The notes under the pieces: generated by a model
The model's database searches: none
Told to the model about the DNA's origin: nothing
Seen by the model: the letters and a program-made list of their open reading frames with translations, nothing else
Program-made: the position numbers and the translations under genes
DNA from: Sulfuricella denitrificans skB26
Lineage (GTDB): Bacteria; Pseudomonadota; Gammaproteobacteria; Burkholderiales; Sulfuricellaceae
DNA: 64,000 nt
Direction: 5' to 3'
Assembly (NCBI RefSeq): GCF_000297055.2
Contig: NC_022357.1
Location: 2,572,501-2,636,500 of the forward strand
Shown: positions 1 through 64,000 of the stretch, piece by piece
How the letters are laid out: each line of letters opens with the position of its first letter
How positions within the stretch are numbered: position 1 is the first letter of the stretch

Positions 1-1034
1 TGCTTGAGAACCTGGCTAATTGGCAACCCATCCGTTCCGCCGATGAGCGTAACTTCCGGCATTTCTTCCGGCATCGCGCCTTGCCTGAAACGCGCTTCAA
101 AGTCCACCAAGGCCGCTTCCGCCGCCGCTTTGCTGTGAAAGCGAGTAACGATCTCCTGGGCGAACGTCACTTTGATATCGCGCGGGTTGCGTCCTTCCTC
201 GGTCTCTTTTTTCCATTTGACGACCTGAGTCTGCGGCTGAAACGAAAGTAATTCTATATAGCGCCACATCAAATCATCCGACACGGACAGCAGTTTACCG
301 AACATTTCGTTTGGCGGTTCATGTATGCCTATATAGTTACCCAGCGACTTGGACATCTTCTGCACACCATCCAACCCCTCCAGGATCGGCATGGTCAAAA
401 CAACTTGAGGGGGCTGCCCGTAATGCTTCTGCAGCTCACGCCCAACCAGCAGATTGAATTTCTGGTCGGTCCCGCCCAACTCCACATCCGCCTTCATCGC
501 TACCGAATCGTACCCCTGGATCAGCGGATAAAGGAACTCATGTATAGATATGGATTGGCCGGAGCTGTAGCGCTTATGAAAATCATCGCGCTCCAGCATG
601 CGCGCCACGGTGTGCTTCGCCGCCAGGGCAATCAGATCGGATGCGCTCATTTCGGCCATCCAGCTGGAATTAAACATCACCAGCGTCTTTTCTGGATCAA
701 GAATCTTGAAGATCTGCTGTTCATAGGTGCGCGCATTCTCAATCACGTCATCACGGGTCAACGGCTTGCGAGTCGCGTTCTTGCCGGTAGGGTCACCAAT
801 CATGCCCGTAAAATCGCCGATCAGAAACATGGCCTCGTGCCCCAGCTCCTGAAACTGGCGCAACTTGTTAAGCAGAACGGTATGGCCGAGGTGCAAATCC
901 GGCGCGGTTGGGTCGAATCCCGCCTTGACGCGCAACGACTTACCCGTCGCCAGCTTTTCAACGAGCTCCTGTTCCACCAGCAATTCGTCACACCCTCTTT
1001 TTATCACCTGCAACGCTTCATTAACCTGAGTCAT
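1..1034 (-). CDS. tyrS: Tyrosyl-tRNA synthetase, C-terminal part beyond the window
   Basis: Class I aminoacyl-tRNA synthetase that charges tRNA-Tyr in the cytoplasm. Reading leftward from the ATG at 1032-1034 the frame stays open to the window edge, giving about 344 residues of a protein normally near 400, so only the C-terminal tail-binding (S4-like) part is missing. The ATP-binding signature HLGH is at residues 48-51, inside [13 protein letters not shown], and the second signature KMSKS is at 226-230. It is divergent from the M23 peptidase gene, with 97 bp between the two starts that must hold both promoters. Family assignment is certain; the 3' end cannot be seen. Confidence 0.96.
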
Positions 1035-1131
1035 CTATACCGCCTGCTTAAACAATATGTAATCGATTCGACCTTCACTGATCGTCCATCTTCTGGTAAG
1101 CTTCTGCCCACACTAAACGCTCAGGGAAGTC

Positions 1132-2451
1132 ATGCAAAACAACGAGATCGGTATTTTAGCGCAAAAGCTGTTTGTTCAAGAACGAAAATTAAGCCTGCGC
1201 TGGCTGGTGGCTATTTCCAGCCTGCCATTATTCGGCATAGTCGCCGCCTTCGGTATTGCGCCTGACACACAAACGCGCCAGATTCCCGTTCATACCGTCA
1301 TTGAAAACCTGCAACTTCCCAGTGCCGCCACACCATCCAGCATTTCCGGCAACTTCTGGCACGAGGAAAAAATTCAGCGCGGCGACACGATGTCAGCTCT
1401 GCTGGACCGCCTGAATGTCAATGATGAGGACATCAGCGGATTCATGCAGAGCGCAAGGGACTCAAAAGCCCTGCGTCTACTAATTCCCGGCCGGATAGTC
1501 CGCGCCCAAACCGACTCGGAAGGAAATCTCCTCTCCCTGCAGTACATCAGCAGTAGCGAATCCATGCTGAAGGTAGAGAAACAAGCCGGCGGATTCAAAA
1601 CCAGCGACGACGCGGTGCCGCTCGAATCACGCCTGATGATGAAATCGGCGGAAATCAGAAGCTCATTGTTCGGCGCAACCGATGCCGCCAATATTCCAGA
1701 CAATATCGCCATGCAAATTGCCGATATTTTTTCGTCGGACATCGATTTCCACAGCGACCTGCAAAAAGGGGACAAAGTCACCGTCGTTTACGAGTCGTTC
1801 TACAATAAGGGCGAACTGATCAAGACTGGTCGCGTACTTGCTGCGGAATTCATCAATAGTGGCAAGAGCTATCGTGCGGTTTATTTCCAGGATCACGAAG
1901 GCCGTGGTGGCTATTACACGCCCGAGGGGAAAAACCTGCGCAAGGCATTCCTGCGCTCCCCCCTGGAGTTTTCCCGAATCACCTCAGGATTCACCAACGC
2001 CCGCTTCCATCCGGTACTTAAAACATGGCGCGCCCATAAAGGTGTCGACTACGGCGCACCTACAGGCACCCGCGTTAAAGCGGTAGCAGATGGCACCGTC
2101 GCCTTCATTGGCAAGCAAGGTGGCTATGGCAACCTGCTCATACTGCAACATCAAGGCCAATACAGCACGGCTTATGGCCATCTTTCCGCCTTTGCAAAAG
2201 GCCTGCACAAAGGCAGCAAAGTCAGCCAGGGCGACGTCATCGCTCAAGTCGGCATGACCGGTGTTGCAACTGGTCCTCATCTTCACTACGAATTCCGTGT
2301 GGCGGGTGTACAGCGCAACCCCTTGGGCATTCCCATGCCGACCGCTTTCCCCATCGCTACTCAGTACAAAGCCGATTTCAGCAAGATGGCCGAGAATCTG
2401 TCTATGCGTCTAAACCTGCTGAAGAATACCAATCTGGCGTCACTGGACTAA
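1132..2451 (+). CDS. M23 family murein endopeptidase (MepM-like)
   Basis: Predicted periplasmic zinc endopeptidase that cuts peptidoglycan cross-links. The 439-residue protein has one N-terminal membrane segment at about residues 24-42, an OapA/LysM-like region around 75-125, and a C-terminal LytM domain. Zinc ligands are visible: H302 and D306 in HKGVDYG, and HLH at 383-385 in GPHLHYEFR. This is the full length expected of MepM/YebA-type enzymes. anmK follows 30 bp downstream on the same strand, so wall cleavage and recycling of anhydro-MurNAc are probably co-expressed. Substrate specificity (D,D-endopeptidase) is inferred from the family. Confidence 0.93.
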   Translation: MQNNEIGILAQKLFVQERKLSLRWLVAISSLPLFGIVAAFGIAPDTQTRQIPVHTVIENLQLPSAATPSSISGNFWHEEKIQRGDTMSALLDRLNVNDEDISGFMQSARDSKALRLLIPGRIVRAQTDSEGNLLSLQYISSSESMLKVEKQAGGFKTSDDAVPLESRLMMKSAEIRSSLFGATDAANIPDNIAMQIADIFSSDIDFHSDLQKGDKVTVVYESFYNKGELIKTGRVLAAEFINSGKSYRAVYFQDHEGRGGYYTPEGKNLRKAFLRSPLEFSRITSGFTNARFHPVLKTWRAHKGVDYGAPTGTRVKAVADGTVAFIGKQGGYGNLLILQHQGQYSTAYGHLSAFAKGLHKGSKVSQGDVIAQVGMTGVATGPHLHYEFRVAGVQRNPLGIPMPTAFPIATQYKADFSKMAENLSMRLNLLKNTNLASLD

Positions 2452-2481
2452 CTACCCATTTGAATCATTTGGCTGGCCGCT

Positions 2482-3591
2482 TTGAACCCACCTTTCAGTG
2501 CGCCGGAGCATTATGTCGGACTCATGTCCGGCACCAGTCTTGACGGTATTGACGCAGTTCTGGCTGACTTCGAAAACAATACCTGCAAGCTTCTGCACAG
2601 CCAGTTCATCCCTTTCGACGAAGCACTGCGTGTTGAACTGCTCGCGCTAAACAGCCCTGGACCAAACGAACTCGAGCGTGCGGCTCTGGCGGCAAACGAG
2701 CTGTCTCGCCGCTATGCAGCAGCAATCCAGGCATTGTTAGGGAAAGCGGAAATCCAGGCAACGAAAGTGAAGGCCATCGGCTGCCACGGACAAACCGTGC
2801 GCCACCGCCCCGACCTCGGATTCACCATTCAGCTCGCAAATCCGGCGTTACTGGCCGAACTGACCAACATCGTCGTGGTCGCCGACTTCAGGAGCCGCGA
2901 TATCGCTGCCGGCGGGCAGGGCGCACCGCTAGTACCAGCATTTCATGCTGCATTGTTTAGCCATCCAGAACACCACCGTGTCATCGTCAACATTGGTGGC
3001 ATCAGCAATCTGACCAGCCTGCCGCCCCGCGGGAGCGTACTCGGTTTCGACTGCGGACCTGGCAATCTCTTGCTGGATGCATGGACTGCTCTGCACCTGG
3101 GCCAGCCCTATGACAAGGATGGCGCATGGGCAGCAAGTGGTCATCCCATCCCGGAATTGCTGCGGCAACTCCTCACCGAACCGTTCTTTGCCGCGCCCCC
3201 ACCCAAAAGCACCGGTCGCGACTTGTTCAATCTGCATTGGCTGGAACATTTTCTTTCACCCGATTTTGCCCCAGCCGACGTTCAGGCCACCCTACTTGAA
3301 CTGACCGTAAAAGGGATTGCCAGTGCCATTCTGGATCATTGCGGTGAAGCCAGCGAGGTCTACCTGTGTGGAGGAGGCGCCCATAACGGGGCACTGGTGC
3401 GAAGACTGAAACAAGCCCTGCCCAACGTGAACATCGCACCAACCGATGACCTGGGTGTGAACGCAGACTGGGTGGAGGCCTTTGCCTTTGCCTGGCTCGC
3501 TAGGCAGACTCTTAATGGGAATGCCGGCAACCTGCCGGAAGTGACGGGAGCAAAAGGTGCGCGCGTCCTCGGCGCAATTTACCCGGCTTGA
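2482..3591 (+). CDS. anmK: Anhydro-N-acetylmuramic acid kinase
   Basis: Phosphorylates and hydrolyses 1,6-anhydro-MurNAc released by lytic transglycosylases, giving MurNAc-6-phosphate for cell-wall recycling. The 369-residue protein shows the family's ATP-binding start GLMSGTSLDGIDAVL, the catalytic region GCHGQTVRH and the C-terminal LCGGGAHN motif. The start used is TTG at 2482; the first ATG (within LMSGTS) would cut the nucleotide-binding strand, so TTG is preferred. It follows the M23 peptidase by 30 bp and ends in a strong terminator. See also amgK and murU at 41.8-43.6 kb, which belong to the alternative recycling route. Confidence 0.95.
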   Translation: MNPPFSAPEHYVGLMSGTSLDGIDAVLADFENNTCKLLHSQFIPFDEALRVELLALNSPGPNELERAALAANELSRRYAAAIQALLGKAEIQATKVKAIGCHGQTVRHRPDLGFTIQLANPALLAELTNIVVVADFRSRDIAAGGQGAPLVPAFHAALFSHPEHHRVIVNIGGISNLTSLPPRGSVLGFDCGPGNLLLDAWTALHLGQPYDKDGAWAASGHPIPELLRQLLTEPFFAAPPPKSTGRDLFNLHWLEHFLSPDFAPADVQATLLELTVKGIASAILDHCGEASEVYLCGGGAHNGALVRRLKQALPNVNIAPTDDLGVNADWVEAFAFAWLARQTLNGNAGNLPEVTGAKGARVLGAIYPA

Positions 3592-3593
3592 TA

Positions 3594-3625
3594 AAGAAAA
3601 AAGGGGCGTAAGCCCCTTTTTTCTT
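3594..3625. terminator. Bidirectional intrinsic terminator between anmK and erpA
   Basis: A perfect 14-bp stem (AAGAAAAAAGGGGC with its complement) closes a GTAA loop, with A-tract and T-tract on either side. It lies between the converging ends of anmK and erpA and can stop transcription from both directions. Confidence 0.92.
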
Positions 3626-3643
3626 GCCTGAATAACGAACGGC

Positions 3644-3994
3644 TTACGCTGAAAAAGACGATCCGCAACCGCAGGTGGTAGTGGCATTCGGGTTCTTGAT
3701 CACAAACTGCGAACCCTGCAACCCTTCCTGATAATCGATTTCAGAGCCCGCCAGATACTGGAAGCTCATCGGATCGATCAAAAGAGCAACGCCATTCTTC
3801 TCCACCGTGGTGTCATCTTCATTGGTCGTCTCATCGAAGGTAAAACCATACTGGAAGCCGGAACACCCCCCGCCGCTAACGAACACGCGCAGCTTCAGAC
3901 CCGGAATACCTTCCTCGTCGATCAGCTGTTTCACCTTGGCCGCCGCGCTGTCGGTAAAGTTCAGCGGGCTAGGCATTTCAGTCACTGCATTCAT
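3644..3994 (-). CDS. erpA: Iron-sulfur cluster insertion protein ErpA
   Basis: A-type carrier that delivers Fe-S clusters to apoproteins. The 116-residue protein has the three cluster-binding cysteines in [11 protein letters not shown] and CGCGSSF at the C terminus, the usual A-type spacing. The start is the ATG at 3992-3994 because AAGGAG lies 8 nt upstream; an upstream in-frame ATG would add 11 unconserved residues. It is the last gene of the leftward set argC, DUF6776, bactofilin, erpA. It could be confused with IscA, but the length and [11 protein letters not shown] start favour ErpA. Confidence 0.94.
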
Positions 3995-4050
3995 TCTGTA
4001 TCTCCTTAAAAAACTACTGCAACTCATTATCCTATAGTTGAGTTATTTAG

Positions 4051-4461
4051 TCAATTACTCGTAACTGGCTGAACTTCCACCTGTTGCATGGCGGCACCTT
4101 CCTGATGCACCAATTTTCCTTCTACAATCGCCCCGACATGCATCTCCAAGGTCTTGTAGAACACATCACCTGTGACACGGGATTTCGATTGCAGTTCCAC
4201 GTATTCTTGCGCCTGCACGGGACCCACCACGGTGCCATTAATCACCACATGCGACACGTGAATCACTCCCTCGATTCGAGCCTGCTCACTCAGCACCAGC
4301 GTACTGGGCTGGTCACCCGTCTCGCCAACATTTCCCTTGATAGTGCCATCCACCCTCAAGCCGCCACTGAAGAACACGTTGCCCTCAATTTTCGTACCGA
4401 CACCAATTAATGAATCAATTCGGTTTTGCGGTCTGCTGCGTTTATTTTTTCCGAAAAACAT
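4051..4461 (-). CDS. Bactofilin family cytoskeletal protein
   Basis: Bactofilins polymerise without nucleotide into filaments that recruit wall enzymes or position chromosomes. The 136-residue protein has the glycine-punctuated beta-helix repeat of the family (IEGNVFFSGGLRVDGTIKGNV, read in two parts), short unstructured ends, and no signal peptide. A good ribosome site, GAGGATAGCTG, precedes the ATG. It lies 9 bp after the DUF6776 gene and before erpA; pairing of a bactofilin with DUF6776 is common in betaproteobacteria, and a role in cell shape is inferred. Confidence 0.92.
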   Translation of the reverse strand: MFFGKNKRSRPQNRIDSLIGVGTKIEGNVFFSGGLRVDGTIKGNVGETGDQPSTLVLSEQARIEGVIHVSHVVINGTVVGPVQAQEYVELQSKSRVTGDVFYKTLEMHVGAIVEGKLVHQEGAAMQQVEVQPVTSN

Positions 4462-4470
4462 CAGCTATCC

Positions 4471-5217
4471 TCATGATAAATTGACGGCTTGCATCAGCTT
4501 CGGCTGCACAGCACCGTTTTCGAACACACGTATCTGGACTTTTTTTACTTGCGCAGTGGGCTCAACATGAAAGACACCCTCCAACCGCTGGTAAAACTTG
4601 AAATTCAAATTATAGGATCGTGCCTCTGCTTCCTTCACGGAAGGAATCGTCATGACCAGCTTTTCCCCCCCTCGGGTAAAACTGACCAGAAATTGCACTT
4701 TACCCTGAAATTCGCGCTCCCTTTGCCCACCCTGCAACAGCAACAACCTGTAGCGATACTCGCCCGGCATGGTGTTTTCGACCTTGAAACGGTAGATACT
4801 GAGATCACCGTCACTCTTGTCGGAGGACATTTGCTTGCGGAAGAAGGTCAAATCCTCCTTCAATTGAGCATTCTCATCCTGCAACGTCTTGACGGTTTTG
4901 GCAAGATCATTCTGCGTCTCCTGCTCGATCTGCATCTTTCGATCGCTTTGCGCCCCATCTGAACGCAGACTGGCGTTTTCACGCTCCAGCGATCCAAGTT
5001 TCTCACGCAAGCGCTGCAACTCGTCCACTGTTGCGCCGCGATCCAGGCCCGTAAAGCGCGCCCCTGCATTGTAAAACAGCCAGGACAACGCTATTCCAGC
5101 GACCAGCAGAATCACCACCATCAACGGCAAGCGCCAGTACCAAGCCACATGCCGACGAACCGCCAAAGGGGCCGCCGCTATGCCGAAACGGTGCTTCAGC
5201 CTGCGATCCAGCCTCAT
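4471..5217 (-). CDS. DUF6776 family membrane protein, coiled-coil
   Basis: Function unknown. The 248-residue protein has a basic N terminus, one membrane segment at about residues 27-50 ([22 protein letters not shown], given as a span), then a long coiled coil from about 62 to 130 rich in Q, E, L and K, and a C-terminal beta-rich domain. The topology predicts a bitopic protein with a periplasmic coiled coil and beta domain. Its ATG overlaps the argC stop (ATGA), so it is translationally coupled. With the bactofilin next door, a role in envelope organisation is a reasonable inference. Confidence 0.85.
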
Positions 5218-6242
5218 GGCAGCAGCGGAATCTGCTCCAAGCCCTTATTTTCGGGCAAATCAAACAGCAAGTTCATATTTTGCACTGCTTGTCCGGCAGC
5301 GCCTTTGGTCAGATTGTCGATGACAGACAGCACCACGGCGACATCACCGCCCTGCGGCCGATGCACGGCAATTCGGCAGAAGTTGCCGCCGCGCACCGAA
5401 CGTGTCTCTGGATGCGCTCCAGCAGGAAGCACATCGACGAAATATTCATTGGCATAACGCTTTTCATAAAGCGCCTGCAAATCCACTTCGGCAGTCAGGC
5501 GCACATACAGCGTGGCGTGAATGCCACGAATCAGCGGCGTCAGGTGCGGCACGAAAGTCAGTTGCACCGGCTTGCCCGCTACGAGCGTGAGCCCTTGGCT
5601 AATCTCCGGCAGATGGCGATGCCCCGCCACGGCATAGGCTTTGAAGTTGTCAGCAGCTTCGCTGAACAGGGCGCCCACCTCAGCCTTGCGACCCGCGCCG
5701 GATACCCCTGACTTGCAATCAGCCACTAGATGGCCAAGATCCGCCACACCCGCCTCGATCAGGGGGAGAAAACCCAACTGCGCCGCAGTCGGATAACAGC
5801 CGGGGTTGGCGATCAAACGCGCCTTCCTGATATGCTCACGGTTAAGTTCAGGCAGGCCGTACACGGCTTCGGCAATCAGGTCAGGGCAGGCATGCGGCAT
5901 GCCGTACCACTTTTCCCACAACGCCACGTCCTTGATGCGAAAATCCGCCGCCAGGTCGATGACGCGCACGCCAGCGTCGAGCAATTCGCGCGTTTGCTGC
6001 ATGGCGATGCCATTAGGCGTTGCAAAAAACACCACGTCGCAGGATTTCAGCGGCGCATCGACCGGGTCGACAAACTTCAGTCCCACCCTGCCGCGCAGAT
6101 TGGGAAACATGTCGCTCACCGCCATTCCCGCTTCCTTGCGCGAGGTGATCGCCACCAACTCGACATCCGGATGCTGCGCAAGCAGGCGCAGCAACTCCAC
6201 TCCGGTATACCCTGTACCCCCAACGATCCCGACTTTAACCAT
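5214..6242 (-). CDS. argC: N-acetyl-gamma-glutamyl-phosphate reductase
   Basis: NADPH-dependent third step of arginine synthesis, converting N-acetylglutamyl phosphate to the semialdehyde. The 342-residue protein starts [14 protein letters not shown] with the nucleotide-binding loop and has the catalytic cysteine C149 in [10 protein letters not shown]. The ATG at 6240-6242 is chosen because the conserved fold begins there; the frame extends 21 codons upstream without conserved sequence. It follows a terminator after rpsI, so it probably has its own promoter, and its stop overlaps the next start. Confidence 0.96.
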
Positions 6243-6320
6243 ATTGATCAATATCCCAATGTTGAATTTATCGACAATAATAACCCTGTTGCCTCTGGAC
6301 AACAATTACCGACAGGCAAC

Positions 6321-6348
6321 AAAAAAGCCGCCAAAGGGCGGCTTTTTT
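6321..6348 (-). terminator. Intrinsic terminator after rpsI
   Basis: AAAAAAGCCGCC, a short AAAG loop, then GGCGGCTTTTTT form a GC stem with flanking A and T runs, 16 bp after the rpsI stop. On the minus strand it ends the rplM-rpsI transcript before argC. Confidence 0.9.
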
Positions 6349-6364
6349 GTGATTGCAGCAGCGA

Positions 6365-6757
6365 TTAACGCTTGGAGAACTGCTTGGCGCGGCGAGCTTT
6401 ACGCAGACCGACTTTTTTCCGTTCGACTTCGCGTGCATCACGAGTCACCAGACCTGCAGCACTCAGGGTAGGCTTCAGTGCCGCATCGTAATCGATCAGG
6501 GCACGCGTAATGCCGTGACGCACGGCACCAGCCTGGCCAGATTCGCCGCCGCCATGGACGTTGATCATAATATCGAACGTGCCTTGATGGCTAGTCAATT
6601 CCAGCGGCTGACGCACAACCATGCGGCCAGTTTCGCGAGAAAAGAAAATATCCACAGGTTTGTCGTTGACGATAATGTCGCCTTTGCCTGGCTTCAGAAA
6701 CACGCGTGCAACAGAAGACTTGCGCCGTCCAGTGCCGTAGTAGTAGGTGCCGATCAT
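6365..6757 (-). CDS. rpsI: Small ribosomal subunit protein S9
   Basis: Component of the 30S head whose C-terminal tail reaches the P-site tRNA. The 130-residue protein has the family features: [15 protein letters not shown] at the start, [15 protein letters not shown] in the centre and the basic C terminus ending [17 protein letters not shown]. It lies 9 bp downstream of rplM, the universal order. Length and sequence are standard. Confidence 0.98.
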
Positions 6758-6766
6758 GATAATCCC

Positions 6767-7195
6767 TTAAATTTCGAGTACTTTGGGTTGCTGCGCGCTG
6801 TGCATGTGCTGCGCGCCTTTGTAAACTTTCAGCTTACGGAACATGGCGAAGCCCAGCGGGCCTTTCGGCAACATGCCCTTGACCGCTTTTTCCAGTGGAC
6901 GCTCCGGGAAACGGGCGTGCATCTTGGCGAAAGTGGTGCTGATAATACCGCCGGGATAGCCGGTATGGCGATGGTACACCTTACCTTCGGCCTTGTTGCC
7001 GGTAACGCGCAGCTTGTCCACGTTGATCACCACGATATAATCGCCGGTATCCACGTGCGGGGTATACTCAGGCTTATGCTTGCCGCGAAGACGCGATGCG
7101 ATCTCGCTGGCCAAACGGCCCAAAACTTTGTCGGTGGCATCCACCACGTACCAATCACGTTTTACTTCGTGATCTTTTGCAGAAAAGGTTTTCAT
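6767..7195 (-). CDS. rplM: Large ribosomal subunit protein L13
   Basis: Early-assembling 50S protein. The 142-residue protein starts [20 protein letters not shown] and contains [11 protein letters not shown] and YPGG motifs of L13; 142 residues is the standard bacterial length. The ATG at 7193-7195 is chosen over a TTG two codons upstream on conservation. First gene of the rplM-rpsI operon; the 130 bp upstream, shared with the divergent OsmC-family gene, must hold its promoter. Confidence 0.98.
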
Positions 7196-7326
7196 GCACA
7201 AATTCCGGTTGCTGTATCAGAGAAAGACGCGCATTTTATGTCAATAACGCAGCCGCTGTCAAACGTTTGTCACTATTGCAGTGCTATAATTTCGCGGCTT
7301 ACAAAACTGACAAAAGAGGAAATCTC

Positions 7327-7743
7327 ATGCAGGCACGGGTTAAATGGGTGGAAGACGCCAGCTTTCTCGGCATTACCGACAGCAACCACGCAGTCCTGAT
7401 GGACGGGCCACCCGATGCTGGTGGACGCAACCTCGGGCCGCGTCCGATGGAAATGTTGCTGCTCGGCGCCGGCGGTTGCACGGCTTTCGACGTCGTGGCG
7501 ATCCTGAAAAAAAGCCGTCAAGCCGTCAGCGGTTGCGAAGTTACTATCCAAGCCGAGCGCGCCGACAAGGAACCCAAGGTGTTCACCAAGATGCATTTTC
7601 ATTTCACGGTGCGCGGCAAGGGTGTCAAACCGGAGCAAGTAGAAAAGGCCATCAAGCTGTCAGCGGAGAAATACTGCTCAGCTTCGATCATGCTCGGCAA
7701 AACCGCCGAGATGACGCACGATTTCGAGATCGTTGAAGAGTAA
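7327..7743 (+). CDS. OsmC family protein (YhfA-like)
   Basis: The 138-residue protein belongs to the OsmC/Ohr fold, mostly small thiol peroxidases or relatives. The N-terminal strand MQARVKWVEDASF, the helix GPRPMEMLLLGAGGCTAFDVV with one cysteine, and a second cysteine in SAEKYCSASIML are visible, which fits the YhfA subgroup better than Ohr. The ATG at 7327 has AGAGGA upstream. The reading frame extends further 5' but only through the promoter region shared with rplM. The biochemical role of this subgroup is not settled. Confidence 0.88.
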   Translation: MQARVKWVEDASFLGITDSNHAVLMDGPPDAGGRNLGPRPMEMLLLGAGGCTAFDVVAILKKSRQAVSGCEVTIQAERADKEPKVFTKMHFHFTVRGKGVKPEQVEKAIKLSAEKYCSASIMLGKTAEMTHDFEIVEE

Positions 7744-7750
7744 AAAACCT

Positions 7751-7871
7751 TTCACCGCAGAGGCGCGGAGGCGCAGAGGCAAACGAAACCCCAATGCCCG
7801 TAAAAAATGACTTTGGTGAATTTTACCTTGTTTTAAAGGGTTTCTCTGCGCCTCTGCGCCTCTGCGGTTAA
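7751..7871. repeat. Long inverted repeat built of CGCAGAGG units (family A, copy 1)
   Basis: The left arm 7751-7779 carries three near-identical 8-nt CGCAGAGG units and the right arm 7843-7871 their complement, ending in GCGGTTAA. It fills the gap between the converging OsmC and coq7 genes. Related copies are at 11756-11844, 12838-12915 and 17457-17537. It may act as a transcription terminator or be a non-autonomous mobile palindrome. Confidence 0.85.
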
Positions 7872-7874
7872 TCT

Positions 7875-8501
7875 TTAAACTCTGAAAGTAGTAGCCGTCA
7901 TCATCCTGGCGGAAAGCTTCATCACCAGCTTCACAGGCGCGGGCAACTCTGCGCCGCCATGCTCCAGCGCCGTGGTGGCATGCCTGGCCTCATCCTCTTT
8001 CATCTGCTCGACCACCGCACGGCTTTTTTCATCACTAGCGGGCAGGCGCTGCAAGTGGTCGTCAAGATGGCGAACCACCTGCCGCTCCGTTTCGGCCAGA
8101 AAACCCAGATTCCATTTGTCACCCAACGCGCCGGCCAACGCGCCAATCGCCAGCGAACCGGTATACCAGGCGGGGTTAAGCAGACTTTTGCGTCCGCCAA
8201 GATCATTGATGCGGCTTTCGCACCAGTTCAGGTGCTCGGTTTCCTCGCTGGCCGCCTCTTTCAGCGCCTGCTGAATTTCAGGCCTGCGCGCCGTCAGCGC
8301 CTGCCCCTGATAAAGCGCCTGCGCGCAGATCTCGCCGCTGTGGTTCACGCGCATCAGCGCCCCCGCCAGGCGTTTTTCTTCCTCGCCCATCTCAGCTTCA
8401 GCCAGGCTCTTCCCTGGTAACGGACGTGAAGTTCGCGCGGGGGCAAGCAAAGTGCGCAAGCCTTTGTCGAATTCCACAATCAAGTCATCAATTTTTATCA
8501 T
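7875..8501 (-). CDS. coq7: Demethoxyubiquinone hydroxylase Coq7
   Basis: Di-iron hydroxylase for the penultimate step of ubiquinone synthesis, acting at the inner membrane. The 208-residue protein has the expected carboxylate and histidine ligands: E57 in [10 protein letters not shown]87 and H90 in EETEHLNWC, and the C-terminal pair in [10 protein letters not shown]. It takes the place of UbiF, as in many betaproteobacteria. Its start overlaps the end of the upstream GlcF-like gene by 14 bp, so the two are likely co-transcribed. Confidence 0.95.
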
Positions 8502-9741
8502 TTACGAACCCCATTTGTCGGGCCAACAAAGTTACTGGATGAACCACTTCAAGCTCTACTCCCACCGCCTTCAAGCCTGCAGCCAGATGCATGGCGCAGC
8601 CGATGTTGGAGGTTGCCAAAATCCGCGCGCCACTGGCCTTTACTGCCTCTATTTTATCCGCAAGCAAGCTTGCCGCCATAGCAGGCTGAGTCAGAAAATA
8701 AGTCCCTGCCGCACCGCAACACTGGTCGTTCCCCGCCAAGGGCACAACCTCCGCTCCAGGAATCCGATGTAACAGATCATAAGGCTTGCCCTGGCAATGC
8801 AGCACATTTCGCATCAAACACGGCTCGTGTACCGCCACCTTTTCAGACAGCGGCTCGATACCAACCGATTCCCAACCTTCCACCTCGCCCAGGAACTCGC
8901 TGATATCCTTCACCCTGCACGCAAATTCCGGCGGATAGCTTTTCAATGCCGTGCCGCAACCGGTCGCGGTTGAAATCACGGCCTCCAAATTCATCCCCGC
9001 AAATACCAGGAGATTCTGCTCCTCGAATGCGCGCACCTTCTCCGGTTCGCCCAGACCGGCATGCATGGCACCGCAACACCCCTGCCGGGACGGCACATGC
9101 ACAGTATAGCCCAAGCGGTTAAGCACAAAAATCGAGGCCGAGAGGGTTTCGACGTCTAACACCCTGGCCACACAACCGAGAAACAGCCCCACCTCGCCGC
9201 GCGCCTTGCCTACGACCGGATAAACTGCTTTCCAGACAGGCTGAGATCGCAATGGTGGTAGCTGAGTCGCGATCCGCACCAGGCTATATCGCGACAACCA
9301 GCCTGCCTTGCCCGCCATAGCCTGCCAGGTACGCAACGCACCACCCACCAGACGCAACATGGCAGGCTTCGTCGCCAAGCCATCCATCAGCACGCGCCTA
9401 CCTATCCACTGCCACAGGCTGTGCTGGCGAGTTTTTTCCACAACCCCCCGGACTCCGTTGATCAAACGCCCGTATTCCACATTATTCGGACAGACCTTCT
9501 CGCAGGCCCGACAGGCAAGACATAGATCGATATGCGCCTGAAACCGTTCATTTGCTGGAATACGTCCCTCCAGCACACCCTGCATCAGCACAATCCGCCC
9601 GCGTGGCGAATCCGCCTCGCTCAGCGTCTTACGATAAGTAGGGCAGTGCGGCAGGCACAGACCGCATGAAACGCAGTGCGCAGCTACATCGGCTAACGGA
9701 TCAGGCGATTTTCTTTGAAGAGGCGAAATGGGAACACTCAT
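8488..9741 (-). CDS. Iron-sulfur binding protein, glycolate oxidase GlcF-like
   Basis: Electron-transfer protein of the GlcF/LutA/HdrD type. The 417-residue protein has two 4Fe-4S motifs, [12 protein letters not shown] (about residues 22-33) and [12 protein letters not shown], then two cysteine-rich CCG domains ([10 protein letters not shown] and [10 protein letters not shown]). It would normally partner a flavoprotein such as GlcD/GlcE, but none is present in this window, so the substrate (glycolate, lactate or other) is open. The ATG at 9739-9741 is the start that keeps the ferredoxin domain N-terminal; upstream codons run into the toxin gene. It follows yoeB by 31 bp and overlaps coq7. Confidence 0.9.
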
Positions 9742-9772
9742 AGACAGGGCGAGAACCGTTTGTGGCACAGCT

Positions 9773-10027
9773 TTAATAATGATAACGACAGGCAAGCAGA
9801 TGCAGCACATCCGCTTCGATCCGATAAACCAGCCTATGCTCGTCGTCAATCCGACGACTCCAGCAACCCGAAAGATCGAAGCGCAGCCCTTCCGGCTTAC
9901 CGATACCTTCAAAGGGAGAGCGTTGAATATCTCGTATCAGCGCATTGATGCGCTTTAACTTCCTGGGATCGGCTTGCAACCAGTAGCCGTAATCTTCCCA
10001 GGCATGTGGGTGAAACAGGATTTTCAT
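9773..10027 (-). CDS. yoeB: YoeB-type mRNA interferase toxin
   Basis: Small RelE-superfamily toxin that cleaves mRNA at the ribosomal A site. The 84-residue protein shows the Txe/YoeB pattern: FHPHAWEDYGYW at the N terminus, INALIRDIQRSPFEGIGKPE in the centre, and the catalytic C terminus with WSRRIDDEHRLVYRI and ACRYHY. The conserved E in FEGIGKPE and the H near the C terminus are intact, so it is probably active. Its start overlaps the yefM stop by 4 bp. Confidence 0.94.
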   Translation of the reverse strand: MKILFHPHAWEDYGYWLQADPRKLKRINALIRDIQRSPFEGIGKPEGLRFDLSGCWSRRIDDEHRLVYRIEADVLHLLACRYHY

Positions 10028-10284
10028 TCGCCCACGTCAGTCAACGGCCTCTCTTCACCGCCTCCATTGTGCAAGCTTTCCAGACTTTCACGCAGACGTG
10101 CAGCCATTTTCGGACTCCTCATCAGGTAAGACGTTTCTTCGATAGCCGAATAATCAGCGTACGAAAGCATTACCGTCTTCTCTCCATTGCGCCGAACGAC
10201 AATGACCGGTTCGTGCGTATCGCACACCCTGTCCATCACCTTCTTCAAATTACTCCGCAATTCGCTATAAGAAAGCGCTTCCAT
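10024..10284 (-). CDS. yefM: YefM-type antitoxin
   Basis: Phd/YefM antitoxin that binds YoeB and represses the pair's promoter. The 86-residue protein starts MEALSYSELRSNLKKVMDR and contains the DNA-binding dimer fold, followed by a disordered acidic C terminus that would wrap the toxin. The ATG at 10282-10284 has AGGAGA upstream; an earlier in-frame ATG would add seven residues without a ribosome site. It precedes and overlaps yoeB. Confidence 0.93.
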   Translation of the reverse strand: MEALSYSELRSNLKKVMDRVCDTHEPVIVVRRNGEKTVMLSYADYSAIEETSYLMRSPKMAARLRESLESLHNGGGEERPLTDVGE

Positions 10285-10350
10285 AGACCATCTCCTCCGA
10301 CACACAATATGTACTTAAAATTGTACAACAATATCATCTTTCGCACCAAT

Positions 10351-10381
10351 AAAAAAACGGGCCTCCAAAGAGGCCCGTTTT
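10351..10381. terminator. Intrinsic terminator between porin and yefM promoter
   Basis: AAAACGGGCCT and AGGCCCGTTTT form an 11-bp stem around CCAAAG with an A-rich 5' flank. On the minus strand it ends the porin transcript, 40 bp after its stop and before the yefM promoter region. Confidence 0.9.
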
Positions 10382-10420
10382 AAATCTTCACACTTCAAAC
10401 CGGACTAAGCCGGCGAGAAA

Positions 10421-11569
10421 TTAGAAGGAGTGACGCATACCGAAAGACCAGGCAGAAGGATCGGCACCAGCACGGCCGGTTTCAAGCACTTGACCAGTCG
10501 CGCCAGCGCCGGTCAGGCCGTAGACAGCGGCGTTGTCGTTGCTCAGCTTGACGTATTGAGCATAGACCTTGGTGCGCTTGCTCAAGTTGTGGTCAAGACC
10601 CAAGGCAATCTGATGGGCACCGGTGTCTGCAACATCAGCGCGTTGGCCAGCCTTGGTGTAGGCCAGTTTCAGATCGTTGCTACCCATCGAGTACTTGCCA
10701 CCCAAAGTCCAGGCACTGTGGTCCATGATTTTCACGCCAGCATTCAGGTCGTCGCTAAGTTTCTCATAAGCAAAACCCACTTCGAACGCAGGCATAATCT
10801 TGTAGCCCACGCCCAGTTTCCATGCTTTTTCACTCTTGTCGACATTGGCAGCGCCGGCAGTAATATCACCTGTGCCAACAGAACCAATGTTGTGACGCTC
10901 GTAGGCCAAGCTAGCCATCAGCGGACCATTGTTGTACATACCCATGGCAGACCAGGCATTACCCTTCGTCTGACCGGAGGTGGTGACAAGTTCAGCGCCG
11001 GCTACATAGGCGACAGCAGCGTGAAAACCGCTCATCGTCGGGGAAATGTAGGCAACCACGTCGGGTTGACGGCCATCAAAAGAGAAGTTGGTAGCACCCA
11101 AGTTGTAAGAAGCGCCTTGACCCATCAGGTTGCGGTTGTCAGCCAGGCCGTCACCGAAGTAGTCCAGGCTGCGGGTAGCCAGTTTGTACGGGGTGTCATG
11201 ACGACCCAGAATCACGGTGCCGGCAGTCTTGCTGCTCAGACCCAAGAAGGTATTGCGACCACCAAAGGTGGTGCCGCCAGTGGCGCTGGAGGTCAAACCG
11301 TTACCATCAGCATTGATCTGGGATTCGATCTGCCAAATGGCGGAAAGACCGTTGCCCACATCTTCTGTACCCTTGAAGCCCAGACGGGAACTGTTAGAGG
11401 ACACCTTTTGAGTACGGATACCTGCGGCACCAGCAGTGCTGTTGCCGTTGTCGGTGATGTCGTAGGACGCATCCATGATGCCGTAGATAGACACGTTACC
11501 ACTGTCAGCCATGGCAGCAGCAGGAGCCAGAGCGGCAGCAATTGCCAAAGCAATAAGTTTCTTGTTCAT
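10421..11569 (-). CDS. Gram-negative porin (Omp32/OmpC type)
   Basis: Trimeric outer-membrane diffusion channel. The 382-residue protein has a signal peptide MNKKLIALAIAAALAPAAAM with cleavage near residue 24 (AMA-DSG), the first strand NVSIYGIMDASYD, repeated beta strands of 16-strand porins and the terminal FGMRHSF ending in phenylalanine, needed for BAM recognition. The ATG at 11567-11569 is used because the signal peptide begins there; the longer frame upstream is not conserved. It is monocistronic with a terminator at its 3' end. Ion selectivity cannot be told from sequence. Confidence 0.95.
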   Translation of the reverse strand: MNKKLIALAIAAALAPAAAMADSGNVSIYGIMDASYDITDNGNSTAGAAGIRTQKVSSNSSRLGFKGTEDVGNGLSAIWQIESQINADGNGLTSSATGGTTFGGRNTFLGLSSKTAGTVILGRHDTPYKLATRSLDYFGDGLADNRNLMGQGASYNLGATNFSFDGRQPDVVAYISPTMSGFHAAVAYVAGAELVTTSGQTKGNAWSAMGMYNNGPLMASLAYERHNIGSVGTGDITAGAANVDKSEKAWKLGVGYKIMPAFEVGFAYEKLSDDLNAGVKIMDHSAWTLGGKYSMGSNDLKLAYTKAGQRADVADTGAHQIALGLDHNLSKRTKVYAQYVKLSNDNAAVYGLTGAGATGQVLETGRAGADPSAWSFGMRHSF

Positions 11570-11880
11570 GTAGTGATCTCCTAGAGAGTAAGTTTTTGCA
11601 ACGAGGCTCTTGATTGAGCCCTGTCTTTTACAGACGAGTTCATTATCACCACTCTTCCCCTCGAATTCCAAGCACAAGTAGATAAAAACGTCTTGTTTTT
11701 CGTTAACAGGGGAAAATGTGTTGTTTTTTTGCAACGCACAGCCTAAAAAACAGCTATCCGCAAAGGACGCAATGGAAATCCCGACCCTCAGACATGCCAG
11801 CCTGATTGCTTTTCCTTTGCGAACTCTTGCGTCCTTTGCGGTTAGTATTCTTTAAAAAAGATTTAGAAATGAAATTTAGC
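11570..11880. other. Intergenic region upstream of porin and downstream of trpC
   Basis: This 311-bp stretch has no gene. The part next to the porin must carry its promoter and leader, and includes a small dyad CGAGGCTCTTGATTGAGCCC near 11600-11622. The part near trpC contains the family A repeat at 11756-11844. A short leftward frame here is only a product of the repeat. Confidence 0.7.
11756..11844. repeat. Inverted repeat with CGCAAAGGA units (family A, copy 2)
   Basis: Left arm 11756-11775 reads ATCCGCAAAGGACGCAATGG; right arm 11812-11844 has the complementary CCTTTGCG units and ends in GCGGTTAG. It follows the trpC stop, a position where it could end the trp transcript. Confidence 0.8.
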
Positions 11881-12828
11881 CTAGCCGAACAGCCGAGCCA
11901 GTTCGACTCCCGGGTCTTCCGCGCGCATGAAAGCCTCACCGACCAAGAAGGCGTTGACGCCTTGACCGCGCATCAACTGCACGTCCGCCGGTTTGAGAAT
12001 GCCGCTTTCGGTGATGGCGATGCGCTCGTTAGAAATCCGTGGCAGCAGGTCGAGAGTGGTTTCGAGACGGGTTTCGAAGGTGCGCAGGTTGCGGTTGTTG
12101 ATGCCGATCAACGGGGTCTTGAGCTGCAGGGCCGCATCCAGTTCGGCGGCATCGTGCGACTCCACCAGCACCGCCATGCCCAGTTCATGGGCGAGGGCTT
12201 CGAGTTCCTGCATACGAGCGACATCGAATTCGGCAGCCCCCTCTCCCCAGCCCTCTCCCGCGAGGGGAGAGGGGGTTTTGCCTGGGTGGTCGGGAGCCAA
12301 GCCGTGCGCAGATCGAGCTTCTCCCACCGGGGGAGAGGAAGTTTTGCCCCCTCCCCCTTGACGGGGGAGGGTTGGGGAGAGGGTGAATGCCGCCACTATC
12401 AGCAATATGGCATCCGCGCCAATGGTGCGGGCACGACAGATCTGGTAGGGATCGATCATGAAGTCCTTGCGCAGCACCGGGATGTTGCAGGCTGCGCGCG
12501 CTTCGATCAGGTGGCTCTTGCTGCCCTGAAAAAACTGAACGTCGGTCAATACCGACAAACAGGCCGCGCCATGGGCTTCATAGCTTCGAGCAATGGCAGC
12601 GGGATCGAAATTCTCGCGGATCACCCCACGGGAAGGACTGGCTTTCTTGATCTCGGAGATCACCGCCGGTTTGCCTAAAGCAATCTTGCCACGAATGGCG
12701 CCGACAAAATCGCGCGTCTTCGGCATCGCCTCCGCTTCGGCGCGGACGGCCGCATAGGGTTTTTTCGCCACGGCCCGGGCGACTTCGGCTTGTTTGACTT
12801 CGAGGATTTTTTTCAGGATGTCGGACAT
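11881..12828 (-). CDS. trpC: Indole-3-glycerol phosphate synthase with 53-residue repeat-encoded insert
   Basis: TIM-barrel enzyme closing the indole ring in tryptophan synthesis. At 315 residues it is about 50 longer than the usual 260-265. Conserved parts flank the extra segment: [10 protein letters not shown] with the catalytic lysine, [12 protein letters not shown], then [12 protein letters not shown] before it and [17 protein letters not shown] after it, followed by [12 protein letters not shown] and ITESGI. The insert lies in the loop after the barrel strand LLIVAA and is made of a palindromic element (12226-12384). The frame is intact, so the enzyme may still fold. Last gene of rpe-gph-trpEGDC. 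Confidence 0.94.
12226..12384. repeat. CCCTCTCCCC palindromic element inserted in frame in trpC (family B)
   Basis: A 159-bp segment flanked in the protein by a duplicated F codon (VAAF and AAEF). It begins and ends with the CCCTCTCCCC head and its complement, with inner hairpins near 12250-12272 and 12331-12370. The length is a multiple of three and it has no stop in the trpC frame, so it adds 53 residues rich in G, P and E. Confidence 0.88.
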
Positions 12829-12837
12829 ACTTCTATT

Positions 12838-12915
12838 TACCACAGAGACACAGAGAAGGGCAAAACCCCAATCTCTAAAAACGATTTTCTCTGTGTCTCT
12901 GTGCCTCTGTGGTTA
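12838..12915. repeat. Inverted repeat with CACAGAGA units (family A, copy 3)
   Basis: Arms 12838-12857 (TACCACAGAGACACAGAGAA) and 12887-12915 (complement, ending GTGGTTA). It fills the gap between trpD and trpC and supplies the trpD TAA stop. Being inside an operon, this copy cannot be a full terminator unless trpC has its own promoter. Confidence 0.83.
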
Positions 12916-13941
12916 TTCGGTTTTAAATCTACTGGAAAACGCAATCAACTGTTCCAGCTTGGCTTTGGCTTCACCGCTGGCGGTGACATGCAGCGCCTTC
13001 TTCACCCCGGCTTCCAGCGTCTGCGCCATGCCGCCGACGTAAATCGCGGCGCCGGCATTGAGTGCGACGATGTCGCGTGCGGCACCGTGTTCATTGTCGA
13101 GTACGGAGAGCAGCTTGGCCTTGGCTTCGTCCACATTGTGTGCCACGAGTGTATCGGCGGAACCCAGCTTCATGCCGAAGGCCTCGGGGTCGACGGCATA
13201 TTCTTCGATCATGCCATCCTTCAGTTCGGCAACATGAGTCGCGCCACACCGTGTAATCTCGTCCATGCCGTCTGTGCCGTGCACCACCATGACATGCCTC
13301 GCGCCCAGCGATTTCAGGGCCTCCGCGAGCGGCCGGCACAAATCCTTGCGGAACACGCCCATCACCTGGTTCTTCGCCCCGGCCGGATTGGTGAGCGGGC
13401 CGAGCAGGTTGAACAGGGTGCGCACACCCAATTCACGCCGGACCGGTGCGGCATATTTCATGGCGCTGTGGTGGTTGGGGGCGAACATGAAGCCGACGCC
13501 GATTTCGTGGATGGACTGCGCCACTTGGTCGGGGGTGAGATTCATGTTCACGCCCAGCGCCTCCAGCACGTCGGCAGAGCCGCAGGTGGATGACACCGAG
13601 CGGCCACCATGCTTGGCAACTTTCACGCCCGCCGCCGCGGCAACGAACGCCGCAGTGGTCGAGATATTAAAGGTATGGGCGCCGTCGCCGCCGGTGCCAC
13701 AGGTATCCACCAGATGCTCCTCGGCGCCGACCGGCACCTTGACCGACAGCTCACGCATCACTTCGGCGGCGGCAGCGATTTCCGTCACTGTCTCGCCCTT
13801 GGCGCGCAGCGCAACCAAAATGCCGGCAATCTGCACCGGTGTCATTTCTCCGCCCATGATCTGATGCATGAGTGACAGCATCTCGTCACGAGTCAGATCA
13901 CGTTTTTCCAGCAGCGCGGTTAATGCGACTTGTGGTGTCAT
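12913..13941 (-). CDS. trpD: Anthranilate phosphoribosyltransferase
   Basis: Transfers the phosphoribosyl group from PRPP to anthranilate, step two of the tryptophan pathway. The 342-residue protein has the PRPP-binding loop GTGGDG at 82-87 and KHGGRSVSS at 110-118, and full family length. Its stop lies in the family A repeat. Upstream, about 660 bp of repeats plus a DUF559 gene separate it from trpG, an interruption of the usual tight trpG-trpD spacing. Confidence 0.97.
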   Translation of the reverse strand: MTPQVALTALLEKRDLTRDEMLSLMHQIMGGEMTPVQIAGILVALRAKGETVTEIAAAAEVMRELSVKVPVGAEEHLVDTCGTGGDGAHTFNISTTAAFVAAAAGVKVAKHGGRSVSSTCGSADVLEALGVNMNLTPDQVAQSIHEIGVGFMFAPNHHSAMKYAAPVRRELGVRTLFNLLGPLTNPAGAKNQVMGVFRKDLCRPLAEALKSLGARHVMVVHGTDGMDEITRCGATHVAELKDGMIEEYAVDPEAFGMKLGSADTLVAHNVDEAKAKLLSVLDNEHGAARDIVALNAGAAIYVGGMAQTLEAGVKKALHVTASGEAKAKLEQLIAFSSRFKTE

Positions 13942-13945
13942 TTAA

Positions 13946-13986
13946 TCCCCCTCTCCCCAACCCTCCCCCGCGAGGGGGGAGGGGTT
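13946..13986. repeat. Family B palindrome (trpD side)
   Basis: CCCTCTCCCC head, spacer AA, then CCCTCCCCC and its complement GGGGGGAGGGG around a short CGCGA loop. It lies 4 bp upstream of the trpD ATG. Confidence 0.82.
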
Positions 13987-14035
13987 TTGCACTGCATATT
14001 TTCACCTTCTCCTCCAACAGAGGGAGTGTGGCGCA

Positions 14036-14416
14036 TCACTGGCTTTCTCCCTCCCCCTTGACGGGGGAGGGCCGGGGAGAGGGTGACAGCGCCGCATGGA
14101 CGCACTGCATCACCCCCTCCAAGTTCGTCAACACTTCATTGTTCCAGAATCTCAAAATTTGAAATCCCTGGCTACTCAACCATTGATCGCGAATTTTATC
14201 AGCGTCCTCTTGATCTGCATGCTGCCCACCATCCAGTTCGATAATCAACCGAGATTCAAAACAGACAAAATCAACGATGTAGCCGCCAAGTGGCTGCTGT
14301 CTTTTGAATTTGTAACCATCAAACCGGCCAGCCCGTAGATGCTGCCATAACAACATTTCGGTGTCGGTCGAGTTTGTCCGCAACTGGCGGGCAAAGTTTG
14401 TCAGCTTTGTGGGCAT
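14036..14416 (-). CDS. DUF559 endonuclease-domain protein
   Basis: Small protein of the DUF559 family, related to Vsr and the restriction-endonuclease fold. The 126-residue protein starts MPTKLTNFARQLRTNSTDTE and has a PD-(D/E)xK-like core: FKRQQPLGGYIVDFVCFESRLIIELDGGQH, read as separate pieces, then RDQWLSSQGFQILRFWNNEV. Its last 16 residues ([13 protein letters not shown] and following) are encoded by a family B repeat. The ATG at 14414-14416 is the start of the conserved domain. It sits between trpG and trpD, surrounded by five family B palindromes, and does not belong to tryptophan synthesis. Confidence 0.9.
   Translation of the reverse strand: MPTKLTNFARQLRTNSTDTEMLLWQHLRAGRFDGYKFKRQQPLGGYIVDFVCFESRLIIELDGGQHADQEDADKIRDQWLSSQGFQILRFWNNEVLTNLEGVMQCVHAALSPSPRPSPVKGEGESQ
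14044..14084. repeat. Family B palindrome forming the DUF559 C terminus
   Basis: CTCCCTCCCCC, loop TTGAC, GGGGGAGGG, spacer CC, GGGGAGAGGG: the same element as 13946-13986 in inverted orientation. It is translated as the tail of the DUF559 protein. Confidence 0.82.
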
Positions 14417-14420
14417 GCTA

Positions 14421-14457
14421 CCCTCTCCCCAACCCTCTCCCACAAGGGGAGAGGGGG
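14421..14457. repeat. Family B palindrome (5' of DUF559)
   Basis: CCCTCTCCCC, AA, CCCTCTCCC, loop ACAA, GGGGAGAGGG. It is 4 bp upstream of the DUF559 ATG, so it occupies the place of the ribosome site. Confidence 0.82.
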
Positions 14458-14486
14458 CAACAGTAAAAGGCACTTGCGTTAAATTG

Positions 14487-14526
14487 CCCTCTCCCCAGCC
14501 CTCCCCCATCAAGGGGGAGGGGGCTA
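14487..14526. repeat. Family B palindrome, direct copy
   Basis: CCCTCTCCCC, AG, CCCTCCCCC, loop ATCAA, GGGGGAGGGGG. Same orientation as the copy at 14421. Confidence 0.82.
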
Positions 14527-14562
14527 AAAGCATCGATACTCGCGGCACTGCCTCCATCCGTT

Positions 14563-14602
14563 ACTCCCTCCCCCCTCGCGAAGGAGGACCGGGGAGAGCG
14601 GG
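14563..14602. repeat. Family B palindrome next to trpG end, inverted copy
   Basis: CTCCCTCCCCCC, CGCGAA, GGAGGACC, GGGGAGAG: a more diverged inverted copy ending 2 bp before the trpG stop. Confidence 0.75.
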
Positions 14603-14604
14603 TA

Positions 14605-15174
14605 CTACCGTTTCTCTTTCAAAAAATTAGCCAGCATCTCATGGCCATATTCGGTCAGGATGGATTCGGGATGAAACTGTACGCCTTCCACTGCCAGTGT
14701 TTTGTGGCGCACCCCCATGATCTCTCCATCGTCAGTCCAGGCGGTAATTTCCAGACAGTCCGGAATACTCTCGCGCTCGATCACCAGCGAATGGTAGCGG
14801 GTGGCGCGGAACGGATTGGGCAAGCCTTTGAACACGCCCATGTCCTTGTGGTGAATCATCGAGGTCTTGCCATGCATCAGTTGCGTAGCATGGATAATTT
14901 TGCCGCCGAAAGCCTGGCCGATACTCTGATGCCCCAGACATACGCCAAGAACCGGTACCTTGCCGGCAAATTCCTTGATCAACGGCACCGAGATACCCGC
15001 CTCGTTCGGCGTGCATGGCCCCGGGGAAATCACGATATGGTCGGGATCTAACGCTGCGACCTGCTCGACGGTAATTTCGTCGTTGCGGAATACCCGCACC
15101 TCAGCACCCAACTCGCCGAAATACTGCACCAGGTTGTAGGTGAAGGAATCGTAATTGTCGATCATTAGAAGCAT
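14605..15174 (-). CDS. trpG: Anthranilate synthase glutamine amidotransferase subunit
   Basis: Supplies ammonia from glutamine to TrpE. The 189-residue class I amidotransferase has the catalytic triad C79 (GVCLGHQ), H168 and E170 (VQFHPES). The ATG at 15172-15174 begins [14 protein letters not shown], one base after the trpE stop, so the two are coupled. It may also serve folate synthesis (PabA), as in other betaproteobacteria with a single copy; that is inference. Confidence 0.96.
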
Positions 15175-15175
15175 G

Positions 15176-16648
15176 TCATTCCCCTCCACCCAAGCCGCCC
15201 AGCGCCAGCTCTGCAGCGTGCAGCACGGCACGGGCCTTATTGCGGGTTTCCGTCCATTCGCTGTCTGCCACCGAGTCGGCGACGATACCGGCTCCCGCCT
15301 GGACGTAGAGCGTGCCATCCTTGACCACCGCGGTACGAATGGCGATGGCCAGATCCATGTCGCCGTTGAAGCCGAGATAGCCCACTGCGCCGGCATAGAT
15401 ACCGCGCTTGGTCGGTTCCAGTTCGTCGATAATTTCCATCGCGCGCACCTTGGGCGCACCGGACACGGTGCCTGCCGGGAAGGTGGCGCGCAGCACGTCC
15501 ATCGCGTTCTGGCCGCTTTTCAGCTTGCCCTCGACGTTGGAAACGATGTGCATGACGTGGGAATAACGCTCGATGGCCATGTTCTCGGTGACCTTGACCG
15601 AGCCGGTCTGGGCGACGCGCCCTGCATCGTTGCGACCCAGATCCATCAGCATCAGGTGTTCGGCCAGTTCCTTGGGATCGGCCAGCAGGTCGGCGGCCAA
15701 CGCCTCGTCCTCTTCGCGGGTCTTGCCGCGCGGGCGAGTGCCGGCGATCGGACGCACGGTAACAGTCTCCTCTTCCAGCCGCACCAGGATTTCCGGCGAC
15801 GAGCCGACCACCTGAAAATCACCCATATCGTAACAGAACATGTACGGCGACGGGTTGAGCGAGCGCAATGCGCGGTACAGAGAAAGCGGCGAGGCGGCGA
15901 AAGGCTGCGACATGCGCTGGGACAGCACCACCTGCATGATGTCGCCGTCGAAAATGTAGCGCTTGGCTTTTTCCACCGCCAGCTTGAAAGCCTCTTCGCC
16001 GAATTCCGAAGCTGCCGGTGCAGGCGGATAAGAGGCCGTGACAGGGATTTCCACTGACTTATTCAACTGGCTACGCATTTCGTCCAGCCGCATCAGGCCG
16101 CGCGCATACGCGCCAGGCTGGCCGGGATCGGCATACACAACCAGATAAATTTTGCCGGACAGGTTGTCCACCACCGCGACTTCCTCCGACAGCAGCAGCA
16201 GGATATCCGGCGTGCCCAGCACGTCCGGCTTGACGGTGTGAGCCAGCTTTTTCTCGATATAGCGGATGGTGTCGTAGCCGAAGTAGCCCGCCAACCCGCC
16301 TGTGAAGCGGGGCTGACCGGGATGCTCGGCCACTTTCATGCGCGCGGCGTAATCCTGGACAAACTGCAACGGGTCATCGGTTTCGACCTGTTCAAGCACT
16401 GCGCCTTCATTTTCGACGCTCACGCTGCGGCCATGCACCCTGATCCGGGTTTTGGCCGGCAGGCCGATGAAAGAATAACGCCCGAAACGCTCCCCCCCCA
16501 CCACTGATTCCAGCAAGTAGGAATAGGGCCGATTAGCCAGCTTGAGATAAACGCTTAAGGGCGTGTCGAGGTCGGCCAGGGTTTCCCTGACCAGCGGGAT
16601 ACGGTTGTAGCCCTGGCTTGCAAGGCGATTGAAATCCTGTTCAGTCAT
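15176..16648 (-). CDS. trpE: Anthranilate synthase component I
   Basis: Chorismate-using subunit of anthranilate synthase. The 490-residue protein has the N-terminal regulatory part with [16 protein letters not shown] (residues 45-60), where tryptophan usually binds, and the catalytic chorismate-binding domain with [25 protein letters not shown] and [14 protein letters not shown]. First trp gene of the operon, 110 bp after gph. No leader peptide or attenuator was recognised in that gap. Confidence 0.97.
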
Positions 16649-16758
16649 GTCGATTTACCAGAGAGAAATTAAGAAAGCAGTCACAAATCCGTGGAATGGC
16701 TCAATCGCACCATCGCCAGGACTGTGCCAACAATCCGTTCATTTCCCTATGGTTCATT

Positions 16759-17445
16759 TCACGCTTTCCTGATCAGCTTCAATAGTTCCGGCAGACTGTC
16801 GATCACCGCATCGCAGTCCTGTTCACGCACATCCTTGCCGCCGTTGTAACCGTAAGGCAACAGCACCACCGGACAACCCGCAGCGCGCGCAGCCTGACTA
16901 TCGTTCAGAGAGTCGCCCACCAGCAGCAGGTCCTTGGGCTCGACTTCGTAGTAAATGGCGGCATATCGCAATGGCAACGGATCTGGCTTTTTGCGTGGCA
17001 GGCTGTCACCAGACAGGATCAGATCGAAATAATCCTTCATGCCCATCGCCGCCAGCAGCGGCAAGGTAAAGCGCTGCGCCTTGTTGGTGATGCAGACCAG
17101 GGTATAACCGGCATCGCGTAAGGCCTTCAGGCCCTCCATTACACCTGGATAAGGCCGGGTTTCGCAGTGCAACACTTCATCGTAATGTTTCTCGAATAGC
17201 GGCAGCGCCTTGACGAACAGGGCATCATCCGGCTTGCCGTGCATTTCGCCGGTGAGCGCCCGCTTCACCAGGTTGGCAATGCCGTTGCCGATATAGGACC
17301 GGATTGTATCCAGGCTGACCGGCGGCATCGCCAGATCGCGCAGCATGCGCTGCGCCGCCTCGGCGAGATCCGGAGCGGTATTCAGCAAGGTGCCATCGAG
17401 ATCGATGACGACGGCTTTAACGGGTAAAGGGAATGATTTATTCAA
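16759..17445 (-). CDS. gph: Phosphoglycolate phosphatase
   Basis: HAD-family phosphatase that removes 2-phosphoglycolate. The 228-residue protein has motif I VIDLDGTLLNT with D15 and D17, motif II VCITNKAQ, and motif III/IV GDSLNDSQAAR. It lies between rpe and trpE, a classic betaproteobacterial arrangement. A family A repeat separates it from rpe. Confidence 0.94.
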   Translation of the reverse strand: MNKSFPLPVKAVVIDLDGTLLNTAPDLAEAAQRMLRDLAMPPVSLDTIRSYIGNGIANLVKRALTGEMHGKPDDALFVKALPLFEKHYDEVLHCETRPYPGVMEGLKALRDAGYTLVCITNKAQRFTLPLLAAMGMKDYFDLILSGDSLPRKKPDPLPLRYAAIYYEVEPKDLLLVGDSLNDSQAARAAGCPVVLLPYGYNGGKDVREQDCDAVIDSLPELLKLIRKA

Positions 17446-17456
17446 TTACAACTCTC

Positions 17457-17537
17457 TTTCACCGCAAAGGACGCAAAGGAACGCGGGGTAAATCCTCACC
17501 GTTTTCCTTTGCGTACCTTCGCGTCCTTGGCGGTTAA
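17457..17537. repeat. Inverted repeat with CGCAAAGGA units (family A, copy 4)
   Basis: Left arm 17457-17485 has TTTCACCGCAAAGGACGCAA and further units; right arm 17504-17537 is complementary and ends in GCGGTTAA. It fills the rpe-gph gap. The TTTCACCGC start and GCGGTTAA end match copy 1. Confidence 0.83.
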
Positions 17538-17542
17538 TGGTT

Positions 17543-18229
17543 TTATGCTTTAGCCAATTCAGCGCGCATCGCGGCAATGATCGTATCGTAGCGGTGCGGA
17601 TCGCTGTCCTTGGCCGCGCCAAACACGGCGGAGCCGGCGACGAAAGTGTCCACGCCCGCCCTGGCTACTTCCAGGATGTTGCCGGGGCCGACGCCGCCGT
17701 CAATCTCCAGGCTCACGTTCAGACCGCGCGCGTCGATCATCTGGCGCACTTTGCGGGCCTTGTCCAGGACGTAGGGAATGAATTTCTGGCCGCCGAAGCC
17801 GGGGTTCACCGACATCAGCAGCACCATGTCGAGTTTGTCCAGGGTGTATTCCAGCACGTCCAGCGGAGTAGCCGGGTTGAATACCAGGCCAGCCTTGCAG
17901 CCGCTTTCCTTGATCAGGCCGATGGTACGGTCGACGTGCTCGGAAGCTTCCGGGTGGAAAGTGATGTAGGTAGCACCGGCCTTGGCAAAGTCGGGGATGA
18001 TCCGGTCTACCGGCTTGACCATCAGGTGCACGTCGATGGGTGCGGTCACGCCATGTTTGCGCAGTGCCTCGCACACCAGCGGGCCGATGGTCAGGTTGGG
18101 CACATAATGGTTGTCCATGACGTCGAAGTGAACGATATCGGCACCAGCGGCGAGAACATTATCCACCTCCAGGCCCAGTGTGGCGAAGTTGGCGGACAAG
18201 ATGCTTGGCGCAATTCTGTATTGGGGCAT
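17543..18229 (-). CDS. rpe: Ribulose-phosphate 3-epimerase
   Basis: Interconverts ribulose-5-phosphate and xylulose-5-phosphate in the pentose phosphate or Calvin cycle. The 228-residue TIM-barrel protein shows [13 protein letters not shown], the metal-site motifs [15 protein letters not shown] and DVHLMVKP, and the phosphate-binding DGGVGPGN. The catalytic aspartates are present. First gene of the leftward rpe-gph-trp block, divergent from apaG with about 160 bp between the starts. Confidence 0.96.
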
Positions 18230-18387
18230 GGCGTTTCCTTGAATAAACCAAAAATCAAGATTTTACCCTAAAGAACTCCGACTTTCTATCCGCGGCAATT
18301 TGCCGCAAAGGAAAGGCCATCTGCCCCAATAGATGGCAACGGCCTATCGTGCTTGCGCGGAAAGCCAAAATCGTGTGCAATAGCACG

Positions 18388-18771
18388 ATGGCTGACAGCA
18401 AAAAATATGAAATCACGGTAAAAACCCACGTCGAGTACATTCCCGACCAATCCGACATCGATCAGGAACGGTACGTCTTCGCCTACACCATCACCATCAC
18501 CAACACCGGCAACGTCGCCGCCCAGTTGATCAGCCGTCACTGGGTCATCACCGATGCCACCAACCAGGTGCAGGAGGTGCGTGGTCTGGGTGTGATCGGC
18601 GAACAACCCTTGCTGAAGCCGGGCGAGAGCTTTGAATACACCAGCGGCTGCGTGATCGCCACCCCGGTTGGCACCATGCACGGCAATTACCAGATGACGG
18701 CGGAGGACGGCACCAAGTTCGACGCGCCCGTTGCCGAATTTACCCTGAACATGCCGCGCGTGTTGCACTAG
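18388..18771 (+). CDS. apaG: ApaG protein
   Basis: Small protein of fibronectin-like fold; in enteric bacteria ApaG is linked to cobalt resistance and magnesium efflux, but its biochemical role is unclear. The 127-residue protein starts MADSKKYEITVKTHVEY and has FAYTITITNTG and the nucleotide-like loop GLGVIGEQPLLKPGESFEY. The ATG at 18388 starts the conserved domain; 13 extra codons upstream in frame are unconserved. Confidence 0.94.
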   Translation: MADSKKYEITVKTHVEYIPDQSDIDQERYVFAYTITITNTGNVAAQLISRHWVITDATNQVQEVRGLGVIGEQPLLKPGESFEYTSGCVIATPVGTMHGNYQMTAEDGTKFDAPVAEFTLNMPRVLH

Positions 18772-18788
18772 CAGAAACCCTGCAACCT

Positions 18789-18866
18789 CCTCTCCCCTTG
18801 CGGGAGAGGGGTAAGGCACTGATTTCTCACCCTCTCCCCAACCCTCCCCCATCAAAGGGGAGGGAG
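18789..18866. repeat. Two family B palindromes between apaG and mltA
   Basis: Hairpin 18789-18811 (CTCTCCCCTTGCGGGAGAGG) and a second at 18830-18865 with the CCCTCTCCCC head, CCCTCCCCC, loop ATCAA and GGGGAGGG. They lie between two rightward genes and may lower read-through. Confidence 0.82.
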
Positions 18867-18921
18867 CGCTGGACTTGTTCAGCGCTCCCTTAATATGCCA
18901 CTTTTAAAGCCAAACATTTCC

Positions 18922-20142
18922 ATGAAAAACCTGCTTGCTCTGCTTTTTACTCTGGCGATTTCCGCCTGTGCCACGCTGGAAAAACCGGCTGTTATTCCGC
19001 CGCCTGTCGCCCCACCGCAAGCCATTCCCTCTATCCCTCCCACCCCACCGGTTGCGGTTCCGCCCTTGCAGTCGGTTGGCTGGGAAGCCCTGTCCGGTTG
19101 GCAGGACGAAAATCTGGCGGCCGCCTGGGATGCTTTCAAACAAAGCTGCGTCGCGCTGCAGAAACAACTGGCATGGCAAGCGCCCTGCACTGCAGCAACG
19201 GGAATGACCTCCTCGAACAACGCCGCCCTGCGCGAATTCTTCGAGCAATACTTCACCCCCTATCAGGCCATGCAACCCGACGGCGGCTCCGAGGGGTTGG
19301 TCACCGGCTATTATGAGCCTCTACTTAATGGCAGCCGCACCCCATCGAAGCGCTACCGCCACCCTCTTTACGGAGTGCCGGACGACCTGCTGATCGTGGA
19401 TCTGGGCTCGGTTTATCCGGAGCTGAAAAACCTGCGCCTGCGCGGTCGGCTCGACGGTCGCAAGGTAGTGCCTTATTACAACCGCGCCGAAATCGACAAC
19501 GGCACGACTTCACTCAAGGGCAAGGAACTGTATTGGGTGGATGACGCAGTCGAACTGTTCTTCCTGCAAATCCAAGGTTCCGGAAAAATTGCGTTGCCCG
19601 GGGGTGAAACCGCGCGCATCGGCTACGCCGACCAGAACGGCTTTCCCTACAAATCCATCGGCAAGGCATTGGTGGAGCGCGGCGACCTGCCGCTGGAAAA
19701 AGCCTCGATGCAGGGCATCAAGGACTGGGGCAAGCAAAACCCGGAGAAGCTTTCCGAACTACTCAATCTCAACGCCAGCTATGTTTTTTTCCGCGATCTG
19801 CCGAACAATCTTTCCGGCCCGCTCGGTGCCTTGGGTGTGCCGCTCACCGCCGGACGCAGCATTGCGGTCGACCCGCGTCATATCCCGCTCGGTGCACCAG
19901 TGTTTCTGGCTACCACCTGGCCGAACAGTGCGAAGCCACTCAACCGCCTGATGCTGGCACAAGATACCGGTGGCGCGATCCGGGGCGTAGTGCGGGCGGA
20001 CTTTTTCTGGGGCTTCGGCAAAGATGCCGGCAAGTTGGCCGGTAGCATGAAGCAAAACGGAAAAATGTGGGTGCTGCTGCCCAAGGGCTTTACTCTGCCG
20101 CAGAACGGCAACGGTCAGGGGGCCAACGGCAACGGCGGCTGA
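18922..20142 (+). CDS. mltA: Membrane-bound lytic murein transglycosylase A
   Basis: Outer-membrane lipoprotein that cleaves glycan strands to 1,6-anhydro-MurNAc ends, the substrate source for anmK. The 406-residue protein starts MKNLLALLFTLAISAC with a lipobox LAISAC, then a proline-rich linker to residue about 45, the MltA domain with VTGYYEPLLNGSR, and the C-terminal 3D domain with AQDTGGAIRG and the catalytic aspartate. The ATG at 18922 places the lipobox correctly; one 9 codons upstream would spoil the signal peptide. The end overlaps the converging tonB-like gene by 28 bp. Confidence 0.95.
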   Translation: MKNLLALLFTLAISACATLEKPAVIPPPVAPPQAIPSIPPTPPVAVPPLQSVGWEALSGWQDENLAAAWDAFKQSCVALQKQLAWQAPCTAATGMTSSNNAALREFFEQYFTPYQAMQPDGGSEGLVTGYYEPLLNGSRTPSKRYRHPLYGVPDDLLIVDLGSVYPELKNLRLRGRLDGRKVVPYYNRAEIDNGTTSLKGKELYWVDDAVELFFLQIQGSGKIALPGGETARIGYADQNGFPYKSIGKALVERGDLPLEKASMQGIKDWGKQNPEKLSELLNLNASYVFFRDLPNNLSGPLGALGVPLTAGRSIAVDPRHIPLGAPVFLATTWPNSAKPLNRLMLAQDTGGAIRGVVRADFFWGFGKDAGKLAGSMKQNGKMWVLLPKGFTLPQNGNGQGANGNGG

Positions 20143-20795
20143 ATCACCACCGGTTTTTTCATGTCATTCAATTCGTAGGATACCCGGATCAGCACCCGAC
20201 TTTTTACCGCCCGGCCATTTTTTTGCGCCGGCGCGAAGCGCGCCTCACGAAAAGAGGACAGTGCGGATTCCTCGAAAATCCCTTCAGGGTTTGCTTCCAT
20301 CACTTCAGCCTCTTTCACCGCGCCAGACTCATCAATCAGCAACAGCAAAACCACATACCCCTCCACGCCCTGCTCGGGGTAGACCGGCTTAATCTCATAT
20401 AGAGCGGTTGGATGCACATCTACCTGCTTGGCCGGATACCAGGTTGGATCTTCCAGCAAGGGGATTTCCATCGTCGGCAGGATGGCGGGTGCCGGCTCCG
20501 CGAGCGCCGGAGGCTGCCGCGCAGGCTCTTCCACGCTCGGTTTCGGCTCCTCCGGTTTTTTTACGCTTATCTCTACCGCGCTTTCCAGCGACAAAGATTC
20601 AATCCTGACTTGAGGCACACGCTCGATGCGCACCTCCATGGCGGACCGTGACCGCTCTTCAGGCTGCGATGCCTTGATGTGAACACCAAATACCAGCGCC
20701 AGATGCAGCGCCAGCGAAACCGCCAGCGCCAGCGCAAAGCGGGCCGCCGCATCGGGAACTTCATCTTGCTCTGGATTGGAGTTGAGTTTGCTCAT
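20115..20795 (-). CDS. TonB family energy transducer (orphan)
   Basis: Inner-membrane protein with periplasmic reach that would energise an outer-membrane receptor. The 226-residue protein has a short cytoplasmic start, a membrane segment at about residues 20-40 (ALALAVSLALHLALVFGV), a proline-rich linker (PPALAEPAPAILPTMEIP) and a C-terminal TonB domain with PVYPEQGVEGYVVLLLLID. The start at 20793-20795 is preferred because the upstream ATG lies in the terminator of receptor 1. No exbB/exbD adjoin it; it may share those at 23.3-24.4 kb or work elsewhere. Confidence 0.85.
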   Translation of the reverse strand: MSKLNSNPEQDEVPDAAARFALALAVSLALHLALVFGVHIKASQPEERSRSAMEVRIERVPQVRIESLSLESAVEISVKKPEEPKPSVEEPARQPPALAEPAPAILPTMEIPLLEDPTWYPAKQVDVHPTALYEIKPVYPEQGVEGYVVLLLLIDESGAVKEAEVMEANPEGIFEESALSSFREARFAPAQKNGRAVKSRVLIRVSYELNDMKKPVVIQPPLPLAP

Positions 20796-20827
20796 GCCGC
20801 CGCCAGTATAAACGGCGAAGGCAACAA

Positions 20828-20857
20828 TAAAAAAGGGAGACCGCATGGCCTCCCTAA
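20828..20857 (-). terminator. Terminator after receptor 1
   Basis: On the minus strand GGGAGGCC and CTCCC form a stem followed by TTTTTT, about 75 bp after the receptor stop. It separates receptor 1 from the downstream tonB-like gene. Confidence 0.72.
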
Positions 20858-20927
20858 ATTAAAGATCAAAACCTCAGATCCAACATGGCTGGGTGGAGAC
20901 CTCGTCAGGCCGCCACTCCGGCCAAGA

Positions 20928-23168
20928 TCAGAACTTCACGGTTACGCCGGCGTAAATCGAACGGCCCATGCCTGGAACAGCGATTCCATAAGGTGCACCT
21001 CCTGTTGGGGGCATCGTTGTCCCTTGCCCCACATACGCCCCACCCAACGGATAATCGTAGAGTCTATCGAAGACATTCTCTATGCCCACATCAAACCGTG
21101 CCTTTTTCCATGCATAGCTGCTGCGCAGATTCAGCAAACTGTAGCCTGCAGTTTTAAGTTCGTTACGAATTTGCGACACGTCAGTCTTGGCATCCACCAA
21201 CTGGACTTCCGCAGTATTGATCCAGCTACCTAGATGCTGAGCAACCGCCAGCTTCGCGTTCAGCGGCATCATATTGTATAAATCGTCGCTCGTGCCGCTC
21301 GATGTCTTCCCTCTGACGTAATTCAACACGCCGGTCGCCGTGATGTTGCCGAAACCGGTATTTTTGGCCAGCGGGAAATAGCCGGAAACATCCAGGCCGT
21401 AGAGCCGAGCGTCCTGATTGACGTACTTGAGGAACACAAAACCAGTCGACGTGAGCGAGGTTGGCAAACGCTGAGCATTGATGTAATCCTGGACATAGGT
21501 GTAGTAGGGCGTGACTTTCAGCCCCCAATTCTGCTGATCAGTGTCATGCCAGTCAGCAGTGGCGCTGAGAGTATTGGCCACTTCCGGCTTCAGGTCCAAG
21601 TTGCCTACGTAGCCATTGCCATCGCCAACCATGTTGATCATGTTCATGGCCATGCCGCCGGTCGACCAGGTATAGCGCTCATAGAGGTTGGGCGAACGGG
21701 TTTTGCGGGCATAGCCAAACTCATAAGTCTTGCTACTATCCACCGTGTAACGAGCCAGCGCGGTCATGTCCCAGTTGTTGTCGGTGCGGCTGCGGTCGCG
21801 GGCATTGAAAGCGTTCGCATCCGTATTGTAGGTAGCGTTATACCCCTGCACGGTGCCCGTATCCATTTTCACCGTTTCGCTGCGCACGCCGAGTTGGCTC
21901 AGCCATTGCGGGTTCCATCGCGCTTCCCATTCGGCAAAGGCGGCGTAACGATCACGCTGGCCATCTTTGATGTCTAAGAAGGTATTCGGGGACATGCCGC
22001 CGTTCCCAGACGCGTCCCACCAATCATTGAAGCGATAGCGCTGGTATTCGCCGCCGACCCTGAGAAGATCACGAGCTGAAAGCACGATATCTGCCTTGAC
22101 CACGGCGCCGGTGTTTCTCCCTTCCGTGTCCATCGGCATACCGGGTGCAGGTATCGTCTGGGTTCCACTCTTGTACCAGAATGCCTTGTCCTCGAGGAAG
22201 TTCATCTTGTGCCGCGTATGTTCATTATATGCGCGCGCTTGCAAGGTGCCCCAGTCGTATTGGCCGGTATAGCGCAGATTAACATGTTCGCTGTCATTGG
22301 CGGTCATGTCCATGCGCTGATTCGGAAAGCCCTGATAGGGAATATCTTGCACGCCCAGCTTCAGTTCGACCAGGTGGTTCTCATTGCGGAGCGCAAATGC
22401 GATAGATTGATTCGTAGATTTATACATGGATGACCCGACCTCGTCCCCGGACAACCTTTTTGTCGAGGTATAAAGTGATTTCCCATCCGCAACAAAAGCC
22501 GGCCCTGCTGGCTTGAAATCACCACCGGCCTTGTAGTTACCGGATTCCACGGTTGACCCGCTATAAGTCATGCTCAATTTTTCGCTGGCGATGGTTGCCG
22601 AAATATTGCCGCCTGTGACATTGCCGTTGCTGCGATAAAAAGCACCGGCCTGCCCCTTGGTCAAGGTTCCCTGTCCGACCGCGGCAAATTCCGGTGCTGG
22701 AGAATTCACCTGGATGGCGCCGCCAATACTGTCACCGCCGACACTCACCGGTGCAATGCCGCCAAATACCTGGATGCTGCCCACATGGGATGGGTCGATA
22801 TAGGAAAGCGGCGGATTCATGTGGTTGCCGCAGGCGGAAATCAGATCCATGCCATCGACCTTGATGCGCAGGCGATCATCGGCCAGACCTTGAATCACCG
22901 GCAGGCTGGAAACGCCGCCGGCGCCGTAAAGGCTCACGCCGGGCACATCCCTGAGCAGGCTGGCGGTATCGCTGGTGGAAGACCGCATGGGGGCGAGATT
23001 TGCCGCATCCAAACTGGACGCGCCGAAAGCGGGCTGGGTGTCGATTTTCGAGGCGCTGACAACGACCTCTTCCAATTTCGTCGATTTCACCTCATCGGCG
23101 GCCAGCGCAAAATGATACGGCATGATGGCCGCCAGTGAGGCAGCAAGAATTCGAGGTTTGAACTTCAT
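20928..23168 (-). CDS. TonB-dependent receptor, OprC/NosA-like (copper)
   Basis: Outer-membrane active-transport barrel of 746 residues. Signal peptide to about residue 23 (ALA-ADE), plug domain from about 35 to 165 and 22-strand barrel ending YAGVTVKF with terminal phenylalanine. The plug has SACGNHMNPPLSYIDP with C113 and M117 (CxxxM), and the barrel has HKM at 320-322 (HxM); these match the copper-binding residues known in Pseudomonas OprC. A sigma-54 promoter is 50 bp upstream and a terminator follows, so it is a single-gene unit. Copper import is a strong inference; NosA-like supply of nitrous oxide reductase is possible but no nos gene is here. Confidence 0.92.
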   Translation of the reverse strand: MKFKPRILAASLAAIMPYHFALAADEVKSTKLEEVVVSASKIDTQPAFGASSLDAANLAPMRSSTSDTASLLRDVPGVSLYGAGGVSSLPVIQGLADDRLRIKVDGMDLISACGNHMNPPLSYIDPSHVGSIQVFGGIAPVSVGGDSIGGAIQVNSPAPEFAAVGQGTLTKGQAGAFYRSNGNVTGGNISATIASEKLSMTYSGSTVESGNYKAGGDFKPAGPAFVADGKSLYTSTKRLSGDEVGSSMYKSTNQSIAFALRNENHLVELKLGVQDIPYQGFPNQRMDMTANDSEHVNLRYTGQYDWGTLQARAYNEHTRHKMNFLEDKAFWYKSGTQTIPAPGMPMDTEGRNTGAVVKADIVLSARDLLRVGGEYQRYRFNDWWDASGNGGMSPNTFLDIKDGQRDRYAAFAEWEARWNPQWLSQLGVRSETVKMDTGTVQGYNATYNTDANAFNARDRSRTDNNWDMTALARYTVDSSKTYEFGYARKTRSPNLYERYTWSTGGMAMNMINMVGDGNGYVGNLDLKPEVANTLSATADWHDTDQQNWGLKVTPYYTYVQDYINAQRLPTSLTSTGFVFLKYVNQDARLYGLDVSGYFPLAKNTGFGNITATGVLNYVRGKTSSGTSDDLYNMMPLNAKLAVAQHLGSWINTAEVQLVDAKTDVSQIRNELKTAGYSLLNLRSSYAWKKARFDVGIENVFDRLYDYPLGGAYVGQGTTMPPTGGAPYGIAVPGMGRSIYAGVTVKF

Positions 23169-23218
23169 TTTTGTAATTCCCTTTTTGTGAATTGAATAAG
23201 CAAATAGTTATTTGCTAA

Positions 23219-23235
23219 CGCAATTCACGTGCCAG
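23219..23235 (-). promoter_or_regulatory. Sigma-54 promoter of receptor 1
   Basis: Minus strand reads CTGGCACGTGAATTGCG, with GG and GC ten bases apart and an almost perfect match to TGGCACG-N4-TTGCW. Transcription would begin near 23208, giving a leader of about 40 nt. Confidence 0.85.
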
Positions 23236-23275
23236 GGAAAAATCTTTACGAATCAGTGGAAGCAGACCGTCCGTC

Positions 23276-23293
23276 CTGTGCTATTTCGCACAG
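23276..23293. promoter_or_regulatory. Dyad, candidate activator site upstream of receptor 1
   Basis: CTGTGCTATTTCGCACAG is a perfect 6+6 inverted repeat with a 6-nt spacer, about 70-85 bp upstream of the predicted sigma-54 start, where enhancer-binding activators bind. A near copy is at 30236-30252. Confidence 0.6.
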
Positions 23294-23347
23294 AACGTGG
23301 CAAATGACTCATATCGAGGAATGAATTTGGCAGAATACCCTGTTGGG

Positions 23348-23788
23348 TTACTGCTTGTGATTTTCTTCCGGAGCCGGCACCTTGCCGATAGGAGTGGTAA
23401 CAAAAGCCAGCTTGGTGATGCCGACCCGTTGCAGCATCGCCAGCACCTGGGCAACACGGCCATAGCGCACGCTTTCGTCGGCGTGCAGCTGCACGTTCGG
23501 GTCTGCATCCTGGGCAGCGATCTTTTTCAGCTCGGCCTCCAGCGTGTCGAAGTGGATCAGGCGCTGGTCGATGAATACACCGCCTTGGGCGTCGATCGCC
23601 ATCTGGATGGTTTTGGTCTGCTTCATCGGCGACACCGCTGCGGTCTTGGGCAGGTTGACCTTGACGGCCTGCATCAAGAGCGGCGCGGTGACGATAAACA
23701 CGATCAGCAACACCAGCATCACGTCTACCAGCGGCGTGACGTTGATCTCGCTCATCGCGGTCTGTTCGGAACGGCTGTGCAATCCCAT
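23348..23788 (-). CDS. exbD: Biopolymer transport protein ExbD
   Basis: Proton-channel subunit of the TonB motor. The 146-residue protein has a single membrane helix at about residues 16-38 (EINVTPLVDVMLVLLIVFIV, in part) with the essential aspartate in VDVMLV, and a periplasmic domain with LHADESVRYGRVAQVL. It is the last gene of the seven-gene leftward unit from receptor 2 and starts 4 bp after the exbB stop. Confidence 0.95.
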   Translation of the reverse strand: MGLHSRSEQTAMSEINVTPLVDVMLVLLIVFIVTAPLLMQAVKVNLPKTAAVSPMKQTKTIQMAIDAQGGVFIDQRLIHFDTLEAELKKIAAQDADPNVQLHADESVRYGRVAQVLAMLQRVGITKLAFVTTPIGKVPAPEENHKQ

Positions 23789-23792
23789 CGCT

Positions 23793-24449
23793 TTACTCCA
23801 CCCTGAAACCGGACTTCATCGCCAGGTGAAGGAAATCGGTAGTGAAATCCTCCATTTCAGCTACATACAAGCGGGTGCGGCGCAGACCGTAATTGTAGGC
23901 CAGCACAGCGGGGATGGCGGTGGCGATGCCGAGGGCGGTGGCGATCAGTGCCTCGCCGATTGGGCCGGCCACTACGTCCAGCCCGGCGGAGCCGCTTTTG
24001 CTGATGTCCTGCAAGGCATGCATGATGCCCCACACCGTGCCGAACAGACCGACGAAGGGCGCGGTGGAGCCGATGCTCGCCAGCACCATCAAGCCGCTAT
24101 CGAGCCTGTTCTGCTCCTTCTGCACCTGGCTGCGCAGGCAGCGCTCCAGGATGTCCTGCTGGTCACCGCTGTGCTGCAGATTCTGTTCGCCACCCTTGTG
24201 CATGTCGCGCAGTGCGGTAAAGCCACAATGGGCGAGGCGAGCTAAAGGCCCGGTAGCACTGGCGGTAATCCGCTCCGCCTCAAGCAAGCCTTTGGCATTC
24301 CAGAATGCCAGGCCGAAGCGCTTGTTTTCCTGCGACAAACGCCATTGCGCCCAACCCTTGACGACAATCAGGGTCCAGGTCACGACCGAAAACACGGCCA
24401 GAACCCACAGTGTGATGACGACGATATCAGACGAGGAAAAATGGGGCAT
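23793..24449 (-). CDS. exbB: Biopolymer transport protein ExbB
   Basis: Pentameric inner-membrane subunit of the TonB motor. The 218-residue protein has three membrane helices: about 10-30, 120-142 (GSTAPFVGLFGTVWGIMHA region) and 155-180 (GEALIATALGIATAIPAVLAY region). The ATG at 24447-24449 is preferred over one six codons upstream. It follows tonB by 14 bp. Confidence 0.95.
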   Translation of the reverse strand: MPHFSSSDIVVITLWVLAVFSVVTWTLIVVKGWAQWRLSQENKRFGLAFWNAKGLLEAERITASATGPLARLAHCGFTALRDMHKGGEQNLQHSGDQQDILERCLRSQVQKEQNRLDSGLMVLASIGSTAPFVGLFGTVWGIMHALQDISKSGSAGLDVVAGPIGEALIATALGIATAIPAVLAYNYGLRRTRLYVAEMEDFTTDFLHLAMKSGFRVE

Positions 24450-24463
24450 AGAATATCCTGTTT

Positions 24464-25132
24464 TCAATTATTTTCGAGTTTGAACGTAATCGGCACCTCG
24501 ACCCAGGCAACAACCGCCTGGCTGCCTCGTTTGGCGGGCATGAAGCGCCACTTCTTTACAGCTTCCAGCGCGGCATGATCGAGCATTTCATGACCGCTGG
24601 TTTTTTTCAGCTCGGCACGTTGACACTCGCCACCAGCCGAAATTTCGGCGCGCACCAACACCGTTCCCTCAATGCCGCGCCGCCTCGCCGCTAGCGGATA
24701 GGCTGGCGGCGGGTTGCTGAGATAGGCGGCATTATAGCGTGGCAACTCCAGCACCGGCTCGGGCGCAGGCGCCGCCGGGGGGGATGGAGCCGGCGGAGAT
24801 GGCTGCGCTATCGCCACCGGCGCCTGCTGTAGCGCGTGTTCCACTACCGGCTGCATCACCGGAACCGGTGTCGGTGCCGAAACCGCTTTCTTCACAACCG
24901 GTTTCGGCTGCCGCTCCACTTTGGGTGGCGGGGGCTGCAGCGGTACCACTTTCGGTTCCGTGGGGGCAGGCGGGGCGATCAGCGAAACCTGCACCACCGG
25001 CAGGGGCCGAGGCGGAATGAGCTCGCTCTTGAAATGAGTGTATCCCCACCATACCGTCGCATGCAGGAGAACGACCAGACCGAACGAGGGTAGCCAACGC
25101 GGCCACTCCCGGTCGGATTCGACTTGCATCAT
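24464..25132 (-). CDS. tonB: Energy transducer TonB
   Basis: Transmits ExbBD energy to receptors. The protein of about 222 residues has a membrane anchor at about 13-32, a long proline/lysine-rich spacer (residues 45-130) and the C-terminal domain with PAYPLAARRRGIEGTVLVRAEI and a final VPITFKLENN. Two tandem ATG codons at 25127-25132 are possible starts. It belongs to the receptor 2 unit, which thus carries its own motor. Confidence 0.93.
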   Translation of the reverse strand: MMQVESDREWPRWLPSFGLVVLLHATVWWGYTHFKSELIPPRPLPVVQVSLIAPPAPTEPKVVPLQPPPPKVERQPKPVVKKAVSAPTPVPVMQPVVEHALQQAPVAIAQPSPPAPSPPAAPAPEPVLELPRYNAAYLSNPPPAYPLAARRRGIEGTVLVRAEISAGGECQRAELKKTSGHEMLDHAALEAVKKWRFMPAKRGSQAVVAWVEVPITFKLENN

Positions 25133-25163
25133 TGCGTATTCCAAATACGATCCAAAATGGCGC

Positions 25164-25832
25164 CTAGAATAACATAATCAAACGGCGCAACCCGATCGCG
25201 ATCAATACAACTGCCGCTCCCCAGCGCAGCCATTTGCCCAGCCACTGCCGCCCCTCTCGCAGATTGCGTCCGAACAAGCTCAGCAGGGGCACAATCACCA
25301 GCAGCGGGGTGAGTGCCGCGCCCAAACCGAAAGACAGGCCGTAGCCCACGCCGGATAGTGTGCCGCCGGACAGCGCGCACACCGCCAGGAGAGAGGCCAG
25401 CGGCGCGCACGGCGTCAGGCTCAAAGAAAATCCGAGCAGGAAAGGCGGGGTACCCGCCCCCCGTTGCGCCGCGCCGCACGCCGTCTTGCGCCGTGACGGC
25501 AACAGCAGCCAGACGCCGGCACCCAGGCTGGCCATGCCGATAAAGGCATTGCCCACGCCACTGCTCAGGGCGTGGGTAAGCCACACCCCGAGCGCCCCGG
25601 CCAGACCGCCGAGCAGGCTATAAGCCGTTACCCGACCGAGCACGAAGATACCGGTATCGAGAAGCGCCTCGCGGTTGCTGCCACCGCGCCCCAGCACCCA
25701 GGTGCCCATGAACGGCAGACAGGTGACGGTGCAGGCGGTCAGCCCCATGGAAACGCCCAGCAGCCAGACCGAGAACAGGCTGATAGTCTCCGGCAGAGGC
25801 GCTGCGCCGCCAGGCATGATGACATCAAGCAC
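25164..25832 (-). CDS. SafE/UreH-type membrane protein (CcdA-like)
   Basis: Six-helix membrane protein of the TauE/SafE (UreH_2) group. The 222-residue protein has paired cysteine-proline motifs, ACTVTCLPFMG near residue 32 and LTPCAP near 140, resembling thiol or metal transporters of the CcdA/DsbD fold. A GTG start at 25830-25832 is chosen because AGGAGG lies 6 nt upstream; the next ATG is five codons later without a site. It overlaps the polyferredoxin stop by 8 bp. Relatives lie beside ccoGHIS copper genes, which supports metal handling. Confidence 0.85.
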   Translation of the reverse strand: MLDVIMPGGAAPLPETISLFSVWLLGVSMGLTACTVTCLPFMGTWVLGRGGSNREALLDTGIFVLGRVTAYSLLGGLAGALGVWLTHALSSGVGNAFIGMASLGAGVWLLLPSRRKTACGAAQRGAGTPPFLLGFSLSLTPCAPLASLLAVCALSGGTLSGVGYGLSFGLGAALTPLLVIVPLLSLFGRNLREGRQWLGKWLRWGAAVVLIAIGLRRLIMLF

Positions 25833-26877
25833 GCTCAGCCTCCTGACCGGATTTGCGCGGCGCGGCAACTATCTTGACCGTGCCGTCCGGCATTTCGCCC
25901 TTCATGCGCAGCTTGTAATACTCACGGCTGGAACCGAACAGCGTCAGAGGCCCCCATTTCATCTGGATCACACCGTCATCCGGGCAGAACTCGACGCAAC
26001 GGCCACACAGAGTGCAATCCTCGTGGAATGCCTTGGTGCCATGCTCGCGAGCGATCTCGTGGATGTCCATCGGGCAAGCCTTGGCGCAGATGCCGCATTT
26101 GTCGCATTTGTCGTGCTGTTTTTTCACCAGCCGCATCGGCGACAAACGCTGGAAAGTGGCGTTGAACGACAGCATCGGGCAGATACGGCAGAATGGCTGA
26201 CGCACCGCCAACGCCGCCACCAGCATGAAACCGAACAAAGTGTTGGCTATGGCGCCGAAAGCAAAATCCAGGGTGCTGCCGGTGCGGATCGCCATCTGTT
26301 CGGTATTGGCGGTCAGCAAAGTGGTGGCGAGGCGCGACGGGCAAACCTGGCAGTATGCATCGCCGGTGGCATGGGGAGTCACGCCCAGCCCAGCCAGCAG
26401 GGGCAGCGCCAGCACCAACACAATCAGCATCAGCCACTTCACCGGCCTCACCTTGCTTACGCTGCCGTTCTCGAAGCGGCGCAGGGGCAGGTTGAGCCGC
26501 CGCCCAAGCTTGTTGATCAGCTCCTGGATCGTGCCGAGCGGACAAATCCAGCCGCAAAATGCCTTGTTGAGCACCACGAAGAAGGTGAAGAAAGTGAGCA
26601 GAGTGAACAACAGCGGCAACACCATCTGAAAGGTGAACTGCTGGGCCTTGATCAGCGCTTCGCCGACACGGTGGTGCAATTGGTGCTGGGTAGGGATCAG
26701 CACGCAATAAGAGCCGTTCTGCTGGTCGAAGGCACAGGATAGCGCGGGGAGCGCATTGGAAATTTTTTCCGCCATATAGAAGCCGACCACATTGGAACCG
26801 TAGACGGTCAACAGCAGCATGAAAATCTGGATGAACAACCGGAAACGGCCTAGTGTGGGAAAAATCGATTTAAACAT
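25825..26877 (-). CDS. Membrane polyferredoxin (NapH/CcoG-like)
   Basis: Inner-membrane electron-transfer protein of 350 residues. Several membrane helices occur in the first 250 residues with cysteine motifs CGWICPLG, YCQVCPS and FCRICPM, then two 4Fe-4S motifs, CDKCGICAKACP and CTLCGRCVEFCP. NapH, NosR and CcoG share this pattern; CcoG relatives reduce cupric copper. Here it probably passes electrons to the periplasm for reduction of the imported metal, an inference from context. Start taken as the second of two ATGs, 4 nt after GGAGG; it overlaps the upstream stop by one base. Confidence 0.88.
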   Translation of the reverse strand: MFKSIFPTLGRFRLFIQIFMLLLTVYGSNVVGFYMAEKISNALPALSCAFDQQNGSYCVLIPTQHQLHHRVGEALIKAQQFTFQMVLPLLFTLLTFFTFFVVLNKAFCGWICPLGTIQELINKLGRRLNLPLRRFENGSVSKVRPVKWLMLIVLVLALPLLAGLGVTPHATGDAYCQVCPSRLATTLLTANTEQMAIRTGSTLDFAFGAIANTLFGFMLVAALAVRQPFCRICPMLSFNATFQRLSPMRLVKKQHDKCDKCGICAKACPMDIHEIAREHGTKAFHEDCTLCGRCVEFCPDDGVIQMKWGPLTLFGSSREYYKLRMKGEMPDGTVKIVAAPRKSGQEAERA

Positions 26878-27773
26878 CATGCCTCCTTCGCGCAATTTTT
26901 GTTAGCGGCTTTCTTGCGGCGCAGCAGCGGCGCGGCGAGCAGCATGCCGAACACGCCAAAACCGGCGCCCGCCATCAAGCTCTTGCCGGTGATGGCGTCG
27001 GGCGAATAGGCATAGTTGAAAGCGGTCAAATAATGCTTGCCACCTTCGTCATGCTCCACGGCCAGCACGAATTTGCCTTTACGCGGACCCATGTGCTGAT
27101 CATGCGTCTTGGCGGGGTCGACCGGCTTGAAATCCAACGGGAACAGCACCGTCACCCACCCTTGCGCGTCGCTGGTGAAGGCCGTTTTGGTACCGAACTC
27201 GGTCTCCATCTTCAGCTCATTGTTAGCCAGCGGTTGGCCATTGAAGCGCAGCAGGAACTGCCATTTATCGCTTTCACGGTAGGAACCGTGCTCGCGCGGC
27301 AGGGGTTGGGGAACAATCTCCAGCTCGTATTTCTGCTTCAGCAGCAATGCGGTCGGCGCCGCGCCAGGATTACCGAAAAAGTAGGCAGTGGAAGCTACCG
27401 TCACTTTCCCTTCCGTCTCCTCGCGCGCACTCACCCAGTGGTAGTTGCCGATCTTGGGCATCACCGCCTCGATCCGGGTTCCCTCTGGAGTGACCGGAAA
27501 CTGGCGGCGCAGACGGTCATCCGGCCCCTCGGCGGCGAACACCTCCAGCTCGGCGGACTGAAGGTTCTTTACCGCCAGCTTCGCCACCGCACGGTCGCCA
27601 CCTCTGCCCATCATCGGCGTGATCAGCGGGTACTTGGTCCACTCCCGCGTCTGCCATTTGCCTTGGCCGGCAGCGGCAACCGCCGGGTTTCCGGCTGGCC
27701 TTCCATCCGCCACGGCAGAGGCGCAGGTCAGCATCAGGGTTGCCGACAGGATCAGGTTGATTGGTCTTTGCAT
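26877..27773 (-). CDS. DUF4198-like periplasmic protein with C-terminal anchor
   Basis: The 298-residue protein has a signal peptide (MQRPINLILSATLMLTCASAVAD region), a beta-rich middle with carboxypeptidase-regulatory-like features (FNGQPLANNELKMETEFG, TSDAQGWVTVLFPLDFKP) and a C-terminal membrane helix at about 265-283 followed by RRKKAANK. DUF4198 proteins such as NikM accompany metal uptake. Two histidines (HDQHMGP) could bind metal. It lies 24 bp after receptor 2 and is coupled to the polyferredoxin. Family call is moderate. Confidence 0.72.
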   Translation of the reverse strand: MQRPINLILSATLMLTCASAVADGRPAGNPAVAAAGQGKWQTREWTKYPLITPMMGRGGDRAVAKLAVKNLQSAELEVFAAEGPDDRLRRQFPVTPEGTRIEAVMPKIGNYHWVSAREETEGKVTVASTAYFFGNPGAAPTALLLKQKYELEIVPQPLPREHGSYRESDKWQFLLRFNGQPLANNELKMETEFGTKTAFTSDAQGWVTVLFPLDFKPVDPAKTHDQHMGPRKGKFVLAVEHDEGGKHYLTAFNYAYSPDAITGKSLMAGAGFGVFGMLLAAPLLRRKKAANKNCAKEA

Positions 27774-27797
27774 GAATGCTCTCCTGTTCCTGGTTGC

Positions 27798-30086
27798 TTA
27801 AAAGGTTGCCGATACGCCGGCATACCAGGTGCGCGGCCGGCCTACCACGATGGAAAGGTCGTTGGCGTTGTATATGTTGTCGTATGCCCCGGTAATGTAA
27901 TTGGCCTGGTCGTTGGTGCCGCGTGCAGTGACCCAGTACTTACGGTCAAACAGGTTGTCTACTCGTGCGAACAAGGACCACTTGGCACTCAGGAACCCTT
28001 TTTCCCTGATATCGTAGTTGGCCAGCAAGTTGAACAGCGTGCGGCCAGGCAGTTTTTCCTGGTTGATCTCATCCGCCCAGGCCCAGGACTTGGTATCCAT
28101 TTCCAGGCCGAGGTGGAACTGGCTGGAGGGTTGCCAGTGACCAGTCAGATTGACCTGATTAGAAGGCACCCGCGGCACCGTCTTGCCGGTATTATTGAAG
28201 TGCACCATGGTAGGATTGGTTGCATAAATACTGCCGAGCACCTGGTAGAAGTTATCGTATTTGGTGAAGTAGGCATCGATGTAGCTGTACGCCAGATCGA
28301 AGGCATATTCACGCTTCCGGTCGCTCTTCAGAGCCAGCTCGAAGCCACGGTTGCGTACACCGCCGATGTTATCGTACATCTCCTGAATCGTTGGGCTCGA
28401 TCCGGCATACTGGCCGGTGGTGGCCATGATGTAGTCCTTGCGGTCGATCTGGAATATCGAAGCATCCGCATCCATTTCAATGCCGAACCATTCGGTCTTG
28501 GTACGCAGGCCAAACTCAAGGTTGAGCGATTCCTCAGGTCTCAGATTTTCGTTGTTTGCCGTTTTGCCGCTTGACGGGGAAATCGAGCCACGATAAAGCT
28601 GGTCGACGGTCGGCGTGCGGAAGCCGGTGGAAAGATTGCCATAGACGTCCATGTTGCTTTTAAGCGCATAATTCGCCCCAGCCCGCCAAGAACTGTTCTG
28701 AAACGATTTAGAACGGTTAATCGCGACATAGCCGTTGTCTTTACCCGGCTTGGCGGAATAATCCAGTCCCAGTTCATCGTAACGCCCGTTGAAAGTCAGT
28801 GTCCAGTCGGTGGCCGGCCTGAACTTGACCTCACCATAAGCACCGTTGACCGACTCGTCGGTACTGTCATCCGTCATGATGGTGCCAGCCGTCACTGAAG
28901 CGCCTGGCGCGCAGGCCGCACCCTGCTTGCGGCTGCAATAATCCACCCCGGCCTTGTTCAACTGCTGATATTCATTGCGGCGCAAATCCAGCCCGGCCAG
29001 CCAGCCGACATTGCCGGTCGAGGAACGCCACTCGCCCTTGGCGCCGCGTTGTACCTGTTGCCAGTTGTTGAGAGTAGTGTAGGCATCGTAGTAACCTGGG
29101 TCACTAGGCAACACGCTGGTTCCGTTGGTATAGAGCGACTGGGGTGCCGACAGGAAATTCGTGCGGTCTCGGTATTCGTAGCCCATCAGGAGAATATTGC
29201 TCCTGGGATCGTAATTATTGGAATAGGTCAGATTGAGCTTCTGCAGATCGACAGCATACTTGCGGGTATAGTCACGCCCGAGCACACCTTGTGGGTCCAA
29301 TTCGGCCTGAGTCACCCCTTTTACCGAACCGTGCTTATCCTTGCTACGGTCTGATTTTTCGAAGCCGAAAGTCAGATCACTGGTATCGGATAGATAAAGA
29401 TTGAAATTGCCATTGAGATAATCCGTCTTGTATGACGACTGGAAATAATAGTCATCGCCGTAGCGGTGCGAGGCCTGGATGTGACCGTTGCCTTTCTCAC
29501 CAGAGAATCCCACTCGCGCCATCTGTTTCTCGTAACCCCACGAACCGGCTTCCATGCTTACAGTTGCACCGGCATACTTGGCGCCACGCTTGGTGGTAAT
29601 GATCACCGCGCCGGAAAGCGCGTCTTCGCCGAACAGGTAGGAGGCACCCCCCTTGATTACCTTGATCGATTCAATGTTGTCGAGGTCAATATTGACCTTG
29701 CCGGTGCGTTCGAACACCGGCACACCATCGATCACGATCGCCACACCCGGCTTCTCGCCCATATAGCGCTGGTTTTCAATGCCTCGTAGCTTGATCTTGA
29801 TCTCGTCGCCACTGGACAAGTCAGCCGTCACCCCAGGGATGGAGCGCAACACCTGGATGACGTTCTCGATGTGAGCATCATCTACCTCCTTACCGCTGAT
29901 CACGCTGATACTCGACGGCTCGTCGCGCTTGAATTCAAATCGGTCGTCGATAGTAGTGGAAGTCACCACCACCTCCTTCATGGTTTGAGCGGTATCCTGG
30001 CCAACTTCGGCGCTCCAGGCACTACCCGTCATACCGGCGCAAATTCCCACGATTAACCACTGCAATAAATAATTCCTTTGTTTCAT
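27798..30086 (-). CDS. TonB-dependent receptor 2
   Basis: Outer-membrane receptor of 762 residues. Signal peptide to about residue 26 (WSA-EVG), TonB box MKEVVVTST near 37, plug with IPGVTADLSSGDEIKIKLRG and a 22-strand barrel ending YAGVSATF. No CxxxM/HxM pair like receptor 1 was seen, so the ligand is unknown; it may take a chelated form. The ATG at 30084-30086 has GGGGAG nine nt upstream. First gene of a seven-gene unit with DUF4198, polyferredoxin, SafE, tonB, exbB and exbD, under a sigma-54 promoter. Confidence 0.93.
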   Translation of the reverse strand: MKQRNYLLQWLIVGICAGMTGSAWSAEVGQDTAQTMKEVVVTSTTIDDRFEFKRDEPSSISVISGKEVDDAHIENVIQVLRSIPGVTADLSSGDEIKIKLRGIENQRYMGEKPGVAIVIDGVPVFERTGKVNIDLDNIESIKVIKGGASYLFGEDALSGAVIITTKRGAKYAGATVSMEAGSWGYEKQMARVGFSGEKGNGHIQASHRYGDDYYFQSSYKTDYLNGNFNLYLSDTSDLTFGFEKSDRSKDKHGSVKGVTQAELDPQGVLGRDYTRKYAVDLQKLNLTYSNNYDPRSNILLMGYEYRDRTNFLSAPQSLYTNGTSVLPSDPGYYDAYTTLNNWQQVQRGAKGEWRSSTGNVGWLAGLDLRRNEYQQLNKAGVDYCSRKQGAACAPGASVTAGTIMTDDSTDESVNGAYGEVKFRPATDWTLTFNGRYDELGLDYSAKPGKDNGYVAINRSKSFQNSSWRAGANYALKSNMDVYGNLSTGFRTPTVDQLYRGSISPSSGKTANNENLRPEESLNLEFGLRTKTEWFGIEMDADASIFQIDRKDYIMATTGQYAGSSPTIQEMYDNIGGVRNRGFELALKSDRKREYAFDLAYSYIDAYFTKYDNFYQVLGSIYATNPTMVHFNNTGKTVPRVPSNQVNLTGHWQPSSQFHLGLEMDTKSWAWADEINQEKLPGRTLFNLLANYDIREKGFLSAKWSLFARVDNLFDRKYWVTARGTNDQANYITGAYDNIYNANDLSIVVGRPRTWYAGVSATF

Positions 30087-30175
30087 CTTCAACTACTCCC
30101 CTTTGACAATGTGTAAATTTGCGACACCCAGATATCGGGATGTTCTTATCTTCAATTTAGACAGGGGATTTACTC

Positions 30176-30192
30176 AGCAACCTTCATGCCAT
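30176..30192 (-). promoter_or_regulatory. Sigma-54 promoter of the receptor 2 operon
   Basis: Minus strand reads ATGGCATGAAGGTTGCT, one mismatch from TGGCACG-N4-TTGCW with correct GG-N10-GC spacing. Transcription would start near 30165, 80 nt before the receptor ATG. Confidence 0.82.
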
Positions 30193-30235
30193 CAACGCAT
30201 GCTTTGAAAAACAACAGGTTGATGCAGATCAATGC

Positions 30236-30252
30236 GGTGCCATTTGGCGCAG
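30236..30252. promoter_or_regulatory. Dyad upstream of receptor 2, copy of the 23276 site
   Basis: GGTGCCATTTGGCGCAG matches 13 of 17 bases of the dyad core at 23277-23293. It starts 60 bp upstream of the promoter element, against 58 bp at receptor 1, supporting a common activator site. Confidence 0.55.
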
Positions 30253-30301
30253 TTGCGTGAGTTGACACAACCGGCCAAATTGCCGGATGAAGTTGAAGTG
30301 C

Positions 30302-30326
30302 AAAAAAAAACGCCGGATATTCGGCG
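30302..30326 (-). terminator. Terminator after the tlpA-like gene
   Basis: Minus strand has CGCCG, loop AATATC, CGGCG, then a run of nine T. It lies 26 bp after the TlpA-like stop and ends the receptor 3 unit. Confidence 0.85.
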
Positions 30327-30351
30327 GTGAGGCGGGGAGAAATTAATGACG

Positions 30352-30837
30352 TTAGCGACGAGTGTAGTATTTCTTCAGCCATTGCTCTAACTGCAAGCCA
30401 TCGAGCTTGCCGCTGAAAGCCAAGGTCTTGTGGGAAGGATCGTAAAGATAAGTGCGTGGCAGTTCGCCATGCCATTTGGGGTCGATCTCGAAGCGCAGGC
30501 GTTCCGCAAAAGGGTCGGCAAAAACCCAGGCTTGCGCCCCTCCGAGCCCGGATTGCCGCAGCGTAGTACCGATTTCTTCGCCCTCTTCCGGCGTATCGGT
30601 AGCAACCAGTACCAGATCAAGATCGGGATGCTTTTTTACCAGGCTGGACAGCAAGGCGAGATCTTCCCGGCAATGGGTGCAGGTCAGCGACCACATACCC
30701 AGGATGAATGGCTTGCCCTGCCGGGCTGCGGTAATTTCCTTCATGCTACCGGCGACAAAGGGCTTGAGATCTTGTGCCGCCGCGGGAAGGGTCAGCATCG
30801 ACAGCACAGCCATTGCCAAACATAGGTGTCGCCGCAT
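30352..30837 (-). CDS. TlpA-like periplasmic thioredoxin-fold protein
   Basis: Probable thiol oxidoreductase of 161 residues. Signal peptide MRRHLCLAMAVLSMLTLPAA, then a thioredoxin fold with the redox motif CTHC in MWSLTCTHCRED and the cis-proline region LPRTYLYDP. The ATG at 30835-30837 has GGAG upstream and overlaps the previous stop by one base. As in Sco/TlpA copper chaperone systems it could keep cysteines of the neighbouring CECC protein reduced. Target unproven. Confidence 0.88.
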   Translation of the reverse strand: MRRHLCLAMAVLSMLTLPAAAQDLKPFVAGSMKEITAARQGKPFILGMWSLTCTHCREDLALLSSLVKKHPDLDLVLVATDTPEEGEEIGTTLRQSGLGGAQAWVFADPFAERLRFEIDPKWHGELPRTYLYDPSHKTLAFSGKLDGLQLEQWLKKYYTRR

Positions 30838-32066
30838 CACAGCTCCATCCCGATCAGTCGGAAGCCTTCCTTGGCGGTGTTCCACGACAAATAGGGCTGA
30901 GTGCCGTCGGCTATCAGCAGGGGGTGATCCGAAGCGCCGGCGGTCGCGGCAATCTGGCGCGGCAACGACCACGACTTGCCGCCATCGCTGGAGGACATTC
31001 CTCTGATGACCGAGTTCTGTCCATCGAATTCTTTCCAGACTACATGCACCGACTTGCCGAAGCTCAGCACATATGGATGGCCGGCCTGCGCATCGTAATT
31101 GCCGAAATTCAGCGGCACGGAAAAAGTCTTGCCCTGGTCAGTGGAGTAGGCATAAAACAGCCCATGCCTCTCAGGCGCATTGTCGAACCAGGCGAAATGA
31201 TAGACACCATCGGATGCGATAGACAGCGCGCCACCGTGATGCGGGCAAGCATCCACTTCCCAGCGGTCGTGGCTGACGCGGATCGGCGAAGACTTGCCAT
31301 CCAGCCGCAGCATGGCATGGTCGCGCTCGTTCTTGCCGTACACATGGCGCCAGAAAACCACCGGCGTACCATCGGCATCCAGCGCCATTGCTACGCGGCA
31401 GCACTCGCAGGAATGGTCGGCGGCCTTGGCATTGGTATGAAAGTTTGCGCCGCCATCGTCGGACACCGCGTAATAAACGCCTACCCCGGTATATTTCTCG
31501 CCTTTCCTGATGGCAGCGCTCAAATCGCGTTTATCCAGCCAGGCGAGAAAAACCTGCCCCCGGTCGTTCACTTCCAGCGCCTCGAACCGATGGCTGATTA
31601 TTTCCCGGTTGTCGTTGACGGTGAGCGGCGCGTAGAACGTCTTGCCGCCATCCAGCGAACGGCTGAAGCGGATATCGCCGGTCATCGGCTTTTCCAGCGC
31701 CTGAGTATAGGAAATGTAGATGACCCCTTTTCTGACGAGTATCTTGGGGCGATTTTCGCCATCCGCGGCGATGTTCTCCGCCTCGGCATTGACCTTGACT
31801 GGCTGGCCCCACGATTTTCCGCTATCGCCGGAAAAATCCACCGAAACATACCCGTCCCGCACCGATGCCCGCCACAGCCCCCCCTTCTCGTCGAACGCGA
31901 CGGAAACCGCGAGCGACGGCTTGGCCAGCATCGCTTTCCACATTTTTTCCCTGTCCTGAAGAGAAGATGGCGCACCATGCTCTGCGTGGGCGGTCTGGTC
32001 TGCGGCCTGAACCCACCCCGCCAGGTTCATCACGGCAACCAGCAGGCCAAATGCGATTTTGTTCAT
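30837..32066 (-). CDS. Asp-box (BNR/sialidase-like) propeller with CECC motif
   Basis: Secreted beta-propeller of about 409 residues. Signal peptide MNKIAFGLLVAVMNLAGWVQA, then at least five Asp-boxes (SGDSGKSW, SLDGGKTF, SDDGGANF, STDQGKTF, SSDGGKSW). A cysteine cluster SCECCRVAM lies near residue 195 and CPHHGG near 253, which look like a metal site. The catalytic arginine triad of true sialidases was not recognised. It lies in one unit with receptor 3 and the TlpA-like protein, so a copper-binding or maturation role is more likely than glycan cleavage. An ATG three codons upstream is an alternative start. Confidence 0.82.
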   Translation of the reverse strand: MNKIAFGLLVAVMNLAGWVQAADQTAHAEHGAPSSLQDREKMWKAMLAKPSLAVSVAFDEKGGLWRASVRDGYVSVDFSGDSGKSWGQPVKVNAEAENIAADGENRPKILVRKGVIYISYTQALEKPMTGDIRFSRSLDGGKTFYAPLTVNDNREIISHRFEALEVNDRGQVFLAWLDKRDLSAAIRKGEKYTGVGVYYAVSDDGGANFHTNAKAADHSCECCRVAMALDADGTPVVFWRHVYGKNERDHAMLRLDGKSSPIRVSHDRWEVDACPHHGGALSIASDGVYHFAWFDNAPERHGLFYAYSTDQGKTFSVPLNFGNYDAQAGHPYVLSFGKSVHVVWKEFDGQNSVIRGMSSSDGGKSWSLPRQIAATAGASDHPLLIADGTQPYLSWNTAKEGFRLIGMEL

Positions 32067-32079
32067 TCCCGCCATCCCA

Positions 32080-34383
32080 TCAGTAATCAAATTTCAAATT
32101 TGCAAACACGGTGCGCTGCGGATAGGGGTGGGCGACATAGGCCTTGTAGTTGCCGATGTTGTCTACGCCAAGAGATGTGCTCCACTGTTTCGCGACCTTG
32201 TAAACAACTTTGGCATCAGCCACCAAAAACGAGCTGGCCCCTCCATAGGTGCTGGGATTGATGTCGCTGTTATCCAGGAGGTTGTACTGACGGCCGCTGT
32301 AACGGGCCGCCAAACTGTAGGAGAGTCGATCGGACGCATGGTAGATACCGGCCAGCGTTGCCCGCCAGTCCGGGATGCGCGGCTGAACCATGCCGACGTA
32401 GGCCGGGTGCTGGGTGTCCTGCAGAATCTTCGAATTGGTATAAGTGACGCTGCCGGAAAGATCAAAGCCGCGTATCCACAAATCGCTAAGCTGCAGTGCG
32501 GTTTCGATGCCGTAGGTGCGAATCTTGTCGACATTCTGGATGCTTGTGATGTTAGGCGACACTGTCGTATCGGTTTGTGAAACGAGCGCATCCTGCTTGT
32601 CTTCCTGGAACAGCGAAACACGCCACAGTCCATTTTGCAGCGCCCTCTCTGCCGTGAGTTCCCCGGAGACGACCTGCTCCGGTTTCAGGTTTGGATCGTT
32701 CGTCTTTATACCTCCGGGCCCGGTGAAAGTCTGGAACATCTCGCTGACGGTCGGGAAGCGAACCGCCTTGCCAAGTGATCCCCGCAAAGCCCAGTTTGTC
32801 GATGCCTGGAAGGAGAGTGAAACCTTGGGCGAAAAGGCCGTGTCTGTCCGGTCAGCATAGTTCAGTTGCTTGTAGGGGTTGGGGTTGGCAGAATTGTAGT
32901 TACTCCCGTCAAATGCCTTCCAGTATTCCTGGCGACCGCCTACGACCAACTGCCAGTCGGGCGCAAAGCGCCAGGCATCCTGAAGGTACAGCCCCTGGGT
33001 CTCCGTCCTTCCCTTCGAATTCGAGCTCAAAGCCCCCGCGGCACCGGTAAGCCAATCCGTAGCGACAGTATAGGTATTGGAGTTTAATTCATAGCGATCA
33101 ATGTGATAACCAAAGCTTACCTGGTGCTTGCTCTTCAGGTCACCATCGGGGCGCCACTCGCCGCGCAGGTCGAGAGTCTGCCAGCCGGTGCCGTCCATCA
33201 AGGTAACTTGTCCGCCCTGGCGGATAGCCCCAGTGCCCAAATCCACCCCATTGTTTGCAGTGTAGTTTGCCGTGCGGGAAATATCCTTGTTGTAGTCGTA
33301 AGCGCTGACGGCCGCTTCCCAATCCCATTCGCCTCGTGTATTGGATTTTACCGAAAACCCCTGCATCCAGTGCTCGCTTTCAGCGTGGCCCGGACTCAAG
33401 CTGGCCGTCTTGTAATTAGTTCCGTCGATTTTGACGTTCCCGTTGTAAACCGTGTTCCCGAGTGCGTCCTTCAGGTAGCTGTCGACACTGGTATCCGAGT
33501 TGTTCTGCCAGACCCCCAAAGTGTAAGTGGCACGCACAGTCGGAGAGAAATCATAAGCCAGCTTGAACTTGCCGTTGTCCTGCACGGTATGGTCGATGCT
33601 GTAACCACCAGTAATCACCCGCACCGCACCCGTCGGATCGGTGTCTCTATACGCGCCGGTGACGGTCATAGTGCCGCCCCCCCCTGCGGTGGCGGTACCG
33701 AAACTCATCGGGTGTCCATGCGTATCGATATGATCCCCGCTAATCCAGATAGACCAGTCACCAATTTTATTGCCAATGGATGCGCTGGCATGCGCGCCAT
33801 CATAATTTTCGTTTGTACCGTAGAGGTTGAAACTTTCCCGGAAAACCTGCAGATTCGCGTGGGCTTCGAATCTCTCCGGCATCCGGGTCGTCATCTGAAC
33901 CACGCCGCCCATCGAGTTGCCGGGATAAAGAACAGAGAACGGGCCGTAGATGATATCGACCCGTTCGATTTCCTCCGGCGATACCATGCCCCAGCGCGGC
34001 GGGTAGCTGTAGCTGTTACCAAGAAAATTCGAGAGCAGCAGGTTGTCCGCATAGACGATGGATTGCGCGCTGGAAATGGTGCCGGTCGTCCGCGTCGAAA
34101 CGATGCCGTTGCGGTCGCCGATGTAGCGCTCGCGAACAACGATGCTCGGCAGGTATTTGATCACCTCGGCAGAGGTCACCGCATTGATACTTTCTGCGAT
34201 CTGTTTTGCCGTCACACCCTCGGTCGTTGCCGGCAAATTGGCCGGAACAGCCGGTTTATCGCCCTTGATGACCATCTCTTGCAATTGCGTATCGGATTTC
34301 TGATCCACATCGACACACCACCCCGAACCCGCCATGCTGGCACACACCCCAACCACCAACCCCCGCAACGCCTTGTCGTTCAT
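32080..34383 (-). CDS. TonB-dependent receptor 3
   Basis: Outer-membrane receptor of 767 residues. Signal peptide in MNDKALRGLVVGVCASMAGS, TonB-box-like LQEMVIKGD, plug with IKYLPSIVVRERYIGDRNGI and VYADNLLLSNFLGNSYSYPP, barrel ending TVFANLKFDY (tyrosine rather than phenylalanine last). The ATG at 34381-34383 has GGAG upstream; codons further 5' are unconserved. First gene of a unit with the Asp-box propeller and the TlpA-like protein. Ligand unknown. Confidence 0.92.
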   Translation of the reverse strand: MNDKALRGLVVGVCASMAGSGWCVDVDQKSDTQLQEMVIKGDKPAVPANLPATTEGVTAKQIAESINAVTSAEVIKYLPSIVVRERYIGDRNGIVSTRTTGTISSAQSIVYADNLLLSNFLGNSYSYPPRWGMVSPEEIERVDIIYGPFSVLYPGNSMGGVVQMTTRMPERFEAHANLQVFRESFNLYGTNENYDGAHASASIGNKIGDWSIWISGDHIDTHGHPMSFGTATAGGGGTMTVTGAYRDTDPTGAVRVITGGYSIDHTVQDNGKFKLAYDFSPTVRATYTLGVWQNNSDTSVDSYLKDALGNTVYNGNVKIDGTNYKTASLSPGHAESEHWMQGFSVKSNTRGEWDWEAAVSAYDYNKDISRTANYTANNGVDLGTGAIRQGGQVTLMDGTGWQTLDLRGEWRPDGDLKSKHQVSFGYHIDRYELNSNTYTVATDWLTGAAGALSSNSKGRTETQGLYLQDAWRFAPDWQLVVGGRQEYWKAFDGSNYNSANPNPYKQLNYADRTDTAFSPKVSLSFQASTNWALRGSLGKAVRFPTVSEMFQTFTGPGGIKTNDPNLKPEQVVSGELTAERALQNGLWRVSLFQEDKQDALVSQTDTTVSPNITSIQNVDKIRTYGIETALQLSDLWIRGFDLSGSVTYTNSKILQDTQHPAYVGMVQPRIPDWRATLAGIYHASDRLSYSLAARYSGRQYNLLDNSDINPSTYGGASSFLVADAKVVYKVAKQWSTSLGVDNIGNYKAYVAHPYPQRTVFANLKFDY

Positions 34384-34469
34384 TTTCAGCTTCGCTCCCT
34401 CGTTTTTAATTTTGTCAAAAATCGTTTTCAGGCGACAAAAGGCCGCCTTAACATCAAAGGTTGATCTAT

Positions 34470-34486
34470 GACAATTTTCATGCCAA
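34470..34486 (-). promoter_or_regulatory. Probable sigma-54 promoter of receptor 3
   Basis: Minus strand reads TTGGCATGAAAATTGTC: good -24 element, correct spacing, but GT instead of GC at -12. It is about 87 bp upstream of the receptor ATG. A half-match of the shared dyad (TCGCACAG) lies at 34505-34512. Confidence 0.6.
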
Positions 34487-34593
34487 TGATAAGTCATTGT
34501 TATCTCGCACAGCACGCAACCAAGTCGAGATCGAGACATTTCTTTTACAGCTTAGGCAAGTGCGACCAGATCTTCCCGACAGCGCGTACAAGC

Positions 34594-35592
34594 TTAGAAC
34601 CGGTGGCCGACCCCCACCGCCAGAGACCACGGTGCAGTCAGCTGCCCGGATGCCGGATCAGCCGGGTCGGTATTTGCGTACTGTTTCAGGGCCGCTTGCA
34701 CGAATCCATATAATTGAGTTTGCGGAGTTATCGCATAGCTGAGGCCAGGACTTAAGTTCCACGAGTAGCCGCCCGATGCCACGTTGGAGTAGCCTCCCGA
34801 GTCTCGCTCCCGATGTTGCGCATTCAGCTGGAGCAAGGCGTTAAGTGCAGGCGTTATCGCATAGTGAGCTCCAAGATCGAAACTTAGCTCTCTCCCCGGT
34901 CGATAATTATCACGGGAGGCAATTGCAGTCTGTACCTGACCACTGGCAAACCAGCCCCAATTGGTGCCCGGCAGATTACGGAAATGGTAGGCGCCAAGAA
35001 TGGCATCAGTACTGCCGGTTCCTGGCTGGCTGGAACGCTCCAGCGCATAAGGAACAGTCGGATTGTTAGCCGGATCGGACGGTGTCATGGTTTTGTTGAT
35101 AGCGCCAGTGGGCAATTTAAGACCGAACCGTATCCCGCTCCCCGAATTCAGGTTTCCCAGATCAAATTTGTATTTTCCGATTACCCGAATATCGCCCAAC
35201 TCGGTAAATTTTGCTTGTTGTTCGAATGGGGTGGTGACGGATGAATCGAAGGTATGGGTGTGGTCACGCTTGACCAGCGGGACGCCAAGCGCGATATTCC
35301 AGCGCGAATTGATCGTGTAGTCTGCATCGAGGTTGAGCACCTGATTAACGGTGCGCTTGTCTTCGATTTCCGCATCACTACCACTCGGCGTATCTGGCGT
35401 GATTTTTGACGACCTGGCACGCCACTGATCAGCCTTTGCATACGAATAGCGCATGTCGACACGCAACCCCTCGTAACTGGAAAGACCTTGTGTATCCCAG
35501 CTAGTGTTCACAGAACAGAAGGCCGACCCGCAAGAGGCATTTGCATTCGCTGCGATCATTGCGATGACGGCTGAGAGTAGATAGCGTTTCAT
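34594..35592 (-). CDS. Outer-membrane channel-like protein
   Basis: The 332-residue protein has a signal peptide (MKRYLLSAVIAMIAANANA) and a mature start SCGSAFCSVNTSWDTQG with two cysteines, then amphipathic beta strands ending VGVGHRF with terminal phenylalanine, typical of transporter barrels of the phenol-degradation (MetA-pathway) type. The start is the ATG at 35590-35592 where the signal peptide begins. It lies between receptor 3 and DUF2946 on the same strand. A -24-like TTGGCATG is at about 35773-35780, without a good -12. Ligand unknown; copper-cluster membership is inferred. Confidence 0.8.
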   Translation of the reverse strand: MKRYLLSAVIAMIAANANASCGSAFCSVNTSWDTQGLSSYEGLRVDMRYSYAKADQWRARSSKITPDTPSGSDAEIEDKRTVNQVLNLDADYTINSRWNIALGVPLVKRDHTHTFDSSVTTPFEQQAKFTELGDIRVIGKYKFDLGNLNSGSGIRFGLKLPTGAINKTMTPSDPANNPTVPYALERSSQPGTGSTDAILGAYHFRNLPGTNWGWFASGQVQTAIASRDNYRPGRELSFDLGAHYAITPALNALLQLNAQHRERDSGGYSNVASGGYSWNLSPGLSYAITPQTQLYGFVQAALKQYANTDPADPASGQLTAPWSLAVGVGHRF

Positions 35593-35829
35593 AGATACCC
35601 CATTTTTATACTTATTCATTTTCGACTTCGCTCTGAAAAATATTCTGTCCAGACGCCACAACTGCGGCATATGCTTGGGCCAGCCGATAAGACGGCTGAC
35701 CGCTGGATAGTAGACATAGCTGCTTGAGTTTATTCTCGAAACCGGCGTGAATATTGTACTTCAAAGAACCGACATGCCAAGTCGCACGACGACACGGCTG
35801 GCTGGCACAGAAGTGCTATAAGGTGAGGA

Positions 35830-36219
35830 TCAGGAACGAACGGGGGGCTCTTGTTTTAGCGAGGCAATCCAAAGGGATTGTGGGTCATGGACAGGTGCCC
35901 ATGCTGCCATAACTGATGGCAAGAAAACCGAAATAAAAATGGGTGGCGGGCTATCTGCTGTCTGAAAAACAACAGTGGCATGATCAGGAGACAGGCAGAA
36001 CGGACAATGTTTAGCTGTTGGGACGGAAGAAGGGGAATGCCGCGTATCTCCGCTAGTTGTGGATATGGCGATTTTTTTGAGGCCGAACGAGGAGCACATT
36101 TCCACCACGACCACCCCTTTTCCAGCCGCTATGGCATAGGTCACCGTGGCGGCTAGGGCATTGAACACCATGGCGAACAGCGCAAGAATGACAAAGCGAC
36201 GAAGGGTTTGAAAACGCAT
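35830..36219 (-). CDS. DUF2946 family protein
   Basis: The 129-residue protein has an N-terminal membrane or signal segment (RRFVILALFAMVFNALAATV) and the family motif KHCPFCLSPDH with two cysteines and histidines. DUF2946 proteins are frequent companions of copper and TonB receptor genes, but their role is not known. It is divergent from the sigma-54 activator gene with 227 bp between starts, and upstream of the channel-like gene on the same strand. Confidence 0.83.
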   Translation of the reverse strand: MRFQTLRRFVILALFAMVFNALAATVTYAIAAGKGVVVVEMCSSFGLKKIAISTTSGDTRHSPSSVPTAKHCPFCLSPDHATVVFQTADSPPPIFISVFLPSVMAAWAPVHDPQSLWIASLKQEPPVRS

Positions 36220-36446
36220 AGCTTTGCATTATGCGTATATTTCATACTGATTTCAAATTGCAGTGATCCGCAAAAATAATGATGGATTAAATCCTAAAGG
36301 GCAGATCTGTCTCACCAACCTTTGTTGATGGTTAAAGCTACTGGCTGGCAGAATATTTAGGGTAGCGGGACTTCCGACTCTCTAAAATCAATTGACTCAC
36401 AAATCGGATATTGACGTATGAAATCAGTATTCTTATACTATGCCTC

Positions 36447-37418
36447 ATGGATGCTTTCTCTCTTATCGGCCACTCACCCATCTTCCGCCAATTGTTGAAT
36501 ACGGCACAGCTGGTTGCCGCCACCCGAGCGACCGTGTTGATCAGCGGAGAATCGGGCAGTGGCAAGGAAAATCTGGCGCGCTTCCTGCACACTCACAGCC
36601 CCTTGGCAAGCCGGCCCTTCATTGCGGTCAACTGCGCCAACCTTCCGGAAAACCTGGTGGAGTCGGAGCTATTCGGCCACCGCCGCGGCGCTTTCAGCAA
36701 CGCCGTTGTCGACCGTGATGGCTTGGTGCGGGCAGCCCACAACGGCACATTATTCCTCGACGAGATCGGCGAACTGCCGCTAACGGCGCAGGCCAAAATG
36801 TTGCGCTTCCTGGAAAACGGCGAAATCCTGCCGCTGGGTTACGATCAGCCGATCAAGGCCAACGTCCGCGTGATTGCCGCAACCAACTGCGACCTGGAAA
36901 AAATGGTAAAGATCGGCCGCTTCCGCGCCGACCTGTTTTACCGTTTGCAGGTGGTGCCGATGGAGGTGCCGCCGCTGCGCGAACGCGCGGGCGACATTAG
37001 CTTGCTGATAGAGCACTTTGTTGAAATGGCGGCACAGCAGCACAGTCTCAGTGCAGTTTCCTTCGGCCCGGAAGCCATGAAAGTGCTCAAGGCTTACACT
37101 TGGCCCGGCAACGTGCGCGAGTTGAAAAACCTGTGCGAGCGCCTGACGATATTGTGCAATTTCCAACGTGGTTCCCTCGGCGTGGAAAACCTGCCTCTCA
37201 ACATCCGCGGTGGTCAGCGCGTTGCCACATCCAGCCCTGCGGCTGCCCCGCTCAATCTGGAGCAGACCGAGCGCGATCTCATCCTGCAAGCCCTGGAACA
37301 GACCAGAGGCAACCGCACCCGGGCTGCCAAGCTGCTGGGCATCAGTCGCTACACCCTGCTTTACCGGATAAAGAAATACTTTGGCGCCGAAGAATCCGGC
37401 CTTGTTGGCGAAGCGTAA
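36447..37418 (+). CDS. Sigma-54 dependent activator, PspF-like, variant GAFTGA
   Basis: AAA+ enhancer-binding protein of 323 residues without an N-terminal sensor domain. Walker A GESGSGKE at about 34-41, Walker B GTLFLDEIGEL, arginine-finger region FRADLFYRLQV and a C-terminal Fis-type helix-turn-helix NRTRAAKLLGISRYTLLYRI. The sigma-54 contact loop reads RRGAFSNA instead of GAFTGA. The ATG at 36447 has no clear ribosome site. Its place beside three transcription units with sigma-54 promoters makes it their likely activator; how it senses the signal is unclear, perhaps through a partner as PspF does with PspA. Confidence 0.9.
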   Translation: MDAFSLIGHSPIFRQLLNTAQLVAATRATVLISGESGSGKENLARFLHTHSPLASRPFIAVNCANLPENLVESELFGHRRGAFSNAVVDRDGLVRAAHNGTLFLDEIGELPLTAQAKMLRFLENGEILPLGYDQPIKANVRVIAATNCDLEKMVKIGRFRADLFYRLQVVPMEVPPLRERAGDISLLIEHFVEMAAQQHSLSAVSFGPEAMKVLKAYTWPGNVRELKNLCERLTILCNFQRGSLGVENLPLNIRGGQRVATSSPAAAPLNLEQTERDLILQALEQTRGNRTRAAKLLGISRYTLLYRIKKYFGAEESGLVGEA

Positions 37419-37433
37419 ACAGACCGCTTCCTA

Positions 37434-37466
37434 AATAAAACGGCTCCTTGTAGGAGCCGTTTTATT
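37434..37466. terminator. Bidirectional terminator
   Basis: AATAAAACGGCTCC and GGAGCCGTTTTATT form a perfect 14-bp stem around TTGTA, between the converging activator and ferritin-like genes. Confidence 0.93.
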
Positions 37467-37477
37467 GTTGAATTACT

Positions 37478-37903
37478 CTATTTCGACTTGATTACCGTCA
37501 GCAGGTCACGCTTGTGTTCTTCCTCCTGGATCAGGATATCCTCGAGCACCCGGCGCAAACCATACTCCTTGAGCGCCTCGGCCTGGGCAATCCGTTCTTT
37601 GTAGCGATTGATGGCATTGTCCTCGCCTTTTAGATCCTGCTTCAACATCGCCAAGCTGTCGCTGTCGGTTTCGCGCTTTTCCACGTCCACCGTGGGCACC
37701 CCACCAAGAAAATCAATCTGGTCGGACAGCATGACGGCATGCATCATCTCCTCCTGGGAGTGAATGATCAATTCCTTCTGGATCGACTCATACTGTGCAC
37801 CGGTGATCGCGGAAGCATGCTGAACGTACTGTACCGCCGCGGCGTATTCCCATTCCAGATCTTTGTTGAGTTCCTCGAGCAGTTTCTTCTTCGTAATTTT
37901 CAT
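37478..37903 (-). CDS. Ferritin-like di-iron protein
   Basis: Four-helix protein of 141 residues with metal-ligand patterns LEWEYAAAVQYVQHA, HSQEEMMHAVML (ExxH), GEDNAINRYKERI and LIQEEEHKRDLL (ExxH), as in bacterioferritin-like and DUF2202-type proteins. It could store iron or consume peroxide; length is shorter than true bacterioferritin (about 158) and no haem methionine is evident. AGGAGG precedes the ATG. Single gene with its own terminator. Confidence 0.87.
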   Translation of the reverse strand: MKITKKKLLEELNKDLEWEYAAAVQYVQHASAITGAQYESIQKELIIHSQEEMMHAVMLSDQIDFLGGVPTVDVEKRETDSDSLAMLKQDLKGEDNAINRYKERIAQAEALKEYGLRRVLEDILIQEEEHKRDLLTVIKSK

Positions 37904-37944
37904 GTCCGACCCTCCTTTAGAATGAATCTAAATTCAATATAGCC

Positions 37945-38550
37945 TTAAAAACCCTTGCGTGCCACCAAGTCCACCAGCGCCGATAAGCCGCAGTGGCCAT
38001 CCCCTTCGCAAATTTCGTCGTCATGTTCGGCGAGATGAAGAATTTCCATGGAAGAAAATTCCTCGCGCAGGGTTTCTGCCGTGTACAGATTTTCTACGCT
38101 GGAAGGTCCGCCGGTCTGGTATTCCAGTTGTTTTGGCCGGTAGCCCTGCAGGATCAGCAAACCGCCCGGCTTGAGAGCGCGTAGCATCAGTTCATTCAGG
38201 ATGCGTCGCTGTTCAGGGCCAACAAACTGGGTGAAAATCGCCACAACAGCATCAAAGCGGTTTTCACCCCAGTTCCAGGTAAACAGGTCACTGATTTCGT
38301 GGCGCACTGTCACCCCGTATTGCCCCGCCAGTCGTTGCGCCTTTTCTACTGCCACCGGGGAAAAATCCACCGCCGTCACATCCAGTCCCTGCCGGGCAAG
38401 CCAGACGCCGTTACGCCCCTCGCCATCGGCCACGGCCAGAACGGTTTGCCCTGGCTTGAACCGATGAAGCTGCGAGACCAGAAAAGCGTTGGGGTCGCTA
38501 CCGTAGAAAAATGTGTCCCCGCTATAACGCTGGTTCCATATCTCTTTCAA
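37945..38550 (-). CDS. Class I SAM-dependent methyltransferase
   Basis: The 201-residue protein has the nucleotide-binding motif VLAVADGEGRNGVWLARQG, acidic VTAVDFSP and the LKPGGLLILQGY strand. The closest look is to TehB/thiopurine-type small-molecule methyltransferases (start IWNQRYSGDTFFYG). Substrate unknown. It overlaps the dsbC stop by 4 bp and is therefore coupled to it. Confidence 0.88.
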   Translation of the reverse strand: MKEIWNQRYSGDTFFYGSDPNAFLVSQLHRFKPGQTVLAVADGEGRNGVWLARQGLDVTAVDFSPVAVEKAQRLAGQYGVTVRHEISDLFTWNWGENRFDAVVAIFTQFVGPEQRRILNELMLRALKPGGLLILQGYRPKQLEYQTGGPSSVENLYTAETLREEFSSMEILHLAEHDDEICEGDGHCGLSALVDLVARKGF

Positions 38551-39287
38551 TTCTGTGGCCTTTCCCCGTTAAGCAGCTTTTCCAGATTAGCAGCTGGAAT
38601 CATACCGGGAACACGCATCCCGTCGGCGAAGATGATCGTAGGCGTGCCATTGACCTTGAGCTTGCGGCCCAGCTCGGCGATTTTCGCCAAGGGATTTTCA
38701 CACTTGCCACCCGCCTGCGGCACGGTTCCCTTCTGAATCAAATCTTCCCACGCCTTGACGCGATCAGGCGCACACCATACCGCCTTGGCCTTGTCTCCGG
38801 CCTGAGGGTGGAGACTGGCGATCGGATAGAGGAAAGTATAAATCGTCACATCGGTGACCTTTTCCAGTTCAGCATCGAGCTTCTTGCAATACGGGCAATC
38901 CGGGTCAGAGAACACCGCCAGTTTGCGCTTGCCGTTACCCTTCACTTGCTTGATCGCCGATTCCAACGGCAACGTATCGAATTTCACCCGCATCAAATCG
39001 CGAATCCGTTCTTCTGTCACATTACGCTGGGTCTTGGCGTCGATCAAGTTGCCGACAAGAATGAAACTGGCGGTTTTGTCGGTGTAGAAAACCTGGCTTC
39101 CCTCCATGACAGCCTCATACAGGCCACCGAATTGGGTTTTTTGCAGGCTATCGATCTTGATATCTGGAAACCTCTTCTCGATGGCGGCCTTCACCCCCAC
39201 CTCATCCGCACCCAGCTTGGTATCAGCCAGTGCCGCGCCGGCAAAGAAAAAACCCGACACCAGGAAAACCAAAAATTTTGAACGCAT
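38547..39287 (-). CDS. dsbC: Thiol:disulfide interchange protein DsbC
   Basis: Periplasmic disulfide isomerase of 246 residues. Signal peptide MRSKFLVFLVSGFFFAGAALA, dimerisation domain to about residue 85, thioredoxin domain with active-site CPYC in FSDPDCPYCKKL, and the structural pair WCAPD / GKCENP. AAGGA precedes the ATG at 39285-39287. Coupled to the methyltransferase gene; 29 bp downstream of the UbiH-like gene. Confidence 0.95.
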   Translation of the reverse strand: MRSKFLVFLVSGFFFAGAALADTKLGADEVGVKAAIEKRFPDIKIDSLQKTQFGGLYEAVMEGSQVFYTDKTASFILVGNLIDAKTQRNVTEERIRDLMRVKFDTLPLESAIKQVKGNGKRKLAVFSDPDCPYCKKLDAELEKVTDVTIYTFLYPIASLHPQAGDKAKAVWCAPDRVKAWEDLIQKGTVPQAGGKCENPLAKIAELGRKLKVNGTPTIIFADGMRVPGMIPAANLEKLLNGERPQN

Positions 39288-39316
39288 TACAATTTCCTTC
39301 AAGGTAAAAAATTTAA

Positions 39317-40546
39317 TTAGTTGAGATGCCGCCCCACCGCATGTTGCACCAGGCCGTTTTTCAGCCAGGGCAAGCTGCCGGTAATGGAAAGACCCAGATT
39401 GCGCGCCAGCTTCAGTGCCGGGTTGCGATTGTTGAACAACTTTTGCAGCCCGTCGGTCACCATCTGCATCGCCAGAATGTCCGCCTTACGCGCCCGCTCA
39501 TAGCGACGCAGCAGGAAATAATCACCGCAGTCCGGCTGAGGGCCACGATCCTTCAGCACTTTCGCCAGCTCCCGCGCATCCTGAAAACCCAGGTTGACAC
39601 CCTGTCCCGCAAGCGGATGAACATTGTGAGCGGCATCTCCGATCAGTGCCACTCGAGGTTTGACCAAGTGTTCCAGATGCAGCAAGCGCAGCGGAAACGC
39701 GGCAGGCTTGCTGAGCAGTTTCAATTCACCCAGGGCGCTGAGGCTCGCCTCCTGCACCTGCTGGCAGAACGCATCCGGCTGCAGCGCCATCAGCTCGGCC
39801 GCACGCTCCTCGAACGCTGTCCAGACGATAGAAATACGATGGCGCTCCGGGGTCGTATCCCCAGAGGGGCCCTTGCTCTGCCCTTCGCGGTCGCCCGGCA
39901 AAGGCAGGAAGGCCAGCACGCCGTCGCCACGGAACCACTCCCAGGCAGCATCGCCATGGGGCAGCTCGGTTTCGAAGTTGGCAATCACCCCCATCTGGCG
40001 GTAGGGTGCAGGTTCGGCATCCATGCCAGCCTGCGAACGCACCCAGGAGTCCCGCCCATCCGCGCCGACCATCAGCGGAGCACGCAATTCGCGGCCATCT
40101 TCCAGGCGCAGCACGGCGATTTCTTCCTGCAAACTCATGCTGGCGCAGCGTGCCGGGCAGAACAACTCGAGGTTTTCCTGCCGCTGCAGCGCCTGCCACA
40201 GACCGTACTGCATATGGCGCACTTCCGCAATCACCGCCAATTCGGACAGCCCGGATTGATGGGCGTCGAAATCCAGGTTGGACTTCCCGTCATCGCCGTA
40301 AATGTGCATGCCCAGCACCGGGGCAATGCGGGCGGCATCGAACTGCTGCCAGGCCCCGCTTTCGCTGAGGAACTCGATACTGCCCGGACTGATGGCGTAG
40401 ACCCGGCTGGTCCACTCCGGCGCTGGAGCAGTCGGCGCCACGCCTTCCACCAGCGCCAGCTTCAGCCCGCTGTCCTTCATCGCCTGTGCGAACGACGCGC
40501 CAACCAACCCAGCACCCACAATGATGACGTCGAATTCGTCGCTCAT
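39317..40546 (-). CDS. UbiH/UbiI-family FAD hydroxylase
   Basis: Flavin monooxygenase of the ubiquinone ring-hydroxylase family, 409 residues. FAD-binding VGAGLVGASFAQA at the N terminus, the DG motif VGADGRDSWVR in the middle and GDAAHNVHPLAGQGVNLGFQD near the C terminus. Which ring position it modifies (UbiH, UbiI or UbiM type) cannot be told. Coq7 at 7.9 kb would act in the same pathway. The ATG overlaps the pepP stop (ATGA). Confidence 0.92.
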   Translation of the reverse strand: MSDEFDVIIVGAGLVGASFAQAMKDSGLKLALVEGVAPTAPAPEWTSRVYAISPGSIEFLSESGAWQQFDAARIAPVLGMHIYGDDGKSNLDFDAHQSGLSELAVIAEVRHMQYGLWQALQRQENLELFCPARCASMSLQEEIAVLRLEDGRELRAPLMVGADGRDSWVRSQAGMDAEPAPYRQMGVIANFETELPHGDAAWEWFRGDGVLAFLPLPGDREGQSKGPSGDTTPERHRISIVWTAFEERAAELMALQPDAFCQQVQEASLSALGELKLLSKPAAFPLRLLHLEHLVKPRVALIGDAAHNVHPLAGQGVNLGFQDARELAKVLKDRGPQPDCGDYFLLRRYERARKADILAMQMVTDGLQKLFNNRNPALKLARNLGLSITGSLPWLKNGLVQHAVGRHLN

Positions 40547-41847
40547 ATAGCCTCCGCCATGACTGCTTCAATTTCAGCCACTGTTTTTGGGGCTGCCGTC
40601 GTCAATACTTCGCAACCCTGCGCTGTCACCAGTACATCATCTTCGATGCGGATACCGATATTCCACAGATGCTCAGGCACGCCCTCGCCGGGCCGGATAT
40701 AGCAACCAGGCTCGACAGTCAACACCATGCCTGCTTCCAGCTTGCGCCACTCTCCGCTTTTCTTGTAGTCGCCCACGTCATGCACATCCATCCCCAGCCA
40801 GTGGCCAGTCTTATGCATGTAGAAGCGCTTGTAATCGCCCGATTCCAGCAGCCCGTCCACGCTTCCCGTAAACAGGCCAAGGTCTATCATGCCCTGCACC
40901 AGCACCTTGAGGGCAGCCTGATGCGGATCATCCCAGCTGGCACCGATTTTCACGGCACCGATTGCCGCTGCCTGTGCCGCCAGCACCATTTCGTACACGT
41001 CTTTTTGCGCAGCGCTGTAGCACCCGTTGACCGGAAAAGTACGAGTGATATCGGCGGCATAGCCATCCAGTTCGCAGCCGGCATCGATCAGCAGCAGATC
41101 ACCATCCCTGAGTCCGGCACTATTATCCACATAATGCAGCACACAGGCATTGGCGCCTCCCGCCACGATGGATGAATACGCCGGTGCCTGCGCGCCTTGG
41201 CGACGAAAATCATGCAGCAATTCCGCTTCAATTTCGTATTCGTGCCGCCCCGGTCGAACCTGCTGCATGGCACGGCGATGCGCGGCGGTGGAAATTTCGG
41301 CAGCGCGGCGCATGGTGGCGATTTCCTCAGGACATTTGATCAGCCGCATTTCGTCCAGCGGCACGCGCACGTCCCTGATTGCGGACGGTGCCGCAATGCC
41401 GTTGCGCACCTCGGCCCGTACCGCGTTAAGCCAGCCCACCGCCCGCGCATCCCAGACGCTGTCGGCACCGAGATGGAAATGCAGGCTGGGCTGGTCGGCG
41501 AGCAGCTTGGTCATCATCTCGTCCAACTGACCAATCGGATAAGCCTCGTCGAAACCGAAAGTCTCGCGCGCCGCCTCAGGACCATAGCGAAATCCGTCCC
41601 AGACTTCGCGCTCGGGGTTTTTCTCACGACAGAACAGGATGCTTTTGGGTGCAGCTCCGGCGACCAAAACCAGCACAGCATCAGGTTCACCAAAGCCAGT
41701 AAGGTAATAAAAATAGCTGTCGAATCGATAAGGATAACTGCTATCCCGATTACGGGAGCGCTCAGGCGCAGTGGGGATCACCGCCACGCCATCCTGCATC
41801 TGATCGACCAGCCGGCGGCGGCGCTGAGTGTATAGCTGGTAATTCAT
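40543..41847 (-). CDS. pepP: Xaa-Pro aminopeptidase
   Basis: Di-manganese peptidase that removes N-terminal residues before proline. About 434 residues, with the five metal ligands in DAGCELDGYAADITR (two D), GHWLGMDVHD (H), VEPGCY (E) and IRIEDD (E). Two ATGs in tandem at 41845-41850; the second has better distance to AGGA. Coupled to the UbiH-like gene, as in E. coli where pepP precedes ubiH. Confidence 0.95.
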   Translation of the reverse strand: MNYQLYTQRRRRLVDQMQDGVAVIPTAPERSRNRDSSYPYRFDSYFYYLTGFGEPDAVLVLVAGAAPKSILFCREKNPEREVWDGFRYGPEAARETFGFDEAYPIGQLDEMMTKLLADQPSLHFHLGADSVWDARAVGWLNAVRAEVRNGIAAPSAIRDVRVPLDEMRLIKCPEEIATMRRAAEISTAAHRRAMQQVRPGRHEYEIEAELLHDFRRQGAQAPAYSSIVAGGANACVLHYVDNSAGLRDGDLLLIDAGCELDGYAADITRTFPVNGCYSAAQKDVYEMVLAAQAAAIGAVKIGASWDDPHQAALKVLVQGMIDLGLFTGSVDGLLESGDYKRFYMHKTGHWLGMDVHDVGDYKKSGEWRKLEAGMVLTVEPGCYIRPGEGVPEHLWNIGIRIEDDVLVTAQGCEVLTTAAPKTVAEIEAVMAEAI

Positions 41848-41853
41848 CATGTC

Positions 41854-42543
41854 CTATTCAGAGTGCGCTTCCCGCCCGGAGTTCCGCAGCAAGCCATCCA
41901 GCGCATGGAGCCGCTGCGGCGTACCGATATCCAGCCACAAGCCGTGGTAATGCTCACCGCCGACCCGACCTGCAGCCATCTGTTCGCGCAGCAGCGGTGC
42001 GAGCCTGGCTTTCGTCCCACGAGCAATAGCCGAAAATAATTCAGTGCGGTAGATTCCTATCCCGCTGAATGTGAGTTTGTGCTCGCCATCATCCAGCACC
42101 TTGCCCTGCCTTAATGCAAAATCCCCATCGGGGTGGTGATCGGGATTATCCACCAGTACCAGCCAGGCCGAAAACTCACCCAGTTCACGCGGCAGGTCGG
42201 TGAAGTCATAGTCGCAGAAAATATCGCCGTTGACCACCAGGAAGGGTTCCGGCCCCAGCAACGGCATGGCGTTGGTGATGCCGCCAGCGGTCTCCAGCGC
42301 TTCAATCTCGGGAGAATAGCAAATACTCACCCCGAAACGACTGCCATCACCGAGGGCCGCCTCGAGCTTTTCGCCGAGGTGGGCGTGGTTAATGATCAGC
42401 TCCGTGAAACCGGCCCGCGCCAGTTTTTCGATGTGCCAGATGATCAGCGGTTTGCCCCCCGCCTCCAACAAAGGTTTAGGCGTGAGATCGGTGAGCGGAC
42501 GCATGCGCTCGCCGCGCCCGGCGGCGAGGATCATAGCTTTCAT
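41854..42543 (-). CDS. murU: N-acetylmuramate alpha-1-phosphate uridylyltransferase
   Basis: Makes UDP-MurNAc from MurNAc-1-phosphate and UTP in the recycling route that bypasses new UDP-MurNAc synthesis and gives fosfomycin tolerance. The 229-residue nucleotidyltransferase starts MKAMILAAGRGERMRPLTD, has PKPLLEAGGKPLI, and FLVVNGDIFCDYDF with metal-binding aspartate. It could be annotated as mannose-1-phosphate guanylyltransferase, but short length and pairing with amgK settle it. The ATG overlaps the amgK stop (4 bp). Confidence 0.9.
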   Translation of the reverse strand: MKAMILAAGRGERMRPLTDLTPKPLLEAGGKPLIIWHIEKLARAGFTELIINHAHLGEKLEAALGDGSRFGVSICYSPEIEALETAGGITNAMPLLGPEPFLVVNGDIFCDYDFTDLPRELGEFSAWLVLVDNPDHHPDGDFALRQGKVLDDGEHKLTFSGIGIYRTELFSAIARGTKARLAPLLREQMAAGRVGGEHYHGLWLDIGTPQRLHALDGLLRNSGREAHSE

Positions 42544-43613
42544 TGCGAGTCCTGAGTCCTGAGTGCGGAGTCCTGAGAAAAAAACGTCGCGCAACGATTC
42601 GCCGGACTCAGAACTTTTAACTCAGGACTCAGGACTTTCTTTTTTTCTTCCAGCTCGTCCAGCAGCTTCAGCAGCGGGCCCAACTCGCGGTAGCGCTCGC
42701 ACACCTTGCGCAAGTAAGCCATCACCAACGGCATGTCTTTCAGGTAATTCTCCTTGCCATCGCGATGGCAAAGCCGGGCGAAGATGCCTAGCACTTTGAT
42801 ATGGCGCTGCACGCCCATCCATTCAAAATCGCGGTAAAACTCGGCAAAGTCGCGCGACACCGGCAGCCCCGCTTTCTTCGCCTTTTCCCAATAGCGTATC
42901 GTCCAGTCCAGCACCCGCTCCTCCTCCCAGTGGACATAGGCATCCTTGAACAGGGAAACCAGGTCGTAAGTAATCGGCCCGTATACCGCATCCTGAAAAT
43001 CCAGAATGCCCGGCTCGTCGCCGTCTACCATCAGATTGCGGGAATGGTAGTCACGGTGCACGAAGACCTTGGGCTGAGACAGGTTATTCTGAAGGATCTG
43101 GGTCAAAGCCCCACCCAGCGTTTCCGCCTGGGCATGAGTCAATTCAATCTGCAAGTGCTTGCTCACGTACCAATCCGGGAACAACCGCATTTCGCGCAGC
43201 AACAATGCTTCATTGTAATCCGGCAGCACAGCCGGACGACTGGCCAGCTGAATATTGATCAGCGCTCCGGCAGCAGCAGCATATAATGTATCCGCTGCCG
43301 CCTCGGCCTGATTCAGCGCATCCAGATAAGTCGTACTGCCCAGGTCGGTCAGCAACAAAAAGCCCTGCTGCAAATCCTGCGCCAGAATGTGCGGCACGCG
43401 GACGCCCGCATCCCGCAACAGTTCCGCCACATGAATGAACGGCCGACAATCCTCGAATTCCGGTGGTGCATCCATCACGATCAGCGAGCAATCCGGCAGG
43501 CTCACCCGAAAGTAACGACGGAAACTGGCATCGGCCGACGCTGGGGCTAGCGTATAAGATGCGCCAGGAAATTGTGGCTTCAGCCAGTTTTCAAGTAATT
43601 CAAGACGGTCCAT
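42540..43613 (-). CDS. amgK: N-acetylmuramate/N-acetylglucosamine kinase AmgK
   Basis: Anomeric sugar kinase of the aminoglycoside phosphotransferase fold that makes MurNAc-1-phosphate for MurU. The 357-residue protein has VFVHRDYHSRNLMV (catalytic HRDYHxxN) and GILDFQDAVYGP (metal DFQD). The last 34 residues (from about 324, KKKVLSPELKVLSP to TQDSQ) are encoded by a family C repeat and are not part of the fold. Divergent from lptD. Confidence 0.92.
   Translation of the reverse strand: MDRLELLENWLKPQFPGASYTLAPASADASFRRYFRVSLPDCSLIVMDAPPEFEDCRPFIHVAELLRDAGVRVPHILAQDLQQGFLLLTDLGSTTYLDALNQAEAAADTLYAAAAGALINIQLASRPAVLPDYNEALLLREMRLFPDWYVSKHLQIELTHAQAETLGGALTQILQNNLSQPKVFVHRDYHSRNLMVDGDEPGILDFQDAVYGPITYDLVSLFKDAYVHWEEERVLDWTIRYWEKAKKAGLPVSRDFAEFYRDFEWMGVQRHIKVLGIFARLCHRDGKENYLKDMPLVMAYLRKVCERYRELGPLLKLLDELEEKKKVLSPELKVLSPANRCATFFSQDSALRTQDSQ
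42547..42637. repeat. Inverted repeat with GAGTCCTGA units (family C, copy 1)
   Basis: Left arm 42547-42577 with three AGTCCTGAG units, right arm 42605-42637 complementary. It encodes the C-terminal tail of AmgK. Another copy is at 47835-47923. Confidence 0.85.
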
Positions 43614-43913
43614 TTAATCTCGCATTGCGTAAAAGCCTAATTTGTGCGATTTTATCACCGATAACGGCCTAGCTCGGATGTTTCATAAATTCGCGTGATG
43701 ATTGCGCAGGATTTTGTTTTGTAGGGGGATTTTGTGAAAGAGCGGCGTAGTTATTCATACGCCCGACTGAACAAAATTTCCATACGAAACAAAAGACCAG
43801 CGAGGGCGCGCGTCAATTTATGAAATATCCGGGCTAGATAATAACGAGCGCACAAGATGGCCTCGATCCGCGTCCATTTGGCGCTGAGCGAGGCTGTTGC
43901 CATATTGTAGAAC
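43614..43913. other. Intergenic region between amgK and lptD
   Basis: Exactly 300 bp between divergent starts. It must hold the promoters of both genes. No small gene, repeat or strong hairpin was recognised. Confidence 0.6.
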
Positions 43914-46526
43914 ATGAAAAAACCTTTCCGCGAACAGCCACTACCGCGTATGGCCGGATTATTCCATGGCTTCCGCCCTACACCGCTGGCATTCGCCCTG
44001 TTCTGGCTGTTCCCTGCCGCATCGCAGGCCGCATTGGGCCTGCCATCACTCCAGATTGACCCCGTTCTGCTGCAGCCCGCTCCCAAGGCAATACCGGCAC
44101 CAAAACGTGGCCCCGTTACCGCACAGCCCGCCACCGTTCCCGAGGCAGCAAGACCCGTGCCCCCTGCTGCTGAAACTCTGGCAGCCCCCATAACGACACC
44201 AACCCAAACAAAGCGGGTCAGCCGGGAAGATGGGGGTACAACCCAAGCCACCCCGAAACCTGTTGCCATACCGGCCGAATCTGAAGTGGCTGCAGCACCG
44301 GCAACACCTGCCCAGGTAACGGAAGATATCCCGCTATCGCTCAAGCCAAGCCGGAGCCTGACATTGAATCCACCGTCAGGCACGTCTTCCACGCCGGTTT
44401 TCATCGGCGGAATGCGCATCCAGGGCCATCATGACATCGAGACAGAAGTCATCGGCGAAGCGGAGTTGCGCCAATGGGGCCAAGTCATCAGCGCCGATCT
44501 GCTGCGCTACAACAAACCCGAAGACGAAGTTTTCGCCCAGGGTAATGTACGCATCGAACAGAAGGGCGACATCACCGAAGGACCCGAACTTAAACTCAAA
44601 CTGGCAAGCAAGGAAGGTTACCTGAAGCAGCCGGCATTCCAACTGACCGAGCAAAAGCCGGCGGGGCGCGGCGACGCGAGCATACTGTTGTTCGAGGGAG
44701 AAAACCAATACCGGATGGAGGATGCGCGTTACACGACCTGCCAGGCCGGTTCTGATGACTGGTACCTCCACGCCAGCGACCTCGAGATTAACCGCACTAC
44801 TCAGGTAGGAACGGCAAGCCACGCTTACATCGACTTCATGAGCGTGCCTATTCTCTACACGCCATGGATGAATTTCTCACTCAACAGCGAGCGAAAATCC
44901 GGCTTGCTCAGCCCTAGCTATGGCAGCACCGTCAATAGTGGCGCGGAGTTTTCCCTGCCCTATTACTGGAATATCGCACCTAACCGTGACGCCACCATCA
45001 CGCCCCGATTCATGACCAAACGCGGCATGCAACTGAAGAGCGAACTGCGCTACCTGGATCCAAAATACGCCGGGACTGCAAACCTGGAAATCCTGCCCAA
45101 CGATCAACTGGCCAACCAGGATCGCAGCTTCCTGTCTCTGAAGCATAATCACAATCTGGGCAACGGCTGGACGGGGATGCTGAACCTGGAGAGAGCCTCC
45201 GACGACAATTATTTCAGGGATCTGAGCACCAACATCGGCGTCACCTCGCAAATCAACTTGCTGCGTGACGGCATGCTTTCCAATGTGGGCGCCTATGGAA
45301 ACATGAACTGGAATTTCTCGGCGCGCTCGCAGAGCTTCCAGACCCTGCAGGATCCGTTAGCGCCGATCGTCACCCCTTACCGCCGCACCCAGGTGCTGTT
45401 GAACGGAACCCGAGTAGCCCAATGGAGCGGAAACAACCTGGGTCCGGGAGCAATCCTGGCGCTCAACAGCGAGTTGGTCAATTTCTCTCACCCCACCCTG
45501 CTTGGCGCCAGGCGATTCAGCCTGTACCCCAGTGTCAGCCTGCCGCTGACCCCGCTGTACGGCTATATCACCCCGAAGATCGGTTTGCACAGCACCAGCT
45601 ACAGCTTCGACAACAGCATCACTACACAGCCCGACATTAACCGTACTCTGCCAATTTTCAGTGTCGACAGCGGCCTGTATTTCGAGCGCGATATCAACCT
45701 GTTCGGCTCGGATTACCAGCAGACGCTGGAGCCCCGACTGTATTATGTTCGCGCTCCTTACCGCGACCAGAGCCAGATTCCGGTATTCGATTCAGGTGAC
45801 ATCGGATTCGGCATTCCCCAGATATTCTCGGAAAACCGCTTCGCCGGGGTCGACCGGATCAGCGATGCCAACCAGGTCACGCTGGGCGTCACCTCGCGCT
45901 TCTTCGAGGAAACCGGCATCGAGCGCCTGCGCGGCACACTCGCTCAACGCTACTACCTGAGCCTGCCCCAAGTCACGTTACCCGGGGGAATCCCTCCCGC
46001 CAGAAAGTATTCCGATCTGCTAGCCTCCGTTGGCGGCCGGATCACGAATGCACTGACTCTAGACAGCTTATGGCAGTACGACCCCGAGTTGAAACAAACC
46101 GGCAACTTTTCGCTCACCGGCCGCTATCTGCCCGCACCGGGCAAGATCCTCAATGTCAGTTACCGCTATACTCCGGCCACCCTCATCGCCCCGATAGGCA
46201 TCAAGCAGATCGACACCTCCGCGCAGTGGCCTCTGACCGGACGCTGGAGTGGGTTGGCCCGATGGAACCATTCAATACTGGATAGCAAGAATCTGGAAAC
46301 CCTGGCCGGTCTCGAATACAATGCAGGTTGCTGGGCGTTCCGGGCGGTCGTGCACAGCTTCACCACCACTACTTCGCAACGCAGCGACTCCATCTTCTTC
46401 CAGCTGGAGCTAAACGGAATCGGCTCTATTGGCTCGAATCCTTTAGATGTGCTCAAACGCAATATTTATGGCTATACCCAAACCACCCAAATCTCCAATG
46501 AAAACAACATCACCGAATCCCGTTAA
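43914..46526 (+). CDS. lptD: LPS assembly protein LptD
   Basis: Outer-membrane barrel that inserts lipopolysaccharide. The 870-residue protein has a signal peptide to about residue 42 (AASQA), an unusual proline/alanine-rich linker of about 100 residues (to 150), the beta-jellyroll (OstA) domain with DLLRYNKPEDEVFAQGNV, and the C-terminal barrel. Cysteines for the plug-barrel disulfides are seen in YTTCQAG and NAGCWAF. It overlaps surA by 29 bp, the order of E. coli and most proteobacteria. Confidence 0.96.
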   Translation: MKKPFREQPLPRMAGLFHGFRPTPLAFALFWLFPAASQAALGLPSLQIDPVLLQPAPKAIPAPKRGPVTAQPATVPEAARPVPPAAETLAAPITTPTQTKRVSREDGGTTQATPKPVAIPAESEVAAAPATPAQVTEDIPLSLKPSRSLTLNPPSGTSSTPVFIGGMRIQGHHDIETEVIGEAELRQWGQVISADLLRYNKPEDEVFAQGNVRIEQKGDITEGPELKLKLASKEGYLKQPAFQLTEQKPAGRGDASILLFEGENQYRMEDARYTTCQAGSDDWYLHASDLEINRTTQVGTASHAYIDFMSVPILYTPWMNFSLNSERKSGLLSPSYGSTVNSGAEFSLPYYWNIAPNRDATITPRFMTKRGMQLKSELRYLDPKYAGTANLEILPNDQLANQDRSFLSLKHNHNLGNGWTGMLNLERASDDNYFRDLSTNIGVTSQINLLRDGMLSNVGAYGNMNWNFSARSQSFQTLQDPLAPIVTPYRRTQVLLNGTRVAQWSGNNLGPGAILALNSELVNFSHPTLLGARRFSLYPSVSLPLTPLYGYITPKIGLHSTSYSFDNSITTQPDINRTLPIFSVDSGLYFERDINLFGSDYQQTLEPRLYYVRAPYRDQSQIPVFDSGDIGFGIPQIFSENRFAGVDRISDANQVTLGVTSRFFEETGIERLRGTLAQRYYLSLPQVTLPGGIPPARKYSDLLASVGGRITNALTLDSLWQYDPELKQTGNFSLTGRYLPAPGKILNVSYRYTPATLIAPIGIKQIDTSAQWPLTGRWSGLARWNHSILDSKNLETLAGLEYNAGCWAFRAVVHSFTTTTSQRSDSIFFQLELNGIGSIGSNPLDVLKRNIYGYTQTTQISNENNITESR

Positions 46527-47829
46527 CCATCTCCTGGCAATCCTGCTCGTTTTTTTCCTGGCTACGGCTCACGCCGCCGGGAACGACCCTGCGCGACCCT
46601 CGACCCCAGTTCAGCTGGTCGGACGCATCGTCGCCGTGGTCAACAATGAAGTCATCACCCAGTTCGAGCTCGAGGACCGGATGCGGACCGTCACTCAACA
46701 GCTGAAAAAGCGGGGCACGCCTCTGCCGCCGCAGGAAGTGCTGGAAAAACAGATGCTGGAACGCATCATCACCGACCGGGTGCAATTGCAATTCGCCAAG
46801 GAAACCGGCATACGTGTCGACGATCTTCAACTCGACAAAACGCTGCAGCGCATTGCCCAGGAAAACAACATGACCGTGGAAGCCTTCCGTGGTGCCCTGG
46901 AGAAGGACGGCGTCAGCTTCGCCAAATTTCGCGAGGAAATCCGAGACGAAATCATTCTCGGTCGCCTGCGCGAACGCGAAGTGGAAAACCGCATCACCGT
47001 CAGCGACGGTGAAGTTGAGAATTTCCTCAGCACCCACGCAGCTCAGAGCGGCGGGGAAGAGGAGTTCAATCTGGCGCACATTCTGGTCCGCGTACCGGAA
47101 CAAGCCAGCCCGGAACAGATTCAGGGCAAACGCGCACATGCCGAGAAGGCATTGGCAGAGCTGAAAACCATGGACTTTGCCCAAGTGGCGGCAAGCTATT
47201 CGGATGCACCTGACGCCCTGCAGGGTGGCGTACTTGGCTGGAGAGCCGCCAGCCGCCTGCCAGCCCTGTTCCTGGAAACAGTCAATGGCCTGAAACCGGG
47301 GGAAACCAGCGCCGTGCTGCGCAGCCCGAACGGATTTCACATTCTCAAACTGCTCGACACGCGCAACAAGGGGGGAGCACTGATCATACAAAAAACCCAT
47401 GCGCGCCACATTTTGATCAAGACCAGCGAAATCACCTCGGAAACCGACGCCAAGAACCGCATGATCCAGCTCAAGGAGCGCATTGACAACGGCGCCGACT
47501 TTGCCGAACTGGCGCGCCTCCACTCCGAGGATGGCTCCGCCTCGAAAGGCGGCGACCTCGGCTGGCTTTCTCCTGGCGAAACTGTACCCGAATTCGAACG
47601 TGCTATGGATGGCCTCAAACCGGGGGAAACCAGCGCACCGGTCAAATCGCCTTTCGGCTGGCACCTGATCCAGGTGCTGGAGCGCCGTTCAGAAGATGTC
47701 AGCAAAGAACGGCAGACCCTCATGGCGCGCCAGGAAATCCGTGCCCGCAAGGCCGACGAAGCCTACGAAAACTGGCTGCGTCAGCTGCGCGACCAGGCTT
47801 TCGTCGAATACCGGCTGGAAGACAAATGA
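46498..47829 (+). CDS. surA: Periplasmic chaperone / peptidyl-prolyl isomerase SurA
   Basis: Folding factor for outer-membrane proteins including LptD. The 443-residue protein has a signal peptide (NHLLAILLVFFLATAHA), an N-terminal chaperone domain (IVAVVNNEVITQFELEDRM) and two parvulin domains, the first with LAHILVRVP and the second with ARHILIKT and LHSEDGSASKGGDLGWLSPGE. The start at 46498 places the signal peptide correctly and lies inside the lptD 3' end. Confidence 0.96.
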   Translation: MKTTSPNPVNHLLAILLVFFLATAHAAGNDPARPSTPVQLVGRIVAVVNNEVITQFELEDRMRTVTQQLKKRGTPLPPQEVLEKQMLERIITDRVQLQFAKETGIRVDDLQLDKTLQRIAQENNMTVEAFRGALEKDGVSFAKFREEIRDEIILGRLREREVENRITVSDGEVENFLSTHAAQSGGEEEFNLAHILVRVPEQASPEQIQGKRAHAEKALAELKTMDFAQVAASYSDAPDALQGGVLGWRAASRLPALFLETVNGLKPGETSAVLRSPNGFHILKLLDTRNKGGALIIQKTHARHILIKTSEITSETDAKNRMIQLKERIDNGADFAELARLHSEDGSASKGGDLGWLSPGETVPEFERAMDGLKPGETSAPVKSPFGWHLIQVLERRSEDVSKERQTLMARQEIRARKADEAYENWLRQLRDQAFVEYRLEDK

Positions 47830-47834
47830 AGACA

Positions 47835-47923
47835 AGTCCTGAGTTAAAAGTGCTGAGTCCTGAGTAAAAGCACGGGCTAGGCACTCATGACACTCAGCAC
47901 TCAGGACTCAGCACTCAGGACTC
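47835..47923. repeat. Inverted repeat with AGTCCTGAG units (family C, copy 2)
   Basis: Left arm 47835-47865, right arm 47892-47923, complementary. It starts 5 bp after the surA stop and runs into pdxA, giving the first 12 codons of that gene. Confidence 0.87.
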
Positions 47924-48912
47924 CCATCATCGCCCTGACTGCAGGCGAGCCGGCGGGCATCGGCCCGGATTTGTGCGTGTTGTTGGCACAGCAGAAACCA
48001 GCCGGGTCACGCATCGTCGCCATCGCCAACCGCAGTCTGCTTGCCGAGCGCGCCGCACAGTTGGGACTGCCGCTCGAACTGGTGGATTTTTCTCCTGCCG
48101 CTGCCGCCCCTGACAGGGCTGGGGTGCTGGAAGTACTGCACCGCGACCTGTCTGAACCCGCCCTCGCCGGCAAGCTGAATCCGGCCAACAGTCGCTATGT
48201 GCTCGACACCTTAACCGCGGCGGCGCAAGGTTGCCTGGACGGAACCTTCGACGCCATGGTCACTGCCCCGGTGCACAAGGGTATCATCAACGATGCCGGC
48301 ATCCCTTTCACTGGACATACCGAATTTTTGGCCGAGCTGACTGGCACCGCGCAAGTCGTGATGATGCTGGTCGGCGGTGGTTTGCGTGTGGCGCTGGCCA
48401 CCACCCACCTGCCACTCAAGGAGGTTTCCGCCGCCATCACCCGGCAAAGCCTGGAACAAGTCATCCGCATCCTGCACCGCGACCTGAGGTCGCGCTTTGC
48501 GCTAGCAAACCCGCGCATCCTGGTCGCAGGGCTCAACCCCCACGCCGGCGAATCCGGCCACATGGGGCGCGAGGAAATCGACGTCATCGCTCCGGTATTG
48601 GAAACGCTGCGCGCAGAGGGCATGGACCTCGCCGGGCCGCTACCCGCCGACACCCTGTTCACCCGCTATCAACTGCAAGGCTCCGACTGCCAACTCGCCA
48701 TGTACCACGACCAGGGGCTGCCGGTGCTGAAATTCGCCAGCTTCGGCGGCGGCGTCAACGTCACTCTGGGCATGCCTATCATCCGCACCTCGGTAGACCA
48801 CGGCACCGCGCTAACGCTCGCCGGCACCGGGAAGATCGAGAGTGGCAGCCTCACGGCAGCGATTCAACTGGCGCTGGAAATGGCACGAAATCAGAAAGCA
48901 GACAGACCATGA
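47887..48912 (+). CDS. pdxA: 4-hydroxythreonine-4-phosphate dehydrogenase
   Basis: Vitamin B6 synthesis enzyme. The 341-residue protein has [38 protein letters not shown] with metal ligand, and [16 protein letters not shown]. The first 12 residues [12 protein letters not shown] come from the family C repeat; the ATG at 47887 is the only nearby start in frame. Fourth base overlap with rsmA (ATGA). Confidence 0.95.
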
Positions 48913-49679
48913 GCGGCCACACCCCACGCAAACGCTTCGGCCAGAATTTCCTCACCGATCAGGGTGTCATTCAGGCCATCGTCAGCACCATCCATCCTCA
49001 GCCCGACGACGTCATGGTCGAAATCGGACCCGGCCTGGGCGCACTCACCGACCCGCTGCTGAAGACCCTGCCCCGCCTCCACGTGGTGGAAATCGACCGC
49101 GACATCATCGCCCGGCTGCAGAATAACTATCCGGCGTCAAAGCTGACGATCCATGCCGGCGACGCGCTGAAATTCGATTTTTCCGCTCTGGGCGAGCGCA
49201 TTCGCGTAGTCGGCAACCTGCCCTACAACATCTCCACTCCGCTCCTGTTCCACCTCAGCGACTACGTCGGCAACATCATCGACATGCACTTCATGTTGCA
49301 GAAAGAAGTGGTGGAACGCATGGTGGCCGAACCCTCCACATCAGAATTCGGCAGGCTGTCGGTGATGCTGCAATACCGCTACGCCATGGAATTGATGTTC
49401 ATCGTACCGCCGGATGCTTTCCAGCCTGCTCCCAAGGTTGAATCCGCCATCGTGCGCATGATTCCCCATGCGGTTCTGCCGCATCCAGCAAAAGATGAAG
49501 CCCTGTTCGCAGCCATCGTCACCGCCGCCTTCGGGCAGCGCCGCAAGGTCTTGCGCAATACGCTGAAAGCCTACCTGGATAGCGCAGGATTTGAGGCTCT
49601 GGGTATCGACCCAGGCTTGAGAGCGGAGAATCTGGGTGTGGCGGAATTTGTAAAGATTGCCAATTACTGCAAGAAGTAG
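48909..49679 (+). CDS. rsmA: 16S rRNA dimethyladenosine transferase RsmA (KsgA)
   Basis: Dimethylates A1518 and A1519 of 16S rRNA. The 256-residue protein starts [15 protein letters not shown], has the SAM site [15 protein letters not shown], and the catalytic motif VGNLPYNIS. The ATG overlaps the pdxA stop. A very long upstream extension of this frame crosses pdxA and is not real. Confidence 0.97.
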
Positions 49680-49798
49680 CTACGGGTTAACTGTAGCTTT
49701 TTTTGTGCACTACGCGCAGATGACATTCCTGCGCGGGCAACTCAGACTGCCTGTTGATTTTATTCACCCGCATTAGCCAGAGATCGGTGTTAACGACT

Positions 49799-50587
49799 AT
49801 GTTCGGCCTATTTCGCAGCAAGCCTTTGCTTGATGAAGGCAGCACAGAATGGTTATTCAACACCTATGCCTGGGCTCTCAGAAATTTGGGGAGCGAGGTC
49901 TTTCGTGAAAATGTCATTCTGGTCACCCCAAGCGACCACCATTTTCCGGATCAATCTTCAAGCACCGCGGAAGAAAAGGTCTCGACAGCCTTCGTGCGGG
50001 TAAGAGCCTATGCGGGCATGCAAGACTGGCCGTGCGAACTGACCGCACTCAGCTCCGATATGAACCCAGGCCGCCCGTTGGCTATATCCAGCGCTACGCC
50101 AAAAGATCCGCAGGGGGCTGTATCCATCAAGGAAGTCAGGCCGAGCATTCCCATTGCATTCGATCCCGGCATGATCAGAAAACCGATTGTACTTATCGCG
50201 GCATTTGCACAACAACTCGGATACCACCTAGGGAGAGCTGTTGAGGAGGAGTCACCCGGAGGAGAGGAACTTCGAGGACCCACATCGGATTTGCTGGCGG
50301 TGTTCATGGGTTTCGGATTATTCATGGCCAACAGCGCGTTGACAGTATCCAGAGGCGGGTGCTCAGGCTGCTGCACGTCCGCGCAAAAGCTGGGATACCT
50401 GACCGAGGATGAATTCGTTTATGCCCTGGCGATTTTTTGTGTACTGAAAAACATACCGAATACGGACGTCGAACTGCATCTGAAGAAAACACTGCGTCCG
50501 TTTTTCCGAAAGGCCGTCAAGGAAATAAACAAGACCGGGGGCGGAGACATCCAGCGGCTCAAAACTCTCGGAACCGCCACCCACTAA
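49799..50587 (+). CDS. Hypothetical protein, degenerate zincin-like
   Basis: Not recognised with certainty. The 262-residue protein starts MFGLFRSKPLLDEGSTEWLF, has no signal peptide, and shows IAAFAQQLGYHLGR, then TSDLLAVFMGFGLFMANSA, a cysteine group GGCSGCCTS and GYLTEDEFVYALAIF. The order resembles proteins in which an AHELGH-type zinc motif precedes TDLL-VF-G-G; here the E and first H are replaced (QQ), so activity is unlikely. That relation is from memory and inference. Single gene after rsmA. Confidence 0.75.
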   Translation: MFGLFRSKPLLDEGSTEWLFNTYAWALRNLGSEVFRENVILVTPSDHHFPDQSSSTAEEKVSTAFVRVRAYAGMQDWPCELTALSSDMNPGRPLAISSATPKDPQGAVSIKEVRPSIPIAFDPGMIRKPIVLIAAFAQQLGYHLGRAVEEESPGGEELRGPTSDLLAVFMGFGLFMANSALTVSRGGCSGCCTSAQKLGYLTEDEFVYALAIFCVLKNIPNTDVELHLKKTLRPFFRKAVKEINKTGGGDIQRLKTLGTATH

Positions 50588-50676
50588 AATAGGGAGGTTG
50601 CGCTTCCGCCAACGGCAATTGTAGAGAGTAACGCTGCATGGACTGGCCCGGCATTTCCACCCCACCCAAACACGAC

Positions 50677-51054
50677 CTAGCGCTCGATAAACTCAATCTT
50701 GTACCCATCCGGGTCTTCGACAAACGCAATCCACGTCGCTCCCCCATGCAACGCCGGACCGTACGTCACCTTGCCGCCCTTGGCCGCGACATCCTCGCAG
50801 GCCTTGCGGATGTCGCTCACCTGGATGGCGATGTGACCGTAGCCCGTCCCCAGCTCGTAGCTGGTCACTCCCCAGTTATAGGTGAGCTCGATTACCGCGC
50901 CCTCGGATTCCTCGCCGTAGCCGACAAAGGCCAGGGTGTATTTCCCTTCCGGATATTCCTTGCGCCGCAACAGCTTCATACCCAGCACATCGGTGTAGAA
51001 AGCGATGGACTTGTCCATATCGCCGACGCGGATCATGGTGTGCAGAATTCTCAT
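50677..51054 (-). CDS. gloA: Lactoylglutathione lyase (glyoxalase I)
   Basis: Metal-dependent detoxification of methylglyoxal-glutathione. The 125-residue protein starts [17 protein letters not shown] and has ligands H5, E in [10 protein letters not shown] in YGHIAIQV and E in GYKIEFIE. Length is below the usual 130-135 but complete. A frame extension upstream to 51264 is unconserved and crosses a family B repeat. Confidence 0.94.
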
Positions 51055-51070
51055 GGTTTTCCTCCTAATT

Positions 51071-51104
51071 CCCTCTCTCCTACCTCTCCCCCAAGGGGGG
51101 AGAG
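51071..51104. repeat. Family B-like palindrome upstream of gloA
   Basis: CCCTCTCTCC, TACCTCTCCC, CCAAG, GGGGGAGAG: diverged copy of the element near trp. It lies between the M48 gene and gloA, both leftward. Confidence 0.7.
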
Positions 51105-51133
51105 TGATGATGTATCGCTTCGCGATGCTCACG

Positions 51134-51877
51134 TTAAAAGCGATGGTAGCGCGCGCCACCAACCTTGAGCGCCCGTTGCGCCGCCGCGTAATGCGGCAGG
51201 GTTTCCTCGACGATGGCCCAGAAACGGGGGGAATGGTTAAGCTCACGGATATGGGCCAGCTCATGTACTACAACATAGTCGATCTGGCTGATGGGCGCCT
51301 GAATCAGCCGCCAGCTCAGACGGATATCGCCACGCGAATTGCAGCTGCCCCAGCGGGTGCGCGCACCTGACAAGGCCACGTTCCTCACCGCCAGCCCCAT
51401 GCGATCGGCGTAATGTTCCAGCCGCTGAACGAAATGGCGGCGCGCTTCGGTGCGGTACCACTGCTCCAGCTTGCGCCTGACCACTTCGGTATCATCGATA
51501 TCCGGCACCTTCACGATCAAGGTATCGTCCTCCAGCAGGTGCGGCTGAGCCCGCAGACCGCCTTCCATCACGCGCAACACCAGCTCGCTGCCCAGGAACA
51601 GCAGCGTTTCCCCGTCAGCACAATTGAAGGTGGCCGGCTGGCGCTCCTGCCATTCACGCAGCTTGTCGAACAGCCACCCGGAACGCGCCCTTAATACCTG
51701 TTCCAGGCGGCTATCGGCGGCCCGTTGCGGCGCACTCACGGTCAGACCGCGATGATCGATGCACAAACCGATAGTCCGGCGTTTTGGGCTGCGCTTGAGC
51801 AAATATGAAATTTCCTGGCCATCCAGCCGAAGGGTGCGGGTTTCGCTGGCGGCGCGTGGTTTGGAGAAAAGACTCAC
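51134..51877 (-). CDS. M48 family (YgjP/DUF45) metallopeptidase
   Basis: Zinc peptidase-like protein of 247 residues with the active-site motif [16 protein letters not shown] (HExxH plus distal H) and the preceding [16 protein letters not shown], the YgjP-type signature. No signal peptide, so cytoplasmic. Substrate unknown. The start overlaps the plsC stop by 4 bp. Confidence 0.9.
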
Positions 51878-52590
51878 GCTTCCCCGGCGGCGATGCGCGC
51901 CATTTCGCCCTCGATCCAGGCTTCAGCCCGCGCGTTCAACTCGTCTGCCTTGATCCCTTTTGAATCGATCTGCGGGCCGAAGCTGATGGTGATCATGCCG
52001 GGTCGTTTGAGAAAACCGTTCTTGCCCCAGTACTCGCCGGCGTTATGCGCCACTGGCAGCACCGGGGTTCCGGTATGGGTGGCGAGCCAGGCACCGCCGA
52101 TATTGTACTTGCCTTTCTCGCCGGGTCGGACACGCGTGCCCTCGGGAAAAACCACGACCCAGAAGCCTTTTGCCAATCGCGCCTTACCCTGATCCAGGAT
52201 CTGCTTCAGCGCGGCCCTGCCTGCTCCCCTGTCGATAGCTATCGGGCTGGCGATGGCCAGCGCCCAGCCGAAAAAAGGGATGCGCAGCAGCTCGCGTTTC
52301 AACACCCACACCAGCGGCGGCAGAATATCCTGGAACGCCAGGGTCTCCCACGCCGACTGGTGCTTGGACAGAACAATAACCTGAGTATTGGGAATGTTCT
52401 CCCGGCCGACAATGCGGTAGGAAAGCCCGCAGGTCAGCTTTAGCCAGGGCAGCATGATTTTTGCCCAATGCGCGATCAGGCGGTAGCGGGTGACGGGGTC
52501 GAGGGGCAGAGAAAAGAAGGCTGCTAAAAAAAAGAAGGGGGTGAACAGCCACATCCCCAAAGCGAAGATGAAGGAACGAATCCAGATCAT
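51874..52590 (-). CDS. plsC: 1-acyl-sn-glycerol-3-phosphate acyltransferase
   Basis: Second acylation step of phospholipid synthesis at the inner membrane. The 238-residue protein has two N-terminal hydrophobic stretches, the active-site block SKHQSAWETL (HX4E in place of HX4D, known in this branch) and VFPEGTRVRPGEKG. It follows gmhB with a family D repeat between. Confidence 0.92.
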   Translation of the reverse strand: MIWIRSFIFALGMWLFTPFFFLAAFFSLPLDPVTRYRLIAHWAKIMLPWLKLTCGLSYRIVGRENIPNTQVIVLSKHQSAWETLAFQDILPPLVWVLKRELLRIPFFGWALAIASPIAIDRGAGRAALKQILDQGKARLAKGFWVVVFPEGTRVRPGEKGKYNIGGAWLATHTGTPVLPVAHNAGEYWGKNGFLKRPGMITISFGPQIDSKGIKADELNARAEAWIEGEMARIAAGEA

Positions 52591-52600
52591 GCTTTAAAAG

Positions 52601-52688
52601 CCGTGAGGAGTGAAGAGTTAGAAGTGAGGAGTAAAAGCACCCCACCATTGCCGTTTTTGACCTTACTCCTCACCCCTAACTCCTCACC
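52601..52688. repeat. Inverted repeat with GTGAGGAGT units (family D)
   Basis: Left arm 52601-52634 (GTGAGGAGTGAAGAG with repeat), right arm 52661-52688 complementary. It lies between gmhB and plsC and supplies the last codons (EVRS, stop) of gmhB. Confidence 0.82.
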
Positions 52689-53227
52689 TCAATCACGTGC
52701 TTGACCGCTTCACCAAGGTCAGCAAAAACCAGGGTGTTTTCAGGCAGACCGCCTTTTTCGTGGGTTTTCATGCCTTTGCCGGTAAGCACCAGGATCGGCT
52801 GGCCGCCCACTTCCGCCGATGCCTGCAAATCACGCAGGCTGTCGCCGATGCAGGGTACGCCAGCCAGGCTCATGTTGAAGCGCGCAGCGATTTCCTGGAA
52901 CATGCCGGGCTTGGGTTTGCGGCAGCCGCAATCCGAATCGGCGGCGTGGGGGCAAAAAAAGCACGCATCGATGCGCGCACCAACCTGGGCCAGAGTTTTG
53001 TGCATCTTGTCGTGAATTTCGTTGAGCATGGCCATGTCGAACAGGCCGCGGCCGACGCCGGACTGGTTGGTCGCCAGCACCACCTTGAACCCGGCCTGAT
53101 TCAGGCGCGCAATCGCCTCCAGGCTACCGGGGATGGGCCTCCACTCTTCCGGGCTCTTGATGAAGTGATCGCTGTCGTAATTCACCACGCCATCGCGATC
53201 GAGAATGATCAGTTTAATTGGGGGCAT
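52676..53227 (-). CDS. gmhB: Heptose-1,7-bisphosphate 7-phosphatase
   Basis: HAD phosphatase for the LPS inner-core heptose pathway. The 183-residue protein has ILDRDGVVN at the start, the zinc loop CPHAADSDCGCRKPKPG and the C-terminal GDSLRDLQA. No ribosome site is visible before the ATG; the fold-back element ends 4 bp upstream. It follows glyS, common in betaproteobacteria. Confidence 0.94.
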   Translation of the reverse strand: MPPIKLIILDRDGVVNYDSDHFIKSPEEWRPIPGSLEAIARLNQAGFKVVLATNQSGVGRGLFDMAMLNEIHDKMHKTLAQVGARIDACFFCPHAADSDCGCRKPKPGMFQEIAARFNMSLAGVPCIGDSLRDLQASAEVGGQPILVLTGKGMKTHEKGGLPENTLVFADLGEAVKHVIEVRS

Positions 53228-53231
53228 ATGT

Positions 53232-53500
53232 AGGGCTCGTTAATGGATAATTTGGGCATACGTTGCCGCATATTCGGGATGGATGCAAGGCGCGAGGCGC
53301 GGCGAATGGTTGTTCCATTCGCAAGCCTCGCAACGCCGCAGACGCCAGAATACGCGGCAACCCTTCGGGCTGGGGCTGGTTGGGATGCATTCCGTTGTTG
53401 CGAACCGCTTGTTGTGAACGGACATAACTGCGCGTCCCGCGCCTAGGACTGCACCCCAACCAGCCCCAGCGTATGCCCAAATTATCCATTAACGAGCCCT
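53232..53500. repeat. Fold-back element with 31-bp perfect terminal inverted repeats and two inner stems
   Basis: Ends 53232-53262 and 53470-53500 are exact complements (AGGGCTCGTTAATGGATAAT and on). Inside, stem II pairs 53263-53275 with 53348-53360 and holds a nested hairpin (53292-53309 with 53314-53331); stem III pairs 53369-53389 with 53450-53470, 20 of 21. No target-site duplication is evident. It could be a MITE, a fold-back transposon or a structured RNA. Frames inside on both strands look spurious. Confidence 0.85.
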
Positions 53501-53508
53501 TTATCCCG

Positions 53509-55629
53509 TCAGGATGCCAATTTCGAAATATCCGCCACCTGGTTCATCAGTTCACCCAGGCTTTTCAGCAGCGCCAATCGGTTGTTGCGCAGCTGCGGCT
53601 CTTCGGCCATCACCATCACCTGGTCGAAAAAGGTATCGACCTCGGTGCGCACGCCGGCCAGCGCCGTCAATGCTTCTGTATAACCGCCATTCTGCACCGA
53701 TGAGACCACACTCGGGGCCAGTTCGTTCATCGCCTCGAACAGCGCCTTTTCAGCCGGCTCCGACATCAGCGCCAGTTCCGCACCGCCCGCCGGCAATTCG
53801 CCGGCTTTTTTCAGGATGTTCTGGATGCGTTTGTTCGCCGCCGCCAGCGCTGCCGCCTCGGGTAGTTGCTTGAAAGCTTGCACCGCGTCCAGGCGCGGAA
53901 CCACTCGGTCGATACGGGTTGGCGCCTGGCTCACCACGGCATCGATCTCGTCCGGCGCAAATCCCTTGTCGCGCAGATAGCCCTTCAGCCGCTCCAGCAT
54001 GAAACCGTGAACATCCAGCGCCACGCTGTCGGCCAGCATTTCCGCCGGGAACAGCGCGCGGGTCTGCTGCAGCAATTGCAGCAGGTCGAGCGGCAGCCCC
54101 GACTCGGCGAGGATGCGCAGCACGCCCAGGGCGTGACGGCGCAGTCCGAAGGGATCCTTGTCGCCGGTAGGCACCAGGCCGATGCCGTAGATGCCGACCA
54201 GGGTATCCAGCTTGTCGGCCAGCGCCGCCGCCGCGCCGATGTTGTCCTGCGGCAGCGCATCGCCGGCGAAGCGCGGCCAGTAATGCTGCTCGATGGCGCG
54301 CGCCACTTCCTCGCGCTCGCCGTCATGCAGGGCATAGTATAGGCCCATGATGCCCTGCAGTTCGGGGAACTCGCCCACCATGTCGGTCAGCAGATCGGCC
54401 TTGGCGAGGTGTGCGGCGCGCTCGGCCAGCTCCGCGCTGGCGTTGAGCTGGCGCGCGATCTCGCCGGCCAGCTTGGTGACACGCTGAGTCCGCGCCAGCT
54501 GGGTGCCGAGCTTGTTATGGTAGACCACGTTACCCAGCTTCGGCACGCGCGAAGCCAGGGTGTTCTTGCGGTCCTGATCGAAGAAGAACTTGGCGTCCGC
54601 CAGACGCGGGCGCACTACCCGCTCGTTGCCACCGATCACCGCACTCGGGTCGGCAGGATGAATGTTGGAAACGATCAGAAACTGGTTGCTCAACTTGCCG
54701 GCCGTATCCAGCAACGGGAAATATTTCTGGTTCGCCTTCATGGTCAGAATCAGGCATTCCTGCGGCACGCCGAGAAATTCCTCGCCAAAGCAGCCGATCA
54801 GCACATTGGGACGCTCCACCAGGCCGGTGACCTCGTCCAGCAGGGCATCGTCCTCCACCGGCTTCACGCCGCCGACTTTCGCCGCTGCTTCATGGAGCTG
54901 GCGCACGATGTCGGCGCGGCGCTCTTCAAAACTGGCGATCACCGCACCCTCGTTTTCCATCTGCGCCGCATAGCTGTCGGCCTCCTTGAGGCTGACCGGG
55001 CTGACGGCAGCCTCGAAACGGTGGCCTTGGGTGGCGCGACCGGCGGTCAGGCCGAGCACTGAAACCGGCACCACCTCGGCACCGTGCAGGGCCACCAGGC
55101 CATGCACCGGCCGCACAAAATTGACTGTGCTCCAGCCGGGCTGTTCACAATTTTCATGCAACTGATAGGCCATTACCTTGGGGATCGGCAGCTTGGTCAG
55201 CGACTCGTCCAGTGCCTTTTGCAGCCCTTCCACCAGAGTCGCGCCCTTGGCCACACTATCAAAAAATAGCGCTTCGCCCTTGCCTTCGCCGACGCGCTTG
55301 AGATTCGGAACCATAGCCTCATCCTGTCCCAGCGCAGCGAGCCGCTTCAGCAATGCGGGCGTGGCCTTGCCATTGGCATCCAGCCCCACGTTCACCGGCA
55401 TCAGTTTGTGCGACACCGGTTTGTCCGCAGCCTGGGCGGCCACGCCAGCAACCTGCACCGCCAGACGACGCGGCGAGGCGTAAGGCGTTACGACAGCATC
55501 GGCTGCGGCCAGGCCTTGTGCCTTGAGGGAATCCGCAATGGCGGCGGCAAAGGCATCGCCCAGCTTCTTCAGCGCCTTGGGCGGAAGCTCTTCGACAAAA
55601 ATTTCTACCAGCAGGTTTTGAGTGCTCAT
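53509..55629 (-). CDS. glyS: Glycyl-tRNA synthetase beta subunit
   Basis: Tetrameric GlyRS subunit that binds tRNA. The 706-residue protein starts [20 protein letters not shown] and has the expected HD-like and C-terminal anticodon-binding regions ([12 protein letters not shown]). The ATG overlaps the glyQ stop by 4 bp; a longer frame 5' lies inside glyQ. Confidence 0.97.
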
Positions 55630-56549
55630 GCCTTTACCGCCTTTTCTTCCAGCTTGGCCAGCACTTCGTCGGCCCACTCTTTGGGTGCCATCGGGAAGCC
55701 GAGGCGGGCGCGGCTATCCAGGTAGCTCTGGGCGACGCTGCGCGCCAGGTTGCGGATGCGGCCGATGTAGGCGGCGCGTTCGGTCACCGAAATGGCGCCA
55801 CGGGCATCCAGCAGATTGAAGGTGTGTGCGGTTTTCAGTACCTGCTCGTAGGCAGGCAGGGCAAGCTGACTTTCCATCAGGTGTTTGGCCTGTTTCTCGT
55901 GGGCATTGAAAGCGGTGAGCAGGAATTCCACGTCGCTGTGCTCGAAGTTGTAGGTGGACTGCTCCACCTCGTTCTGGTGGTATACATCACGATAACTGAG
56001 ACCCTTGGTCCAGGTCAGGTCGAAGACGTTTTCGACCCCCTGCAAATACATCGCCAGCCGCTCGAGGCCATAGGTGATCTCGCCGGTAATCGGCTTGCAG
56101 TCGATGCCGCCGACCTGCTGGAAATAGGTGAACTGGGTCACTTCCATGCCGTTCAGCCAGACTTCCCAGCCCAGGCCCCAGGCACCCAGAGTGGGGTTTT
56201 CCCAATCGTCCTCGACAAAGCGAATGTCGTTGCTCTTGAGGTCGAAGCCGAGTTTTTCCAGCGAACCGAGGTACAGTTCCAGAATATTTTCCGGCGCAGG
56301 TTTCAGCACCACCTGGAACTGGTAGTAATGCTGGAGGCGATTGGGGTTCTCGCCATAACGGCCATCCTTGGGGCGACGCGAGGGCTGGACATAAGCGGCA
56401 CGCCAGGGCTCGGGGCCGAGGGCGCGCAGAAAGGTGGCGGTATGGCTGGTACCCGCGCCCACTTCCATGTCGTAGGGCTGCAACAGGGCGCAACCGCGTT
56501 CGGCCCAGTAATTCTGAAGCGTAAGAATGATTTCCTGGAAAGTCAGCAT
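55626..56549 (-). CDS. glyQ: Glycyl-tRNA synthetase alpha subunit
   Basis: Catalytic class II subunit of the tetrameric GlyRS. The 307-residue protein starts [20 protein letters not shown], with motif 2 [23 protein letters not shown] (in part) and motif 3 [12 protein letters not shown]. The ATG at 56547-56549 is used on conservation. Upstream gene is the GIY-YIG protein, 35 bp away. Confidence 0.97.
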
Positions 56550-56584
56550 TGTTTCGTCGGGTGATTTTTTGAAAGGGGTTGATT

Positions 56585-56863
56585 TTACTTCTTTTCCGAC
56601 TCCGGCAAAACCCCGTTGCACTGGAACAGCAAAGCCAATTTCGCGCTACGCGGCAACCGCTTTATCTGCGCCTCGCGCCGGCTCGCGGCAGCGCGGTCGA
56701 GTTGATCCTCTGAGAACACCAGCTTCACCGGGAGCCGGCTGCGCGTGCATTTTGATGCCGTGCCGCTATTGTGTGCCGCCAGGCGCTTTTCCAGGTCGTT
56801 GGTAATGCCGGTGTAAAGCGTGCCGTCGGCACATTCCAGCATATAGCAATGCCATCCGCTCAT
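56585..56863 (-). CDS. GIY-YIG nuclease family protein
   Basis: Small UvrC-type nuclease-domain protein of 92 residues (YhbQ-like). It has [30 protein letters not shown] with the paired tyrosines and catalytic R, then [19 protein letters not shown] with glutamate. Its ATG overlaps the lnt stop. Role unknown; relatives may act in DNA repair. Confidence 0.9.
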
Positions 56864-58422
56864 CGTCTCCGGCGCCCCGGCTTTTGTTGTTCTCTGGCTG
56901 ACATCACCTTGCTCACGATCCAGTTCACCCCCAGCAACAGCCCCAACAATCCGAGCACCGGAAAATTTCCGAAGCGGACATATGGCGTTGCCCCGGCGAA
57001 ACCCTGAGCCTCACCATCCAGCCGGGTAGTGGTAAATTCCGGCGCGCGCTTCAGCACTTCGCCGCGCTGGTTAATGATGGCGGTGATGCCGGTATTGGTG
57101 GCGCGCAACATGTAGCGACCGGCCTCCAGCGCGCGCATCTGCGAAATCTGCAGGTGCTGCCAGGGCGCAACAGTATCGCCGAACCAGGCGTCATTGCTCA
57201 CATTGACCAGCAGCGATGCGGCCGGCAGCTGGTTGATCAGCTCCTCGCCGAACACGTCCTCGTAACAGATCGCCATTGCCACCTTCTGGCCAGCCACCTG
57301 CAACGGCGGCTGGATAGTCTCGCCGCGCGAGAAGTCCGACAGCGGGATATGAAGCACATTAACAATCCAGCCGAACAGCGGTTTGAACGGGATGAATTCA
57401 CCGAACGGCACCAGATGGACTTTGCGGTAAATCTGCACCGGCGAACTGCCGAGACTCAATACACTGTTGAAATATTCCCCGCTCTCGGTGCGCTCAGGCA
57501 CGCCCACCAGCACGTCACCACCCAGCTCTTTCGCACGGCTGGACAGCATTTCCAGGTAGCTCAACGAAAGGTCGTGCAGCAACATCGGCAGCGCTGTTTC
57601 CGGCAGCACGATCAGGCGCCCCGAGCTTGCCAGCGTCATCGCCATGTAGGTGTCGAGCGTGGCCTTGGCCTTGTCTTCGCGCCACTTCATCTCCTGCGGA
57701 ATATTGCCCTGCAGCAGGCTGACCGTAACCGGCGCGCCCAGCGGTTTGACCCATTCGACCTGCTTCAGCGCAAACCCCGCCACAGCCAGCACCAAAATGA
57801 TGATTGCCGGAAAAACCATACCCGCCTTGCCGTGGCGTTGCATCCGGACATCCGCCACCAGTGCCAGCGCACCAGCAAAAATGACGGAGGCAAGCGACAC
57901 CCCATATACCCCGGCCAGCGGCGCAAAGCCTGCCAACGGGCTGGCAACGGCCTGCGAGTAACCTATCGCCAGCCAGGGAAAGCCGGTAAAAAGCCAGCCC
58001 CTGGCCCACTCCATCAACACCCACAGCGCCGGAATCAGCAACAGGGCGCGGCGCCGGGTCAGGCCGCCGGGACCGGCCTGCAGCAAGCCCGCCGCGGCCG
58101 GGAACAGGGATAGCACCAGACAGAACAAAAAGGTCGCCACTACCGCCAGCAACATCGGCATACCGCCGAACTCGTGGATGCTGACGTACACCCAGCTCAC
58201 CCCGGCGCCGAAGAAGCCCAGCCCGAAAGCGAAACCGGTGTAGGCCGCGGCCTTGCGCGATGAAGCCCGCGACCAGAGCAGGAACAGCGCCGTCAGTGTG
58301 AGAAGTGGCAGAAAGAACAATGCCTCCGGCGCGAAGCCGAAAACGGTGATCGCCCCGATTATCAGGGCAACAGACATCTGGACAAGCAGGGAACGGGAAA
58401 AGGCAGAGGCGGGTTTCGTCAT
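56860..58422 (-). CDS. lnt: Apolipoprotein N-acyltransferase
   Basis: Final step of lipoprotein maturation, adding the third acyl chain. The 520-residue protein has eight membrane helices (N-terminal part and a last one near the C terminus) and a nitrilase-like periplasmic domain with the triad in [11 protein letters not shown] (E), [12 protein letters not shown] (K) and [12 protein letters not shown] (C). Usual neighbour corC is not upstream; instead the integrase relic ends 3 bp before its ATG. Confidence 0.95.
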
Positions 58423-58425
58423 CCT

Positions 58426-58626
58426 TTATGCCATATCCAGCGGGCTCTTCACGCCCTTGCCGCCACGATTCAAGACATGGGTATAGATCATGGTCGTGCT
58501 GACATCCGAATGTCCGAGCAGCTCCTGCACGGTGCGGATACTGTAATGCTTGAGGCGAATTTTCCCCCTTACTTGATCAAGCAACTTGGGCGCAGATGGG
58601 GGTAATGACTCTGAGGTTGTCAGCAT
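58426..58626 (-). pseudogene. intI: Integron integrase with internal in-frame deletion
   Basis: A 66-codon frame that joins the IntI N terminus ([24 protein letters not shown]) directly to the IntI C terminus ([20 protein letters not shown]). About 270 residues of an intact IntI are missing, including the catalytic R and HxxR, while the nucleophilic tyrosine in MIYTHV remains. The join lies at the repeated word (S/D)IRT, so recombination or slippage between short similar sequences is a likely cause. It cannot be an active recombinase. Orientation opposite to the cassettes, as in normal integrons. Confidence 0.92.
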
Positions 58627-58747
58627 TTATTTTAGGATGTGCTAAATTTATGTAACATAATGAAATTACTATAATAATACAATTACATAAAAAAATGGAC
58701 AAACTTTTGACGCAATATCATGCATCAAATAGGACGTCTACTTAACG
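58627..58747 (+). other. attI-like region of the integron
   Basis: AT-rich, without a hairpin, between the integrase relic and the first cassette. It ends at the core GTTAGGC (58747-58753), where the first cassette joins after the G. It should also contain the intI and cassette promoters, which were not resolved. Confidence 0.75.
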
Positions 58748-58816
58748 TTAGGCATCTGTATCCGTGGAGGTTGAGCTATCACTTGAGTAAGGTGTTCGCA
58801 TATATAGGGAATTACT

Positions 58817-59173
58817 ATGAAAATCCTGATTATCTTCAATCGAGAGCCTTATGACAGCACTGATGTCACTTGGAATGGATTGCGTCTGGCCGGAAAGTTG
58901 TTGGAGGCAGGGCAAGACGTCAGAATATTCCTCATGAATGACGCCGTTGATATGGCCCGTGATGTATGCAAGCCGCCCGAAGGTTATGATCAAGACCTGT
59001 CCAAAATGCTCAAGGAACTCATTGCTCAGGGAGTCCCAGTGAAGGTTTGTGGAACGTGCATGGCACGTTGCGGTATTTTCAAGAACCATCCATATTTCGA
59101 TGGAGCCGAAAAGTCCACAATGCCCGCGTTGGCTGAGTGGGTCGTTGAAAGCGACAAGGTCATTACTTTCTGA
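58817..59173 (+). CDS. DsrE family protein (cassette 1)
   Basis: The 118-residue DsrE/DsrF-like protein starts MKILIIFNREPYDSTDV and has the conserved cysteine motif CGTCMARCG, typical of sulfur-relay or small thiol proteins. AGGGA lies upstream of the ATG. It is the first cassette gene, about 64 bp after the recombination point; the stop abuts attC1. Function in an integron is unknown. Confidence 0.88.
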   Translation: MKILIIFNREPYDSTDVTWNGLRLAGKLLEAGQDVRIFLMNDAVDMARDVCKPPEGYDQDLSKMLKELIAQGVPVKVCGTCMARCGIFKNHPYFDGAEKSTMPALAEWVVESDKVITF

Positions 59174-59174
59174 T

Positions 59175-59217
59175 GGGTAACCAATCATTCCACCGGACCT
59201 TAATTCAAACGTTGGGC
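59175..59217 (+). other. attC1, truncated
   Basis: Ends in core GTTGGGC (59211-59217). The left part ATCATTCCACCGGACCT is shared with attC3, but the apical hairpin and most of the right arm are missing, leaving 43 bp. It probably does not fold as a recombination site. Confidence 0.8.
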
Positions 59218-59225
59218 CTAGCTAT

Positions 59226-59579
59226 ATGACCATTCTCAGCAAGCTATCTCTAAACGCGAAAAGCGGCATTCTGGTCGCAGTAACCGCTTTGGTTGTCGCT
59301 TATGTCCGCACCTTCCTCCAGTACGATAGCTATGGCTGGGAGTCCATTGGCGCATTTCTTCTTTCGTGGTTTGTTCACTATTTGGGTGTGTGGTTATTCA
59401 TAGCCATCAGTGGGGCTTTCGTTTCAAGATTCGCCCCCGTCTTTCTTGGCAAAGACTTACCTCGCGAAGAACTGTCACCGAATGAACTGCTTGTTTATAT
59501 CTCACTGGTGGTTTTGGTCGCTGCAATAGTCATGTTTGTTTTGGCACACTGGCCAGCATCGGGCATCTACAGTGAATAA
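59226..59579 (+). CDS. Small membrane protein (cassette 2)
   Basis: Unrecognised. The 117-residue protein has three predicted membrane helices at about 13-30, 40-66 (IGAFLLSWFVHYLGVWLFIA region) and 87-108 (LLVYISLVVLVAAIVMFVL), with the amphipathic loop RFAPVFLGKDLPREELSPNE between the last two. The ATG is 14 bp after the attC1 core. Typical of integron cassettes without known relatives. Confidence 0.8.
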   Translation: MTILSKLSLNAKSGILVAVTALVVAYVRTFLQYDSYGWESIGAFLLSWFVHYLGVWLFIAISGAFVSRFAPVFLGKDLPREELSPNELLVYISLVVLVAAIVMFVLAHWPASGIYSE

Positions 59580-59585
59580 AGCTAT

Positions 59586-59648
59586 GCCCAACCCAACGCT
59601 CCAGCGGACGCGCCGCAAGCGGTGCCCAGCTGAGCTTGGGCGTCAATC
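59586..59648 (+). other. attC2, degenerate 3' core
   Basis: Starts with GCCCAAC (59586-59592), has the left arm CCAACGCTCCAGCGGACG and right arm part GAGCTTGGGCG, and ends in GTCAATC instead of GTTRRRY. About 63 bp. The exact 3' limit is uncertain. Confidence 0.65.
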
Positions 59649-59718
59649 ACTTAAACGGATGCGGTGATTGACAGCACACTTGCCACAAAGCATCCATTCA
59701 CCCAAAGGAGAATCGATC

Positions 59719-60105
59719 ATGCGGATAGCGAAGGAAGATGTGGATATCAAGATGGAAATCCCCGGTGCGGTGATCCGTCAGCGAACGGATTTCGGCGATG
59801 CAACTGGACTGGGAAAAATCAGCGGCGAATGTTTCACTCTCTCGGCGGGTGTTGACACGACCCCGTTGTTCCAAGGGCTGGAAGGAAATTTGTGTCAGTG
59901 CCCTCACTGGGGCTTCGTCCTGCGCGGCCAACTCACCACAACCGACGCGGAGGGCACACAAGAGACTGTCAAAGCGAATGATCTCTTCTACTGGCCACCT
60001 GGGCACAACGTAAAGGTCGATGCGGACGCGGAAATTATCATGTTCAGCCCTCAGCACCAGCACAGCCATGTCATTGATCACATGATAAAGAAGGTCAAAG
60101 GGTAG
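59719..60105 (+). CDS. Cupin domain protein (cassette 3)
   Basis: The 128-residue single-domain cupin has HWGFVLRGQLTTTDAEG and DLFYWPPGHNVKVDADAE as motifs 1 and 2; several histidines at the C terminus (SPQHQHSHVIDHM). AAAGGAG lies 8 nt before the ATG at 59719, the best ribosome site of the array. An in-frame ATG 17 codons earlier is less likely. Substrate unknown. Confidence 0.87.
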   Translation: MRIAKEDVDIKMEIPGAVIRQRTDFGDATGLGKISGECFTLSAGVDTTPLFQGLEGNLCQCPHWGFVLRGQLTTTDAEGTQETVKANDLFYWPPGHNVKVDADAEIIMFSPQHQHSHVIDHMIKKVKG

Positions 60106-60132
60106 TGTCCATGTGACGTGCATTTTCCCTAG

Positions 60133-60199
60133 GCCCAACCCATCATTCCACCGGACCTGCGCGAAATGCCGCGCAGGTCCGGTGAATTCAACGTTAGAA
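60133..60199 (+). other. attC3
   Basis: GCCCAAC (60133-60139) to GTTAGAA (60193-60199), 67 bp. A perfect 15-bp stem CACCGGACCTGCGCG with its complement closes a short AAATGC loop. Best-formed attC of the array. Confidence 0.9.
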
Positions 60200-60212
60200 T
60201 TCAGGAACCGAC

Positions 60213-60839
60213 ATGTACATTCCAGAGCATTTCAAAGAAACAAATTCGGAGCGCATCTCGGCGCTAATCGAGGGAAATTCCTTTGGAATGCTGGTCACGG
60301 CTCCAGATGGTGCGCCTTTCGTTAGTCACTTGCCCTTCATCTTTGACCGCGCCTCAGGTTCCAAAGGCAAGCTGCTCTGCCACATGGCACGGGCAAATTT
60401 GCAATGGCGTCACTTTTCATCGTGCGGTGAGGTGCTGACTGTATTCCAAGGGCCACATGCTTATGTTTCCCCTTCGTGGTATTCGTCGCCTGGCGTTCCA
60501 ACATGGAATTACGCAGTAGTTCACCTGCGCGGGAAACCCCGACTCATCGAAAGCGAGTCCGAACTTGAAGCCTTGGTTGAACAACTGACCCATGTTTATG
60601 AATCTCACATGCCAAGCCCATGGAAACCAGACCTTGCAGGTGAACGGCGTACAAAACTTCTCAATATGATTGTGGGCTTTGAAATTGAAATCACAGACAT
60701 TCAGGCAAAGTTCAAACTCAGTCAAAACCTCCTACCTGAAGGCCAACAGAGCGTGATTGAGAAGCTGGGACAATCAAGCAATCAAACTGAGGTCGCAGTG
60801 GCAAAGCTCATGGCGGGGGAAAGCAATGCAGAGTTCTAA
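60213..60839 (+). CDS. PaiB-like FMN-binding protein (cassette 4)
   Basis: Flavin-binding split-barrel protein of 208 residues. PaiB of Bacillus is a negative regulator of sporulation and protease genes; relatives are found in many bacteria. Motifs: MYIPEHFKETN, SHLPFIFD, MARANLQWRHF, GPHAYVSPSWY and PTWNYAVVHLRG. The stop TAA lies inside attC4. Regulatory role here is not implied. Confidence 0.9.
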   Translation: MYIPEHFKETNSERISALIEGNSFGMLVTAPDGAPFVSHLPFIFDRASGSKGKLLCHMARANLQWRHFSSCGEVLTVFQGPHAYVSPSWYSSPGVPTWNYAVVHLRGKPRLIESESELEALVEQLTHVYESHMPSPWKPDLAGERRTKLLNMIVGFEIEITDIQAKFKLSQNLLPEGQQSVIEKLGQSSNQTEVAVAKLMAGESNAEF

Positions 60840-60914
60840 CATTGCGGTCAAGCGGGTCTGGCTTACAGCAGGATTCGCCCGCTTCCAGCCGTCCCTTTAT
60901 CTTGAACGTTGAGC
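60834..60914 (+). other. attC4
   Basis: From TTCTAAC (60834-60840) to GTTGAGC (60908-60914), 81 bp. Inner arms TCAAGCGGG and CCCGCTT pair. The PaiB stop is inside the first core. Confidence 0.82.
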
Positions 60915-60944
60915 GCCTCCCGGGGAACCACCTGAAGGAATGAA

Positions 60945-61835
60945 ATGTCATTTGCACGCATAGTTGCCCTGACGTCGCTGGCCATGATTGCATTTGCGGG
61001 CAATTCGCTGCTGTGCCGTGTTGCGATGAAAGACACCAGCATAGACGCAGCGAGTTTTACGACAATCCGACTGATCTCGGGAGCGGTAATGCTATGGCTG
61101 ATCGTGCGATTGAGTCGCGGCACACAGATCGGCAGGGGCAACTGGCTATCGGCATTCGCGTTATTTGCTTATGCCGCGGCCTATTCTTTTTCGTATGGGA
61201 GCTTGTCTGCGGCAACGGGTGCGCTGCTGCTCTTTGGCGCTGTCCAGGCAACGATGATCAGCCATGGCATTTGGGCGGGAGAACGTCTGGTGAGACTGCA
61301 GCTCGTCGGTCTTGTGCTCGCGCTGGGAGGGCTGGTTGGTCTGTTGCTGCCCGGCCTTTCTGCGCCACCCCTGTCCGCTTCCCTGTTGATGTTGGGCGCC
61401 GGTGTCGCATGGGGCGTCTATTCATTGCGCGGGAGAGGCGCGGGCAATCCCACCAGGGTAACGGCGGGGAATTTTCTGCGCGCTGTTCCTATCGCGGCAG
61501 CATTGAGCATATTGATGCATGACGGCGCTTCTCTGGATAGCGCGGGATTCTGGTACGCGGTTTCATCGGGTGCGCTGACTTCCGGAATAGGGTACGCCAT
61601 CTGGTACACCGTATTGCCCGCGTTGAAAGCAACCAATGCTGCGACAGTGCAACTCAGTGTTCCAGTCATTGCCGCCTTAGGGGGCATCGTTTTTCTCGGC
61701 GAGTCCTTAACCCTGCGTTTGGTATTGGCGTCCGTAGCCATACTCGGTGGAATTGCGCTGGTGATTCTGGAGAAACAAAATGCAACCGGCGCCCAACAAG
61801 TTGCTCCGGCCGATACCGCTTCGCGGCGCGACTGA
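60945..61835 (+). CDS. EamA/DMT family transporter (cassette 5)
   Basis: Ten-helix drug/metabolite exporter of 296 residues. Two EamA halves: IAFAGNSLLCRVAMKD to GLLLPGLSAPP and SASLLMLGAGVAWGVYSL to GGIALVILEKQ. The last 15 residues (AQQVAPADTASRRD region) are encoded by attC5. Unusually large for a cassette gene. Substrate unknown. Confidence 0.9.
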   Translation: MSFARIVALTSLAMIAFAGNSLLCRVAMKDTSIDAASFTTIRLISGAVMLWLIVRLSRGTQIGRGNWLSAFALFAYAAAYSFSYGSLSAATGALLLFGAVQATMISHGIWAGERLVRLQLVGLVLALGGLVGLLLPGLSAPPLSASLLMLGAGVAWGVYSLRGRGAGNPTRVTAGNFLRAVPIAAALSILMHDGASLDSAGFWYAVSSGALTSGIGYAIWYTVLPALKATNAATVQLSVPVIAALGGIVFLGESLTLRLVLASVAILGGIALVILEKQNATGAQQVAPADTASRRD

Positions 61836-61850
61836 GCTTGATCGTTGAGC
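61791..61850 (+). other. attC5, last of array
   Basis: GCCCAAC (61791-61797) to GTTGAGC (61844-61850), 60 bp. It overlaps the 3' end of the EamA gene. After it no further core was found, so the array ends here. Confidence 0.85.
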
Positions 61851-62013
61851 ATTTCTGGAACCGTCATCCGCCTGACTTGGCCACCCGGCACCCAGACAGC
61901 TGCGCGGGGCTGCACCAGATTGTCCCCAATATTTGCAGTATAAAAACTACTTGTTAACAAAGCGCTGCACCTTGTTTACCATAGCCATCTGATTCATTTT
62001 CAAGCGAGACACC

Positions 62014-62619
62014 ATGACCACCGTATCCGACCGTGCCAAAGACGCTATTGCCCGAATCGACGCCGCCAACTCGGAAGACCCCAACAAGGAAATATTCGAA
62101 GGTAAGGAATACCCCAAGGAACTGCTGTATTCAGAGCGCATGACCACCTGGCTGAACAAGTTCGAACCCAACGCATCCGAGGCATTGCAGCTTGCCGCGC
62201 GCGCCCAGCACATTTGCCGCTGGAAGATTCCGCGCAGTGATTACCCGATGAACCGCAAGGGCTATAACGACTGGCGCACCACCCTGGCGAAATTCCACGG
62301 CGACACTACGGCCGCGATCATGAGGCAGGCTGGCTACGACGACGCGATGTGCGAGACGGTCAAGTCGCTGTTGCTGAAGGACCGCATCAAGCTGGGCGAC
62401 CCCGATGGCCAGATCCTGGAAGATGTAATCTGCCTGGTGTTTCTGGAATTTTATTTCGTCCCCTTCGCGCCGCATTACACCGAGCCGAAGCTGATCAGCA
62501 TCGTGCAGAAGACCTGGAAGAAGATGTCGGAACGCGGCCACGAGACCGCGCTTACTCTCGCCCCGCTCTGGCCGGCAGACTTGCTGGCGTCGGTGCAAAA
62601 GGCGCTGGCAAGCGCATAA
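62014..62619 (+). CDS. DUF4202 family protein
   Basis: The 201-residue cytoplasmic protein has AIARIDAANSEDPNKE, YSERMTTWL, RAQHICRWKIPRSDYP and LEDVICLVFLEFYF, the DUF4202 pattern. An HD-like arrangement (H in AQHICRW, ED in LEDVICLVF) suggests a phosphohydrolase-like fold, which is inference. It has its own promoter region after the integron (61851-62013). Confidence 0.88.
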   Translation: MTTVSDRAKDAIARIDAANSEDPNKEIFEGKEYPKELLYSERMTTWLNKFEPNASEALQLAARAQHICRWKIPRSDYPMNRKGYNDWRTTLAKFHGDTTAAIMRQAGYDDAMCETVKSLLLKDRIKLGDPDGQILEDVICLVFLEFYFVPFAPHYTEPKLISIVQKTWKKMSERGHETALTLAPLWPADLLASVQKALASA

Positions 62620-62747
62620 GTGGTCTTTACGTCGAATGGTGCGCGACTCGCGCCGTTCGGCTACCGCCACTTTTTCATCAAGGCAAGAATCCGCTCCAGT
62701 CACTCAGGCGCGCGCGGAGCAGAAGGCTTCGCATATTCCCGCCTTTG

Positions 62748-63071
62748 TCAGAAATGTTCAAATTCCCAGGCGAGCAGAAAACCACCAATGACCATCAATG
62801 ATAGTCCAGCAAGAAATAGGATATCGGCATATTTCTCAAATTTTACGGCTCGCCTGACGGAGCGAATGGAAAGATAAGAAAGAAAGCAGCTAATCAGAAA
62901 GATCAGGCCGGTAAAAGCCATGAGGTTATCGATAATGGTGCTGGCATGATGACGGGTTTCAATCAGACGCACGATGCCGATGACAGTAATGCATACCCCT
63001 GCCATGGTGGCGGAGGTCGGCAGGATGTGATTGGAAATACTGCCGTTCGTGGCACCAGGCTTGCTGTTCAT
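62748..63071 (-). CDS. Small membrane protein, three helices
   Basis: The 107-residue protein has hydrophobic segments at about 19-37 (ILPTSATMAGVCITVIGIV), 49-70 (LMAFTGLIFLISCFLSYL) and 82-102 (ILFLAGLSLMVIGGFLLAW). Family not recognised. It overlaps the DUF599 stop by 4 bp and is likely coupled with it. Confidence 0.8.
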   Translation of the reverse strand: MNSKPGATNGSISNHILPTSATMAGVCITVIGIVRLIETRHHASTIIDNLMAFTGLIFLISCFLSYLSIRSVRRAVKFEKYADILFLAGLSLMVIGGFLLAWEFEHF

Positions 63072-63781
63072 GGTTTTCGTTCAACTTCCGAATCGTTTTT
63101 CTCCGGACCGTAATCGTCGACCATGATTTTGGGTGCCCGGTCGATTCGGTAAAGCACTATCAGCAAGCCGAGAGTGGCGATCAGCATGAAATGCGGCCCA
63201 AACAGCCAGAATACGATGGGCACGATGTAGTAATAGGCACGCATGCCAAAATGGTAGAACATGCCCGCCCGATTGAGGTGGGTTGCGACATGGGCAGGCG
63301 ATATGGCTTTGTGGTTGAGGGCGACCGGCACATTGATCATGTAGCCGACATGGTTGAAGACCCGAACCGACATCGAGAAGCTGAAGAAGGCAATGAACAG
63401 GTCGAGCAGCAACAGCAGCAACTTGGCAAGCCAAAGGCCAGAATGCTTGGCACCGATTGCGTTGAGCGAGTGCCAGGTGGACCCCAACCTGGCTTCCTGA
63501 CCGCTCAGGGTCAGTACGCCGATGATTAGCAGAATGGCGGTAGAAGCGAGGAAGGTTGCCGCCATGGTCGAGTTGCGCAGTGTTTGCACCGCCAGGATGT
63601 CCTTGCCCTCGCGCATGATGGTTTCGACCCAGGCGGAACGGGCCATGACGTTGACGGCAGCCACGGTATAAGCCGGATTTTTGGCCTCCTTGTATTTCAG
63701 ATAAAGCTGATAGGCAATGACCAAAGAAACACTGATTAGAAAACTGATCAGATCTGCGGCGTAAGAAGCGATGGAATCCAT
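63068..63781 (-). CDS. DUF599 family membrane protein
   Basis: The 237-residue protein starts MDSIASYAADLISFLIS and has four membrane helices, the conserved region ARSAWVETIMREGKDILAVQTLRNSTMAA (in part) and RVFNHVGYMINVP. Function unknown. The start at 63779-63781 is chosen on the family N terminus; the open frame continues 32 codons 5' without conservation. Confidence 0.88.
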   Translation of the reverse strand: MDSIASYAADLISFLISVSLVIAYQLYLKYKEAKNPAYTVAAVNVMARSAWVETIMREGKDILAVQTLRNSTMAATFLASTAILLIIGVLTLSGQEARLGSTWHSLNAIGAKHSGLWLAKLLLLLLDLFIAFFSFSMSVRVFNHVGYMINVPVALNHKAISPAHVATHLNRAGMFYHFGMRAYYYIVPIVFWLFGPHFMLIATLGLLIVLYRIDRAPKIMVDDYGPEKNDSEVERKP

Positions 63782-64000
63782 GGATGTCCCAGGGTGGCGA
63801 ATAAATATTTTTGAGCGGCACGAGTTTTTCTCGGCCAGCATTTGAAGTATATCAAGGTTGGCCGAAGTTCTCTCCAACCCATTTCAGAATGGGGTCGAGA
63901 TTTTTCACAGGCATGGCATCGTCGTTTCCCGCCATCTTAATACTTAATCTCAGGTGAAAATCGAACTGCCGTTACCCCGTAACTTAGTCCACTCTGGAGT
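63782..64000. other. Right end of window, no gene recognised
   Basis: 219 bp that should hold the promoter of the DUF599 unit. A 27-codon leftward frame (MAGNDDAMPVKNLDPILKW) lies at about 63850-63937 with no support, so it is not called. Confidence 0.5.

Follow-up and report, generated by a model that had tools for sequence, protein, structure and literature searches.

Enhancer-binding proteins of the PspF type have no regulatory domain and work from tandem enhancer sites, and the enhancer motif of NifA, a second relative of the activator considered here, is TGT-N10-ACA. The control of copper import in bacteria is poorly understood, whereas copper efflux is well understood. The part of the source available for the Pseudomonas receptor gene oprC reports it as CueR-controlled (PMC7558416), and sigma-54 control of oprC was not found in the available portions of the literature searched. 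In Bordetella, the accessible part of the description presents cruR-crtA as a copper TonB receptor operon, sometimes accompanied by TonB-ExbBD, PCuAC and ScoI genes (PMC12914433). The present analysis offers a candidate activator, a defined (predicted) tandem binding site and a predicted regulon of receptors, TonB-ExbBD, a ferredoxin, a DsbD-like protein and SCO1-PCuAC, and the control of copper import therefore becomes directly testable. The same protein would also supply a natural activator with a GAFS[N/H]A loop for work on sigma-54 activation. The relevant features of the window (the whole 64-kb stretch of DNA analysed) are as follows.

20928..23168, (-): T1, TonB-dependent receptor related to OprC, with CxxxM copper ligands
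23220..23234, (-): sigma-54 core of T1, TGGCACG-TGAA-TTGC, TGGCACGTGAATTGC; consensus score 11/11
23277..23292, (-): D1 of T1 (near dyad), TGTGCGAAATAGCACA; 42 bp upstream of the core; score 17/18
23296..23311, (-): far dyad D2 of T1, TGAGTCATTTGCCACG; 19 bp beyond D1; score 16/18
23348..27773, (-): rest of the predicted T2 operon (same strand, short gaps; Pfam and NCBIfam)
27798..30092, (-): T2, TonB-dependent receptor; leads the operon that runs to exbD
30177..30191, (-): sigma-54 core of T2, TGGCATG-AAGG-TTGC, TGGCATGAAGGTTGC; consensus score 11/11
30236..30251, (-): D1 of T2 (near dyad), TGCGCCAAATGGCACC; 44 bp upstream of the core; score 17/18
30254..30269, (-): far dyad D2 of T2, TGTGTCAACTCACGCA; 18 bp beyond D1; score 18/18
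32080..34383, (-): T3, TonB-dependent receptor
34471..34485, (-): sigma-54 core of T3, TGGCATG-AAAA-TTGT; consensus score 10/11
36411..36439, (+): TTGACG-17-TATACT, sigma-70-type promoter of the activator; its ATG follows after 7 bp
36447..37418, (+): candidate activator, short sigma-54 enhancer-binding protein (PF00158, PF25601, PF02954)

Upstream of T1 and T2, GG and GC lie ten bases apart within TGGCAYR-N4-TTGC, and the T3 core fits this consensus at 10 of 11 positions. The T1 and T2 cores are the only 11/11 sigma-54 sites in the window, and the cores are kept in relatives. An earlier note on this DNA had described one dyad before each of these two cores, and both were found as it gave them: CTGTGCTATTTCGCACAG (23276-23293) and GGTGCCATTTGGCGCAG (30236-30252) agree at 13 of 17 bases when compared by eye and start 58 bp (T1) and 60 bp (T2) upstream of the first base of the core. 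Each of them is one member of a tandem pair of 16-bp dyads with a consensus of about YGYGCSANNTSGCRCR, and the second dyads, which the earlier note had not seen, adjoin the first at 23296-23311 and 30254-30269. A distance of 41-44 bp separates the near dyad from the -24 box, and the far dyad sits 18-19 bp beyond the near one; numbered with the first T of TGGCAC as -26, the tandem dyads span about -69 to -103. The motif previously proposed, TGTGC-N6-GCACA, stands in its outer bases and is too short, as the element extends inward to about YGYGCSA-NN-TSGCRCR and is doubled. An IHF site between dyads and promoter reaches 8 or 9 of 9 consensus positions in the T2-, T3- and some other spacers; in the majority of T1-, OprC- and SCO-type spacers it does no better than chance, and it was dropped as a general part of the arrangement.

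What rises above chance is the dyad together with promoter and spacing, plus conservation, and not the motif by itself. Of 1000 shuffles, 0.1% (T1) and 0.3% (T2) matched the best dyad score of the 130 bp that precede the promoter, while single dyads with up to two mismatches are under-represented in the window (24 vs 42 expected from shuffles). Neither simpler pattern serves as a marker: the 16-bp motif alone, with one mismatch, occurs at 63 places per strand in 3.2 Mb, against 27 for its reversed control, and the tandem alone (scores 15/15) gave 60 strand-hits across unrelated loci totalling 1.25 Mb, plus an additional match in the window, at 41241. Only the tandem plus promoter spacing is specific.

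A motif search upstream of orthologous receptors, which the earlier note had named as the test that could overturn its proposal, was run and the motif was present. Repeated dyads at a conserved position upstream of the polymerase site, which mark an upstream activating sequence (UAS), were found in 25 of 29 promoters of the genus and its sister genus, against 0 of 34 look-alike controls and zero at control offsets. These 29 promoters are 35 minus six, namely T3 of the window's genome (G000) and of its close relative G010 and four promoters of family f35; about ten of them were first found by a composite pattern, which fixes the spacing of D1 and not that of D2, and two further ones by a wider pattern. 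The composite pattern occurs in 12/12 genomes of the genus and 2/2 of the sister genus, the two genera that bear the activator, in 0/8 genomes of the family's other genus and in 4/39 genomes of other families. The look-alike matches elsewhere in the order (51 genomes outside the genus gave matches, and one match was read in each of 34 of them) all lie inside open frames, and none has a second dyad. The genes that follow the element are non-homologous: several kinds of receptor, an SCO1 operon and a histidine kinase. G012, which lacks the activator, has a T2 receptor of 88% identity with neither sigma-54 core nor tandem dyads before it. Family f35 has the activator and four dyads at 52-74 bp, with the composite in 0/3 genomes.

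The third promoter of the window is different. A half-like site, TCGCACAG, is indeed present at 34505-34512, and the suggestion that this half-copy belongs to the same arrangement was not borne out: the best dyad before T3 scores 14/18, which 51% of shuffles equal, and it sits 10 bp from the -24 box, vs 41-44 bp at T1 and T2. With its best dyad at chance level, the T3 promoter was set aside as a regulon member in the window's genome, where its membership is uncertain. T3 of G010 presents the same picture, and tandem dyads do precede T3 in G001, G003 and G007.

The 36447 protein combines a Fis-type HTH with a sigma-54 interaction AAA+ domain that bears Walker motifs, as expected of an enhancer-binding protein, and has no regulatory domain. 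Its loop is not GAFTGA: of 14 orthologues, 11 have GAFSNA and 3 have GAFSHA. We therefore claim that it works like an enhancer-binding protein with a variant loop, and do not claim a canonical loop. The DNA-reading helix RYTLLYR is conserved in all 13 orthologues that extend that far, and C148 is found in 13/14 orthologues vs 0/67 relatives having a residue there (28 loci gave no usable frame in this comparison, and 3/70 relatives no readable loop). The arrangement of the activator promoter, 6-7 bp before the ATG, is repeated in 9/9 genus members compared, and a leaderless start of the activator mRNA is predicted. Eleven of the 14 genomes of the two genera carry an orthologue, mostly beside receptors, and in a scan of the genome collection with the activator alignment no match exceeded 48% identity. 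The gene was not found in the incomplete assemblies G002, G004 and G006, which have the sites; in G004 alone this is accounted for by a contig that ends where the gene is expected. Strict spacing, tandem dyads, non-homologous targets and co-occurrence with the activator gene give good support to the earlier proposal that a single activator, probably the 36447 protein, uses these sites as its enhancer; the proposal fell short at the third promoter.

Taken from the DNA sequence, the reading that we consider likely is a sigma-54 copper-acquisition regulon in which the dyads would be the UAS, run by a short activator with a GAFS[N/H]A loop. The 36447 protein would be produced steadily from its own sigma-70 promoter, and its dimers would bind the two adjacent 16-bp dyads at about -69 to -103. 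Its AAA+ ring would then assemble there, contact the waiting sigma-54 polymerase and open the promoter. Within the window the targets would be receptor T1 and the operon of T2, a 298-aa protein, a NapH-like 4Fe-4S protein (the ferredoxin), a DsbD-like protein, TonB, ExbB and ExbD. A fourth site, elsewhere in the chromosome, precedes an SCO1 (PF02630)-PCu(A)C (PF04314) copper-chaperone operon, which would deliver imported copper to cuproenzymes. The sequences show the sites with their pairing, spacing and conservation, and the gene content; binding by the 36447 protein and sigma-54 dependence are what we infer, with copper shortage as the presumed signal. Against this reading stand the three genomes that have sites and no detected activator gene, the dyad positions in family f35, the T3 core without a dyad, the departure of the loop from GAFTGA, and the below-cut-off scores of T1 with TIGR01778 and of T2 and T3 with siderophore and haem receptor models. 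An activator without a sensor domain might read copper directly, for example through the AAA+ cysteines C148, C230 and C237, with Cu(I) blocking the ring and the GAFS[N/H]A loop tuned to the switch; we regard this as a rather unlikely refinement.

The same enhancer and activator could answer another need, such as iron or haem, or denitrification and low oxygen generally, with copper as one cargo. The models that T2 and T3 fit best, below cut-off, are those of siderophore and haem receptors, in G002 the gene behind the element encodes a RegB-like redox histidine kinase, and the NapH-like ferredoxin is of a general electron carrier type; yet every gene with a specific label points to copper, and we hold this alternative to be improbable. 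Besides SCO1 and PCu(A)C, the genes so labelled include TIGR01778 copper receptors (OprC-type, 788 and 818 bits) behind the same element in other genomes. T1 itself is a relative and not a member of TIGR01778, being below its cut-off (97 of 472 bits), and its sole PDB match is OprC, with the CxxxM aligned (aCgnhMnpp in T1 vs aCpnrMdap in OprC).

Binding of the dyads by another sigma-54 activator (NifA, NtrC or another of about ten paralogues) appears less probable still. Some dyads match the NifA site, and G002, G004 and G006 retain sites with no detected 36447 orthologue, NifA being present in G004 and G006. However, no NifA match over cut-off was found in the window's complete genome, where NifA was rejected as the binder, nor in G002, G008 and G011, all of which have sites; the near dyads of T2 and SCO do not fit TGT-N10-ACA, and the family's other genus, with many paralogues, is without sites. 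Repressor operators, too, typically take the form of perfect short palindromes, and the dyads might be operators through which some other metal repressor or modulator controls these promoters. Their doubling, their place outside the polymerase site and their occurrence only with sigma-54 cores at a fixed distance make this very improbable. That the dyads are palindromes by chance, or a terminator downstream of exbD, hardly merits belief: the window shows no enrichment of single dyads, but pairing and spacing are conserved before unrelated genes, and a terminator scan gave nothing at either dyad.

The literature searched, which left subscription papers mostly outside, yielded neither a sigma-54-controlled copper receptor nor a loop of this kind. 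As far as the available text goes, the Thioalkalivibrio TcDH cluster resembles the window in that a sigma-54 regulator of a sulfur oxidiser adjoins putative copper-uptake genes, and differs in its histidine kinase, GAFTGA regulator, copCD and ABC transporters; that portion of the text describes no TonB and no binding site (PMC5744179). From the part of its description seen, cruR-crtA shares the copper TonB receptor with TonB-ExbBD, PCuAC and Sco genes, but is controlled post-transcriptionally by the CruR upstream ORF and has a PepSY partner gene, where the window has ferredoxin and DsbD-like genes (PMC12914433). The match of T1 to OprC and the TIGR01778 receptors under the element in other genomes place the predicted regulon near OprC/NosA of Pseudomonas. 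Perfect dyads such as that of T1 fit the NifA motif and the AAA+ domains of NifA and 36447 are related, although the inner dyad bases are also constrained and 36447 is without a GAF domain. Compared with PspF, the 36447 protein has different targets and a different site, a GAFSNA rather than a GAFTGA loop and no pspA-like partner among the neighbours scanned; its score with the PspF model of NCBIfam, 258 bits, falls short of the cut-off of 444. Like PspF, it is a bare AAA+ domain plus Fis HTH, the PspF AAA+ domain aligns with it, and its supply is likely constitutive.

Scanned with the sigma-54 consensus, the 64-kb window returned just two core matches at 11/11 positions, both on the minus strand. 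These lie ahead of two TonB-dependent receptor genes, T1 (20928..23168) and T2 (27798..30092); a third receptor gene, T3 (32080..34383), is preceded by a weaker core. The distance from core to start codon is approximately 66 bp for T1, 99 bp for T2 and 100 bp for T3.

Sigma-54 cores and far dyads (D2) in the window
23234-23220, minus strand: sigma-54 core of T1, 11/11 consensus positions
30191-30177, minus strand: sigma-54 core of T2, 11/11 consensus positions
34485-34471, minus strand: sigma-54 core of T3, 10/11 consensus positions
23296-23311: D2 of T1
30254-30269: D2 of T2

An earlier note had read dyads upstream of the first two promoters as an enhancer for the protein encoded at 36447..37418, a candidate sigma-54 enhancer-binding protein (the activator). 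Both dyad sequences are present where it placed them (23276-23293 and 30236-30252), and their near-equal promoter distances were confirmed, with starts 58 and 60 bp upstream of the T1 and T2 cores. A single 16-bp dyad with up to two mismatches occurs at 24 places in the window versus 42 expected, fewer than expected; the dyad alone is therefore unremarkable and the claim depends on spacing and conservation. Scoring 130 bp upstream of 35 promoters revealed a second dyad. The near dyad (D1) ends 41-44 bp before the first T of TGGCAC, and D2 lies another 18 or 19 bp out. D2 scored at least 15/18 in 25 of 29 promoters; offsets of 24 to 44 bp, taken as controls, gave none. This count omits T3 of Sulfuricella denitrificans, T3 of G010 and four promoters of a distant family (f35); those of f35 carry a dyad scoring 16-18 at 52-74 bp. 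With the first T of TGGCAC set as -26, D1 and D2 span approximately -69 to -103, a usual location for sigma-54 enhancers. The half-copy that the earlier note had drawn into the arrangement at the third promoter is present at 34505-34512, and membership of this promoter is not supported: the best dyad upstream of T3 scores 14/18, reached by about 51% of shuffles, and the 130 bp upstream of T3 in G010 likewise hold no dyad above chance level.

Conservation of the element was evaluated upstream of orthologous receptors, as the earlier note had proposed, and dyads resembling YGYGCSA-NN-TSGCRCR recur there with their distance to the sigma-54 core unchanged. Across 61 genomes of the order, the composite (D1 plus promoter at fixed spacing) is present in 12/12 genomes of the genus and 2/2 of the activator-bearing sister genus, in 0/8 of the sister genus that lacks the activator and in 4/39 of other families, while a reversed control pattern matches 5/61. 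A wider sample of the order gave the composite in 58 of 399 genomes, comprising the 7 genus members sampled and 51 of 392 others. In 34 of those 51 outside genomes the matches were read, and all 34 fall within open frames of 150 codons or more, with no D2 at any of them. Within the two activator-bearing genera, D2 scores at least 15 at 20 of 26 composite matches, and two of the six without it (L156, L174) look like chance matches in coding sequence. The same 399-genome scan found no composite in the three f35 genomes bearing the activator.

Orthologue loci of the activator were read out and the cluster genes mapped on them. Orthologues at 70-97% identity occur in 11 of the 61 genomes beyond S. 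denitrificans itself (eight of the same genus, with G009 partial, two of the sister genus and G055 of another family), and the remaining matches, among those listed, reach at most 49%; in the wider sample the activator is present in 9/399 genomes. G012, of the sister genus that lacks the activator, has T2 at 88% identity, and neither an activator orthologue nor, on reading the upstream DNA, a sigma-54 core before T2 was found. Just upstream of this T2 orthologue (L268) a long perfect palindrome around TGTGGCATTTTGCCACA stands in place of the tandem dyads, perhaps the site of another regulator or a terminator. A simple pattern likewise located no sigma-54-like core upstream of SCO1 orthologues in five genomes of G012's genus. 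Counting against the link between site and activator are three site-bearing genus members, G002, G004 and G006 (79, 87 and 90% complete), in which the activator was undetected. A receptor that elsewhere adjoins the activator starts 65 bp from a contig end in G004, so the activator gene would fall beyond the contig; a contig end accounts for the absence in this one of the three. NifA, whose site is TGT-N10-ACA, was tested as an alternative binder because the best dyads agree with that site in their outer bases. Matches to NifA above the family cut-off exist in 8 of the 12 genus members, and there are none in G002, G008, G011 and the complete S. denitrificans genome. The composite is in all 12, and NifA was therefore ruled out as its explanation.

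The activator is a short protein with a sigma-54 interaction domain, an AAA+ lid and a Fis-type HTH, without a regulatory domain. At the GAFTGA-loop position (residues 81-86, window 36690-36710 region) 11 of 14 orthologues, the window's protein and those of 13 other genomes, read GAFSNA and three read GAFSHA; among 67 relatives with a readable loop, 45 have GAFTGA and none GAFSNA. We infer that the loop is a working variant, because the target promoters have near-perfect -24/-12 cores. Two survey papers, in the parts available, treat the presence of GAFTGA as what selects functional sigma-54 activators (PMC12316311, PMC3162934), and such surveys could therefore overlook this protein. Its cysteine 148 is kept in 13/14 orthologues (glycine in G178), and none of the 67 relatives that have a residue at this position shows it; this permits direct copper sensing and does not demonstrate it. 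The activator gene has a sigma-70-type promoter, TTGACG-17-TATACT (36411-36449 region), which leaves 6-7 bp between its -10 box and the ATG and is kept in all nine genus members examined (same place in G001, G003, G005 and G007-G011). Judged from this conserved placement, the mRNA probably begins at or beside the start codon, leaderless, and synthesis is probably steady; a steady supply would leave control to be exerted on the protein. Genes for a ferritin-like protein, a methyltransferase and a DsbC-like protein follow (37478-39302), the latter two adjoining the activator even in f35.

The composite search located a further target on the S. denitrificans chromosome (1947763-1947834), preceding genes for a 157-aa protein, a SCO1/SenC protein (PF02630) and a PCu(A)C copper chaperone (PF04314). 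This element is kept in G004, G006, G010 and G011, and a variant lies immediately upstream of SCO1 in G003 and G008. In S. denitrificans the sigma-54 core of this SCO operon (L176 5821-5847, near 1947830) leaves only about 10 bp to the start codon of the 157-aa protein, a closeness repeated in four relatives, so that the mRNA would be leaderless or the true start further inside. At T1's place after exbD, G001 and G004 have an OprC-type receptor instead; G003 and G007 have receptors with a 36-37% partial match to T1, as in G001 and G004, and solely from that match would be OprC-type. The TIGR01778 TonB-copper cut-off is passed by the G001 receptor (818 bits) and by an OprC-type receptor of G013 (788 bits) that carries the same element upstream. 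T1 falls below it (97 bits). By sequence, T1 matches only OprC entries in the PDB, and it retains both residues of CxxxM, a cysteine-methionine pair that the available part of one report describes as binding copper in OprC (PMC8610252). The operon that starts with T2 also encodes TonB, ExbB, ExbD, a NapH-like ferredoxin and a DsbD-like protein, and its gene order recurs in G099 of f35. The simplest theme uniting these targets is copper acquisition. The regulon may have a wider metal role, as the best models for T2 and T3, with scores below cut-off, are those of siderophore and haem receptors. A secreted BNR-repeat protein (30837-32090) with HSCECC and CPHHGG motifs, possibly metal-binding, lies beside receptors in many genomes. 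In G002 the same composite precedes a RegB-like histidine kinase gene and then a response-regulator gene (L184 1431-1553), a possible link to redox control in that genome.

For Gram-negatives, the control of copper import described in the accessible parts of two reports is exerted by CueR for oprC (PMC7558416) and by the CruR upstream ORF for crtA (PMC12914433). A sigma-54 regulator also adjoins putative copper genes in Thioalkalivibrio, whereas that regulator, in the part of the source available, has a GAFTGA loop and a paired histidine kinase and lies at a thiocyanate dehydrogenase cluster (PMC5744179). We found no sigma-54 copper-import regulon in the accessible literature on sigma-54 control of copper receptors or on the loop. 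We regard the enhancer arrangement as classical; its site is new, its activator unusual and its target set unexpected.

Follow-up and report, generated by a model that had tools for sequence, protein, structure and literature searches.

The glyS and gmhB genes of Sulfuricella denitrificans skB26, which belong to a glyS-gmhB-plsC gene order, are separated by a 269-bp element that begins 4 bp upstream of the ATG of gmhB (53227, minus strand) and lies within the 64,000-nt stretch of contig NC_022357.1 analysed here (hereafter, the window, meaning the whole stretch; Table 1). This placement is as described in the original prediction, and so is the perfect 31-bp terminal stem, in which AGGGCTCGTTAATGGATAATTTGGGCATACG at the left end pairs with CGTATGCCCAAATTATCCATTAACGAGCCCT at the right end. 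Folding likewise bears out the proposed A-B-B'-C-C'-A' order, with two independent hairpins of ~100 nt each enclosed by the stem. The predicted three-way junction stands in part: the stem and the two hairpins are there, but a mini hairpin of 7 nt, overlooked previously, lies between hairpins B and C, so that the branching is that of a four-way cloverleaf. Furthermore, the two hairpins are homologous to each other when C is read on the minus strand (local score 38, compared with a shuffle maximum of 27, n=1000).

Table 1. The element between glyS and gmhB, its parts and its neighbours (positions in the window; E-values of covariance model R1 are rough)
Feature	Position	Strand	Evidence and remarks
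Whole element	53232..53500	.	AGGGC...GCCCT, 269 bp; no copy at the orthologous site of relatives
Left arm, terminal inverted repeat / terminal stem, 31 bp	53232..53262	+	Perfect complement of 53470-53500; covaries between copies
Right arm, terminal inverted repeat / terminal stem, 31 bp	53470..53500	-	Pairs with the left arm; covaries between copies
Type-1 hairpin module (hairpin B)	53262..53361	+	Covariance model R1, 99 bits, E 3.6e-20
Mini hairpin CC-TTC-GG	53362..53368	+	Folds of the window element and sister elements
Type-2 hairpin module (hairpin C)	53369..53470	-	Inverted relative to B; R1, 90.7 bits, E 3e-18; homologous to B
gmhB	52676..53227	-	ORF and product from sequence; neighbour; upstream sequence displaced by the element; empty site in G011
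glyS	53509..55677	-	ORF list; other neighbour; stop (53509) 8 bp from the element end

The fold of the element is far beyond chance. As single-stranded DNA, it reaches −103.4 kcal/mol, compared with −51.6 ± 3.8 for shuffled sequences (z −13.7), and as RNA, −183.2 kcal/mol (z −14.8), with none of 200 shuffles being as low in either case; likewise, 298 pieces of 269 nt drawn at random from the window all fold less well (−177.1 for the element versus a mean of −88 and a best value of −148.6). The ORF list of the 269 bp includes no transposase, and a 91-aa ORF on the minus strand (53214-53489), which starts at the ATG of the arm and overlaps the start of gmhB, is probably spurious. An Rfam scan produced no match within 53232-53500 up to E=1, and no match to the sequence was detected in plasmids, phages, viral contigs or E. 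coli, so that the earlier statement that no known element was recognised holds.

The orthologous glyS-gmhB gap lacks the element in two relatives, G011 and G010. The flanks in the empty-site relatives are 92-95% identical to those in the window, with the element missing exactly at the gap, and empty sites were found for further copies, too. The window copy is not bounded by an intact target duplication (GTA..TTT), and the empty site fits an insertion without duplication. As a result of the insertion, the sequence upstream of gmhB (minus strand) changed from GACGGGATAAACCTATG at the empty site to CGAGCCCTACATATG in the window. The original upstream sequence is now 269 bp away from the start codon, and judging from this arrangement, an effect of the element on gmhB expression is plausible and one on gmhB translation probable. 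In G002 (L169), the same gap is filled by a repeat similar to the CCCTCTCCCC/GGGGAGAGGG clusters that occur in both orientations at 12239-12383 and 13947-14602 of the window, whereas in G007 (L170), the gmhB start is duplicated and other palindromic repeats are present, which suggests that the gap is prone to insertion. On the other side of gmhB, towards plsC, a near-perfect hairpin, GTGAGGAGT.../...ACTCCTCAC, spans 52603-52696, so that folded repeats flank this gene on both sides. Matches of Rfam miRNA models (E up to 1) to this hairpin and to 51829-51905 were discarded as spurious hits to unrelated hairpins.

The element is mobile. At least two further full copies, 93% identical to the window copy, are dispersed in the host genome (3.22 Mb, two contigs; copy counts in this genome are lower bounds), and 34 of 100 relatives contain matches, including full-length copies (266-270 bp, with identities as low as 79%) at unrelated sites. 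A scan of GTDB representative genomes for the end sequence extended the family to at least 80 contig stretches from Sulfuricella, Sulfurimicrobium, Sulfuriferula, Thiobacillus, Nitrosomonas halophila, Gallionellaceae and Hydrogenophilales. Thus, the search of the genome and its relatives proposed in the original prediction uncovered dozens of copies at other sites, and together with the empty sites, this contradicts the notion of a single copy fixed in all relatives as an RNA gene. In one distant genome, the copies at two loci are 99.3% identical, indicating that some subfamilies moved recently. Among 96 distinct insertions of the subfamily that includes the window element, the flanks are TAA/TAA in 38, TTA/TTA in 26 and mixed in 12 (Fisher p=4e-10), that is, a 3-bp TWA target duplication accompanies 64 insertions and is absent in about a third, with the flanking consensus CTWAG. 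Duplications of 3 bp are the product of DDE transposases with a 3-bp stagger. Insertion without duplication, of the Y1 type, had been suggested by the first empty sites and was dropped once the TWA rule emerged from the 96 insertions. The element accordingly displays the properties of a miniature inverted-repeat transposable element (MITE), namely, a non-coding body of 269 bp, perfect ends of 31 bp, dispersed copies, empty orthologous sites and target duplication.

The ends of this subfamily follow the pattern GGGCTCGTTAATGAATAA, and paired ends, counted over the family genomes and the 80 contig stretches, fall into several size classes. In over half of the cases, they are 266-270 bp apart. 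Pairs separated by 161-176 bp form a shorter class, of which the tested copies (161-162 bp) contain one module, and pairs separated by 325-367 bp carry an insertion within one hairpin. In addition, there are bare palindromes of 34-59 bp, a few intermediate lengths and solo arms. No pair was detected at insertion-sequence spacing; we infer that the short forms are collapse products of a palindrome. The arm end, AGGGCTCGTTAATG, contains an ATG, and the solo arms L113 (G012:C19:26833) and L119 (G017:C1:115388) abut reading frames, so that in these cases, translation of the adjacent gene may start at the ATG of the arm.

The fold extends well beyond this subfamily. Starting from matches to the hairpins, we identified elements with unrelated ends, including AGGGCGTGTTAACA, AGGGCCTGTTGATA, AGAGCCTATTTCAGTAG, AGGAGCCTATCTCAG, AGAGCTCATTTCATAA, AGCAGCCTGTCGGAC and others, and when 34 such differently ended elements were folded, 32 showed the expected branching. 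The dimensions of these elements adhere to a strict ruler, with a stem of 27-34 bp (mostly 30-32), followed by 99-102 nt, 7 nt and again 99-102 nt; the mini hairpin is 7 nt long in all these folds except for L053, and the total length is about 266-277 bp in nearly all of the elements. Most consist of one type-1 and one type-2 module, and the modules are mutually inverted in nearly every element, L330 being the case in which both have the same orientation. A covariance model, R1, was built from the hairpin module with a short calibration, which makes its E-values rough. In the window, R1 recovers both modules of the element and nothing else. At E≤1e-4, modules were detected in 48 genomes out of a sample of 185 covering the GTDB class. 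Most genomes lack any match, and many of the positive ones come near the ceiling of 21 scored candidates, often with at least 15-20 module copies each. The matches mostly form inverted pairs within elements of ~265-290 bp, again with other ends and in some cases flanked by CTAG. The host genome itself contains additional groups. L011, L015 and L416-L418 represent a separate group of 236-263 bp with ends ATCCTAGAAACCTCAGTTG and at least five copies, in which the R1 module is present in L011 and L015, and L415 (C1:517500-518400) is a 268-bp element of another subfamily, which has ends AGGACCTATTAAGCAATAAGC and is flanked by TAA on either side.

Comparison of the copies demonstrates that base pairing in the element is conserved. 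Across 34 full copies, compensatory changes are seen at approximately one third of the 102 pairs, and all four Watson-Crick types are represented at some of the pairs; the arms differ by 1.2 mismatches per 24 nt within a copy, compared with 2.7 between copies. In an alignment of 32 modules, 91.5% of the cells pair, as opposed to 61.8% after shuffling, and two-sided changes are found in 272 cells versus 84.7, a signal that is lost when the partner is slid. Such changes affect 26 of the 30 module pairs, and the covariation score is 0.714, compared with 0.186 for shuffled data. Unpaired positions and mismatches within the stems are conserved as well, and the modules share the motif GC[AT]AGGCGC...GCAAC, with invariant AGG and GCAAC bases. 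By eye, the GCAAC and AGGCGC motifs are unlike the attC core boxes RYYYAAC / GTTRRRY. A structure maintained in an RNA transcribed from one strand is expected to strongly favour G·U. In the pairs common to the folds of both strands of the 34 copies, G·T accounts for 39 cells and A·C for 47; in the modules, the respective values are 28 and 16, beside 785 Watson-Crick cells. The lack of a preference for G·U suggests that the fold is maintained as DNA.

A link to a specific class of transposases comes from a sister element of 265-271 bp, depending on the placement of the ends, with two modules, on plasmid pAcX50f of Azotobacter chroococcum NCIMB 8003. The end of this element, CTAGGGTCTGTTGACGTTTTG, is identical over 21 nt to one end of an IS5-family element on plasmid pAcX50d of the same strain; an IS4-family gene interrupts the latter element. 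Similar ends delimit IS5-family elements of 838 and 856 bp on plasmids of Paracoccus and Aeromonas; the transposases from A. chroococcum and Aeromonas match the IS5-family model NF033580 with E-values of 2e-77 and 1e-79, respectively, and an IS5-like element of Nitrosomonas halophila is flanked by a TAA duplication. Modules are missing from the IS5-family elements with related ends, which means that the core does not simply represent IS5 interior sequence. For the window-element subfamily, a search of 22 family genomes and the 80 contig stretches for an insertion sequence with exact AGGGCTCGTTAATG ends came up empty, yielding, like the search of three genomes with relaxed patterns, only element-sized, collapsed or solo forms; and the 13 DDE_Tnp_1 and 8 DUF4096 matches in selected genomes are all associated with other ends. 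Similarly, for the AGAGCCTATTTCAGTAG subfamily, 300 genomes yielded no convincing pair of ends at insertion-sequence spacing. We infer, by analogy with the sister element and from the target rule, that an IS5-type transposase moves the window-element subfamily. Thus, as far as known insertion sequences and MITEs are concerned, ends of the IS5 type are found in a sister subfamily, but no named MITE family was found.

Considering these observations together, the element is quite probably a non-autonomous, MITE-like element that is mobilised in trans by an IS5-family transposase and carries a conserved core of folded DNA. Under this scenario, a DDE transposase of the IS5 family would cut and join the element at its terminal inverted repeats and insert it at CTWAG-like targets, generating the 3-bp TWA duplication. 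The core, that is, the two homologous ~100-nt modules in inverted orientation around the 7-nt mini hairpin, closed by the pairing of the ends, would fold in the cell as single-stranded DNA or as an extruded cruciform, and this fold would promote the spread of the element, for example, by holding the ends together or by binding a protein.

The principal alternative is an ordinary MITE with a passive relic inside, in which the stems are perfected by template switching during replication and the core is not under selection. This possibility, which we regard as unlikely albeit worth serious consideration, would explain why the arms agree within copies and why changes private to one copy are often present in both of its arms, as in the case of AGGACTCGC/GCGAGTCCT in G010, and the bare palindromes of 34-59 bp illustrate how such repeats collapse. 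Template switching accounts for the agreement of the arms but not for the ruler, the conserved mismatches or the unpaired bases: it would erase mismatches within stems rather than keep them and would not preserve length, whereas the ~100/7/~100 spacing and the pattern of internal loops persist across subfamilies with unrelated ends, in different bacterial orders. Nevertheless, the perfection of the arms could partly result from template-switch correction of palindromes and not from selection.

Other readings of the fold fare worse. Two homologous, inverted hairpins within one long branched hairpin constitute the plan of a REPIN, and given that the fold is apparently kept in DNA, a REPIN/BIME-like element that a RAYT/Y1 tyrosine transposase mobilises in the form of single-stranded DNA has to be considered. 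This seems improbable because most insertions show the 3-bp TWA duplication, the long terminal inverted repeats of the sister subfamily correspond to the ends of IS5-family elements, and the modules are ~100 nt long rather than 20-40 nt; Y1 enzymes are not known to make 3-bp TWA target duplications. The great stability of the fold, the strong covariation and the location directly upstream of gmhB, where the element could be co-transcribed with glyS-gmhB, are all compatible with a structured non-coding or cis-regulatory RNA of which the copies are conserved as RNA. The balance of G·T and A·C in the strand-neutral pairs and in the modules, for which we dropped the interpretation as an RNA gene, the lack of an Rfam match, the unrelated insertion sites, the target duplications and the absence at orthologous sites make this explanation very improbable. 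Finally, the likeness to a T-shaped viral terminal repeat noted in the original prediction is confined to the outline of the fold. A terminus of viral or plasmid replication, akin to that of parvoviruses, can be considered nearly negligible as an explanation: no match was found in viral contigs or phages, no replication genes lie nearby, and the element resides in the interior of a bacterial chromosome, as one of dozens of chromosomal copies with target duplications.

The preferred reading, a MITE-like element with a folded core, is best appreciated against previously characterised systems. Like QMITE2, Chunjie, ERIC and RUP/BOX (PMC10969869), the element is short and intergenic, encodes no transposase, has terminal inverted repeats, a stable fold and size variants, generates target duplications and is probably moved in trans by the transposase of an insertion sequence; unlike these elements, its two-module cloverleaf recurs under unrelated ends in many bacterial families. 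The resemblance to the IS5 family (NF033580, transpos_IS5_3) lies in the ends of the A. chroococcum sister element and in flanks of the TA/TWA type, but the window element has no transposase gene, and no insertion sequence matching the AGGGCTCGTTAATG ends was found. REPINs and the REP-RAYT system resemble it in that two homologous inverted hairpins form one branched DNA hairpin and the copies are dispersed between genes; the differences are the long terminal inverted repeats, the 3-bp duplications, the ~100-nt modules and an enzyme that is apparently of the DDE rather than the tyrosine type. The AAV-type T-shaped inverted terminal repeat has the A-B-B'-C-C'-A' outline in common with the element, which is larger, includes the extra mini hairpin and occurs as a dispersed chromosomal repeat without a viral context. 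The RIME elements of rhizobia, which are intergenic, ~300 bp long and composed of large palindromes, are similar to the element in size, setting and palindromic structure.

MITEs normally are deletion derivatives of one insertion sequence, with which they share the inside, and they are usually treated as passive relics in which only the ends matter. Here, the inside is the constant part, with the same DNA cloverleaf of nearly fixed length found under many different ends. Thus, the kind of element, a MITE, is already known, and it is the constant core under changing ends that is apparently undescribed. We found no description of the element in the literature (subscription papers were outside the scope of the search, and R200/R178 of Pseudomonas fluorescens, PMC2718517, outside the comparison). 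It is conceivable, although we advance the idea tentatively and rate it as somewhat doubtful, that a self-folding cloverleaf, and not the ends, is the defining feature of a whole class of mobile DNA exemplified by the element. In such a class, the two-module core would be an active DNA structure, bound by a transposase or a host protein and served by one IS5-type transposase after another, with the ends being replaced over time and the fold remaining the same. About one in four of the genomes sampled from a large bacterial class carries modules, and the R1 model enables annotation of these repeats. If the fold is functional, the element offers an opportunity to test whether a transposon can exploit foreign transposases through the shape into which its DNA folds.

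Several other repeats are present in the window. A 169-bp sequence at 43669-43837, with 23-bp inverted ends CTAGCTCGGATGTTTCATAAATT and no R1 module, is possibly another MITE. Inverted repeats of the CCGCAGAGGCGC / AAAGGACGCAAAGG type are located at 7751-7871, 11754-11845 and 17466-17519, and quasi-palindromic GAGTCCTGAGTCCTGAG repeats occupy 42547-42636.
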